A stretch of 40,929 nt of DNA from a virus, in IMG/VR virus record IMGVR_UViG_3300030107_002518, positions 1-40,929 of that record; one strand, written 5' to 3'. Within the stretch, counting starts at the first letter, position 1. Each line of letters opens with the position of its first letter. The notes under the pieces were generated by a model. It saw nothing but the letters and a program-made list of their open reading frames with translations, searched no databases and was not told where the DNA came from. Both the position numbers and the translations under genes were made by a program. Shown here in pieces: positions 1 through 40,929 of the stretch.

Positions 1-548
1 GTAAGGTACACAGTCTCGTCAGTGCTGTTATTCGCAGTCGCTGTAACATTAGTAGCCTCCGTAGCAGTAGCCGAATTTCCTGTACAAGAACCAGAAGATC
101 CAGAAGCGTTTCCTGTCACATTTCCAGTTAAAGGACCAGAAAATGCATTAGCAGTAAGAGTAGAACCATCAAATGTTAAATTTGCTGAACCAGCAAAAGA
201 ACCAGAACTGTTATATTGGACCTGAGTATTAGAACCGCCTGCACTAGCACCAGAAGCGGCATTGATTCTGTCGTCAATAGCCGCGCTCGTCATCAAAGAA
301 GTATCATTATCAGCAAACGACTCACTAGAAGTCTGAACCGCTGTGATCCCAACCGAATCAATCGTAACCGTACCAGAAACAGTAAGAGCGCTAAGAGTAC
401 CCACACTTGTAAGCGAAGAAGTAACAACCGTAGATTTCAACTCTGTGCCAGATAAAGTTCCTGCCGCCGCAGTAACTGTAATGTTGCCTGTACCGTCAAA
501 CGAAACACCGTTTATATTTCTAGCAGTCGCTAACGCAGTAGCGGTAGC
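1..548. repeat. Terminal near-repeat, left copy
   Basis: Bases 1-548 align without gaps to 40382-40929. By hand I count about 41 substitutions (about 92.5% identity). The first 98 and the last roughly 49 bases are identical. The encoded peptides differ at only about five residues, so most changes are silent. This is either a contig-end overlap between two strain variants or a duplicated fibre module. Confidence 0.9.
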
Positions 549-2120
549 GGCGTTCCCTGTAGTAGAGCCAGAAGAACCGCTTACATTCCCTGTCACGTTC
601 CCAGTTAAGTTACCTGTAACAGAAGTGGTAGTTAAAACACCTGAACTTGGATTATAAGACAATCCAGTATCTGTTTCTATCCCTTGCGTTCCTGTAGCCC
701 CATCTACAAATGTCAAATATACGGTTTCGTCGGTACTGTTATTGGCAGTTGCTGTAACGTTAGTTGCTTCAGTTGCTGTAGAAGCATTACCAGAAGTATC
801 TTGGTTACCTGCCGTGTTCACACCTGCCAAATTTATATTTGCTGTACCATTAAAACTAACTCCACCTATTGTTCTTGCTGTTTCCAAAGCAGTTGCGGTA
901 GCCGCATTGCCAGTTGTGGAGCCAGAAGACCCAGAAGTGTTGCCAGTAACGTTACCTGTAAGATTGCCTGTCACAGAAGTAGTTGTTAACACGCCACTAC
1001 TTGGGTTGTAAGACAACCCAGTGTCAGTCTCTATTCCTTGTGACCCAGTAGCACCGTCCACAAAAGTAAGATAAACCGTTTCATCAGTAGAGTTGTTTGC
1101 TGTGGCAGTAACATTAGTGGCCGTAGTTGCCGTGGCCGCATTACCTGTAGTTGAACCCGAAGAACCAGAAACATCTCCAGTGACGTTGCCAGTAAGATTT
1201 CCAGTTACAGAAGTTGTAGTAAGTACACCAGAACTAGGGTTATAACTAAGTCCAGTGTCAGTTTCAATACCTTGTGTTCCTGTGGCTCCATCCACAAACG
1301 TCAGGTAAACAGTTTCGTCAGTCGAATTGTTAGCAGTAGCCGTCACATTAGTTGCTTCAGTTGCTGTTGCGGCATTGCCAGTAGTAGACCCTGATGAACC
1401 AGAAACGTTACCAGTAACATTACCAGTCAAGTTACCTGTAACTGAAGTAGTGGTAAGAACTCCAGAACTAGGATTGTAATTTAACCCTGTGTCAGTCTCA
1501 ACTCCTTGTGAACCAGTAGCACCATCTACGAACGTTAAATAAACTGTTTCATCCGTACTGTTATTTGCGGTAGCAGTAACATTGGTCGCAGTCGTTGCAG
1601 TTGTTGCAGTTGCCGCATTACCAGTGATATTGCTATCCAAATAAGCAATAGTGCCTGAACCGTCAGGTATTGTAACTGTCCGATCTGCGGTCGGATCAGT
1701 TACAGCGATAGTAGTTTCATGAGCGTCAGCAGTTGCACCTTCAAAAATTAAAGGACTTGCCGCTGAAAACGTTGCAGAAGTTAACGAAATCGCTGAATCA
1801 AGATTCAAAGTTACAGTTGTAGCAGAACCCCCACCATTAAGATTAGTTCCAGCGGTAACAGTTTGAACTACACCCCCTGCACCTGCGGGACCTGTGGCCC
1901 CATCGTTACCTTTTGACGCTAACGTTTGCCAATAGGCAGTATCTCCAGGGGTGTTTCCTGTTGTGGATTGTCGTGCCACATAAGAAGAACCGTTGTAAGA
2001 AACAACATCCCCTGTAGTATACGCTGTTCCTGCGCCGTAAGTTCCTTCATAGTCAGGTGCGCCAGATATGGCAACCGTAACTGTTGGAGTTAAGTTCTTA
2101 GTGAACTGTAGGTCAGCCAT
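1..2120 (-). CDS. Tail fibre protein, N-terminal part (runs off the left end)
   Basis: Open from ATG at 2120 to the window edge (706 codons), so the C-terminus is missing here. The N-terminus looks like a carbohydrate-binding module (YGAGTAYTTGDVVSYNGSSY near residue 26, then a P..YW segment), followed by a short collagen-like GATGPAG. The rest consists of repeated fibre modules containing NNSTDETVYLTFVDGATG and VTGNLTGNVTGN. Such proteins form trimeric receptor-binding fibres. The gene starts 3 bases after the stop of the upstream S74 gene. The frame at base 2 matches the frame at base 40383 of the right-end fragment, so I infer both are one gene broken by the window ends (about 1219 residues, with an S74 C-terminus). 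The alternative is two paralogous fibre genes. Confidence 0.85.
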   Translation of the reverse strand, partial: MADLQFTKNLTPTVTVAISGAPDYEGTYGAGTAYTTGDVVSYNGSSYVARQSTTGNTPGDTAYWQTLASKGNDGATGPAGAGGVVQTVTAGTNLNGGGSATTVTLNLDSAISLTSATFSAASPLIFEGATADAHETTIAVTDPTADRTVTIPDGSGTIAYLDSNITGNAATATTATTATNVTATANNSTDETVYLTFVDGATGSQGVETDTGLNYNPSSGVLTTTSVTGNLTGNVTGNVSGSSGSTTGNAATATEATNVTATANNSTDETVYLTFVDGATGTQGIETDTGLSYNPSSGVLTTTSVTGNLTGNVTGDVSGSSGSTTGNAATATTATNVTATANNSTDETVYLTFVDGATGSQGIETDTGLSYNPSSGVLTTTSVTGNLTGNVTGNTSGSSGSTTGNAATATALETARTIGGVSFNGTANINLAGVNTAGNQDTSGNASTATEATNVTATANNSTDETVYLTFVDGATGTQGIETDTGLSYNPSSGVLTTTSVTGNLTGNVTGNVSGSSGSTTGNAATATALATARNINGVSFDGTGNITVTAAAGTLSGTELKSTVVTSSLTSVGTLSALTVSGTVTIDSVGITAVQTSSESFADNDTSLMTSAAIDDRINAASGASAGGSNTQVQYNSSGSFAGSANLTFDGSTLTANAFSGPLTGNVTGNASGSSGSCTGNSATATEATNVTATANNSTDETVYL
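480..1600 (-). repeat. Tandem fibre-module repeats of about 230-360 bp
   Basis: On the - strand, four successive diverged units each carry NNSTDETVYLTFVDGATG, then ETDTGL.YNPSSGVLTTT, VTGNLTGNVTG and SGSSGSTTGNAATAT. Their NSTDETVY codons lie near 1550, 1310, 1080 and 725. Further copies lie at 1-50, near 2910 in the upstream S74 gene, and near 40390. Many differences between units are at third codon positions, which indicates old duplications kept in frame. Such arrays favour module exchange between fibres by recombination. Confidence 0.85.
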
Positions 2121-2123
2121 CGG

Positions 2124-3740
2124 CTAACCCTCTAATGTAGCGAGTCTTTGACGAACAGATTTTAACTCAGCGACAACTAAAGAAATCATGTCTGGTTGTC
2201 TCCAACCATTAGTTGTCAAAGAGCCATCTTTATCTTCCCAAGTAGCAAATTTACCATCTGCAACTTCTGCTACTTCCTCAGCAATAAAACCATATTGAAT
2301 ATCTGCTTCGCGCCATGCTTTATCAGCAGAACTTTCTCCTTCTCTAGCCTTTTCTACGAAAGTCACAGGGCGAAGAGCATCTATTGCCGCCCCACTATTG
2401 GTAACAGATTGAATGTTGTCTTTAGTGTCTCTCATGGAGGTATAACGATATAAAGTGCCGTAAGTGTTGTTTCTATAAACTGCTTGATAACCACTTGTAG
2501 ATGAAGTGTCTGTTCCTGCTGTTGCTATTGTTCCAGCATCAGAACCGCTTGATCCTGTTCCATTAGCAGAAGACATTGCGACATGCGTGTCAGATGCAAG
2601 ACCTATTTGGTGTTCAGCGACATAATAAAATCCTGAATCAGCGGCATTGCTTGCGAATTTTAGACTAACAGAACTGGCAGATCCGTTGTTAATAGATAAC
2701 CCAGTTAAAGTGCCGAGACTTGTAATGTTTGGTTGAGCCGCTGTAGTAACAGTCGCGGCAGTACCAGAAACATTACCTGTAACATTACCAGTAAGGTTTC
2801 CTGTGAACGTAGTTGCTGTAAGCACTCCTGAACTTGGGTTGTAAGTAAAGCCAGTATCCGTTTCAATACCTTGACTACCTGTAGCGCCATCAACAAAAGT
2901 AGGGTACACAGTTTCATCTGTGCTGTTATTAGCAGTAGCGGTAATAGCGGTAGCCGTACCATTGAATGTAGTAGCGGTAACTTGTCCAGAACTATTGACA
3001 CTCATTTTGACTGCATTGCTTATAGCAAATTCAATAGTCCCAGTTCCTCCATGAATCTTTATCCACTCTCCAGTTGCAGAATCTATATTGCCGTTACTGA
3101 TTGTGAAATTTTCCTGAACTTGTATTCCCTCAGCCGCTATAGATTTAGTGCCATCAACGTTTCCTGCTAAAGTTCCAGCCTGTCCAGAAGTATTTCCTGT
3201 CACGTTTCCAGTCAAAGGACCAGAAAACGCTCCAGCAGTAACTGTGTCAGCGACAGTCACATTACCATCAGCAACATCCAAAGCCGTCTGACCATTAGTA
3301 CCAGTAATAGTTAACTTTTCAGCCGAAGAATCCCAAACAAAAGAATCACCAGCAGTATCAGAATAAAACGTAACATCCTCACCAGCGCCGTCACTACCAA
3401 CAGTTAAAGTGCCGTCACCAATAACAACATTTCCATCGCTTACATCAAGGGCAGTATTACCGTTAGTCCCCTCAATAGTTAACTTGTTTGTATCAGCATC
3501 CCATTCAATGTAATCGCCTGATGTATCACCAAAAAGTTTTACATCATGTCCTGTGCCATCTACACCAACTGTCAAAGTTGATGTAACAATTACAGCACCT
3601 GTAACAGTGCCTCCTGTTAATTGTAAAACCCCAGGACTTGAGTTAATAAAAGCCTCTACATCGTTGAAATTGGTATTCATTTCGGAAGCAACTATTGTTT
3701 CTCCCGAATTGAAAGTATTCGTTACTGCTAGTGTTGCCAT
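2124..3740 (-). CDS. Tail fibre/spike protein with C-terminal S74 chaperone domain
   Basis: 538 residues. The N-terminal MATLAVTNTFNSGETI is followed by repeated beta modules (TVGVDGTGHDVKLFGDTSGD and a second copy TVGSDGAGEDVTFYSDTAGD), then one TGN-rich module shared with the next gene. The last ~110 residues look like Peptidase_S74: SMRDTKDNI aligns with SDSRLKREI of the other fibre, keeping the Ser and Lys of the autocleavage dyad, followed by YGFIAEEVAEV and a terminal coiled coil ending in LEG. The S74 family trimerises fibres and then cleaves itself off. The gene follows the tail nozzle gene by 4 bases and ends 3 bases before the next fibre gene, so the two are co-translated. Confidence 0.85.
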   Translation of the reverse strand: MATLAVTNTFNSGETIVASEMNTNFNDVEAFINSSPGVLQLTGGTVTGAVIVTSTLTVGVDGTGHDVKLFGDTSGDYIEWDADTNKLTIEGTNGNTALDVSDGNVVIGDGTLTVGSDGAGEDVTFYSDTAGDSFVWDSSAEKLTITGTNGQTALDVADGNVTVADTVTAGAFSGPLTGNVTGNTSGQAGTLAGNVDGTKSIAAEGIQVQENFTISNGNIDSATGEWIKIHGGTGTIEFAISNAVKMSVNSSGQVTATTFNGTATAITATANNSTDETVYPTFVDGATGSQGIETDTGFTYNPSSGVLTATTFTGNLTGNVTGNVSGTAATVTTAAQPNITSLGTLTGLSINNGSASSVSLKFASNAADSGFYYVAEHQIGLASDTHVAMSSANGTGSSGSDAGTIATAGTDTSSTSGYQAVYRNNTYGTLYRYTSMRDTKDNIQSVTNSGAAIDALRPVTFVEKAREGESSADKAWREADIQYGFIAEEVAEVADGKFATWEDKDGSLTTNGWRQPDMISLVVAELKSVRQRLATLEG

Positions 3741-3744
3741 ACCT

Positions 3745-5307
3745 TTACCTTAAGCGTCTAGGAACATATGTGAACGCCAAAGCGTTCACTTCCCATGTTT
3801 TATCTTCGTTTTTTGGACCTTCGATCTTCATACTTATTGCTTTTGCTGTCCCGATAGTAGGCAATCTTTTAACATCTGTTACCTTTCTTGCCTGTTCAGC
3901 AGACCACGCCGCAAAATAACTTGAACTAGAGTCATCATCATCCCATTTAGCAGTATTCCACACAGAAGTAGAATCCCTACCTTCAATAACTACAGGAAAA
4001 GTTTTGTATGCCTCAGCATTATCAAAATCACGATAAACGTTAGCGGTAAGGGTTAAAGAGGCTCTAGCCAAAGTGACTAGCCTTGCTTTACCCCAACGCT
4101 TTGAAAGTATCGGATTTTTTGCTGTAATCCAAGGAGTAGTAAAATGAGAATTTATATGTGTTTCTGAAGTTGTATACCGATCAGTGACCCTAGAGTCATC
4201 TGCATCAATGTGTACAACTCGGCCTGTGTTTGCTACGCAACCACCGACCAAAGTACTGTCTCCATTAGGCAAATTATACGCATACAGAGGTTGGGCATCT
4301 ATATCATGCATCGCCCAAGCGCCTCCAATAGAAGGATCAAAAGTAAAGACACGGCGAGATGTGGCACCTAACTCGGTCCAATCTACAGAAACATAAAGTA
4401 AATTATTGCACCATGCCAATTCAGGCGGATTGCTGAAAGTAATACGCCCATCATCAATCGCTGGACGTATCTTGTCGAAAACTGATTGGAAAGTGTTGCC
4501 ATCATAGAGGTAAACGCCTTCTCGACCATGCCAGCAAAAAACACCGTAAGGTGTGGATACAGGACTGGATAATTCTATAGAACCAACAGAGTTGGATATT
4601 TGCACAAGTTGAAACGAATCAGAATCGAAACCAAGGATCGCGTAAGCACTGCTGTTTTTGAAAATAATCAGACGATCTCCATGAGGCACCAGCCCAGTGA
4701 TCCAATCTCCGCCTTCGCCTTTCCCTACATCTACGTAATCTGATGCTGACCATTTCTCTGCTTCGTTTAAGTTAGACCAACGTAAACGGTATTTTTCTCC
4801 ATAGATTTTTCCGCACCAAACAAAATTATTCCAAGCCGCAATATATTGGGCTTTAGGCATTTGTCCAGCAGAGCCATCCATTGTCGTGCCAAGATCTGCA
4901 TCAGTGCTTCCATCCCATTTGAAAGAAACCTGATCGTAAGAAACTCCGTAAGCGACATTATTGAATGTTGTACCGTAAACTTTTGATCCATTTGTTCTAT
5001 TAGTTATATTTGTTAATTCTGTAAAATTATCAGCCGCTGAATGAGCAACTTCGGTTCCATGATTGACCATTAATTGATTGGTGCCTCCATCTGTGTGAAA
5101 ACCCCAAATACCTTTCACATCAGCCGCCAAAGCGGTTGCGTTTCTGCGATCCACCCCTTGCCTCATAGCAACACCGCCACGTGGGTCTACAGTAACATTT
5201 AGCATGTCTGGAGATTCATTTTCGGCAAGATCGAACTGATCTGCTCTCAGGTTTAAGCCACCAACAAACGACTCCATTGTCGCTAACTTGAAGTCGCGTT
5301 TAGTCAT
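3745..5307 (-). CDS. Propeller-type tail nozzle/stabilisation protein
   Basis: 520 residues, between the head-tail adaptor gene and the fibre genes. The N-terminus ESFVGGLNLRADQFDLAENE, then PDMLNVTVDPRGGVAMRQGV, is the typical opening of podoviral tail proteins that close the tail tube. The middle holds repeated aromatic beta strands (WNNFVWCGKIYGEKYRLRWS, YGVFCWHGREGVYLYDG, ending in RRVFTFDP), compatible with a beta-propeller. By position and pattern it corresponds in role to T7 gp12 or P22 gp10, but no sequence comparison could be run. ATG at 5307 lies 6 bases after the adaptor stop. An internal ATG 10 codons in is a possible alternative start. Confidence 0.75.
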   Translation of the reverse strand: MTKRDFKLATMESFVGGLNLRADQFDLAENESPDMLNVTVDPRGGVAMRQGVDRRNATALAADVKGIWGFHTDGGTNQLMVNHGTEVAHSAADNFTELTNITNRTNGSKVYGTTFNNVAYGVSYDQVSFKWDGSTDADLGTTMDGSAGQMPKAQYIAAWNNFVWCGKIYGEKYRLRWSNLNEAEKWSASDYVDVGKGEGGDWITGLVPHGDRLIIFKNSSAYAILGFDSDSFQLVQISNSVGSIELSSPVSTPYGVFCWHGREGVYLYDGNTFQSVFDKIRPAIDDGRITFSNPPELAWCNNLLYVSVDWTELGATSRRVFTFDPSIGGAWAMHDIDAQPLYAYNLPNGDSTLVGGCVANTGRVVHIDADDSRVTDRYTTSETHINSHFTTPWITAKNPILSKRWGKARLVTLARASLTLTANVYRDFDNAEAYKTFPVVIEGRDSTSVWNTAKWDDDDSSSSYFAAWSAEQARKVTDVKRLPTIGTAKAISMKIEGPKNEDKTWEVNALAFTYVPRRLR

Positions 5308-5313
5308 AATCGC

Positions 5314-6027
5314 CTACCAAATAACCCCGCCAGTATTTGCGTATCGCAAAGTGCCGAAGCCAGCAAGATACCTAGAAGATGACCTTGAGTTTGCAACAAT
5401 AGGTTGCGGAGCGGGCATATCAGCATATCTGCGCGCCACGTTGTCAAGTTCTACTTGGAATTGTTGCATGTACTGACCTGCCATAAGCGGATCTTCTTGC
5501 TGAAGGTACGCTTTCGACAAACCATAAGTAGTCAAAACTGCATGAAATGGAGTAGGAATATCAGGTTCTGTAGCGTCAGTAGTTCCTACACCAAAAGATG
5601 TTGCGTTTCTAATAGCGCGTACATGAACTGTATAAGTACCATCGGGGGATGGGTAAAAACGAACTGTGTCGTTCCAGAAACTCCATTCCCAAGGTTCGCC
5701 TGAAGGAATAGAATCTAGCGGATATTCAAAATCTGCTAAATCATTTCCTATATATTCTAAAATGTGATCGTCTGTTCTCATGGCAATAATTTCTCTTATG
5801 CCTTGAGTTACTGAAGCACCAATAGTGTCTAGCGTGTAATCTTTAGTGCCTTGAGTAGTGGTGAAAGTAGTTAAGGTCTCATAAAAGGACCATCTTTTTT
5901 CACTGTAAGCAATCGTGTCAAATCCTTGTCCAAGAATATTGTTCAGCACAGTATCTGAGATATCTGTTGAATCAATATCTATAACGGATCGTATCTGATC
6001 ACGCATTTGCTTAATTGTCATCCCCAT
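5314..6027 (-). CDS. Head-tail adaptor (gatekeeper-like) protein
   Basis: 237 residues. The helical N-terminus TIKQMRDQIRSVIDID is followed by RWSFYETLTTFTTTQGTKDY, a beta segment with WEWSFWNDTVRFYPSPDGTY, and a helical region PTPFHAVLTTYGLSKAYLQQ. This pattern is common in podoviral adaptor or tail-tube A proteins that sit between portal and nozzle. The start ATG overlaps the stop of the 87-residue gene in TAATG. A second in-frame ATG lies two codons downstream. The role rests on pattern and on position between capsid and nozzle genes. Confidence 0.65.
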   Translation of the reverse strand: MGMTIKQMRDQIRSVIDIDSTDISDTVLNNILGQGFDTIAYSEKRWSFYETLTTFTTTQGTKDYTLDTIGASVTQGIREIIAMRTDDHILEYIGNDLADFEYPLDSIPSGEPWEWSFWNDTVRFYPSPDGTYTVHVRAIRNATSFGVGTTDATEPDIPTPFHAVLTTYGLSKAYLQQEDPLMAGQYMQQFQVELDNVARRYADMPAPQPIVANSRSSSRYLAGFGTLRYANTGGVIW

Positions 6028-6290
6028 TAAACGTCAGCCTTTTCTGCTTGGCGTGTATGCCCTACACACAAGTTAGTCCCGCGGACAGGGCGGGCTTTAC
6101 ACTCCGCCCCATCGCGGGTCAATGACGAACAAGAATTGCTGTCTGTTGGGGCAACCCAATCCGAGTATTCAGTAACGCCAGCGACTGGACGAGCATTTTT
6201 CGATTGAGCACCGATACGAGTAGAAGGAGGTAATCCATTCGTACCTGCCAAATATGCTCCCGCTTTAGATGCTATTGAATATCGTGACAT
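6027..6290 (-). CDS. Small cysteine-containing virion-cluster protein
   Basis: 87 residues, directly after the capsid gene and its hairpin. The C-terminal half has C-SSLTRDGAE-C-KARPVRGTNL-C-VGH, a C..C..C..H pattern compatible with one bound zinc ion. The N-terminal half is Ser/Gly/Ala-rich without recognised motifs. Similar short C.a.t..G..Ckarp proteins occur near capsid genes in other phages, but I know of no assigned role. A strong AAGGAG lies upstream of the ATG, and its stop overlaps the adaptor start. Confidence 0.7.
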   Translation of the reverse strand: MSRYSIASKAGAYLAGTNGLPPSTRIGAQSKNARPVAGVTEYSDWVAPTDSNSCSSLTRDGAECKARPVRGTNLCVGHTRQAEKADV

Positions 6291-6305
6291 GTTTCTCCTT
6301 GTTCT

Positions 6306-6341
6306 GATTAGTGGGGTGACAAATCAGTCACCCCACCAATC
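6306..6341 (-). terminator. Hairpin just after the major capsid gene
   Basis: A perfect 10 bp stem GTGGGGTGAC/GTCACCCCAC (6311-6320 and 6327-6336) with a 6-base loop, extended by GATT/AATC outside one mismatch. It begins within bases of the capsid stop codon. There is no U-run on the - strand side, so it may be a partial terminator or an RNA-stabilising hairpin that sets capsid mRNA above downstream genes. Confidence 0.65.
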
Positions 6342-7300
6342 TAGTCAGTTAGACCGTAAAGCATGCCCTGACGAGCACGGTTGCTTGTGGTCAAGTTTCC
6401 GTAACACAAGATTTGCGCATAGCGTGCATCTTGGTTAGTTGGACGCACGAACGGAGTTGGTTGGAACCAAACGTCGCTATGTGCAACTAAACGGATGTAT
6501 TTGGTGTTCAAGAAGAACATTTTGCCAGCCAAATCCGTGTGTGCATCAAAGGTCACAGGAGCGCCTTTGTACAGAAGGTTTTGGAATCCAGCATCAGCCA
6601 CAGCGGCATCGGTGTACCGTAGTTGTGGTTGGAGAAGTGATTCATACTTCTCATATTCATCTTGATCGGTAATGATAATGGTTGGTTGATCGTTACCGAC
6701 TGAGACGGAGTTGTACATTGTCGCCATAGCGGCAATAGTAAGTGCTCCACCTTGGTTGGTAAGAGTTGATCTCCACCAAGAGTTATCAGAATCGGTGGCA
6801 TCAATTCCACCAATAGCGCTACCTGAATCATTGCCAGTACCTACAAGAGCGTTAAGACCTAACCAGTCTTTTCCGCCGTTGCCAGCACCATTGCTCCAGA
6901 ACATTGAGTTCATGTTCTCGATAATGGTTTCTTCTGCCTGCATGATTTTACCTTCAAGCAGGTCAATGATTTCGGCTTCGCCGTTATTCTTTGCTTCTTC
7001 AATACCGTTGATCGTTACAGTGGCGGCATACTGTTTCCAGTCGTACTCAGCGGCTGTGATACCAGTCTGAGCGTCTGTAGCAATAGTGTCGGAACCACTG
7101 TATGAAGCGGCGGTACTGTTTGTTCCATAGATGATAGGAACAACGATTTTTGCACCGCCATTTACGCGACGAATGGTTTGACCATTTGTAAGTGCGTAAA
7201 ACAATGGGCGAGCAGAAAATACGTTGTCTGTCAACTTAGGAATATAGTTTTTCAACGTAGTTGAAAGAATTGCATCAAAATTTGCATTTCCAGCGGCCAT
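6341..7300 (-). CDS. Major capsid protein
   Basis: 319 residues. MAAGNANFDAILSTTLKNYI at the start, NVFSARPLFYALTNGQTIRR, then TINGIEEAKNNGEAEIIDLL (an E-loop/spine-helix-like stretch) and a C-terminal half with IIITDQDEYEKYESLLQPQL and SDVWFQPTPFVRPTNQDARY. This is the usual look of an HK97-fold capsid protein of small marine phages. The order portal, scaffold, capsid, adaptor confirms the role. GGAAAGG lies upstream of the ATG. The gene is flanked by its own 3' hairpin, consistent with high expression. Confidence 0.88.
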   Translation of the reverse strand: MAAGNANFDAILSTTLKNYIPKLTDNVFSARPLFYALTNGQTIRRVNGGAKIVVPIIYGTNSTAASYSGSDTIATDAQTGITAAEYDWKQYAATVTINGIEEAKNNGEAEIIDLLEGKIMQAEETIIENMNSMFWSNGAGNGGKDWLGLNALVGTGNDSGSAIGGIDATDSDNSWWRSTLTNQGGALTIAAMATMYNSVSVGNDQPTIIITDQDEYEKYESLLQPQLRYTDAAVADAGFQNLLYKGAPVTFDAHTDLAGKMFFLNTKYIRLVAHSDVWFQPTPFVRPTNQDARYAQILCYGNLTTSNRARQGMLYGLTD

Positions 7301-7331
7301 GTTGATTTACCTTTCCATAGTAGTTAATAGT

Positions 7332-8027
7332 TTACATTTCTTCTAAAGCCAGCCGATATGCATCGTGAATACTTGAAACTGCACGAGCCGCACGCTCAAC
7401 ATTTCCTGATGGAGCACCTCCAGTAGTTGAATCAACTACATTTGCCGCACGCTTTTCTTCAACAATTTCAGCAGTTCGAGCCTTATCTTGCATAGTCTCG
7501 TAAGTCATATGCGTGTAAGCGGCTTCTAAATTGCCAATATTGTTGCGAAGAGCATGAGCATAAAGGTCTTTCTCATTAATGTCTGTCGCATATTTTTCGC
7601 GCAGTCTTTGCATGTCACTTTGCAAATTCTGCTGTCTGTTCGCTCGTTCTTGTTGTTCAATGGATTGTTCAATTCGTCGCAAGCGTGCTTCTTCTGGGTC
7701 CAGATCTTCAAGTGGCTCCACTTCAGTGTTCTGATTACCCACAGAGGCAACTCCAAAAGCGTCAGACAATGCTGAAATAGCGCCTTGCGGATCTGCCTCT
7801 AATGCTTGAACTATTGCCTCACCTTGAGCCAATCTCTCGCGTTCGGATGCCAGTTCTTGCGTCTTACGTGTGTAATCTGCTTGTCTTTGGTATCCATTTT
7901 GAAGTTCTTCCAAACTCACCATTTGCTCTTCGCCGTCAATTTTGACGACATAAGAAGATGCATCTGAAATTACTTCATCTGAAATTTCTGGATTACTGGT
8001 TTCCAGTTCCATAGTTTCTGTTTCCAT
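7332..8027 (-). CDS. Capsid scaffold protein
   Basis: 231 residues, strongly acidic and helical. It has the recurrent scaffold signature YVVKIDGEEQMVSLEELQNG followed by YQRQADYTRKTQELASERER, then a coiled coil (EEARLRRIEQSIEQQERANR) and a C-terminal stretch RAARAVSSIHDAYRLALEEM that would contact the coat. Scaffolds guide procapsid assembly and then leave. It lies between portal and capsid genes, and AAAGGA precedes the ATG. No protease gene is seen nearby, so the scaffold may exit intact or be cut by a host enzyme. Confidence 0.85.
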   Translation of the reverse strand: METETMELETSNPEISDEVISDASSYVVKIDGEEQMVSLEELQNGYQRQADYTRKTQELASERERLAQGEAIVQALEADPQGAISALSDAFGVASVGNQNTEVEPLEDLDPEEARLRRIEQSIEQQERANRQQNLQSDMQRLREKYATDINEKDLYAHALRNNIGNLEAAYTHMTYETMQDKARTAEIVEEKRAANVVDSTTGGAPSGNVERAARAVSSIHDAYRLALEEM

Positions 8028-8076
8028 GTGGAATCCTTTCGGTTATTCCTAATATCTAATAAAAAATGTCCCAAAA

Positions 8077-9954
8077 TCAGAGGTTTGGAAGTTCCATACC
8101 CATTTGACCTTGCAACTGTGCCAACAACTCAGGTGGAACACCACCTGTAGCCTCAAATACCTGATCAGGGATAGGTGCTGGACCCATTCCTCCAGTCATA
8201 GGGGGCGGTGCCATACCCGCTTCTGGCGGCATAGCGCCTTCAGGGGGCATTGGCTGTTGTTGAACTATAAACTTTTCAGGGTTTTTAACCCCGAAACCGA
8301 ACGAAAGCACGTATCTTGCAAGTTCAGCAGGATCAATAATCGTTCCCACAAGAGGCGCTACAGCGTTCATTAAAGAAATTGCTTGCTGACGGCGGCCAGT
8401 TTCATTCATTGGCTGAGTTGAACCACCTTCAACAGAGAAATCGTATTCTCCAATAATGTCATCACGAGTGTATGCGACAAAGTATTGTTGATCATCTTTT
8501 CCAGTAATACGAACCATTTGGTCACGAGTCATATATTGCTGAAGAAGTTGAACTACACGCCTAGCAACGTCACCTATACAGATTTCTACCATTGCTAATT
8601 TGTCTGATGCTCTAGCGTTGCCTGCATCGGCAACGATAGAAGCCTCTGTCGCTGTTCTACGTATTTCGGGCATTTGCCCACGAGCATATTCAGATACACC
8701 GCTTACAGTGTTAACATCATTTTCGATAATAGTTGAATGATTGTACATTTCAGGAGAAAGCGGTACTTGTGGCAAAGGTACTACTACTTCCCCTAAAGGA
8801 CGGTTTTCGTCTACAACAGGAACAAAGCGCCCATCTATATCTGATTCCAAGGCTTCTCGGCCTTCAGGCCCGAAAGAACGCTCATGATACAAGTACTTTC
8901 TTGCATACCGTTTACGGTGATTTACCATCTGGGAACGTGTCTTATTAAGTTCTTCTTGAAGTGATTCGATCGCTTCAAGATCTCCCATAGGATAAAAAGC
9001 GTCTGGTATGTCATAATTTCTAATCATCACAAAAGGATGACCAAAATCATAAGGCATAGGAGTTGGGTCAAGAAGGTAATCTTCTGATGCTTCTGCGCAA
9101 ACAGAAATAGTTCCTTCTTCTAAATCGTAGTATTCGTATAAAGTAACTCGTTCTACGAGGTCAGAATATTGATCTCTTTCATCGTCATTATCCCAACGAA
9201 CCTTTAACCCAGCATCGGGTTCAAGGTTCATTCTTACACTTCTTCTAAATCTTTTATCTTTTTTAACGTCTGCAAGGGGGCGAACTATTCTTTGTGCTAT
9301 CCATTTAGCGTCCTCTAAACAAGTCGCTTCTGGATCGACAAACATGTCAAAGGGAGAGATTCTTTCAACAAATGGCTGATCTTCAACTATTTCCATCGTT
9401 GTAGAAGGAATTGAATCTACAATTTCTTCATCTGTTGGAAGACTTCCTGCTAATTCAGGATTAGCATACCCAAAAGTCGCCACCTCTGTTTGAGCATCTA
9501 CGTACTGGTTTTCTTTTTCCATATCGGAAAGTGCTCGTTCTTCTTCAACGAACTTCCAACCAACCTTTAACCATCCATGCCCTATGATCAAGAAATCTTT
9601 AACAGTCCGTCTAAAAGGTTTCCTATAGTCATGATGTCTCCACAAATAGTTAACTATTGCTTCAACAAATATTGCACGGTCTGCGTCTTCTGCTCTGTTA
9701 GGAGTAACAGTTATTTTGGGATGATTAACAGCAACCGAAGGGCTAATCACGTTTACGGTAGAAAATGCTAAATTGACCGATATTCGGTCTGCTGTCACAC
9801 CATCTACTTGAGTGTCAAAATATGTTTTACCCCGATAAAGATCTATCATACGATGCCATTTAGAATCGTATCCTTCATCGTGTCGCCAACGCTTTGCTAG
9901 TTCTAAGCGTTCTTTAGCGGTTGTATATTTATCTGCCCGTGATTTTTTTGCCAT
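8077..9954 (-). CDS. Portal protein
   Basis: 625 residues. The N-terminal part has KRWRHDEGYDSKWHRMIDLY and ISVNLAFSTVNVISPSVAVN, followed by a wing region with FVERISPFDMFVDPEATCLE, a stem-type segment (PMGDLEAIESLQEELNKTRS), and a C-terminal Met/Pro-rich tail (QQQPMPPEGAMPPEAG). This matches portals of small podoviruses and siphoviruses, which form the dodecameric DNA channel. Its start is one base after the preceding stop (TAA-A-ATG). The Pro/Met tail is probably disordered. Confidence 0.87.
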   Translation of the reverse strand: MAKKSRADKYTTAKERLELAKRWRHDEGYDSKWHRMIDLYRGKTYFDTQVDGVTADRISVNLAFSTVNVISPSVAVNHPKITVTPNRAEDADRAIFVEAIVNYLWRHHDYRKPFRRTVKDFLIIGHGWLKVGWKFVEEERALSDMEKENQYVDAQTEVATFGYANPELAGSLPTDEEIVDSIPSTTMEIVEDQPFVERISPFDMFVDPEATCLEDAKWIAQRIVRPLADVKKDKRFRRSVRMNLEPDAGLKVRWDNDDERDQYSDLVERVTLYEYYDLEEGTISVCAEASEDYLLDPTPMPYDFGHPFVMIRNYDIPDAFYPMGDLEAIESLQEELNKTRSQMVNHRKRYARKYLYHERSFGPEGREALESDIDGRFVPVVDENRPLGEVVVPLPQVPLSPEMYNHSTIIENDVNTVSGVSEYARGQMPEIRRTATEASIVADAGNARASDKLAMVEICIGDVARRVVQLLQQYMTRDQMVRITGKDDQQYFVAYTRDDIIGEYDFSVEGGSTQPMNETGRRQQAISLMNAVAPLVGTIIDPAELARYVLSFGFGVKNPEKFIVQQQPMPPEGAMPPEAGMAPPPMTGGMGPAPIPDQVFEATGGVPPELLAQLQGQMGMELPNL

Positions 9955-9955
9955 T

Positions 9956-10222
9956 TTATACCCAGCGACTACCTACATACACAGGGTCCTTACCCTGTGC
10001 TTTCGCGTCACTAATAACTTTCTGTTCGCGCTCTTTCAAAGTCATGTGCTGTTCGTCGGGTGGCAACTGAGAGCGTTCTGCGCGCCCAGTTGCAACCCTT
10101 AGACCCAACAACTTTTGTCTCCACTCCCAAAGTTCTTCAAGTTCTTGTTCAGGAACAGCACCACGCTGTTCTTCAACATATACAAAAAACTCTTCCTTAG
10201 AAGCGTCTTTGGGAAGAATCAC
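9956..10222 (-). CDS. Small helical protein of unknown function before portal
   Basis: 88 residues, starting at GTG in a GTGA overlap with the previous gene and ending 2 bases before the portal start. It is charged and helical (SKEEFFVYVEEQRGAVPEQE, LEELWEWRQKLLGLR) with a polar C-terminus ending GKDPVYVGSRWV. No known family recognised. Its place between terminase and portal suggests a packaging or assembly accessory role, which is inference only. Confidence 0.7.
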   Translation of the reverse strand: MILPKDASKEEFFVYVEEQRGAVPEQELEELWEWRQKLLGLRVATGRAERSQLPPDEQHMTLKEREQKVISDAKAQGKDPVYVGSRWV

Positions 10223-10485
10223 CGACTTCTTACAGAACCATCAGGTTGTTTAGAAGAAGGCTCTACTCTACCTGAGTGACCATGTTGGTTTTCAGGTGTT
10301 TGGCGAGCCATAGTTCCACTACCTTTGTCGCCTTTGTGTGCTTTGTCAGTGTCACCACTGCCAACAGTAGCCTTTTGTGAACCCCCAGGGCGGGCAGGTC
10401 CGTTATATAACATTGAGGTGTTACCTAAAATAGGCTTTGCACCAGCCCCAACGTCGTTGTATTTAGCCATTCGACCGATTGCCAC
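10219..10485 (-). CDS. Small Gly/Ser-rich basic protein
   Basis: 88 residues, low complexity, rich in Gly, Ser, Lys and Arg (GDTDKAHKGDKGSGTMARQT, ending PDGSVRSR), probably disordered. The GTG start at 10485 is chosen because AAGGAG lies 7 bases upstream. An internal ATG five codons later (10470) is the alternative. The stop overlaps the next gene in GTGA. No function recognised. Confidence 0.65.
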   Translation of the reverse strand: MAIGRMAKYNDVGAGAKPILGNTSMLYNGPARPGGSQKATVGSGDTDKAHKGDKGSGTMARQTPENQHGHSGRVEPSSKQPDGSVRSR

Positions 10486-10520
10486 GGAATACTCCTTTTG
10501 TTAGTTATCCTAAAAGAATG

Positions 10521-11189
10521 TTACACTGTCCCACGCGACAAGTGTTGACCTATCACATCAGACTGTGGAGAAGACTTAGGGATCTGTCTCATCCACCAAT
10601 CAAATGTACCTGTATCGTCCATATTCTGCACAAATTCAGGTACATAAGCATATTTTCTCATCTGATTCGCTAACGCTAACGCCATTACACGGTCATCGTA
10701 AGGCGAACCATTCATAGAACCTCGTTCATTACGCACAAAAGTACGCAATTCTGCAATAGTAGATTCACAATGCAGAACTAATTCATCATTTTTAAGCGCT
10801 TTAGCCAGATCATCTATCATTAAAGGCTTAGATGTTCGCGTCGTTTTCCAGCCATACTCCTGAGAAATACGTTCACTGGACTGATTTAACGACCTTCTGC
10901 GATACAAATTGGGGTAACCTAACTGCCTTAAAACAGTAATTGTTGTTAATCCGTGGTTATTAGCCTCAACGCAACAAAGAGCATTACCGTACCACAAACC
11001 AAGATTGTAAACCTCAGTCGCCAGTTCATCTGGAGGTATACGGCCATGCCAAACAGCAACTTGTTCACCTTTTTTAACATCTACAACCTGCACACACGAA
11101 TAATCACCATGACCTAAACCTTCAGCAGTATCTACTCCTAAAACATATCCTGACCAGCGTTCGGGTCTTTCCCATACGGTCAAACTCAT
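10521..11189 (-). CDS. Large terminase, nuclease domain (separate gene)
   Basis: 222 residues that begin exactly where the nuclease half of a normal large terminase begins: TVWERPERWSGYVLGVDTAE, then GDYSCVQVVDV, CCVEANNHGLTT and SPYDDRVMALALA. The RNase-H-like acidic residues D20, E75 and D165/D166 are all present. This domain cuts concatemeric phage DNA during packaging. The start ATG overlaps the stop of the ATPase gene in ATGA, so the two halves are translationally coupled and probably assemble together. The split is unusual, since most phages encode both domains in one protein of about 450-600 residues. Confidence 0.88.
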   Translation of the reverse strand: MSLTVWERPERWSGYVLGVDTAEGLGHGDYSCVQVVDVKKGEQVAVWHGRIPPDELATEVYNLGLWYGNALCCVEANNHGLTTITVLRQLGYPNLYRRRSLNQSSERISQEYGWKTTRTSKPLMIDDLAKALKNDELVLHCESTIAELRTFVRNERGSMNGSPYDDRVMALALANQMRKYAYVPEFVQNMDDTGTFDWWMRQIPKSSPQSDVIGQHLSRGTV

Positions 11190-12073
11190 GTTCTGAACTC
11201 TAAGACGTTCGGTTGAAGTACGTGGAGATATCCCTCCACACCCTGTCGAATATACATACGCATACCATCAAGAACGTCAAGATCAAAGACAGGGTTCCCA
11301 GAACGAACAAATGCCTCTTCGGGATCGGTCGGGTACTCTTGAGCGAGTTGCCACGGGAGCATTGAGTCCTTTTTCCCTTCATACCACGAACTATCCCTAT
11401 CTTCTGAAGCCGACCAAGGAAAAAACATAGCATCGAACTTATTATTCCCCGTGGATGCACCATTCCAAAGATGATGGAAAAAATTACCTGAACCATTAGC
11501 AGTAGATAACCCAATAATGCGGCCACCGACATCGGCAACAGGCTCAATAGAAGCCCAAGCCTCTTCAGGGTTCGGCAAAAAAGCCCACTCATCGACGACA
11601 ACAAGAGTCGCGGATTCGCCGCGAGCAGGATCAGATGCCGAAGGCATCGACGTAATTTGTGAACCATTATCAAACCCCATTCTCTGCTGATGCTCTACAA
11701 CAGATTTAGGCCCACGTTCTACAAGCCATTCAGGAAGGTGTTTATAACCGTATTTTGTTTTCTTTAACAAAAGCACAGATTCACGCTCTGTACGCGACAA
11801 ATCAATAATATTTTGGTCGTCAGTGAAAAAAGCAAGCCAGAATTGATGAGCCGCCACTAAAGTAGTCCACCCTATTTGCCGAGCCTTTAACGTTAAAGAA
11901 TAACGGTTATTATCCCACCTTTTTAGCGCTTCAGCCTGAGCGTCACGTAACTTAAACAAAACTCGTCCATGAGCGGGATGAGCGATATGCCAATAGTTTT
12001 CTAGGAAGTACCTCTCATCACGCTGACATTTACGCCATTCCGCTTCTTGTCTAAGTTCCGATAATCGACTCAT
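11186..12073 (-). CDS. terL: Large terminase, ATPase domain (separate gene)
   Basis: 295 residues. It has the atypical Walker A of terminases (LKARQIGWTT, residues 62-71), Walker B LVVVDE (157-162) with catalytic Glu, and coupling motif STANG (190-194). An adenine-binding-like RYFLENYW is near the N-terminus. The protein stops after VLEFRT, just before the usual linker to the nuclease domain. The nuclease follows as its own gene in the -1 frame through ATGA. A -1 frameshift at the junction would fuse the two, but no classical slippery heptamer is seen. Its start overlaps the ferredoxin stop in ATGA. Confidence 0.9.
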   Translation of the reverse strand: MSRLSELRQEAEWRKCQRDERYFLENYWHIAHPAHGRVLFKLRDAQAEALKRWDNNRYSLTLKARQIGWTTLVAAHQFWLAFFTDDQNIIDLSRTERESVLLLKKTKYGYKHLPEWLVERGPKSVVEHQQRMGFDNGSQITSMPSASDPARGESATLVVVDEWAFLPNPEEAWASIEPVADVGGRIIGLSTANGSGNFFHHLWNGASTGNNKFDAMFFPWSASEDRDSSWYEGKKDSMLPWQLAQEYPTDPEEAFVRSGNPVFDLDVLDGMRMYIRQGVEGYLHVLQPNVLEFRT

Positions 12074-12354
12074 TCTTCAACCACTTCTAAAAAGATACAT
12101 TCTCCTGGGCATTCCTCTGCGGATTCTATTGTTGCTTCAACATCCTCAGGGAGCACAGAAGCCATCCCTTCAGCCATTTGCAACGCAGGATCTCCTTTAG
12201 GAGCGCCGTCAGGGCCATAAATTGTGGGCCAATTTTTCTCTTTAACATATGCTAGCCCATCATCATGCATTTGAAAAACGTCTGGTGCGATTTCTGCGCA
12301 CAAGCCGTCACCAGTACATAAATCCTGATCGACCCATACTTTCAAAGTAGACAT
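12070..12354 (-). CDS. [3Fe-4S]-type ferredoxin
   Basis: 94 residues from ATG at 12354, preferred over an in-frame ATG at 12369 because AAAGGA lies just upstream of it. C13-x5-C19 (LCTGDGLCAEIAPDVF) and C82-P83 near the C-terminus (EECPGECI) match single-cluster bacterial ferredoxins of the type that feed cytochromes P450 in actinobacteria. C86 is an extra cysteine. A ~30-residue insert (NWPTIYGPDGAPKGD) separates the halves. The gene is locked into the packaging operon, overlapping the terminase start, so it is a real phage gene. It probably redirects host electrons during infection, but the partner is unknown and no reductase or oxygenase gene is present. Confidence 0.85.
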   Translation of the reverse strand: MSTLKVWVDQDLCTGDGLCAEIAPDVFQMHDDGLAYVKEKNWPTIYGPDGAPKGDPALQMAEGMASVLPEDVEATIESAEECPGECIFLEVVEE

Positions 12355-12370
12355 GGCGTCCTTTCGCATC

Positions 12371-12571
12371 CTATTGTTTCAAATTGTTGTATTCTTCTAA
12401 ATCAGTGCTTTCAAGAAAGTCGGCGTAATCGCCGACTTCTTGAATAATGATGTGAGTAACAGGTTGGGGGACTACCTCCTCGTCCCCGAACATAGTGTTA
12501 ATAGCAACAATCAAACCTCCCATAGCAGTAATCGTTGCAGTGATAGCAGTCAATATCTTAGTGAACGACAT
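12371..12571 (-). CDS. Small single-pass membrane protein
   Basis: 66 residues from the ATG at 12571, which overlaps the stop of the upstream 31-residue gene in TAATG. One hydrophobic helix (ILTAITATITAMGGLIVAIN, residues 6-25) is followed by an acidic soluble tail (GDEEVVPQPVTHIIIQEVGD). It could be a holin-like or membrane-anchoring factor. No family recognised. Confidence 0.65.
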   Translation of the reverse strand: MSFTKILTAITATITAMGGLIVAINTMFGDEEVVPQPVTHIIIQEVGDYADFLESTDLEEYNNLKQ

Positions 12572-12666
12572 TATTGACACGACTCACATTCTTCTGGATG
12601 CTCTAAACCACACTCCAATTCGACATCAGCATCCTCAATGTCGAAATCAGCCCATTCTTCATTCAT
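12571..12666 (-). CDS. 31-residue acidic, cysteine-containing peptide
   Basis: A short gene with sequence starting MNEEWADFDIEDADVELE and ending with three cysteines (C-GLEHPEE-C-ES-C-Q). AGAGGG lies 4 bases upstream of the ATG, and the stop shares TAATG with the next gene. The H plus three cysteines could bind a metal. Support comes from the ribosome site and stop-start coupling; function is unknown. Confidence 0.55.
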   Translation of the reverse strand: MNEEWADFDIEDADVELECGLEHPEECESCQ

Positions 12667-12695
12667 CTATCCCTCTACTTTCCTCCTCGTACTAT

Positions 12696-12727
12696 AAAGG
12701 TTCGTTTTGTCCCGACGAAAAACCTTT
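12696..12727 (-). terminator. Hairpin between small membrane-protein genes
   Basis: AAAGGTT/AACCTTT arms with additional inner CGT/ACG pairing, starting at the stop codon of the 61-residue gene. No U-run follows, so it may be a weak terminator or processing site. Confidence 0.4.
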
Positions 12728-12911
12728 AAGAACCGTGCTTTTTATCATGAAAGTAGTCAACTGCCACACCGAAAAGATGACATCCAAGACTTGCTAAAGA
12801 AATAATAATAGCGTAGCGAAGCACCTGATCTGTCAGAGTTATAAGAACCAGACCAATCCCTCCCATGGTCATACTCAGGTAAAGCAACTCTTTTGCTAAT
12901 CTTTTAATCAT
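12726..12911 (-). CDS. Small two-helix membrane protein
   Basis: 61 residues with two hydrophobic helices (LYLSMTMGGIGLVLITL and YAIIISLASLGCHLFGVAV) and a charged C-terminus DYFHDKKHGS. This topology resembles class II holins, but an r1t-like holin lies beside the endolysin, so the assignment is open. GGAGG is placed 8 bases upstream of the ATG, inside the end of the preceding gene, which it overlaps by 8 bases. Confidence 0.65.
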   Translation of the reverse strand: MIKRLAKELLYLSMTMGGIGLVLITLTDQVLRYAIIISLASLGCHLFGVAVDYFHDKKHGS

Positions 12912-14418
12912 TCCGTATCCTCCTTCCTGATCTTGGAGATGGTCCAGCCGTAGGACCGCTTACAGTCGGGGAAGGTGGAGCAGGGCGGACACGCACAGCG
13001 GAAGCCGCCGCTACCGCCGTCGTAGCGACAATAACTGTCTGCCTATCCTCTACATTAATTCTTGAACCAGTCTGAACAAATTCGCCATACGCAACGTCAG
13101 AAAACACATCAACATTCTCAGCAAATTCCTCCCTAACCTCATCACTTGACTCGTTAACTATGTCAACAATCTCTTCCCTAGCCTCTATAGACAACTCTTC
13201 AAAGTCTTCATTCTCTGTAAGCGCCTCTATTTCTTCTTCAGTTACAGGCTCTTCATCAAAGATTTCTTCTAAATCGTCAACTAACTCTTCGTCTAAATCC
13301 ACATCAGAAAGTACTTCTTCAAGTATTTCAATTTCCTCAACATCCAATTCTTCCAATTCCTCCGCAGTAAAAACATCTTCTAACTCAATCTCCTCATCTT
13401 CAATAACTTCCTCTTCAAAGAAATCTTCTTCAAAGACATCCTCCTCAATTACCTCTTCCTCCTCCTCAAAAAAAAGTTCTTCTTCAAACTCTTCCTCTTC
13501 TTCCTCCTCAAACTCTTCAAGCCAAGTATCTAAGTCAAATTCGACAACCTCTTCATCTTCAAACTCAGCAACTTCAAACTCAAACCAATCATCGGTTTCT
13601 TCAACCCAAATCTCCCACTCCTCTTCCTCTTCCCACTCAGGCTCAGGTTCCACCCACACAGGCTCTACCCACTCAGGTTCAGGTTCCTCCGTAATAAAGT
13701 CCTCCCAATCCTCCCATTCCTCATCAGTCCAATCCTCAGTCTCATCAAACCAATTAAGTTCTTCATCAGTAAACTCAGGAACAGTAGTTGTCGTAGACGT
13801 AGTAGTCGTCGTCGTAGTAGTAGTTTCAGGCGGAGCCTCAGTAGTCGTAGTCGTAGACGAAGTAGTCGTCGTAGTGGTAGTACTAGTAGTAGTCGTAGTG
13901 CTTGTAGAAGTAGTGGTAGTAGTCGGACTCGTATTAGTCAACGAAGGAACACCCGAAATATCCATACTGTAAGCGCCAAACTCATCCTCCCAAACAGTCG
14001 CAGTCAACTTGTAATCACCAGCAGGCAACGCAGTCACAGCAATATGGGCATCCCAGCACATATTGGAACCATCATTATGCGACGCAGAATCATCATCAGA
14101 AGCCTTCAACTGCCCCTCATCATCATACAAATACAAATACGGATCACCCGCATAAGCACCAGTACCCTCATCACCCCCATGATCATCACAAGTCAACGAC
14201 GTAAAGGTCGTAAAAACAACATCAGAATCCTGAGCAAGGGTAAATAAAATATCTACCCCATCCTCCGAATCAATCTCCAGCGAACAATCCCAACCAGAAT
14301 CCTCCTCAGAACAAGAAACAGTAGAAGCATAAACAGGAGATACATGAAACGCCACAAACACCAAAGCAAGCAACAACAGTTTGCTTACAAACCGAAAAAT
14401 CCCCCCGAATTTACGCAT
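12904..14418 (-). CDS. Exported protein with PPC-like domain, Thr-rich linker and very acidic region
   Basis: 504 residues. The signal peptide has a basic start, a hydrophobic core LLLLALVFVAFHVSPVYA, and probable cleavage near VYA-ST. Residues ~35-155 resemble a pre-peptidase C-terminal-type beta domain (PYLYLYDDEGQLKASDDD, LPAGDYKLTATVW). A ~55-residue linker of nearly pure Thr/Ser follows, then ~230 residues dominated by Glu, Asp and Trp. The C-terminus has a moderately hydrophobic stretch (TVIVATTAVAAASAV) and an Arg/Pro-rich tail, possibly a membrane anchor. This layout resembles cell-surface proteins of Acidimicrobiia as I recall them. It may be host-derived and modify the infected cell surface; that is inference. 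Confidence 0.8.
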   Translation of the reverse strand: MRKFGGIFRFVSKLLLLALVFVAFHVSPVYASTVSCSEEDSGWDCSLEIDSEDGVDILFTLAQDSDVVFTTFTSLTCDDHGGDEGTGAYAGDPYLYLYDDEGQLKASDDDSASHNDGSNMCWDAHIAVTALPAGDYKLTATVWEDEFGAYSMDISGVPSLTNTSPTTTTTSTSTTTTTSTTTTTTTSSTTTTTEAPPETTTTTTTTTSTTTTVPEFTDEELNWFDETEDWTDEEWEDWEDFITEEPEPEWVEPVWVEPEPEWEEEEEWEIWVEETDDWFEFEVAEFEDEEVVEFDLDTWLEEFEEEEEEEFEEELFFEEEEEVIEEDVFEEDFFEEEVIEDEEIELEDVFTAEELEELDVEEIEILEEVLSDVDLDEELVDDLEEIFDEEPVTEEEIEALTENEDFEELSIEAREEIVDIVNESSDEVREEFAENVDVFSDVAYGEFVQTGSRINVEDRQTVIVATTAVAAASAVRVRPAPPSPTVSGPTAGPSPRSGRRIRND

Positions 14419-14422
14419 CTAC

Positions 14423-14875
14423 TTACGAGACGGCCCTCAAAGTAGAAATCTCAGCCTCCAACTCATCCGCTAACTCCGAATCAGACATAGAAGCAACATC
14501 ACGATCATCATTAACGACAACCCTGCGAGTAGGCGTAAACTTCTCCACATACTGCAAATACAACGCCGCCGCTTTCGTATCACCCTCAGAAGCGCGCACC
14601 CAAAGAGCGTCTACCACGCTCTGAACCCTTTCAGGGTTAACATTCAGTTCAGCCGCGCGCTTATCCCACTCGCGGATAAATCGCGGGTCGCGCTTAATGC
14701 GGCGTATAGAGTCTTCATGAATATTGTTTTCGGAAGCCCATGCCTTCTGCGTGCTAGGGAACCTTTCAGGTCCTTGCAGGAGCCATTCTAAAAGTTTTTT
14801 CCAAGAGTCAGGCATAACCTGAACTCCAGTTTCAGGGTCTGTTTTCCAACCCTTTCCACCACCGTTTTGAGCCAT
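14423..14875 (-). CDS. terS: Small terminase subunit
   Basis: 150 residues from ATG at 14875, chosen because GGAAGGA lies upstream; an earlier in-frame ATG at 14911 falls inside the operator palindrome. A helix-turn-helix-like segment (TQKAWASENNIHEDSIRRIK, then RDPRFIREWDKR) is followed by an oligomerisation-type helix pair (VDALWVRASEGDTKAAALYL, QYVEKFTPTRRV). This fits DNA-recognising small terminases that bind the packaging site. It is the first gene of the leftward arm. Unusually, five or more genes separate it from the large terminase. Confidence 0.75.
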   Translation of the reverse strand: MAQNGGGKGWKTDPETGVQVMPDSWKKLLEWLLQGPERFPSTQKAWASENNIHEDSIRRIKRDPRFIREWDKRAAELNVNPERVQSVVDALWVRASEGDTKAAALYLQYVEKFTPTRRVVVNDDRDVASMSDSELADELEAEISTLRAVS

Positions 14876-14903
14876 AATAATTCCTTCCATTTGTAGGCGC
14901 AGA

Positions 14904-14923
14904 TGTCCCAATGGGACAGTATA
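14904..14923 (-). promoter_or_regulatory. Operator-like palindrome overlapping a -10-like box of the late arm
   Basis: TGTCCCA-A-TGGGACA (14904-14918) is a perfect 7 bp inverted repeat around one base. On the - strand it touches TATACT (14918-14923), a -10-like hexamer pointing at terS. No convincing -35 is seen, so the promoter part is uncertain. A regulator bound here would block late transcription. Confidence 0.45.
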
Positions 14924-14941
14924 TCTTATAAAGGGGTGGTA

Positions 14942-14988
14942 CTTAGTAAACGTTCTCCTAGCCTTCAGCGTCGGAGAACGGTACTAAG
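14942..14988. repeat. Long inverted repeat with CTTAGTA arms
   Basis: CTTAGTAAACGTTCTCC (14942-14958) pairs with GGAGAACGGTACTAAG (14973-14988) as 7 + 8 bp around a small internal loop, with a 14-base apical loop. The outer CTTAGTA element recurs before the replication operon at 20781. It could be a regulator site pair or a hairpin in the terS leader. Confidence 0.6.
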
Positions 14989-15062
14989 CACTGTCATTAT
15001 CGCATACAGTCCACCAAGAGATAAAATCCTAAACGCATCGTCCCTTCATATCTATACATACA

Positions 15063-15118
15063 TGTACACGCGCGTGGTACCCCCCCTTGGGGGGTGGGGT
15101 GCATGCGTGTGTGTACAC
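15063..15118. repeat. GC-rich imperfect palindrome
   Basis: The centre is seven C, TT, six G (15080-15094). Outer arms TGTACAC (15063-15069) and GTGTACA (15111-15117) also pair. The alternating purine/pyrimidine stretches (ACACGCGCGTG, GCGTGTGTGTAC) are prone to Z-DNA or cruciform formation. Nothing coding is convincing here. It may belong to an origin or to the packaging start site. Confidence 0.5.
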
Positions 15119-15134
15119 GTTTGGCTCGGTTCGG

Positions 15135-15251
15135 CGGTACAGCAGTTACCTAGCGCATCTTTACTGCGTAAAACTCTCATTTTTTACAGTGATTCAGCAC
15201 CGTTCTGCCCTTCGCACGCACAGTACCGCACGTGGTAGTGTCGCACGGTAC
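15135..15251. repeat. CGGTAC elements
   Basis: CGGTAC occurs at 15135-15140 and 15246-15251 (both followed by AGC) and inverted as GTACCG at 15223-15228. A fourth copy lies at 14979-14984 in the inverted repeat. The pair 15223/15246 forms an inverted repeat with a 17-base gap. They may be binding sites for a replication or regulatory protein. Confidence 0.4.
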
Positions 15252-15316
15252 AGCGGACAGGCGTAATGGCTACCAACCTATCGCTTACAAGTCGTAGACT
15301 TGGGCTTGACAGGGTG

Positions 15317-15325
15317 TGTTAGAAT
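15317..15325 (+). promoter_or_regulatory. Extended -10 promoter of the early arm
   Basis: TG-T-TAGAAT fits an extended -10 box. TTGACA at 15306-15311 is too close to act as its -35. TAGAATTGT recurs at 15392, before the second leader hairpin, so the element may instead be part of a duplicated leader module. Transcription would start near 15332 and give a leader of about 140 bases. Confidence 0.35.
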
Positions 15326-15339
15326 TGTCGGCGACCACT

Positions 15340-15387
15340 GGGGGTTGGTTTAACCCCCTCATTTATGAGGGGTTAAACCAATCCCCC
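15340..15387 (+). promoter_or_regulatory. Leader hairpin 1
   Basis: GGGGGTTGGTTTAACCCC (from 15340) pairs with GGGGTTAAACCAATCCCCC (ending near 15386) around the loop ATTTAT, giving about 19 bp with two single-base bulges. GGTTTAACC inside each arm is itself near-palindromic, so alternative folds are possible. Confidence 0.6.
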
Positions 15388-15409
15388 AACCTAGAATTGT
15401 TGAGATTCT

Positions 15410-15453
15410 GGGTGGTTTTACGCCCCGAACTCTGTGAGGGGCTTAAACCTCCC
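15410..15453 (+). promoter_or_regulatory. Leader hairpin 2
   Basis: GGGTGGTTTTACGCCCC (15410-15426) pairs with GGGGCTTAAACCTCCC (15438-15453) around an 11-base loop, with a U-U mismatch and a small internal loop. Like hairpin 1 it follows a TAGAATTGT element, so the two look like a diverged tandem duplication of about 72 bp. Confidence 0.55.
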
Positions 15454-15473
15454 AACCACTGAAAGGAAAAAAT

Positions 15474-15932
15474 ATGAGTGAAGTTCACCCATTCGACATA
15501 CAGGTTGCTGATTCCATCAGTAAACCGCCGAGGAAACTCGTGGTGCCTGATCACAGGGAGTCCATTGGACTCGTTGGTGACGGCGATGATAGGTACTCCC
15601 TTGGGGAGTTTGAGTTGCTTCAGATGCTTGGCTATGATGCAGGTGTAATCGTCTCTGACGATTTCTCTGAGAAGGCGGAGCATGTTATTCGCAACGTAGT
15701 TGCTACTAGGGCTTTTGGTCCTGATTGGTATGCTACGCATACTTTTGACAGAGATGCTTGGTTGTCTGGGGATGTGTTTGCCTACGGCATGGTTGATCCG
15801 TTGTCGTTTGTTGATCCTTCGGATGATGATGTGGATACTGGTACACATGTTGACACTGATATTCATCAGTGGTTGATGGGCGCTGACGTTGCTTCTGGCG
15901 AGTTCTTTGAACTCGATGAGGTGGCTGTTTAG
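15474..15932 (+). CDS. First early gene, unknown acidic protein
   Basis: 152 residues, acidic (many Asp), soluble, with no recognised family. Its start is MSEVHPFDIQ and its end is rich in Asp (VDPSDDDVDTGTHVDTDIHQ). The ATG follows AAAGGA with a 6-base spacer, just after the two leader hairpins. As the first gene of the early arm it may act on host takeover, which is inference. A 208-residue reading frame on the opposite strand is a shadow. Confidence 0.75.
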   Translation: MSEVHPFDIQVADSISKPPRKLVVPDHRESIGLVGDGDDRYSLGEFELLQMLGYDAGVIVSDDFSEKAEHVIRNVVATRAFGPDWYATHTFDRDAWLSGDVFAYGMVDPLSFVDPSDDDVDTGTHVDTDIHQWLMGADVASGEFFELDEVAV

Positions 15933-15942
15933 GTGTTTGGGG

Positions 15943-15987
15943 GTTGGTTCCTTCTCTTTGAACGAAGTGAAAAGAGAAGGGAACAAC
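15943..15987 (+). promoter_or_regulatory. Intercistronic hairpin, 17 bp stem
   Basis: GTTGGTTCCTTCTCTTT (15943-15959) pairs with AAAGAGAAGGGAACAAC (15971-15987), with one G-U pair and one G-A mismatch, around an 11-base loop. It lies between the stop of the first early gene and the hairpin-borne ribosome site of the second. Confidence 0.7.
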
Positions 15988-16001
15988 ACCCAACTTGGAA
16001 A

Positions 16002-16019
16002 TTGACTTTAGGAGGTCAA
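16002..16019 (+). promoter_or_regulatory. Ribosome site in a hairpin, TTGAC/GTCAA
   Basis: TTGAC (16002-16006) and GTCAA (16015-16019) enclose TTTAGGAG. The GGAGG ribosome site lies almost wholly in the loop, and the GTG start follows the stem without a gap. Two other early genes have the same arrangement with unrelated stems. Confidence 0.55.
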
Positions 16020-16526
16020 GTGAAAACATTGGAAATTACTGAAGCGCAGGCTTCAGCGTTGGTAGCGATTGCAGGGCGGATATCTGCAAGCGATGCTGAT
16101 GTTATCGTTGAAACACCCATATCCGAGCCTGTTGCTGAACCTACGGTTGAGTCTGATGAGTTCGTGTTAGGTGATTATGTGAGTGTAATCCCTGTTACGT
16201 CTGCATCTTCGATGCCAACGTTTGCGAGTGCTCAGGTTGTTGCTGAACCTGTGGTTCAGGAGGAATCGCCTGTAGTGTCTGCTAAGGCAGATGCTAAAGC
16301 GGAACGCAAGGCTGAGAATAAAGCGATTAATGCGCAGATTAATGCTCAACTTGCGAACGCTACGAAGGCGAGTGACAAGGGTGACCGTGGCGCTGTTGTT
16401 CAATACTTGAACAATGCTATGGCTCTTGTGCCTACTCGTACCAACAAGGACGGGTCACTTACGTGGCAAGGCACTGTTAATCGTATTGTTGCTAAGGCGG
16501 AGGCTTTGGAGGTCGCTAGCGCTTAG
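16020..16526 (+). CDS. Unknown early protein with Ala/Val-rich linker
   Basis: 168 residues from GTG at 16020, chosen because GGAGG lies 4 bases upstream; an upstream ATG at 15933 would run through the hairpin. The N-terminus KTLEITEAQASALVAIAGRI is helical, the middle is a Pro/Val/Glu linker, and the C-terminus is a charged helix (KADAKAERKAENKAINAQIN) followed by GTVNRIVAKAEALEV. No family recognised. Confidence 0.7.
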   Translation: MKTLEITEAQASALVAIAGRISASDADVIVETPISEPVAEPTVESDEFVLGDYVSVIPVTSASSMPTFASAQVVAEPVVQEESPVVSAKADAKAERKAENKAINAQINAQLANATKASDKGDRGAVVQYLNNAMALVPTRTNKDGSLTWQGTVNRIVAKAEALEVASA

Positions 16527-16538
16527 TTCTATACATGT

Positions 16539-16591
16539 GGGGTGGGCTACTGTGCGGATTTACCTACGGTAGCCTGCCCCTTTTTTGTTTT
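16539..16591 (+). terminator. Rho-independent terminator
   Basis: GGGGTGGGCTACTGT (16539-16553) pairs along its full 15 bases with ACGGTAGCCTGCCCC (16566-16580) through three G-U pairs, followed at once by TTTTTTGTTTTT. This is a classical strong terminator for the first two early genes. Confidence 0.85.
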
Positions 16592-16604
16592 TGGAAGTGT
16601 CGTG

Positions 16605-16775
16605 ATGAATGAGAAATTGCGCTGGTACACAATCGTGTACCTACATGAGTGGTGTTCAATTACCGTGAGCGTCAAAGCGAAAAGCGAAGACGATGCGCTA
16701 GTTGAAGCCAAAGAATTGTTAAGAGAAAACGGATACGGCAGGCTTATTGAAGCGCGTGTCGTGAATGGAGAGTAA
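16605..16775 (+). CDS. Small alpha/beta protein of unknown function
   Basis: 56 residues from ATG at 16605. A longer frame starting at 16542 would run through the terminator and is rejected. WYTIVYLHEWCSITVSVKAK then SEDDALVEAKELL gives a strand-strand-helix pattern in which a Ser-Glu-Asp-Asp-Ala turn starts the helix. The 77-residue gene at 19938 has the same plan (NAHSEEEAEELV). Its stop overlaps the next start in TAATG. Confidence 0.65.
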   Translation: MNEKLRWYTIVYLHEWCSITVSVKAKSEDDALVEAKELLRENGYGRLIEARVVNGE

Positions 16776-16930
16776 TGATGGATTTAATAGAGTTTTGTTA
16801 TGTGCTTGCGCTTGGGTCGGTTATTTTTCTCGCTGTTTGCGGGGCGATCTGGGTGTTTGAAGAGTCAGGACTCTTTGATGAGCCTGACGATGATTTAGAG
16901 CCTTACGATTGGTCTAAGGAGGAAGATTAA
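16775..16930 (+). CDS. Small single-pass membrane protein
   Basis: 51 residues (50 if the second of two tandem ATGs, at 16778, is used). One hydrophobic helix (FCYVLALGSVIFLAVCGAIW) is followed by an acidic tail ending DWSKEED. GGAG lies just upstream, and the first ATG overlaps the previous stop. Function unknown; a membrane-acting early protein is possible. Confidence 0.6.
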   Translation: MMDLIEFCYVLALGSVIFLAVCGAIWVFEESGLFDEPDDDLEPYDWSKEED

Positions 16931-16931
16931 T

Positions 16932-17177
16932 ATGGGTATGTCTAGGAAAGATTACGTGAGTGTTGCTGAGATTCTTAAGGGTCATAAGCAGTATGAGCAA
17001 GAGATTATTCGTTTGGGTGGTCCTGCGTCTACGCCTGATGAGATTTTTTATCGTTTGGCGTTTGATTTTGGGTCTATGTTCCGTGGCGATAATGAGAAAT
17101 TTGATTGGGATAAGTTCCGTGAGGCGTGCGATGTGCCGTTGAATTGGACGCATACGTTAGGAGTATTTGATGGATGA
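16932..17177 (+). CDS. Conserved small phage protein (SRKDYV family)
   Basis: 81 residues. MSRKDYVSVAEILK at the start and NEKFDWDKFREAC near the end form a recurring small phage and actinobacterial protein pattern (SRKDYV..A..L ... N..FD...F..AC). The function of that family is not known to me. AAGGAGG precedes the start, and an ATG two codons in is an alternative. The end overlaps the next gene by 8 bases. Confidence 0.7.
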   Translation: MGMSRKDYVSVAEILKGHKQYEQEIIRLGGPASTPDEIFYRLAFDFGSMFRGDNEKFDWDKFREACDVPLNWTHTLGVFDG

Positions 17178-17352
17178 GAAAGTATTAGATTTAACTGTAA
17201 AAGAGTTAATAGGTGAGTTGTTGAGCAACGATGACGTAGATACAGCGCTACGTAACATGGTTGGCGACTTCATGGGTGAGTTTATTGAGGGCATGCGGAT
17301 TTCAGTTACTGATTTCCGTGGCGAAACGTGGCACGTTGGTAGGGAGGCATAG
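17170..17352 (+). CDS. Small acidic early protein
   Basis: 60 residues from ATG at 17170 with AGGAG upstream, starting MDEKVLDLTVKELIGELL and ending TDFRGETWHVGREA. Helical N-terminus, no known family. It overlaps the previous gene and abuts the next, so it belongs to the same small-gene operon. Confidence 0.65.
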   Translation: MDEKVLDLTVKELIGELLSNDDVDTALRNMVGDFMGEFIEGMRISVTDFRGETWHVGREA

Positions 17353-17628
17353 ATGAGTGAGCATGTTTTTTATAACGCTACGTACACTGCGCATGGGTCT
17401 AAGATTAGACAGCATGCGTTGGGTTGTAGTTGGGTTGAGGTTCAGGCTTGGACTGATGATGACCGTCAAGCAGGCGGAAAGCGTTGGAGAATCCGTGCGG
17501 TTCATGATACTCCGAGCATGGCTGAGATTGGTGAGAAGATTGCGGAGTTAGGTGGCTCGTGGGGTAAGTTTGAGTGTGAGTGTGAGATTCTTGAGACTTC
17601 GTGTGATGTGTCTGGGGAGTTAATCTGA
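17353..17628 (+). CDS. Unknown early protein
   Basis: 91 residues with KRWRIRAVHDTPSMAEIGEK in the middle and a C-terminal FECECEILETSCDVSGE containing three cysteines. No family recognised. The coding strand here is strongly G/T-biased, like its neighbours. It starts right after the previous stop and ends in a TGATG overlap with the zinc-finger-like gene. Confidence 0.65.
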   Translation: MSEHVFYNATYTAHGSKIRQHALGCSWVEVQAWTDDDRQAGGKRWRIRAVHDTPSMAEIGEKIAELGGSWGKFECECEILETSCDVSGELI

Positions 17629-17768
17629 TGCCTAATAAGAATTTGAGAGGGAGTTACAACAAGACCCGTGTATGTGATTTGTGTGGCAAGAAGATAGGTG
17701 ATGCGCCTACAATCGAGCCTCATGGGCGTATCTTGCATGAGTCTTGTTGGAATAAAACTTTTGATTAA
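17628..17768 (+). CDS. 46-residue zinc-ribbon-like protein
   Basis: The sequence contains VCDLCGKKI and, about 20 residues later, HESCW: a C-x2-C ... H-x2-C set typical of a treble-clef or LIM-like zinc site. The N-terminus is basic (MPNKNLRGSYNKTR), suggesting nucleic-acid binding. ATG overlaps the previous stop (TGATG). It is last in its small operon and directly followed by a hairpin. Confidence 0.65.
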   Translation: MPNKNLRGSYNKTRVCDLCGKKIGDAPTIEPHGRILHESCWNKTFD

Positions 17769-17828
17769 CCCCACCATTTCTTTTTTTAATTGAATGAAAT
17801 GAAATTAAAAAAAGGAATGGTTGGGTGG
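17769..17828 (+). terminator. Long A/T-rich hairpin
   Basis: CCACCATTTCTTTTTTTAAT (from 17771) pairs with ATTAAAAAAAGGAATGG...GGGTGG (ending 17828) around an 11-base loop, with a 4-base bulge and one mismatch. It begins at the stop codon of the zinc-ribbon-like gene. It may terminate transcription in either direction. Confidence 0.65.
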
Positions 17829-17905
17829 TAAGAGGAAGCCCATTAAATGATATTCCTGTTTGCTCAAGCACGTTGTGCTTCAGGGTATATAAACACAGCC
17901 AAACT
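17829..17905 (+). promoter_or_regulatory. Short gap with AAGCAC-GTT-GTGCTT palindrome and TATATAA
   Basis: AAGCAC (17866-17871) and GTGCTT (17875-17880) form a perfect 6 bp inverted repeat, followed six bases later by TATATAA (17886-17892), a possible -10. With a terminator-like hairpin on each side, a promoter here would start a new early unit. Confidence 0.3.
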
Positions 17906-17970
17906 GGGGTCGTGTGAGTTTTTGTGGTCTAACATATTCCACTCCTTTCGCTCGCACGGCCCCTTTTAAT
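17906..17970 (+). terminator. Branched hairpin with U-run
   Basis: GGGGTCGTGTGAG (17906-17918) pairs with CTCGCACGGCCCC (17951-17963) along 13 bases with two G-U pairs. An inner GTGG/CCAC stem (17924-17927 and 17939-17942) sits in the loop. TTTT follows the stem. Confidence 0.7.
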
Positions 17971-17980
17971 CTATATAAAC

Positions 17981-17997
17981 AAGCATTGGAGGTGCTT
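17981..17997 (+). promoter_or_regulatory. Ribosome site in a hairpin, AAGC/GCTT
   Basis: AAGC-ATTGGAGGT-GCTT with the ATG at 17998 directly behind the stem. The loop ATTGGAGGT is identical to that at 19924, while the stem differs in a compensating way (GTGC/GCAC there). Confidence 0.6.
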
Positions 17998-18507
17998 ATG
18001 AGTGATGAAAAAATTTCACTAGATTTTGACTTTCCGCAAGTGGAGAGTCAAATAGAGGTAGACCGTGAGAGTCTTGTAGACCAACTGTGGGACGAGCGTG
18101 GTTACAAGGGCTTAGAGAGTAAAGTCAAGGACTGTATAGACGAGAAATTGCCTGAGGAAATCCAAAGTTACGTGGACCATAACTATGATTTCGGCGACTT
18201 TGTGCTGAATGATGAGTTAGGTAATGAGTTTGACAACCTTGTGACTGATTATTTAGACGATTTGTTGCGTTTAGAGCCAGAACAATTATGCGATGTAGGT
18301 ACGAAGTTCAGGAAAGCAGTCATGAATGTTGTTACAAGCATGGAGATTGAGCGCAAAAAAGTGCAGGAGTTGTCTGAGGAATCGTCTGACCTTACGCTTA
18401 GCGCTCGTGATATTACGTTATGTCAGGCAGTCGAACGTGAGGTTCTCAACATAAGACAGTCTTTGCGTGATGTAGTTAAACTTATTGGGTCGGAGGTCCA
18501 AATATGA
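17998..18507 (+). CDS. Unknown acidic helical early protein
   Basis: 169 residues from the ATG at 17998 behind the hairpin-borne ribosome site; a longer frame from 17914 would cross the terminator. Very acidic N-terminal half (DFDFPQVESQIEVDRESLVD), then a long helical C-terminus (VVTSMEIERKKVQELSEESS, EVLNIRQSLRDVVKLI) that may form a coiled coil. No family recognised. The stop overlaps the DUF932 gene start in ATGA, suggesting linked roles. Confidence 0.7.
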   Translation: MSDEKISLDFDFPQVESQIEVDRESLVDQLWDERGYKGLESKVKDCIDEKLPEEIQSYVDHNYDFGDFVLNDELGNEFDNLVTDYLDDLLRLEPEQLCDVGTKFRKAVMNVVTSMEIERKKVQELSEESSDLTLSARDITLCQAVEREVLNIRQSLRDVVKLIGSEVQI

Positions 18508-19475
18508 GAGAAACAGTAGATAGTGCGCGTGGGGAGCAGAATTTCCTTTTGCGTGATCGTTCAACAAGTAGCACGGAGGTGCCTGAAGTCGCTAGGTCGG
18601 TTGATGCGCATTTCCCTGTGAAGTACATGCCGTCTGGTTTTATGGATGGGGGCGAGTTTTTCGTTCCTGTGTATGAGTCAGGGGAGTATGTGGGTCAACC
18701 TAAAGACAGGTATGTTGTTCGCGCTGACGAACACCCTCTCTTTGGTGATGAGGTGCTTGGCACTCACTCAGGTAAGTATCCTGAGCGTGCTGGCTATGTT
18801 CACGTGTATGAGACTTTAGAGGCTTTGTTCCCTAGGAAATGTTCTAACGTGACGATGTTTGGCAATGGCGAGCGTGTTGTTGTTGAGCAGATACTTGATA
18901 AGCCGTTTGATTTAGGTAACGGTGATGAGATACAGCCGTTTATTTATACGCGAATGTCGTTGAATGGTGTGTGGAAAACGGAGATAATCCCTGTTCAGAA
19001 GCGTATTTCATGTGAAAATATGCTTGGGAGCGGGAAGGGAATTGTTTCCGTGCGTGCCACTAAGAACCATGATGACATTCTGACAATGAAGTCACGTGTT
19101 TTAGAGGTGTCTATGCGACAGGCTGAAACAGTGAGGAAGATGGCTCGCATATTGTCTGATCAGGAGTTCTCTGATTGGCAGTTCCAAGCGTTAGTGAAGA
19201 CGATTGTACCTAAGTTGCCTTCTGATGCGCCTGAGCGTGCTGTAGTTAATCGCAATAAAAAGATTGCTGTCATGAATAATGCGTGGCGGGATGAAACTGA
19301 GAAGTGGGGCACGATGAATAAGTGGCTCGCTTACAATGCCGTTCAGGGTGCTGAACAGCATCAGATAAATGCGAATTACAAGATAGGGGAAACTGTAAAC
19401 TTTGAGAAATCTTTAGCGAAGTCGCTTGATGGTAAAACTCCGTTGGCGAAAAAGGCGCTAGAGTATTTATCATAG
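18504..19475 (+). CDS. DUF932 family protein
   Basis: 323 residues. ISCENMLGSGKGIVSVRATK lies in the middle, with a long helical region (MRQAETVRKMARILSDQEFS) after it and KWLAYNAVQGAEQH near the end, corresponding to the (C)N(L/M) and AYNAVTEY..H signatures of DUF932 phage/plasmid proteins. The family is widespread on plasmids and phages; its biochemical role is unknown to me, though it often sits near recombination genes. GGAGG precedes the ATG, and translation is coupled to the preceding gene. Confidence 0.7.
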   Translation: MRETVDSARGEQNFLLRDRSTSSTEVPEVARSVDAHFPVKYMPSGFMDGGEFFVPVYESGEYVGQPKDRYVVRADEHPLFGDEVLGTHSGKYPERAGYVHVYETLEALFPRKCSNVTMFGNGERVVVEQILDKPFDLGNGDEIQPFIYTRMSLNGVWKTEIIPVQKRISCENMLGSGKGIVSVRATKNHDDILTMKSRVLEVSMRQAETVRKMARILSDQEFSDWQFQALVKTIVPKLPSDAPERAVVNRNKKIAVMNNAWRDETEKWGTMNKWLAYNAVQGAEQHQINANYKIGETVNFEKSLAKSLDGKTPLAKKALEYLS

Positions 19476-19479
19476 TCTT

Positions 19480-19537
19480 GCGTGGCCCCTGCGCAGGACC
19501 TCCACCCATCCCTACATGGGCTTCGTGGGGGTCATGC
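19480..19537 (+). promoter_or_regulatory. Multibranched intercistronic hairpin
   Basis: GCGTGGCCCC (19480-19489) pairs with GGGGTCATGC (19528-19537) through two G-U pairs. Inside lie the palindrome CCTGCGCAGG (19488-19497) and a CCCAT/ATGGG hairpin (19505-19520), which compete or branch. It begins just after the DUF932 stop. Confidence 0.6.
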
Positions 19538-19563
19538 AACATCTAGGCATAAGGAGGAAAAAA

Positions 19564-19857
19564 ATGCCAGAAGTAATGAAACAATCCGACCTCCCGTTCG
19601 GGTTTAGAAAGCAACGGGATAGCGTATACAAGGAACTCGGAGAGAGCATTATGGCTCTTGAAGATGGCGAAATGCTTAAGTGTGTAGGAGGGATTGATTT
19701 TCCATTGGACGAGCAGAGAGTAGGCACTGGTCAAAGTACTCACCCTATTCACGCTTTTCGTGCCACCATATATGCTTATATGCGTAGAGTGCATAACATA
19801 AATGTTAAAACATCTGCCGATTTCGGGAACAACTTCTTGTATGTAGCGAAGAAATAA
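19564..19857 (+). CDS. Unknown small early protein
   Basis: 97 residues from ATG at 19564, with AAGGAGG upstream; a longer frame at 19516 begins inside the hairpin and is rejected. It contains THPIHAFRATIYAYMRRVHN, then VKTSADFGNNFLYVAKK at the end. This resembles DNA-binding or regulatory small proteins with one helix-strand unit, but I recognise no family. It is a single gene bounded by a hairpin on each side. Confidence 0.7.
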   Translation: MPEVMKQSDLPFGFRKQRDSVYKELGESIMALEDGEMLKCVGGIDFPLDEQRVGTGQSTHPIHAFRATIYAYMRRVHNINVKTSADFGNNFLYVAKK

Positions 19858-19864
19858 ACATATT

Positions 19865-19920
19865 CGAGTGGGGCAAAGGTAAAAGGTTTATCCCCCCTCT
19901 AAACGCCTTTGTCCCGCTCG
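19865..19920 (+). terminator. Intercistronic hairpin, 15 bp stem
   Basis: CGAGTGGGGCAAAGG (19865-19879) pairs fully with CCTTTGTCCCGCTCG (19906-19920) through two G-U pairs. GTTTA/TAAAC (19886-19904) forms an inner stem. Its last base is the first base of the next ribosome-site hairpin, so the two helices would stack. Confidence 0.75.
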
Positions 19921-19936
19921 TGCATTGGAGGTGCAC
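19920..19936 (+). promoter_or_regulatory. Ribosome site in a hairpin, GTGC/GCAC
   Basis: GTGC-ATTGGAGGT-GCAC, one base before the ATG at 19938. It has the same 9-base loop as at 17985 with a different but still complementary stem. Confidence 0.6.
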
Positions 19937-19937
19937 G

Positions 19938-20171
19938 ATGGGAAATAATTTAGAAAACAGGCAAAGGCATTTCAAGGAGGAAGATGTGGGACCTGACAAT
20001 TACAGTGTCACGTTTGAAACTCAAGCAGTGATGCGCGTGTGGGTAAACGCACACAGCGAAGAAGAAGCCGAAGAACTTGTGCGCAGTGTAAGCACAGATG
20101 TTGATTGGAATGATGTCACTATTGTAGATATGGGCATGCATGAAATAGATGTACAGAGAGTGGAGAGTTGA
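19938..20171 (+). CDS. Small alpha/beta protein of unknown function
   Basis: 77 residues from ATG at 19938. A second possible start, GTG at 19986, has AAGGAGG just upstream and would give a 61-residue form. NYSVTFETQAVMRVWVNAHS then EEEAEELVRSV repeats the strand-strand-helix plan of the 56-residue gene at 16605, so the two may be distant paralogues. Function unknown. Confidence 0.65.
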   Translation: MGNNLENRQRHFKEEDVGPDNYSVTFETQAVMRVWVNAHSEEEAEELVRSVSTDVDWNDVTIVDMGMHEIDVQRVES

Positions 20172-20172
20172 T

Positions 20173-20643
20173 ATGTGGTTAGTAACTGAAGATGGGTTCT
20201 TTTCTTTGGCGTGCGCTGAGGCGCACGGATTGGAAGCACCTTATTGGGAAGGTCATGACTTTAACCCGAAGGCTTATGTACTTGTACGCACTAGAGACAA
20301 GTCTTCGTTAGAGGAAATGTTGAAGCGCATACAAGCGTGTGGAGTTGAATACGTTCAGCCCAAAGAGGGTGAGTGGACAGGTCGGATTTGGAGTTCAGAA
20401 GAAACAGATTACGAGTACAGGATGCTTGTGACTAACAATGCGTGGATGAATTATCTTGGGTCTGTTTGCAAGGACATGGCCTACGACAACTTTAAGCCTG
20501 CTTGCCATAGACGATGGTATGAAACTGTCGGATGGGAGCAAGCCGAGATGAGACACAATGTCTTAGTTCGTATTTGGAGTGTGCTCTTTCACGGGTGGCC
20601 GAGAGACAAAGGGCATGAGAGGCTCAACACGGTCACACATTAG
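20173..20643 (+). CDS. Conserved phage/actinobacterial protein (MWLVTEDGFFS family)
   Basis: 156 residues from ATG at 20173 (GGAG upstream). It shows the recurrent pattern MWLVTEDGFFSLA, AYVLVRTRDKSSLEEML, DYEYRMLVTNNAW and MAYDNFKPACH, ending in a helix with RHNVLVRIWSVLF. I recall this pattern from many actinobacterial and actinophage hypothetical proteins, so it gives weak host information. The function is unknown to me. It is the last gene before the replication operon. Confidence 0.7.
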   Translation: MWLVTEDGFFSLACAEAHGLEAPYWEGHDFNPKAYVLVRTRDKSSLEEMLKRIQACGVEYVQPKEGEWTGRIWSSEETDYEYRMLVTNNAWMNYLGSVCKDMAYDNFKPACHRRWYETVGWEQAEMRHNVLVRIWSVLFHGWPRDKGHERLNTVTH

Positions 20644-20646
20644 GTT

Positions 20647-20706
20647 TGTAACATTTCCGTAAAGAAAATGTAACATAACTCAGTTCATTGGAACGCGACT
20701 GTAACA
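20647..20706 (+). repeat. Three TGTAACA direct repeats
   Basis: TGTAACA at 20647-20653, 20669-20675 and 20700-20706, spaced 22 and 31 bases. They fill the gap before the replication operon and may be activator or repressor sites, or iterons. No clear promoter hexamer pair is visible. Confidence 0.45.
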
Positions 20707-20737
20707 CGAGAGAGGTTGTCACAGCAGTAGACTAGTA

Positions 20738-20796
20738 TTAGTACCTAGTACCACCACCTCTCTGAAAGAGGTGGTGGGTACTTAGTACCTAGGAGG
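20738..20796 (+). promoter_or_regulatory. Hairpin with TTAGTACC repeats before the replication operon
   Basis: CCACCACCTCT (20751-20761) pairs perfectly with AGAGGTGGTGG (20767-20777) around CTGAA. CTAGTAC and GTACTTAG extend the stem outside a bulge. TTAGTACC occurs at 20738-20745 and 20782-20789, related to the CTTAGTA arms at 14942. The ribosome site AGGAGG (20791-20796) follows directly. Confidence 0.65.
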
Positions 20797-20801
20797 TAAG
20801 T

Positions 20802-21605
20802 ATGGCGGAGTATCCACTCCATTTAGACAGTGATGGACGTTGGGTCCACACTTGGGTCAGGCAATCGTCCGTGAAAACAGCAGACATGTGTATGCAACGT
20901 TTCAGGAACGACATTTACGGCCTGCATAAAGAAGTTCAGAAAGATGCGTCAGCGCTAGGTACTGCGTGTCATGCGGCATGCGAAGATGCTTTGTATGCGA
21001 AGAAGAATGGCACGGAGTTCGTAGCGAATGATTTGTTTGACGCATTTCAATACCATTGGGAAGAAGAAGAACTACCTGCGATAGAGCAGTGGGTGTCTTA
21101 CAAGCCTGAAGAAACACATCAGATAGGGGTGCAGAAACTCACCAACTGGTGGAATGAGGTTTACCCAGAGTTGAACCCTGTAGGTATTGAACACACGTTT
21201 GACGAAATCCTGCATGAAGATGACGAACGTGTAGTGCATTTAACAGGCACGATTGACCTTGTAGAGAAAGACCGTTTATGGGATTGGAAGTTCCCTAAGC
21301 GCGACTACTCAAGAGAAGCGTGGCAGTATCAGCGTTGGGATGTTCAAAGCATCGCTTACTGTTTCGCTACAGGTATCCCCTCCTTTTCGTATGCAATCAT
21401 GCATCCTAAAGGCGTGGGAAGAATAGATTTAGTTCGGAGTCAGCGACACATAGACTGGTTCCGAGAAAAGGTCTTGGCGCTCTGCCGATACGTTGAAGCA
21501 TCACCTCCTGCCCCATGGGTGTTAGGTGACAACGGTTGGTGGTGTTCCGAGAAATGGTGTCCATCATGGACACAGTGTAAAGGCTCACATATAGAAGGAG
21601 CATAA
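20802..21605 (+). CDS. RecB/Cas4-like nuclease with candidate Fe-S cluster
   Basis: 267 residues. PD-(D/E)XK motifs of the RecB/Cas4 type: GTACH (H57), TGTIDLV (D152), DWKF (D161, K163) and Q182-x3-Y186. Four cysteines are placed as in AddB/Cas4 enzymes: C30 at the N-terminus and C248, C253, C259 at the C-terminus, consistent with a [4Fe-4S] cluster clasping the domain. Such enzymes resect DNA ends during phage recombination. It heads the replication operon behind a perfect AGGAGG. No Cas1, Cas2 or CRISPR array is present, so a role in spacer acquisition is not supported. Confidence 0.85.
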   Translation: MAEYPLHLDSDGRWVHTWVRQSSVKTADMCMQRFRNDIYGLHKEVQKDASALGTACHAACEDALYAKKNGTEFVANDLFDAFQYHWEEEELPAIEQWVSYKPEETHQIGVQKLTNWWNEVYPELNPVGIEHTFDEILHEDDERVVHLTGTIDLVEKDRLWDWKFPKRDYSREAWQYQRWDVQSIAYCFATGIPSFSYAIMHPKGVGRIDLVRSQRHIDWFREKVLALCRYVEASPPAPWVLGDNGWWCSEKWCPSWTQCKGSHIEGA

Positions 21606-21608
21606 ATT

Positions 21609-22337
21609 ATGGCATTTAAGCCACTCGGCCCGAGTGAAAGGGCATCAATAGAAGCACAAGTGCTTATTAAGGCAGGGACAGACCTTGCCATAGCCGAAAT
21701 CGCCTCTGGCGAGGAAGGCGTAGCCGCAACAATGGCTATCCAAAATGCAGAAGCGCTAGCAGATGCACTTCCAGCCTTGAAATCAAGGTTAGAAGGACAC
21801 ATCAATAGTGGTGCAAGCATAGAGGACGCTACTGCGGCCGCAGTTGCGACGGTAGTGGAAGCATTTCCAGAAGCAACCGTTGAACAGCAACCTGTGAAAC
21901 CAACCTTTTCGGCTGGTGAATCAAAATACATAGATGATGCACAGTATGCGGAAGTAAACAAAGTATTTATGTACGAACGCTCACAAGGAATTGTGTACGG
22001 TTCGCAACAATCTGCGTTTATGGACAATCAAGCAATACGTAAATTATTTGCAGAAGGCACTAAACAGTACCCTGCGGATTACTTCGTAGAATCTATGCGT
22101 GGTCAAAATATACCGATCACGAAAAATGGCAAGTGCGCTCTTGGTGATTTCAAAATCAAGCGTGGACTTACAATGAACGCAGACGGAACTTACGTTCTTC
22201 TGCAAAGCGAAGGTAACCATCCTCTTGCGAACAAGAGCGGTTACTTTGGTGGGCTAGTCAAGCATAGTCCTTTTACGTGGGGAGATAGACCTACCGCTAT
22301 CGATCCGCAAGGTTGGTTGGCAAATACAAATGCCTGA
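21609..22337 (+). CDS. Unknown protein between nuclease and ATPase
   Basis: 242 residues. The helical, Ala-rich N-terminal half contains IEDATAAAVATVVEAFPEAT. The C-terminal half has beta-rich TYVLLQSEGNHPLANKSGYF and GLVKHSPFTWGDRP. AAGGAG precedes the ATG, and the end overlaps the ATPase gene by 8 bases. Its place suggests a DNA-binding or recombination partner (an SSB- or annealase-like role is possible), but no motif proves this. Confidence 0.75.
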   Translation: MAFKPLGPSERASIEAQVLIKAGTDLAIAEIASGEEGVAATMAIQNAEALADALPALKSRLEGHINSGASIEDATAAAVATVVEAFPEATVEQQPVKPTFSAGESKYIDDAQYAEVNKVFMYERSQGIVYGSQQSAFMDNQAIRKLFAEGTKQYPADYFVESMRGQNIPITKNGKCALGDFKIKRGLTMNADGTYVLLQSEGNHPLANKSGYFGGLVKHSPFTWGDRPTAIDPQGWLANTNA

Positions 22338-23325
22338 CCGATTAACGCTTGACGATGCAATAAAACTTGTAGGTTCAGGAAAGGGGGCGGCACCAGTCGC
22401 CCCCAAACCTGAGCAAGCCAAAATAGAAGGAGTCACAGACGCTGACTTAAAGCGTTTATACACTCCTAAGAACCAGCAGTTGTCACGGATGCGTGGCGAC
22501 CTTAAATCTGGTGGGGAATGGCGTTTCGGCATTCGTGCTTTTGACGAAGCCACAATGGGAGGCGCTAGAGCAGGGCAACTTGTCACTTTGATAGGTAGAA
22601 CGCATACAGGTAAAACAATGTTATGCCTGAATATGGTAGCCCATAACCCTCACCTGAGAACACTGTGGGTCAGCCCAGACGAAACAGAGTCAATGTTTTG
22701 GGGTAGATACACGGCTATGAAGTTGGAAGTAGGGCAGAAAGATTGGATCGCTCGGTTAATACGCAACGATAATGTTGCGTGGGAGCGCACTGAAGAAATC
22801 ATGTCCAACTCTGAGAACTTGCATTTCGAGTCAACAGGTATGTCAGTAGACGACCTAGACAAAGCAATGCGCATAGCGTCAACACAGTTATGGGGAGGTC
22901 AAAGACCTCAGGTGCTGGTATACGACTACTTGGAACTTATTCGCGGCGGAGGCGCTGGCGACGCAGGTAGCGTGCAAGCAAAAATTGAATCGTTTAAGCA
23001 ACTCGTTTCAGATTGGCGAGTTGTCGGCGTAGTAGTTCACCAATCTTCGCGCGGTAGAGGTAATCGTGGAGAGGCAGGTGGCATTGACTCTGGCAGGTAT
23101 GCAGGTACCAGCGAAAGCCATTTCGTTATAGAAACATGGCGACGTTGGGATGATACCAGTCAAGAAGAAGACGTTAGACGCTACTACGAAGACGAAGTAA
23201 GTGTAGGCTTATGGAAGAATAAGGCTGGCGAAGGCGAGAAAGCAGAGACACACTTGACAATACATCCAAGCGGTCGTTTGCTAGAGGCTGGAGTTACATG
23301 GGAGCAGATGAGTTTCGATGAATAG
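22330..23325 (+). CDS. RecA/DnaB-type ATPase (replicative helicase-like)
   Basis: 331 residues. Walker A GRTHTGKT (89-96), Walker B QVLVYDYLELI with D199, and VVHQSSRGRG (236-245), the DnaB/RecA-fold motif that senses nucleotide. GGIDSGRYAGTSES follows, a loop seen in DnaB-type helicases and short-form recombinases. The N-terminal primase-binding domain of full DnaB is absent or replaced by ~60 residues of linker. With the AEP primase next door and overlapping by 8 bases, the likely role is unwinding at the phage fork. A RecA-like strand-exchange role is the alternative. Confidence 0.82.
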   Translation: MPDRLTLDDAIKLVGSGKGAAPVAPKPEQAKIEGVTDADLKRLYTPKNQQLSRMRGDLKSGGEWRFGIRAFDEATMGGARAGQLVTLIGRTHTGKTMLCLNMVAHNPHLRTLWVSPDETESMFWGRYTAMKLEVGQKDWIARLIRNDNVAWERTEEIMSNSENLHFESTGMSVDDLDKAMRIASTQLWGGQRPQVLVYDYLELIRGGGAGDAGSVQAKIESFKQLVSDWRVVGVVVHQSSRGRGNRGEAGGIDSGRYAGTSESHFVIETWRRWDDTSQEEDVRRYYEDEVSVGLWKNKAGEGEKAETHLTIHPSGRLLEAGVTWEQMSFDE

Positions 23326-24337
23326 CCCATTCTGGAGATTGTTTGAAGGGTTCCCTTACGCATACGGAAGCGACAGCGGAGGTTGCGTGTGGAAAGAAAT
23401 AGACTTTGAACTCATAGAGCGACACTTAAAGGGAGAGGAAATGATAGGCGTATACCCTATGGTGTACGACCCAGAAGAAACTCTTCCGTCTGGATGCGGA
23501 GGTTGGATAGAAGAAGACCGACGCAGAATCTACAGAGACATGGACCCCTCACTTTGGAAATGTATGTGGGGTGCAATAGACATAGACGAAGGTGAAGAAT
23601 CACTCGACCATGCGATAAACGCTAGCACCGTATTAGAAGCGTTAGCCATGAAGGGGTGGGTTGAACTTTCAAGATCTAAAGGCTGTCACGTATGGGTTTT
23701 TGCTGAAGATTGGGTTGAAGCCCCAACGATGCGGAAAGCCTTACAAGCCGTGTGTCAGTTAGGGAACATCAAATACGATGCCGTTTACCCGAAGCAAGAC
23801 TACCTAGGTGGACCCCCAGGAAATTACATGCGACTACCTTACGGTGGAGCAAGACCTGAAGGGCGACAAGAAATGGTAGACATAGAACGTGAGTGGGGGA
23901 TACCCCAAGAAACGTTCCTTTTCCATGCGGAAAAGAACCGTGTCAAAGTTGAACTTCTTGAAACAGCCGCAGGGCTGTGGGTAGACCCTAAACCTGATTT
24001 ACCGCCTGCTAGAGACTACTCAAAAGAACCTTTAATGCAAGTAGACGGTACGAGACTAAGAGGAGTGGCGCGACAGATGTACAGCGACGGTCCTCATTCG
24101 TACTACACTTCTGCTGAAGGTGCTGGTAGAGGAAGGCACGGATTCCTAAATAGATTTGCTCGCGCTATGTGGGAAGCAGGTTATGCAAGGAACGACATAC
24201 TAACATGGACCAAAGACCTAGATGGTCGGTTAGGTACATGGTGGTCAGATGGACCTAAATTCACAGGAAGGCAAGATTGTGACAGACAAATCAGACAACT
24301 CGTCGATGACGCAGAAAGACGAGCAAAGCGTAGATGA
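23318..24337 (+). CDS. AEP-family primase (PrimPol-like)
   Basis: 339 residues. The archaeo-eukaryotic primase signature is clear: HLKGEEMIGVYPM, the metal-binding DID (88-90), SRSKGCHVWVF with H124, and GNYMRLP (168-174). The C-terminal ~100 residues are helical and Arg/Lys-rich (PrimPol-C-like or DNA-binding). AEP enzymes make primers and some also extend DNA. In a genome with no other polymerase this one may start, and perhaps partly carry out, phage DNA synthesis. It is overlapped with the helicase-like gene upstream and the RusA gene downstream. Confidence 0.83.
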   Translation: MNSPFWRLFEGFPYAYGSDSGGCVWKEIDFELIERHLKGEEMIGVYPMVYDPEETLPSGCGGWIEEDRRRIYRDMDPSLWKCMWGAIDIDEGEESLDHAINASTVLEALAMKGWVELSRSKGCHVWVFAEDWVEAPTMRKALQAVCQLGNIKYDAVYPKQDYLGGPPGNYMRLPYGGARPEGRQEMVDIEREWGIPQETFLFHAEKNRVKVELLETAAGLWVDPKPDLPPARDYSKEPLMQVDGTRLRGVARQMYSDGPHSYYTSAEGAGRGRHGFLNRFARAMWEAGYARNDILTWTKDLDGRLGTWWSDGPKFTGRQDCDRQIRQLVDDAERRAKRR

Positions 24338-24674
24338 GTTTTCTTTCTTAGTGCATGGGCGACCCGTACCAAAGGGTCGCCCTCGCATGTCCCGTAAAGG
24401 CAGAGTTTATACTCCTGCAAAGACTGTAAGCGCAGAAGAAGAGTACAGTATCGCAGTAGGAGAAGACCCTCCCATATTTGATGGACCTGTGCGCATTGAA
24501 TTAACATTCAACGTTGACTCAACAATGGTATCCATATTCCCTGCAGGTGATTGGAAATCACCGCTCAGAGGAGATTTAGACAACTACATCAAGTTGGCTT
24601 TAGATGGTATACAACGTGCAGGAGTTATACTGAACGACTCTCAAGTCGTTCACATAGACGCAACGAAACTTTAG
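24279..24674 (+). CDS. rusA: RusA-type Holliday junction resolvase
   Basis: 131 residues from GTG at 24279, preferred because GGAAGG lies 7 bases upstream; ATG at 24306 is possible. VHGRPVPKGRPRMSRKGRVY near the start and RGDLDNYIKLALDGIQ then NDSQVVHI are RusA hallmarks. D99, D101 and D120 have the same spacing (2 and 19) as catalytic D70, D72 and D91 of E. coli RusA. It resolves branched DNA before packaging. The gene overlaps the primase gene by 59 bases. Confidence 0.9.
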   Translation: MTDKSDNSSMTQKDEQSVDEFSFLVHGRPVPKGRPRMSRKGRVYTPAKTVSAEEEYSIAVGEDPPIFDGPVRIELTFNVDSTMVSIFPAGDWKSPLRGDLDNYIKLALDGIQRAGVILNDSQVVHIDATKL

Positions 24675-24682
24675 GAGGCAAC

Positions 24683-24808
24683 ATGTCAGACATAAAGCCC
24701 ACTGGCTTAAATGTGACCATAACAAAAAGAGCGCTTGAAGAAGCGCGAAAAAAAGAAATGAAACGCTGGCGTGAAAACAAAACTAAACGTGCGGTGAACA
24801 GACGATGA
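24683..24808 (+). CDS. 41-residue basic peptide
   Basis: The ATG at 24683 has AGGAGG 4 bases upstream. The second half is a strongly basic helix (KRALEEARKKEMKRWRENKT, then KRAVNRR), suggesting nucleic-acid binding. It ends in an ATGA overlap with the next gene. A longer frame from 24551 is a shadow of rusA. Confidence 0.65.
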   Translation: MSDIKPTGLNVTITKRALEEARKKEMKRWRENKTKRAVNRR

Positions 24809-25254
24809 GTTTCGCAGACGAACCATTTCACAGGCGTATACAGACGATGGGAGACATCGCTGAAAGAGCCTTTGAAGAGGTATCAGAAGTGAACTTTGTC
24901 CGATACGGACTCAACAGACCACCGCTTAACATGGCCTCCCTGCCGTTAACGATAAGGCACACACCTGATTATTTGACTTCAAATAATCTCGTAGAGGTAC
25001 AGGGGTTAGGCAAAGACCAGATGCTTAAAATGAAACTAGAAAAAATGAAAGCGCTAGGCTCATGGCATAGGATGCACAAAGTACAACTGTTTGTGTATGA
25101 CTCAACAAACGACAGAAGCGCTTTAATAGAGTACAACGACCTACAGAAAATGTGCAGAAAAGCGGCAATAGAATCTTTTCCTGAAGGGAAGCAGTATTAC
25201 GCCATCCCCGCTGGGCTAGTATGGGTAGATGAGCCGCAAGGAAATACCAACTGA
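24805..25254 (+). CDS. Nuclease-like protein with PD...ExQ signature
   Basis: 149 residues. GDIAERAFEE (E20), RHTPDYL (P54-D55) and NLVEVQGLGKDQMLK (E64, Q66, K70) look like a restriction-endonuclease fold in which the usual E-x-K reads E-x-Q, with a nearby Lys that could substitute. A role in cutting host or branched DNA is plausible given its operon. The call is inference from a short motif; a structure prediction would settle it. Confidence 0.6.
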   Translation: MSFADEPFHRRIQTMGDIAERAFEEVSEVNFVRYGLNRPPLNMASLPLTIRHTPDYLTSNNLVEVQGLGKDQMLKMKLEKMKALGSWHRMHKVQLFVYDSTNDRSALIEYNDLQKMCRKAAIESFPEGKQYYAIPAGLVWVDEPQGNTN

Positions 25255-25558
25255 CCCACAACACCTGTCTTGGCTCAAAGAATCTCTCTCTGGTAAAGAC
25301 GACAGATTTTCAGGCATTGATCGTACAGAACTTCATCAACTAGTATTTGACGCATACGACACATTGGAAGGCATAGATCTGTGGATTATTAACGCTTTAC
25401 TGTTTGAAAAACTCAGTTTGCGTGACGTTGAATACATTTTAGGGATACCTAAAACAACTGTCGCACGGAAACGAGACCAAATACTGCAACGCTTAGCAGA
25501 ACAATTATCACAACACGAAATCGTAAAGGATTATTTAGATGAAAATACCGAGAATTAA
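25229..25558 (+). CDS. Sigma-70 region 4-like HTH regulator
   Basis: 109 residues. The middle reads IINALLFEKLSLRDVEYILG then IPKTTVARKRDQILQRL, the shape of a sigma factor region 4 helix-turn-helix (recognition helix around KTTVARKRD). No region 2 is present, so it is not a full sigma factor. It could redirect host RNA polymerase or act as an activator of the late arm. It overlaps its neighbours by 26 and 20 bases. No strong ribosome site is seen, so translational coupling is likely. Confidence 0.7.
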   Translation: MSRKEIPTDPQHLSWLKESLSGKDDRFSGIDRTELHQLVFDAYDTLEGIDLWIINALLFEKLSLRDVEYILGIPKTTVARKRDQILQRLAEQLSQHEIVKDYLDENTEN

Positions 25559-26111
25559 ACCTGAAACATGGAACGCATCAGCAGGGCTGATGGCAAACAA
25601 CATAGATACAAAACGCTCCCAAGGAGTTCGACACCCACACTCATACGACCACGACCTGCTGTTAGGAGTTATCCGCAACGAGTACGACACGTTCGCGGCT
25701 GTGTATTACGGGGCCGAAATGTACGAAGAAATTGGTGCTAACTGGTTCTCAGCAATGGCCATAATGTGCTTAGACATGATTAAATTTTACGCTGACGACA
25801 CGTTTGAAGAAGACGTAACAGCGTCTTCGCTACTCCCTATGTTGACGAAAAAACAACTAGATTATGGATACGAAAACATCAATAGGTTCGGAACAGACGG
25901 CTTACTCGTGCGCATGCATGACAAAATAGCACGACTAGAAAACCTTGTAGCCAACAGAAAAGACTTAAACGTAAGAGATTTAGACATATATTTCGAGTCC
26001 GTAGAGGACACGTTGAAAGACCTTGTAGGTTACTGCATCATTGCGTGTATGGTTGTTAGAGACATATGGAACTTGCCGATGAACGACAAGTACGACCACA
26101 TCAAGATCTAA
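25539..26111 (+). CDS. DUF1599-like (nucleotide-modification-associated) protein
   Basis: 190 residues. LTKKQLDYGYENINRFGTDG, then LLVRMHDKIARLENLV, and VEDTLKDLVGYCIIACMVV match the pattern KK..DYG..NI..FG..G...R..DK..RL ... E....D...DL.GY of DUF1599, a domain seen near phage nucleotide-modification genes. It has an additional ~90-residue N-terminal part (GVIRNEYDTFAAVYYGAEMY). AAAGGA precedes the ATG. A nucleotide pool role is inference. No base-modifying enzyme is seen in the window. Confidence 0.72.
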   Translation: MKIPRIKPETWNASAGLMANNIDTKRSQGVRHPHSYDHDLLLGVIRNEYDTFAAVYYGAEMYEEIGANWFSAMAIMCLDMIKFYADDTFEEDVTASSLLPMLTKKQLDYGYENINRFGTDGLLVRMHDKIARLENLVANRKDLNVRDLDIYFESVEDTLKDLVGYCIIACMVVRDIWNLPMNDKYDHIKI

Positions 26112-26112
26112 A

Positions 26113-26193
26113 ATGTACGATTTAATAATTTGGAGTTGTATCGTTTTATGGACGCTTGTGATTGTTTACACGTGGAGAATTAAAAACTATTAA
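26113..26193 (+). CDS. 26-residue membrane peptide, last early gene
   Basis: MYDLIIWSCIVLWTLVIVYT followed by WRIKNY: one transmembrane helix with a basic end, starting one base after the DUF1599 stop. Its TAA shares TTAA with the stop of the opposing late arm. Very short, so its reality rests on position and on the clean membrane-peptide sequence. Confidence 0.45.
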   Translation: MYDLIIWSCIVLWTLVIVYTWRIKNY

Positions 26194-26522
26194 TCAAGAA
26201 AATCTTCATCTATTGGACTGTCAGTAAAGTCCATAATGTGCGTTGCGCGAAGAATTAGTTCGCTAATAGTATTGAACACGTAATTGTGCACAGGACTGTT
26301 CTCTAAATCCCCTATCTCATGCTCTGCCGCAAAAGCCATAGCATGCTCAAAAGGAACCACGATAAGCATCCCTAAATTACCTTCATGCCAAACGGCATGA
26401 CTCCCATCGTTAACATTCAACACGCTAGAACTCGCTTTCATACTCTCCCTGATCTCGTCAGCGATTGCATCCCCCTCTTCTTCGACCCACTTGTCGAATT
26501 GAGAGGAGAGTTCTTCGTCCAT
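26190..26522 (-). CDS. Last late gene, unknown acidic protein
   Basis: 110 residues, acidic, no recognised family. The N-terminal helix SSQFDKWVEEEGDAIADEIR is followed by a beta segment (HAVWHEGNLGMLIVVPFEHA) and a helix. It starts 1 base after the holin stop (TAA-C-ATG) and ends in the shared TTAA with the rightward arm. It may modulate lysis, by position only. Confidence 0.7.
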   Translation of the reverse strand: MDEELSSQFDKWVEEEGDAIADEIRESMKASSSVLNVNDGSHAVWHEGNLGMLIVVPFEHAMAFAAEHEIGDLENSPVHNYVFNTISELILRATHIMDFTDSPIDEDFLD

Positions 26523-26523
26523 G

Positions 26524-26697
26524 TTACGCTTTGTTACCTAATTTGCCAGAAGCAATAGTTTTAAGAGCACTGATCAACGCACCCGCACCCGCAACTGAAG
26601 CGGCTTCGAGTGAAGCGAGATCTGTAACTGTGAAAACGGCAAGAAAACTTTGAACAGCAGTCCACACAGCCCTTTCTATTATGTCTTTGTAATCCAT
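26524..26697 (-). CDS. r1t-type holin
   Basis: 57 residues. DIIERAVWTAVQSFLAVFTV then LEAASVAGAGALISALKTIA matches the two-helix pattern of phage r1t-type holins (ERa..T..Qs ... A..AG..A..S.L...). Holins open the membrane for the endolysin at the end of infection. The ribosome site AAGGAG lies within the end of the upstream basic-peptide gene. It follows the endolysin in the same run, forming the lysis cassette. Confidence 0.78.
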   Translation of the reverse strand: MDYKDIIERAVWTAVQSFLAVFTVTDLASLEAASVAGAGALISALKTIASGKLGNKA

Positions 26698-26699
26698 TG

Positions 26700-26789
26700 T
26701 TATTTCTTTCTCCTTCTCGCGCGCGCCTTAGAGGCGGCGGCTTTACCTTTCGCCGTATAAGCATACTTTTTACCACCAACTTTAGGCAT
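26700..26789 (-). CDS. 29-residue basic peptide (MPKVGGKK type)
   Basis: MPKVGGKKYAYTAKGKAAAS then KARARRRKK. Nearly identical openings (MPKVG.KK..YT.KG..AA) recur in short genes of marine phages near lysis or structural genes. It is very basic and may bind DNA or membrane; no role is known. AAGGGG precedes the ATG. Confidence 0.6.
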   Translation of the reverse strand: MPKVGGKKYAYTAKGKAAASKARARRRKK

Positions 26790-26800
26790 AAAATGTCCCC

Positions 26801-27574
26801 TTAGTTAATCAACGCTTCCCACGTAGCAGGGCCTACTATGCCATCTACCGTGAGTTTAACGCCTGTATTTATAGACTCTGAATCTTGGAACTTCATAACG
26901 GCTCTCTTTGTGCCTGAACCAAAAATTCCATCCACACCCAATCCCTTGCGAGAACGACCCTTAGACCTTGCAGTGCTGAACCCCTCTTGCTCTAAGTACA
27001 GTTGAAGAACTTTCACGTGAGGACCTCTGCTACCTTTACGCAACACATGTTGGCGCGCTTCAGCGACTGCTTTAGCGAAAATTTGCAGAGGAGTTAAAGG
27101 CTCCATCTTCCCCGCATCCAAGGTTTCATCTCCTGAAACCGCAGGAGCGTCAAACCACACAAATTCTGACCCCTGTACACGCCCAGGGCATACATGCCAC
27201 CATTCGCTTGGGACTGTTTTCACACAACCGTACTCAGCGGCTATACGGTTCACCTCAGCCGTTGAGAGGCCTTTGCCTGTGATACGTAGGTCAACAGCGT
27301 ATCCGTAGCCTCCAAAGGCTTCCTGAGCCATGTGGTAGGAACCTCGCATGCCGTTAGACATGCGCCTATTGGGATTCGCGGCGAGATTCCCTCGGCCCGC
27401 CTTGTATTTGTCATATAACGCTTGTTGTTGCGCTAACGTGCGAACACCGCTGACAATCTTTACACGACCAGCGATACGATTGTCCATAAAAAACTGGTTT
27501 AACCTGTATTTGAATCTAGGGTGCAACTCTTCTGTGCGTACCCATTTGGATGTAACTGGTAAATTGAAATCCAT
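26801..27574 (-). CDS. Endolysin: M15 (VanY-like) peptidase plus peptidoglycan-binding domain
   Basis: 257 residues. The N-terminal domain has SGVRTLAQQQALYDKY, SYHM (H81), GYAVDLR (D95) and EWWHV (E124, H127): the zinc ligands H81, D95, H127 and catalytic E124 of M15 D-Ala-type peptidases. H81 and D95 are 14 apart, where S-x-H-x6-D is usual, so about seven residues (AQEAFGG) are inserted. Residues ~180-256 form a PG_binding_1 domain (VKVLQLYLEQEG, GVDGIFGSGT, VDGIVGPATWEAL). It cleaves the peptide stems of the cell wall. It stands at the head of the lysis genes, after the giant virion protein. Confidence 0.88.
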   Translation of the reverse strand: MDFNLPVTSKWVRTEELHPRFKYRLNQFFMDNRIAGRVKIVSGVRTLAQQQALYDKYKAGRGNLAANPNRRMSNGMRGSYHMAQEAFGGYGYAVDLRITGKGLSTAEVNRIAAEYGCVKTVPSEWWHVCPGRVQGSEFVWFDAPAVSGDETLDAGKMEPLTPLQIFAKAVAEARQHVLRKGSRGPHVKVLQLYLEQEGFSTARSKGRSRKGLGVDGIFGSGTKRAVMKFQDSESINTGVKLTVDGIVGPATWEALIN

Positions 27575-27593
27575 ACCTATAAGCCTTCCTGTC

Positions 27594-30500
27594 CTACGAA
27601 TCTCGATATGCCGCCCTGCGCAAATTGTTCATTTCGGCTATCTCTTCCTGCCTTTCCCAATACTTAGACTCTATTACACGTTGTTGCTCTTCACGTGTAT
27701 TAGTTCTAAGACCAATACCAAACGCAAAACTTAACCAAGTAGACAAAGTTCTTTGCTGGTATCTCTCTTCATCAGGAAATAACCTACGCAGATCAGTAAA
27801 CGTTGGCAACAACTGAGCCAAGGCATGCAACTGATAATCTTTCATATACCACACACCATCTTGCTTTGTAGCCTGAGATATCAGATCTAAAGCAGGCATC
27901 AAAAGAGGAATATTTGTGTAAGCAGAAGGTACCTGCTGATATCTGCCTTGAAAATTGTATCCCTTCCAAATATTTTTCCTCATGTACCATTCAGTAGGTG
28001 CTTTAAGAAGAGGAGTTGTTTGCGTAAGAATAGTTCCCAACGCAGTTGTTACTCTTTCTTCAAAACTCATGTTTGGATCAAACGCAAACGTAGGGTCAAT
28101 CATCTCAAACGGAGCCTTAAACGGCAAATCAGGAAGAATAAACATGTTTTCCCCCTTGTATTTGAATGGTAACTGCACAGCCTGCTGTCTGCGGAAATAA
28201 TCTGGCACGATAGGAACTTCTTCCTGCCCCATCTCCATATTTCTCTTGAATTTCATATACGCAGACATCTTTGCAGGATTCTTGCCTATCTGCTCAATCA
28301 TCAAAGGCATAGCATGTTTAGTCCACGTATAGAACGGAATAATTCTTTTAACAAACGTGCGTTCAAAGTCTGAAAGATCATCGTAATCGAAATGCCAAGT
28401 CGTAATCGCATCAAATGCTTCGTCGGCAGTCCCGCCTTTTTTAATTACATCAAACCCAAGACTGCCACGCACGTAAGTTTCAACACCCATACCCACATTT
28501 CGAGACAACTGCAAAGGCGCATTCCTTGAATTAAACGGATTCACAGTGCTCCAAGCACGACGAATCCGCCCCCCACGCCTAGGAGCACCAGTAAATTCCA
28601 CACCTATCTGACCAGCAGACGTTCCAATAATGTTGTCATCAAGCATCCCACGCACAATGTCTTTATTTTCTTGAGAGGTCTTTCTCCATATCCCTCTCGC
28701 TTTCATTGCCACTTGGATGTTCCGTGCGGTTTGAGTCGCCCCTCTTTCAACTGCTAAATCATGTTGCACCTGCCAATATGCACGTTGGAATTGACGGTAA
28801 CTTGCTAAATCGACACCATGCAAAAAGTTCATAAAAACAGAAGAGAATAAGTTGCGCATATGAAACCCAGGTTTTGCAATCATGTAACCTTTAAGCAGGT
28901 TATGGACCTTATCGTAGTGCTTAACAAACGTCGCCATTCCGCCTCTTGCTCGGAACCTAGTCACAGCAGTCATAGCATCAACCATCGCTTCAGGACCTTG
29001 AGCATTAACACCAAACGCCTTCATGCCAGAGTAGAAAACATCTTCGAGAATTTCTTCTCTGTCTTGAAAACTTTTTAGCGGGAACCAGAAGTCGTCATCA
29101 GGTTGAGCGCTTACATTACGTGCGGGAAGAGGAGAAGCGCCCTCTAAAGTGTCCAAACCTCTGATAGCCCTAATTAAATCATCGCCTAAACCTTGTGTCG
29201 CACCTGTATTGATGTCACCTAACACTGCGCTTACCTCATCAGGGGAAGCGCCAGAAAGAGCAAGACGTAAAGCCCTGTCGTTCGCGTCGATATTGGACTG
29301 GTGAATAATAGCAATAGCAGTTTCTAACTGCTCGTACATGCCTCTTAAGTCCGATGCTTCTATTTCTTCCGCTCCTTCAAGCAAATCGTCTAAAACGTTT
29401 TGAGCGGCTTGAACATCCTCTAAACGGCTCTGAACTTCGTTAAGAACATTTTCGGCCTCTTCTAATTTCTGTTTAGGCAAAGACGCATTTTCTAGGAGCG
29501 TTCGCGCCTCACTAAGGTCTTTTGCCCCTTTGGCAGAAAGACCAGAAGCGCCCAAAGAAGAAAGTAACTGTTGCTTCTGATCGTTCAACTGTGACAACGC
29601 ATCAGGGATATCCCAAAATTCAGTAAACTTTTTATCCCATGCAGACCTATCTGCCGCAGACATACCAGAAAAACGTGCATCAAGTAAATCAAGATACTCA
29701 TCTATCGCTAAATCCAAATCAAGTATTTGTCCTTTGCCGCGATCAAAATCCATCAACATGTTCAACTGATCAGGTTGACTCATTTTAGGTTTAAGCGCAT
29801 AAGGGTTAGTCAAAATAAAAGTTGACTGTATAAGATCTCTGGATTCATTTCCTGCTATAACTGCTTTAGTATGTTCGCTTTGGTTTATCCAAATGGCCGC
29901 ATTGTAGCCATCCATTGTCAAAGAATTTCTATAAGTATTCAAAAGTCTTGAAGCCATCAACTGCTCAGATAAAGGTTCTTCTAATTTCTTCAAGACAGAT
30001 GATGCAACTCGCACATTAGGTGCTTCTCGCCCTGATGCAACAAACACATCGTTAATTATCGCAGACACAGCCTCTGGAGTTAGAACTGTGGCTCTAACGC
30101 CAGAAGTAAGCATTCCGCCTCTAGCGATCGGGGAATCAGAACCAAACCTGTAAGGAAGTGGTTGAGCCATTCCTCCTCGCTTAGAGATCTCCGCAGAAAT
30201 TCTTGATACAAGATTAATGTCGGTAGAAGCGCCTGAGTTCTTCAACAGACTTTCTAAAATCAGTTCTATTTCTACATCAGAATCGTAAGTTATCTTCCCA
30301 AGGTTCATAATAACATTTTCGCCTTCAACCCGATTAGAAGGACCAGTAAACGCTTTCAATAAAGGAGACAGTTCCCATGTTGCTCTTTGAGCAAAATCGT
30401 TTAATTGAGCGGCAGGCCCACTATCAGAACTTAATCGTGCAACTTTTCCAGCAACTAATTGTTTAATTTGAACATCAGGCAACGACCTTAAAGATTTCAA

Positions 30501-33500
30501 TCCTTCTGGCAAATTTGAAGTCACTCCTCGTTCGCCTAAAATTGAAGCCAAAATAGTCATTTTGTCTCTCCAAGCAAGCGATTGCCCGTTAGGAGAAAGA
30601 GGGAAATAACCTAAAGTATCAAAAGTTTCAATAGCGTTAATTAATTGAAGAGCGTTAGTAACATTCTCTGTCCCTTTTTCACTAAGCCTACCTGTAGCAA
30701 AAGCATTAAAATAGTCTTTTAACAAATCAGGATCAGAGTTGTAAACTCTTTCCGCAACATCCCAAATCTGGTCGGTACTGCCGCCAGCGGTGCGACCAGT
30801 ATATTGTGAATCAATACCAGACCTTTCCCTTACAGCCCTGTTTACATCAGCAATTATGCCCCTAAGAAACTCATTAACTTCTTCTGTTTCCTCTATGCTG
30901 TCAAAATCTAAACGACCAGTTCGTATGAGTTCCTCTACCCATTCCTGCCCTCTGTAAACTGGCATGTCATAAACTTTTACATTTCTAGCACCTTCAGGCA
31001 ACGACAATAAAATGTTATAGTCGTAATTCATGTTAGACGTGAAACCCTGTATACGGTTCGCCAAGTTCGCATTCATACCCAAATTAGCGTCAAGCCATTC
31101 CAAATTGCTAGCGCCAACAACCTGACTCTGCACAATAGGACCTGCAAACTCTGACCTATGTATCAACTCTAAAATTTCTCCCGCTAACTCAGGAGAAGGA
31201 TCTCCTTCAGGAGTAAATTCGCCATTGCGGACAATTCTTTCAGCAACATCTTGAGCAGTGCCTATAGTAACCAACTCTTCAATAAGCAAATCTGGGCCTT
31301 CACGAAATTCTTTACTAAAATAATTAGACAAAGTTCTTGTACGATCATCAAGCCAACGAGCAAACATCTCCACATCTGCTTCATCTAATTCAGGCACCTG
31401 TCGGCGAACCCAATTTTTCCAACCACCATTCCTTAAACGCAAATCAAGTAGTTGATCTAACTGATTACTCATTTCACCAGTAAACCCAGCAGGACCTTGC
31501 TCCAAACCTTGCTCCAAAAGCAAATTGTCCTGAACATGCCCGATTGAATTTTCGTAAGAATCGTCAAAGAACGTTTTAGGTCCTAAAAGTTCCTGAACCT
31601 CTTCGTAAGCGAAATTAGGATCATTAGTTTTAGGCGCACCCCTTCCTCCATAAAAGAAAGAAGCACCATTATCTAAACGAACCAAATCACCAGTTACGGA
31701 GTTAATACCAAAATTAACTCCGTCTGGGCCTCCATAGCCCATAACGTCATAGTTGCCTAACAAAACATCTGCCATAAACATGTCTTGTCGCAACTCACGC
31801 AAAGGAACATGAATAGCAGAATCCACTAACGAAGCGTCAGTAATTCTTACAATGTCATAACCTAATATTTCACCATTACTGTTAGTTATTGTCCTTCTGT
31901 ACTGTGTAGAAACATCATAAGGTTCAGCAGGTAAAACAGTTTTTTCGTCTGAAACTTTCCACCAACCATCTAAATCTCCATAACCTTCCACAAGCCCGTA
32001 AGAGGAAGAAGGAGCACCGTTCCCATTTGACAATTCGCTATATAAACGATCAGCAAGAACTTCAGAACTGACACGATGCTCGGCAGAATCCATAGCATTT
32101 GTCGGCACAGCAGACTGAACCCCTTGCTCACCTGTATATCTCTTCAAATATTTTACTTTGCCATTATGCTCAACTTTAATAACAAGATTTGAAGAACGAA
32201 TTATCTCTACATCATCTACATCTTCCCGAATGCCAAGGTCGTCTAAAATGTTGGTGTACCTTAAATCTTCATGATCGCTAAGCCCAACAATTCTTCCATT
32301 TTCAAAAATTTCAACAACAGAAATAGGATCAATAGGAGCAGGCAGGGTACTGACATGCAACTGAGGATTAGTTAACTCCCGAAGCCTCATCCAATAAGCC
32401 AAATCCTCTATAGTTACATTATCAAAAACCGCACCCTCATTTGAATGCGCTGTCGTGACAGGACTACTAGTCAAAATAGGATTATTCAACTCTTGCGCTA
32501 ATACAGATTTCTGTCTTAAAGTGGTGAAAGCAGATTCGATTAGAGAATCCAAATCTGCTCCGTCGGCGATACCGAAACGAACATTCAAGCCACCAAACGA
32601 ATCATAAAACAAATGAACCGCATCAGCAAACTCTTCATCTTCCCGCATCAAATCGTTCCAAGCAGTTTCTCTGTCAAAAAAAGTTTTAGCAGAACGATCC
32701 GAAGGAGCGATTCTGCCCAGTCTCTCTTCCAACTTTCGCGCAACAGTTTGTTTCGCTTCAGAAATATTCTCTTTAGTAGGAGATTTACCGCCTACAAATC
32801 CTTCAAGTTTAAGATCTGAAAAGAGTTCTTCAGCCTGCCTGACTATCCCATAACTAGTTTCTATCTGCTGGTTAAGTAACTTTACGGTATTAGAAACATT
32901 ATTCGCAGGATTAGAAATCCCGACTTCCCCTTTGAAACCTTGCATAATCTCGTCTTGCAAAGCAAGCCAAGGGCCTTGCGGAGAACTATCAATATCTGCA
33001 ACCAACTCAGTTAATTGTTGCATCCAATACTGATTTTGCACAATATCGTCTTCGCTTATACCCTCAACAGTTTCTCGCAAATATTTAGCGAAATCGGGTT
33101 CAATCGTGGGGTCCCATTTTGAAGAAAGAGTAACAAACCGATCAAAAGTTTCTTGCCCGCCAAACAAACTAAATAATTTATTTTCCAGAACAATCAACTG
33201 AGCAGAAGTTTGCTTCAAAGTTCTTAAATGCAATTTAAGTAAGGGTTGACTACCGCTAAGTAATTTTTCTTTCTGATCAACAAGTCTGCGCATTTCTTCT
33301 GCTACAGCCAAGAATCTTTCAGAACCAGTTGCATCAGGTCCGAAAGCAACTATTTTTTCCTCGATTTCTGCAAGAGCCACACGCATTGCTTCCGCTATTT
33401 CTTCTTCTTCAAGAGCCTTTTCAGCGGCAGAATTATAGTTTCCAAGAGCGCGGTCATACTCACCCTGAGCCTGATCCGCTAGTTTTTTTGCATTTCTAAC

Positions 33501-36059
33501 GTGAGACTGTTGTTCCGCGAGTTCTTCCCCTAGTTGCCTGACAGCATCATCTAAAATAGATTCGTAATTAGCCGCTTGAGTGACAAGATTATGCTCTGCC
33601 TTTCGAATGCTAGAAACAGCATTAGCAACGTCACCACTAGGTATATGAACAAAAGAAGTAGTTACATCAACAAAAATTCCTTCTTTTATCAAAAGAGATT
33701 CTGCGTAAACTTCCCCGACCCGCTTAGAAATAGAATTGATATAAACTTCAATCACTTTGTCAAAGTCATCATCAAACAAAGCATAATTAATTCCCTGATT
33801 CTCCATAATGTCAGCGATCTGTTCTTCAATCGCTTTACCATTAGCATCAGAAGGGTCAAGAAGTTCTACCCCTAAAAAAGTATTTTGTTTACCAGACGCT
33901 TCAACAAGTTCAACAGCCTCCTGACGACTTAAGTCAGCATTTTTAGCCATTTCAGCATCTACTGCCTTATCAAAATCGCTTTTACCAACGTAAGAACGTT
34001 GTTGCTCAAAACCAGAAGGCTTATATTTTCCTCTTGTACCTATTTGCCTGCCTGATATAAGGCCAACATTTTTCTTTTGTAAATACCTTTGCGCCTGCTC
34101 GCTTAGAACACGAGGCAAGTAATTATCAACTCTTCCTAAAAAATTCCTATGAGCAATACTGTTAGCAGTAGTCCTCAAATCTTCCATAAATTTTTGAGCC
34201 TGATCGTATGCGGTTACAGTTTCTACTGTTCCGTCAGGATCAATTACATCATAAGTGATTGACTTTAATTTTGTAATGGCTTCTTCGTTACCTCTTAACG
34301 CAGAAGCCAGATCTTTAGCGTCAACACCAGATATAACGGTTTGCCTTCTAAATTCTTTCAACAAACGAGACATTTCATAACCTGCCCGTCTAGCCGCCGC
34401 ATCGCCACGAGCAGAAACATGCAGAACAGATTTATAAGCATGAACGCCTACAGCGTCCCCCTCTCTGATCGCTTGACGTAATAATTGGCGAACTTCAGTT
34501 TTTCGACCACCTCTGCGCATCCAACCAATCAAACCGCCTTCAGCGGTTCCTTTCACAGGAGTTGCGGCTTCACCAGCGGCGTGAGCCAAAACTCTTGCCA
34601 AAGGACCGTTCTTAACATACTTCCTTCCAAAGAAAATACTACGAGTCGCCTGCGGAACAGCACGCAACCAAGTTCCTACAACAGGATTCTTTACAGAACC
34701 AAGAACCTTAAACCCAATAGGTTCTTGTAAATTATGTTTGAAAATCTTTTGCCCAAGATTCCCTGAAAAAGGAAGTTTTATACCCAAAGCCAAATGGGCA
34801 TTTTGCGCTTCCAACTCAGAGAACCAAACTTTACTTCTTATCTCAGGTTTAGGCTTACCAAAAAAATTAGGTTTAGGTTTCCCTTTGCGTAATACCTGCC
34901 CAGCAACTTTCAAATTGCTATCTAATCCAAGTTTAGCGATCCAACCAGCGGCTTCTCTTATCTGATCATCAGTTATTCCTGTAACGCCTCGTTGATCTAT
35001 ACCTATCTGAAGTAAAGAGCGAACACCCCCTGTGGCTTCTTCACCAAGATCAAGAATAATATCATCAGCAAAATTACGGAGTTTAGATTCCCCCAATAAT
35101 TCATTTACATTAATTTTAACTGCACCATCATCCATGTGAGTAACAATATTGCTTGATGTCCCACCCGCAATATTATCAGTAACTCGTTTAATTGTTGATT
35201 CTGGAATTGCCGCTAAACCATCAGTTAATTTACGTACAGCCTCATCACCAAGTTGAGGTGCTTGTTTCCTGACAGCATCAGCGGCCTCTCTAACACCCCA
35301 CCTAGTTGCTTGCGCCGCAATCGTCCTGCCGCCTCCAGCGGCCAACCTAGAAGCCAAAATACCAGCCTTACCTATAAGAAAAGTCATATAAGTTAAAGGG
35401 TCGAAAAGAACGTCACCTGCGAACCCGACTGTACGCGCCCACTTAAGATTTTTATCTTCTTGCCAAATGTCAGCCTCATGAAGCAACTCACCAAATGTAT
35501 AAACGCCGCTACCAGAAAAAATATTTAACTTCCCAAGAGCATCTCTGATTCCGAATCCTTTTTCAAAATCAACTTGAGGCTTATCCATAAAAGGACTTAC
35601 TTTATGAACATTTTCTAAATAAAGCCTTGTGGCAGTTGTGGCAACAGTCAAAGGGTATTGAATTAATTTGAACAAAAACCCAGTCGGGCCTTCAGTGGCC
35701 ACTTTACCAATATTAACTAACGCTTTTTTCCAAACAGGAAGGTTATCGTAAGCCCTGTCTTGGTACACCTCGCTCATCCATTTAGTAAAAGTAGGATCTG
35801 GCGCAACAGGCATATCGTCACGAAAGCCCCAAGGTTGACTCCTTTCAAAATAAGGCTTATCTCTAGAAAAGGCTGTATCCGTTCCATAAACTTCAGGATC
35901 TAAATACTTGATACCTAAAGATTCAAGCATCGTATTTTTAGGGGTGGCGTATTTAGGAAAAGAAGGAGGAGTTGGTGTACGCGCCTGTGCTTGTCTTCTA
36001 GTTAAGGTTTCAGAAGCAAACCTTCTGAAATCTTCTTCAAGATTATTTGGTTTTACCAT
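27594..36059 (-). CDS. Giant internal virion protein (2821 residues) with kinase-like signature
   Basis: One uninterrupted 8.5 kb gene, a fifth of the genome. The N-terminal ~650 residues are helical (ADIWQEDKNLKWARTVGF; FLGRVDNYLPRVLSEQAQRY). Coiled coils fill ~850-1000 and ~2100-2250. Residues ~1290-1480 carry a HipA/PI-kinase-like pattern: YLKRY (K1306), E1327/E1333, ADVLLGNYDVMG (D1438), N1449 and RLDNG (D1463). The C-terminal part (~2400-2821) has AKPGFHMRNLFSSVFMNFL and DLSDFERTFVKRIIPFYTWT, seen in large polyvalent phage proteins. By size and place it is probably ejected into the host with the DNA, as T7 gp16 or N4 virion polymerase are; no polymerase motif is seen. There is no clear ribosome site, so translation is probably coupled to the preceding gene. 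Confidence 0.8.
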   Translation of the reverse strand: MVKPNNLEEDFRRFASETLTRRQAQARTPTPPSFPKYATPKNTMLESLGIKYLDPEVYGTDTAFSRDKPYFERSQPWGFRDDMPVAPDPTFTKWMSEVYQDRAYDNLPVWKKALVNIGKVATEGPTGFLFKLIQYPLTVATTATRLYLENVHKVSPFMDKPQVDFEKGFGIRDALGKLNIFSGSGVYTFGELLHEADIWQEDKNLKWARTVGFAGDVLFDPLTYMTFLIGKAGILASRLAAGGGRTIAAQATRWGVREAADAVRKQAPQLGDEAVRKLTDGLAAIPESTIKRVTDNIAGGTSSNIVTHMDDGAVKINVNELLGESKLRNFADDIILDLGEEATGGVRSLLQIGIDQRGVTGITDDQIREAAGWIAKLGLDSNLKVAGQVLRKGKPKPNFFGKPKPEIRSKVWFSELEAQNAHLALGIKLPFSGNLGQKIFKHNLQEPIGFKVLGSVKNPVVGTWLRAVPQATRSIFFGRKYVKNGPLARVLAHAAGEAATPVKGTAEGGLIGWMRRGGRKTEVRQLLRQAIREGDAVGVHAYKSVLHVSARGDAAARRAGYEMSRLLKEFRRQTVISGVDAKDLASALRGNEEAITKLKSITYDVIDPDGTVETVTAYDQAQKFMEDLRTTANSIAHRNFLGRVDNYLPRVLSEQAQRYLQKKNVGLISGRQIGTRGKYKPSGFEQQRSYVGKSDFDKAVDAEMAKNADLSRQEAVELVEASGKQNTFLGVELLDPSDANGKAIEEQIADIMENQGINYALFDDDFDKVIEVYINSISKRVGEVYAESLLIKEGIFVDVTTSFVHIPSGDVANAVSSIRKAEHNLVTQAANYESILDDAVRQLGEELAEQQSHVRNAKKLADQAQGEYDRALGNYNSAAEKALEEEEIAEAMRVALAEIEEKIVAFGPDATGSERFLAVAEEMRRLVDQKEKLLSGSQPLLKLHLRTLKQTSAQLIVLENKLFSLFGGQETFDRFVTLSSKWDPTIEPDFAKYLRETVEGISEDDIVQNQYWMQQLTELVADIDSSPQGPWLALQDEIMQGFKGEVGISNPANNVSNTVKLLNQQIETSYGIVRQAEELFSDLKLEGFVGGKSPTKENISEAKQTVARKLEERLGRIAPSDRSAKTFFDRETAWNDLMREDEEFADAVHLFYDSFGGLNVRFGIADGADLDSLIESAFTTLRQKSVLAQELNNPILTSSPVTTAHSNEGAVFDNVTIEDLAYWMRLRELTNPQLHVSTLPAPIDPISVVEIFENGRIVGLSDHEDLRYTNILDDLGIREDVDDVEIIRSSNLVIKVEHNGKVKYLKRYTGEQGVQSAVPTNAMDSAEHRVSSEVLADRLYSELSNGNGAPSSSYGLVEGYGDLDGWWKVSDEKTVLPAEPYDVSTQYRRTITNSNGEILGYDIVRITDASLVDSAIHVPLRELRQDMFMADVLLGNYDVMGYGGPDGVNFGINSVTGDLVRLDNGASFFYGGRGAPKTNDPNFAYEEVQELLGPKTFFDDSYENSIGHVQDNLLLEQGLEQGPAGFTGEMSNQLDQLLDLRLRNGGWKNWVRRQVPELDEADVEMFARWLDDRTRTLSNYFSKEFREGPDLLIEELVTIGTAQDVAERIVRNGEFTPEGDPSPELAGEILELIHRSEFAGPIVQSQVVGASNLEWLDANLGMNANLANRIQGFTSNMNYDYNILLSLPEGARNVKVYDMPVYRGQEWVEELIRTGRLDFDSIEETEEVNEFLRGIIADVNRAVRERSGIDSQYTGRTAGGSTDQIWDVAERVYNSDPDLLKDYFNAFATGRLSEKGTENVTNALQLINAIETFDTLGYFPLSPNGQSLAWRDKMTILASILGERGVTSNLPEGLKSLRSLPDVQIKQLVAGKVARLSSDSGPAAQLNDFAQRATWELSPLLKAFTGPSNRVEGENVIMNLGKITYDSDVEIELILESLLKNSGASTDINLVSRISAEISKRGGMAQPLPYRFGSDSPIARGGMLTSGVRATVLTPEAVSAIINDVFVASGREAPNVRVASSVLKKLEEPLSEQLMASRLLNTYRNSLTMDGYNAAIWINQSEHTKAVIAGNESRDLIQSTFILTNPYALKPKMSQPDQLNMLMDFDRGKGQILDLDLAIDEYLDLLDARFSGMSAADRSAWDKKFTEFWDIPDALSQLNDQKQQLLSSLGASGLSAKGAKDLSEARTLLENASLPKQKLEEAENVLNEVQSRLEDVQAAQNVLDDLLEGAEEIEASDLRGMYEQLETAIAIIHQSNIDANDRALRLALSGASPDEVSAVLGDINTGATQGLGDDLIRAIRGLDTLEGASPLPARNVSAQPDDDFWFPLKSFQDREEILEDVFYSGMKAFGVNAQGPEAMVDAMTAVTRFRARGGMATFVKHYDKVHNLLKGYMIAKPGFHMRNLFSSVFMNFLHGVDLASYRQFQRAYWQVQHDLAVERGATQTARNIQVAMKARGIWRKTSQENKDIVRGMLDDNIIGTSAGQIGVEFTGAPRRGGRIRRAWSTVNPFNSRNAPLQLSRNVGMGVETYVRGSLGFDVIKKGGTADEAFDAITTWHFDYDDLSDFERTFVKRIIPFYTWTKHAMPLMIEQIGKNPAKMSAYMKFKRNMEMGQEEVPIVPDYFRRQQAVQLPFKYKGENMFILPDLPFKAPFEMIDPTFAFDPNMSFEERVTTALGTILTQTTPLLKAPTEWYMRKNIWKGYNFQGRYQQVPSAYTNIPLLMPALDLISQATKQDGVWYMKDYQLHALAQLLPTFTDLRRLFPDEERYQQRTLSTWLSFAFGIGLRTNTREEQQRVIESKYWERQEEIAEMNNLRRAAYRDS

Positions 36060-36065
36060 GATTTT

Positions 36066-38201
36066 TTAACGATCAAATTGTTTAGGTGAAGCGTTTGTTT
36101 GAGTAGGGAAAAAAGTAGTTGTTGTAGGGGTTAAGCCTAAATTATAGTTTTGAAACGGATCGTAATCATATGGATTTACTGCTCCTCTAGGTGCAGTAAA
36201 TGGATTTATCGGTGTATTCGCTATGTCCTCAGCCTTAATGTTCTCGTGAATCTCTGCCCTGATTGCCCACATATTCCGAAGATCCGCTCGCGCATTTCTA
36301 TTTCTTTGATCAGTTGAAGCGCTTGTTCCTGTTATGGGGTAAGTTTTATCCAACCATTCATCCTTATCCTCTTCAGACATTTGCCAATGCTGTAAAGCAT
36401 GAGCACGTAACGACGGATCAGCATCAGGGAATGCTACATCGAACTGTGCTGAAGGAGAAGTATCTTGACCTCGTGCTTCTAACTCCGCTTCGTATTCAAG
36501 CGCGGCCATTTCATTTTGATGCGCAATCTCTGCTTGTTCTAATAGCCACTCGCGTTCATCAGCAGTGTTATGTCCAGCCATCCAAGCATCAACCATGCCA
36601 GAACTAATTAAAGCCTCTGCCTGCTCAAGTGACAAATCCTGCCCATAAAGTTGATCAGCGCTAGAAACAAGACCACTAATTGCCTTGTCTAATTGTTCCT
36701 GCTGTGCGGCAGTTCTTCTATCTTCTGTCGCACGGGCGGCCGCGCGACTAGCCGCCGCTTGAGCCGCTTGGAAATCACGTTGCTTCTGAGCCTCAGCGGC
36801 TTGGAAGCCTTGACTCTGAAGTATTTCGCCCTGACGTATCGCAACATCCTCAAGACGTTGCGCTTCACCTAAGGTAGCGCCAGTGCGTTGACTTGCAATG
36901 TTCATCAAAGCGTTAGCCATAGCCTGATCACGCTCTATACCGAATTGCTCCTGACGCATAGCCTCTTGCAACACTTGCTGTTGTTCTTGCATATTCAACT
37001 CTGCAAGACCTGCCGCAAGTTGTTGTTGCAACTGGTTCTCTAATCTGAATTTCTCATCGCCTACAGCCATCTTCGCTTCAGCCGCCAGCATTGCAGGTGC
37101 GGCCAAACGTTGAGCCGCACCCTGATTCGCTACCTGAGCCAACCTGTCCATACCAGCAGTAGTAGACAAAGCCTGCGATCCTGTTAACCCACCCGTCAAA
37201 GCGGCAACTTCTTCAAATTCTGAAGTTACTTGCGGACCTAATCCTTCACGAGCCGCTTGGATACGAGCCGCTTGATCTGCGGTCATTTGACCCGCACGTT
37301 GAGCGGCCTGATCAGCCACCTGCTGTTGAATGTCTTGACGATATTGTTCCTGCACGGCAAGGTCGCCTTCTAAGCCAGTTTGTATATCACCTATTTGACC
37401 TTCACGACGCAACGCCGCTTCTTGCAAAGCGACAAGTTGCTGAGAGTTCAAATCCTGTAAAGACAATCTTCCTTGTTCGATTAAATCTTGTATCTGTGCT
37501 GTAAAATCTGTTGTTTGTAAGTTGCCAAATTCGTCTCTTACAGTTCCTTCTAAAACATCAAATTCTCTATTAATGTTTGCTGTTTGATCAGTAGGAGCGA
37601 CAAAACCTTGAACTCCTGTAGCCATTTGGCCACCACCACCACCACCACCGCCGCCAGTTACTGTAGGAACAGTTGTAGTTGGCAATGGACCTTTTATCGG
37701 CATCATTTCTGGAAGTTGTTGTTGTATAGCAGTTTGCAAATCACCACCACTAGTAAAAGCAGAAGTTGATGCACCTGAATTTGTTTGGCCATTTAATAAC
37801 GGGCCTTCAGAGTTGTACCTCATTTGCACCCGATCAGCAGGATTCGTTGGACCCGATGGAGCGTAATTCATTTTTGCTTGATCGGCAGGGTTCATAGGAG
37901 CAGGAACCCCTGCAACAGCGGTACCGCTTCCCATATTCGCATGCTTTTGATCATAAGCCATAGAGTTGTAAAGTTGACCTTGAGGAATCTGTCCTGTAAT
38001 ACTACTTAACGCTTCTCTAATAGCAGGATTAACTTGCCCTGCATTACCTTTCTGCATAGCAAGCACAAGATCGGCATAATTCAAATTATCAATAGTGTTT
38101 TTATTTCTCCGACCTAAAGCCATTTCAGACATGTAGTCAGGGTAAGGAACACTTCCACTACCTGTGTTTGTATTGCCAGAAAGAGGCGCTCCGTTTGCCA
38201 T
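36066..38201 (-). CDS. Gln/Ala-rich coiled-coil internal virion protein
   Basis: 711 residues. The N-terminal ~210 residues are disordered and Gly/Pro/Asn-rich, including a run of nine Gly. The middle (~230-530) is a long Gln/Ala-rich helix bundle (QQQVADQAAQRAGQMTADQA, QLQQQLAAGLAELNMQEQQQ). The C-terminus is acidic and then Pro/Thr-rich. This composition is typical of ejected core proteins that form a channel through the cell wall in podoviruses. It sits between the 137-residue and 2821-residue proteins as in T7 gp14-gp15-gp16. The start overlaps the preceding stop in TAATG. Confidence 0.72.
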   Translation of the reverse strand: MANGAPLSGNTNTGSGSVPYPDYMSEMALGRRNKNTIDNLNYADLVLAMQKGNAGQVNPAIREALSSITGQIPQGQLYNSMAYDQKHANMGSGTAVAGVPAPMNPADQAKMNYAPSGPTNPADRVQMRYNSEGPLLNGQTNSGASTSAFTSGGDLQTAIQQQLPEMMPIKGPLPTTTVPTVTGGGGGGGGGQMATGVQGFVAPTDQTANINREFDVLEGTVRDEFGNLQTTDFTAQIQDLIEQGRLSLQDLNSQQLVALQEAALRREGQIGDIQTGLEGDLAVQEQYRQDIQQQVADQAAQRAGQMTADQAARIQAAREGLGPQVTSEFEEVAALTGGLTGSQALSTTAGMDRLAQVANQGAAQRLAAPAMLAAEAKMAVGDEKFRLENQLQQQLAAGLAELNMQEQQQVLQEAMRQEQFGIERDQAMANALMNIASQRTGATLGEAQRLEDVAIRQGEILQSQGFQAAEAQKQRDFQAAQAAASRAAARATEDRRTAAQQEQLDKAISGLVSSADQLYGQDLSLEQAEALISSGMVDAWMAGHNTADEREWLLEQAEIAHQNEMAALEYEAELEARGQDTSPSAQFDVAFPDADPSLRAHALQHWQMSEEDKDEWLDKTYPITGTSASTDQRNRNARADLRNMWAIRAEIHENIKAEDIANTPINPFTAPRGAVNPYDYDPFQNYNLGLTPTTTTFFPTQTNASPKQFDR
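37630..37655 (-). repeat. Trinucleotide microsatellite coding a Gly run
   Basis: A near-perfect CCA/CCG repeat on the + strand encodes nine Gly in the 711-residue protein. Slippage in steps of three would change linker length without breaking the frame. Confidence 0.7.
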
Positions 38202-38614
38202 TAAATAACTCCTTCTAGCGTCTGCGCTATACCAAACCTGCGTAAAGCATTAGCGATCTGATCAGACATAGTGCCTGTATAGAATTGTTCCTCAATTTGT
38301 TGACGCTGACGATCTAACTGCCGCCCCGCCTCTTCCGATTGTTGCGCCAAACCAAATCTTGCCAATTCAGCCTGAGCCGCACCTCGTTCAATACCACGAC
38401 GATACAAACCACTATCGACCATCCCCCGACGATTAAAAGTTCCGCCCAAAGCCCGCGAAGCATCCTGCACCTTCTTCTCTAATTGGAATTTATTGAAAAC
38501 ATTTTGACGTTCAAGACCTTCACGAGCACGCTGAATATCATCAAACCCGTATCCATAATCTGTTACCCTGCGACCTATATTGGCGGCCTGTGCTGAATAA
38601 TCTCCGTAAGCCAT
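38201..38614 (-). CDS. Small internal virion/assembly protein
   Basis: 137 residues, helical. It has DIQRAREGLERQNVFNKFQL, GGTFNRRGMVDSGLYRRGIE and AELARFGLAQQSEEAGRQLD, a pattern (FN.RGM.DSG..R) common in short podoviral proteins encoded just before the large ejection proteins. It ends in a TAATG overlap with the 711-residue gene. A T7 gp14-like role is inferred from order and composition. Confidence 0.65.
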   Translation of the reverse strand: MAYGDYSAQAANIGRRVTDYGYGFDDIQRAREGLERQNVFNKFQLEKKVQDASRALGGTFNRRGMVDSGLYRRGIERGAAQAELARFGLAQQSEEAGRQLDRQRQQIEEQFYTGTMSDQIANALRRFGIAQTLEGVI

Positions 38615-38637
38615 ATTTTTCCTTAAATACTTATCAT

Positions 38638-38790
38638 TTATTCGTCATCTTGTCCCAAATCGTCTTGATCTAAGGAATCGATGTATTCTTTCATTGCAAT
38701 GTTTTCCGCTTTTACAACAGCAAGTTCCCATTCTTTAACACCTTCAGGTGAAAGTTGAGACAATACACTGTTCAAATCAATTTCTAACAT
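38638..38790 (-). CDS. 50-residue acidic protein between fibre and core genes
   Basis: It starts MLEIDLNSVLSQLSPEGVKE and ends IDSLDQDDLGQDDE. One amphipathic helix, then an acidic tail. GGAAAA lies upstream of the ATG at 38790. It fills an otherwise empty 200-base gap and keeps the strand and spacing of its neighbours. Function unknown. Confidence 0.6.
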   Translation of the reverse strand: MLEIDLNSVLSQLSPEGVKEWELAVVKAENIAMKEYIDSLDQDDLGQDDE

Positions 38791-38841
38791 GATTTTCCAA
38801 TCTGTTTGGAGGAATAATTAATGAAAATAGTTTATCATTCA

Positions 38842-40929
38842 TTACCCCTCCAATGCCGTAACTTTCGCAGACAGTTCTTGTACGGCTTTAACCAACGGTG
38901 CAATAAGATGGGTATAACGAAGCCCCTGAGTTGAAACAATATTTTCTTCCTCGTCAATAGCCGCAACATTTTCTTGGTCATTAACCCATATCGCATTATC
39001 TGAAGCGTCAGGCAACACAGCCGCAACCTCTTGAGCGATAAACCCATAATGTTTTCTCACTCCATCTACACGGCGGTACTCTCTTGGTTGTAATGCATTA
39101 ACAAAATCAAGACCTAAAGAACTATCTGCAATTTCTCTTTTAAGGCGAGAATCAGAACTTTCAGTTAATGTCCCTTGAATAGTCATGTCGCCATCGTCCA
39201 TTAGTTGAAGCAATTTGTAGGTTCCACCATGTGCGGCATCATTGGCAAGACTTGTCGTGCTTGACTTTCTACAAACACGCCACGAATCCTCATAGGCGTA
39301 AGGGTTGCCCCAGAACCATGTCGTATCGTTATATGCATTAAACCCATACGTTCCAGTTCCACGACTATCGCCAGTAGCCGACAATTTAATTGAAGCCTGC
39401 GTATACCCTGTACCAGCCCCACCTAACGAAATGTTACTATCGCCTGAATCGTGCGCTAATGTTAAATTCCCATCACTTATTTCAACATTGCCAGTATCAT
39501 CAATAATCATCCTCGTTGCAATACTGCCACCATTCTCAGTAGTCTGAAACTCTAACCTTGTACCCTCATTAGCGTCAGTATCACTTGTCTTAGAAGCAGC
39601 AATAGTCGCAGTATGAAAAGTATCTGGAGAATCATCAGACGGAATCCAAAAATCAATCCCAATACCGTCGCCAGCGGCTAAATTCACATCACTTGTCTGA
39701 TGCGACTGCAAAACCAAACCAGTATCAAGACCAGTACCAGAACTTTGCTGGCGAATAACTAACTGATCCGCAGACTCATCCCAAAGAAAATAAGAATCAG
39801 AAGTAGCGCCAAAGAACTTAACGTCATGTCCAGTGTCATCAACTCCAACCGTAACTGGACCTTTAACCACAAATTCAGTTAAAGCAGTACTGTTACCAAA
39901 CTTGACTGATCCACCGTCATTGTTTACATACAAAGTACCAGCAGTAGTGCCATCACTCTTTGCCATAATTTCATTAGCGTCAAATGCCAAATGCGATCCA
40001 GCAATAGTACCTATCCGCAAAATACCTGACGCAGAACCAGCGGACAGATCGCCAGCAGATTCAATAATTACTTGACCTTCTGATTCATCCCAAAGGAAAT
40101 AATCGCCAGCAGTATCACCAAAAAACTTAACATCATGCCCAGTGCCATCAACCCCAACCGTCACCGCACCTGTAAGACTTAACCCAGTAAGAGTCCCGAC
40201 ACTCGTTATATTTGACTGAGCGGCACCAGTAACAGTTGCCGCAGTTCCAGAAACATTACCAGTAACGTTACCAGTTAAATTACCTGTGACCGAAGTAGTA
40301 GTTAATACCCCCGTACTCGGATTGTAATTGAGACCAGTGTCTGTCTCAATTCCCTGAGTACCTGTTGCCCCGTCAACGAAAGTAAGGTACACAGTCTCGT
40401 CAGTGCTGTTATTCGCAGTCGCTGTAACATTAGTAGCCTCCGTAGCAGTAGCCGAATTTCCTGTACAAGAACCAGAAGAACCAGAAGCGTTCCCAGTAAC
40501 ATTCCCAGTTAAAGGGCCAGAAAAAGCGTTAGCAGTAAGAGTCGTACCATTAAAAGTTAAATTCGCTGAACCAGCGAAATTACCAGAACTGTTATATTGC
40601 ACTTGAGTGTTAGAACCAGCCGCACCAGCACCAGAAGCGGCATTGATTCTGTCATCAATAGCCGCGCTAGTCATCAAAGAAGTATCATTATCCGCAAACG
40701 ACTCACTAGAAGTCTGAACCGCTGTGATCCCAACCGAATCAATAGTAACCGTACCAGAAACAGTAAGAGCGCTAAGAGTGCCTACACTTGTAAGCGAAGA
40801 AGTAACAACCGTAGACTTCAACTCCGTACCAGACAGAGTTCCCGCAGCAGCAGTCACTGTAATGTTACCTGTGCCATCAAACGAAACACCGTTTATATTT
40901 CTAGCAGTCGCTAACGCAGTAGCGGTAGC
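38842..40929 (-). CDS. Tail fibre protein, C-terminal part with S74 domain (runs off the right end)
   Basis: Open from the right edge to the stop at 38842; an internal GTG at 40857 is not a true start. Repeated fibre modules come first (VTGNLTGNVTGNVSG; GVDGTGHDVKFFGDTAGDYF and a second copy GVDDTGHDVKFFGATSDSYF). The last ~110 residues are a Peptidase_S74 domain with SDSRLKREI (Ser-Lys dyad), RKHYGFIAQEVAAVLPDASD and a final coiled coil ending in LEG. It shares 548 bp with the window start in the same frame, so it is probably the C-terminal half of the gene that begins at 2120. Confidence 0.87.
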   Translation of the reverse strand, partial: ATATALATARNINGVSFDGTGNITVTAAAGTLSGTELKSTVVTSSLTSVGTLSALTVSGTVTIDSVGITAVQTSSESFADNDTSLMTSAAIDDRINAASGAGAAGSNTQVQYNSSGNFAGSANLTFNGTTLTANAFSGPLTGNVTGNASGSSGSCTGNSATATEATNVTATANNSTDETVYLTFVDGATGTQGIETDTGLNYNPSTGVLTTTSVTGNLTGNVTGNVSGTAATVTGAAQSNITSVGTLTGLSLTGAVTVGVDGTGHDVKFFGDTAGDYFLWDESEGQVIIESAGDLSAGSASGILRIGTIAGSHLAFDANEIMAKSDGTTAGTLYVNNDGGSVKFGNSTALTEFVVKGPVTVGVDDTGHDVKFFGATSDSYFLWDESADQLVIRQQSSGTGLDTGLVLQSHQTSDVNLAAGDGIGIDFWIPSDDSPDTFHTATIAASKTSDTDANEGTRLEFQTTENGGSIATRMIIDDTGNVEISDGNLTLAHDSGDSNISLGGAGTGYTQASIKLSATGDSRGTGTYGFNAYNDTTWFWGNPYAYEDSWRVCRKSSTTSLANDAAHGGTYKLLQLMDDGDMTIQGTLTESSDSRLKREIADSSLGLDFVNALQPREYRRVDGVRKHYGFIAQEVAAVLPDASDNAIWVNDQENVAAIDEEENIVSTQGLRYTHLIAPLVKAVQELSAKVTALEG
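40382..40929. repeat. Terminal near-repeat, right copy
   Basis: This is the counterpart of bases 1-548, ungapped and about 92.5% identical by hand count. The codon frame is the same in both copies (base 40383 corresponds to base 2). Confidence 0.9.

Follow-up and report, generated by a model that had tools for sequence, protein, structure and literature searches.

The window, a 41-kb IMG/VR phage record (IMGVR_UViG_3300030107_002518; 40,929 nt in full), raises the question of whether the small hairpins that abut several of its early start codons, each with the ribosome site (SD) in its loop, form a repeated element of translation control. The three hairpins named in the original prediction, before the starts at 16020, 17998 and 19938, exist as described (Table 1), except that the stem of the second is one pair longer than was stated and that the additional g assigned to the third is part of its stem. 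Hairpin 1 has an energy of -2.6 kcal/mol as drawn and -4.5 in the best local fold, and hairpin 3 has a stem probability of 0.98 in context; folded within 180 nt of surrounding sequence, the leaders of 16020 and 17998 reach their minimum energy with competing pairings. A fourth hairpin, absent from the earlier list, sits within the 3' end of the preceding gene and is conserved in two relatives (TTGGA-TCGGAGG-TCCAA in L009). Two weaker look-alikes were left uncounted and may be chance: one at 17152 has 4 bp, and one at 20780 has a 12-base loop, the orthologues of the 20802 gene having no hairpin (0/14). The window itself has no DNA match among 50,697 phage records, and a pattern search of viral contigs found no relative of the 17998 protein.

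Table 1. Start-site hairpins, large upstream hairpins and adjoining early genes in the window.
Feature	Position	Strand	Details
Large intercistronic hairpin, 5' of SD hairpin 1	15930..15997	+	-30.2 kcal/mol
SD hairpin 1	16002..16019	+	TTGAC-TTTAGGAG-GTCAA, adjoins GTG 16020
Early gene, family c23, no known domain	16020..16526	+	
Large perfect hairpin, 5' of the 17906..17963 hairpin	17768..17826	+	-27.2 kcal/mol
Large hairpin then short T-run (terminator-like), before SD hairpin 2	17906..17963	+	-30.8 kcal/mol
SD hairpin 2	17981..17997	+	AAGCA-TTGGAGG-TGCTT, adjoins ATG 17998
Early gene, no known domain	17998..18507	+	
SD hairpin 4	18485..18501	+	TTGG[G]-tcggagg-[T]CCAA, 2 nt 5' of ATG 18504
Early gene with DUF932 (PF06067)	18504..19475	+	
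Large intercistronic hairpin leading into SD hairpin 3	19866..19919	+	-25.8 kcal/mol
SD hairpin 3	19919..19937	+	CGTGCA-TTGGAGG-TGCACG, adjoins ATG 19938
Early gene, phrog_14649, unknown function	19938..20171	+	

Short stems around an SD arise easily, a 4-bp stem being found at about 20-25% of starts by chance, and an artefact of SD composition (GGAGGT beside AC..) could be suspected. Hairpin starts were counted only with a stem of at least 5 bp and GGAG in the loop, across 18 related records from a family of uncultured, mostly marine phages. Such a hairpin occurs at 92 of 198 early gene starts, about half being without one, and swapping arms within each genome, which preserves composition and core, yields 26.8 +/- 4.3 (at most 45 across 300 trials). 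The remaining genes of these records are at chance (16 observed, 15.5 by arm swap), and opposite-strand (late) genes have 5 of 141 (Fisher p 1e-20, early vs late). When arms are swapped across the whole set, 146 of 584 starts are observed against 37.7, with the early class at 45% vs 7.7% (z 18.7). The signal is maximal exactly on GGA and drops to chance level once the centre is shifted by 4 nt. In T7, T4, lambda, SU10, HTVC010P and other marine pelagiphages the hairpin frequency is likewise at chance, and 83 pelagiphage starts lie on the null. A test in a single fixed register has little power because loop length varies (4 to 9 among the hairpins), and the hexaloop NNGGAG is the dominant register (13 vs 0.7 expected). 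The hairpin is thus under selection, restricted to the early block and has its centre on the SD; its shape in early leaders is strongly supported, and chance, which the within-genome swap refutes for the family as a whole, has a practically negligible probability.

The stems, of 5-8 bp, differ in sequence at nearly every gene and remain complementary, as had been proposed from three examples: the 92 hairpins use 52 distinct 5-nt arms, and one genome (G018) has a hairpin at 11 of 13 starts with 10 distinct arms. Orthologues of the DUF932 gene carry about ten different complementary stems, among them TTGGA/TCCAA, GCGCA/TGCGC, ATAAGCGC/GTGCTTAT, ACACA/TGTGT, ATGCA/TGCGT, AAATACAC/GTGTGTTT, CATGTAC/GTACATG, TGACC/GGTCA and TGTACT/GGTACA. 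At the 16020 gene, relatives have TTGAC-TTGGAG-GTCAA (L090) or ATGAC-TTGGAG-GTCAT and TTGC-TTGGAG-GCAA (L009), and its family c23 shows a hairpin at 9 of 12 SD starts; at the 17998 gene the L090 orthologue has an identical stem. Homologous starts that keep the ribosome site and lose the stem had been named as the refuting case, and here the outcome is mixed. Most homologues keep a different complementary stem, but some clades are without one, at the DUF932 start (L013, L018-L021, L082, L085, L079) and at the 16020 gene (L013, L020), and these genomes still have hairpins at other genes. The same variation bears on whether the inverted repeats act as DNA, that is, as operators, promoters or recombination sites. 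The TTGAC at 16002 does resemble a -35 box, and in phages of Clusters EG and O inverted repeats of constant sequence lie upstream of genes (PMC7302621, PMC4351075). Here, however, the repeats sit at a fixed place relative to SD and start codon, and arms vary from gene to gene within one genome, which leaves no common DNA sequence that a protein could recognise; this reading is highly improbable.

In most hairpins, 0-5 nt separate the 3' arm from the start codon. Hairpin starts have GGAGG in 87 of 90 cases and ATG in 84 of 90, GGA being followed by G (96%), G (75%) and T (57%). Their upstream gaps are larger (median 89.5 nt vs 13 nt, p 0.003; a trend, with 27% adjacent), and most hairpin starts are therefore uncoupled from the preceding gene. 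Large hairpins do precede them, as the window had suggested: a stem of at least 12 bp lies upstream of 57% of early hairpin starts vs 12% in control phages. The base said to be shared by the two helices at 19920 is correct, and two bases (C19919, G19920) are shared when the 6-bp stem is considered.

The commonest geometry is the hexaloop NNGGAG closed by a C-G pair on a stem of about -4 kcal/mol (median). We infer that the hairpin raises or controls initiation, and the proposed manner is as follows. The stem would form during leader synthesis, leave GGAG(G) single-stranded in a terminal loop of about 5-7 nt while its 3' arm takes up the spacer as far as the start codon, and keep a strong SD clear of the C-rich sides of the large intercistronic hairpins. 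A 30S subunit would locate the looped SD, and the weak stem would open as the ribosome accommodates, so that each early gene would become a separately initiating cassette in which shape and SD core are conserved and stem sequence is free. That such a shape-coded presenting hairpin controls early translation is a model to which we give about even credence. Full SD:anti-SD pairing may not fit in so small a loop, and the stem would then have to open, which could equally slow initiation. Predicted folding points to presentation: GGAG is unpaired with a probability of 0.73 at hairpin starts, against 0.49 for early starts that lack the hairpin and 0.40 for late ones, a rise that is partly built in because the loop is unpaired by definition, and scrambling the 5' flank at hairpin starts lowers 0.73 to 0.51. 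The earlier suggestion that the loop displays or hides GGAGG is thus upheld for display, hiding being less likely.

A simple brake or thermometer, in which stem stability lowers initiation and sets a translation rate for each gene, would draw on the spread of stem energies (about -1.8 to -7 kcal/mol, 10th-90th percentile) and on the location of the stem within the expected ribosome footprint. Yet the same effect could be had more simply with a weaker SD, whereas hairpin starts have the strongest SDs, and predicted accessibility rises rather than falls. In RNA thermometers and other SD-sequestering elements the SD is hidden in the stem, whereas here GGA is in the loop by test design. We regard the brake as improbable.

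The main rival to the presenting hairpin is a trans-acting factor, an RNA-binding repressor or activator or an endoribonuclease, phage- or host-encoded, that reads the looped GGAG and times or shuts off early mRNAs in the manner of CsrA or T4 RegB. CsrA ligands are short stem-loops with GGA exposed in the apical loop (PMC7366521), often over the SD and with variable stems, and an NNGGAN loop closed by C-G resembles them; restriction to early genes fits a programmed shut-off, and that a strong GGAGG is kept together with a stem suggests conditional use. However, hairpin starts show no enrichment of A at -2 of GGA (21/90 vs 24/95 at non-hairpin starts), loop length is variable, and a search of 38 phage records, with its control detected, found no CsrA. 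RegB likewise acts on GGAG in early SDs, an unpaired GGA with a constrained fourth G favouring cleavage. T4 sites have an A-rich 3' flank and are, in general, protected from RegB by structure (PMC3014915). Here the 3' side reads GGTN.., unlike GGAGRAYARAA, and the same 38 records yielded no RegB gene, the T4 positive control being detected. A factor of this kind is possible though rather unlikely. The original interpretation is, overall, partly supported.

Contrary to the earlier statement that no named element resembles this one, a named element of similar layout is known from actinobacteriophages of Clusters K and EF, the Start Associated Sequences (SAS). The Cluster K SAS is a near-constant 13-bp sequence (Pope et al. 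2011, PMC3203893) that covers the RBS no more than a few nt from the start codon, at non-structural genes only, with large upstream gaps (>50 bp) and mostly ATG; the hairpins described here share the position, the non-structural genes, the upstream gaps and the preference for ATG. About half of the SAS have an upstream inverted repeat of conserved 17-bp sequence (ESAS), to which the large stems enriched upstream here may correspond. The authors remarked only on outer symmetry (PMC3203893), but GGG-ATAGGAG-CCC is a 3-bp stem with the SD in its loop. In Pixie, the ATAGGAG loop also occurs with other stems (GTAC-ATAGGAG-GTAC, L212:7059-7073; TCGG-ATAGGAG-CCGA, L212:5519), as it does in Aminay (TCGGCC-ATAGGAG-GGCCGA, L216:34528-34546; a 12-bp stem at L216:12140). 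Among 135 Cluster K ATAGGAG sites, 99 are canonical, and the fourth pair is complementary in only 10%. The SAS of Cluster EF Microbacterium phages (PMC7302621) has the same layout, GGGAAAGGACCCC being GGG-AAAGGA(C)-CCC, with a different loop and a stem that is constant in most copies; AnnaSerena gene 39, reported to lack an SAS (PMC7302621), has CCTG-AAAGGAC-CAGG 5' of its ATG. In contrast to these constant sequences (GGGATAGGAGCCC in K, GGGAAAGGACCCC in EF), the stems here are longer and nearly gene-specific, and gene homology between Cluster K phages and the present family is undetectable beyond distant hints.

Rfam gives no family match, its sub-threshold hits being microRNA-like chance, and a literature search with subscription papers mostly outside its scope found no description of an SD-in-loop early regulon. 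A host search with helicase and exonuclease alignments, covering 84,980 species genomes of bacteria and archaea, found nothing. A small early protein with a 40% match to Actinomycetia phage DSL-LC01 gives the sole hint of a host; in that phage 2 of 17 starts have a hairpin, too few starts to judge. Tentatively, and with somewhat less than even confidence, SD-presenting hairpins may be a general shape-coded class of starts in several unrelated phage groups, marking an early regulon read by the ribosome or by one dedicated factor, of which the constant mycobacteriophage SAS would be the frozen-stem form. SAS positions 1 and 10-13, which according to the authors are unexplained by 16S pairing (PMC3203893), would then be stem. 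A presenting hairpin may thus offer a testable answer to the question of SAS function, open since 2011.

The combination of variable stems with a constant loop is direct structural evidence of a sort that constant repeats cannot provide, and the family supplies natural compensatory variants ready for reporter work. The usual view is that selection keeps ribosome binding sites free of structure; this family builds a hairpin on the ribosome sites of nearly half its early genes, and nowhere else.

The early block of the window, a series of small genes 5' of the exonuclease gene, lies on the strand opposite to the late genes, which all share one strand. According to the original prediction, small hairpins abutting the start codon hold the Shine-Dalgarno (SD) sequence of three early genes (starts at 16020, 17998, and 19938) in their loops. 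All three hairpins are present at these positions and their stems differ in sequence yet remain complementary, but two stems are longer than proposed (see table). A fourth, not predicted, precedes the DUF932 gene at 18504. The record (IMG/VR, 40,929 bp) encodes an SU10-type portal, a TOTE-type primase, a DnaB-like helicase, a RecB-like exonuclease, and RusA. The terminase large subunit is divided between two neighbouring ORFs, and a 2821-aa ORF is conserved across 16 relatives (median length, 2824 aa). No close named phage was found, the nearest being the uncultured podovirus MW202803 (~27% protein identity); one weak protein match hints at an actinobacterial host. Relatives were retrieved via the exonuclease (80 contigs), and 19 records were mapped in more detail.

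Features located in the window and in related or compared phage records
Feature	Record	Position	Strand	Sequence
SD hairpin before 17998	window	17981-17997		AAGCA-TTGGAGG-TGCTT
SD hairpin before 19938	window	19919-19937		CGTGCA-TTGGAGG-TGCACG
Terminase large subunit, both ORFs	window	10521-12073	-	
Terminase ATPase part (Terminase_6N)	window	11186-12073	-	
Terminase nuclease part	window	10521-11189	-	
Single 2821-aa ORF	window	27594-36059	-	
Boxes flanking a perfect hairpin	window	20736-20801; 14920-14990		TACTTAGTACC / GTACTAAGTAC
tRNA-like stretch	L036 (relative)	6130-6215		
ARAGORN tmRNA call	L130	16667-16990	-	tag AWDYNPMWVQCSA
Gene 39 hairpin	AnnaSerena (L221)	25341-25355		CCTG-AAAGGAC-CAGG
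12-bp stem on SAS loop	Aminay (L216)	12140-12170		loop ATAGGAG

In the main null (arm swap), each gene kept its SD core and 3' flank and received the 5' flank of another gene, preserving base composition and SD content. A stem of 5 bp or more that encloses GGA in its loop occurs at 146 of 584 non-redundant SD-bearing starts, against 37.7 expected. The rate is 45% in the early block (7.7% expected, z 18.7), 14% in replication genes, and 9% in late genes (6% expected for both). When flanks are exchanged only within a genome, the 92 hairpins observed at early genes compare with 26.8 ± 4.3 expected (highest of 300 trials, 45), and the 16 observed at all non-early genes with 15.5. Six control records (MW202803, T7, lambda, SU10, HTVC010P, T4) gave 9.1% against 8.2% expected, and 80 HTVC010P-like marine contigs 7.2% against 9.0%. 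With Watson-Crick pairing only, the excess centres on GGA and vanishes at 4 nt either way. The 92 hairpins use 52 distinct 5-nt arms; one relative (G018) has hairpins at 11 of 13 early SD starts, with 10 different arms. The hairpin structure, as judged by covariation, is well established and confined to the early block.

Among orthologous starts, the DUF932 gene, present in 17 of the mapped genomes, carries the hairpin at 11 of 17, with stems including TTGGA/TCCAA, GCGCA/TGCGC, TACGTAT/GTACGTA, ATAAGCGC/GTGCTTAT, ACACA/TGTGT, ATGCA/TGCGT, AAATACAC/GTGTGTTT, CATGTAC/GTACATG, TGACC/GGTCA, and TGTACT/GGTACA. The 16020 family has it at 9/12 starts (TTGAC/GTCAA, ATGAC/GTCAT, CGACT/GGTCG, TTGC/GCAA, among others). 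Some clades have lost it at these genes but retain it at others, which makes it a replaceable rather than an obligatory element. Conserved late-strand structural-gene clusters are nearly devoid of it. The tRNA-like stretch of L036 has a large hairpin on one side and the DUF932 promoter region on the other.

A hexaloop of the form NNGGAG with a C-G closing pair is the most frequent register (13 observed, 0.7 expected); loops of 5-7 nt account for 37/54 strict cases. Hairpin starts have GGAGG or longer (87/90), ATG (84/90), wider upstream intergenic gaps than other early starts and, more commonly than elsewhere, large stems upstream. The TACTTAGTACC / GTACTAAGTAC boxes lie 5' of the exonuclease gene, recur family-wide at this place in many relatives and are possibly an operator or processing site. 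The tmRNA call, with its unusual tag, is probably false.

In Cluster K mycobacteriophages the Start Associated Sequence (SAS), GGGATAGGAGCCC, is present in 11-19 copies directly 5' of start codons of non-structural genes, mostly with large upstream gaps and in half the cases an upstream inverted repeat (PMC3203893); promoters were later located in the upstream element (PMC11373665). Cluster EF phages carry GGGAAAGGACCCC (PMC7302621). By the sequence definition of SAS the window elements do not belong to it. Both SAS types can be read as a GGG/CCC stem whose loop contains an SD. Nine genomes from eight Cluster K subclusters hold 135 ATAGGAG sites, 99 of them canonical. Four of the 27 non-canonical sites that precede a start are flanked by complementary arms of at least 3 bp, against 0.42 predicted from a rough 1/64 rule, and such variants include GTAC-ATAGGAG-GTAC and TCGGCC-ATAGGAG-GGCCGA. 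Gene 39 of AnnaSerena (EF, Microbacterium phage), described as lacking SAS, has the SAS loop on a swapped complementary stem before its ATG. In Mycobacterium phage Aminay, the 12-bp stem lies just 5' of a second, canonical SAS. Cases are few, the canonical stem spans just 3 bp (about -1.9 kcal/mol), and in several other deviating copies the stem is broken, so the connection to SAS counts as a moderately strong lead.

The main rival reading is a trans-acting factor that recognizes GGAG loops; however, CsrA and RegB genes were not found in 38 records (a RegB positive control was detected), and ANGGA is not enriched at hairpin starts. Median stem energy is -4.1 kcal/mol, folded in an 80-nt upstream context that cuts the 17906-17963 hairpin; in longer context the 19938 leader is predicted to fold as drawn, and competing pairings persist in the predicted 16020 and 17998 leaders. 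Ribosomes initiating on structured mRNA would probably open such weak stems. Folding predicts a GGAG exposure of 0.73 for starts with the hairpin, 0.49 for the remaining early starts, and 0.40 for late starts and for control phages; when the 5' flank is scrambled, the value for hairpin starts falls to 0.51. This favours display over hiding of the SD, with the proviso that loops are by definition unpaired. Weak stems and raised predicted exposure together favour a hairpin that would present and insulate the SD of early genes; it probably functions in their translation.
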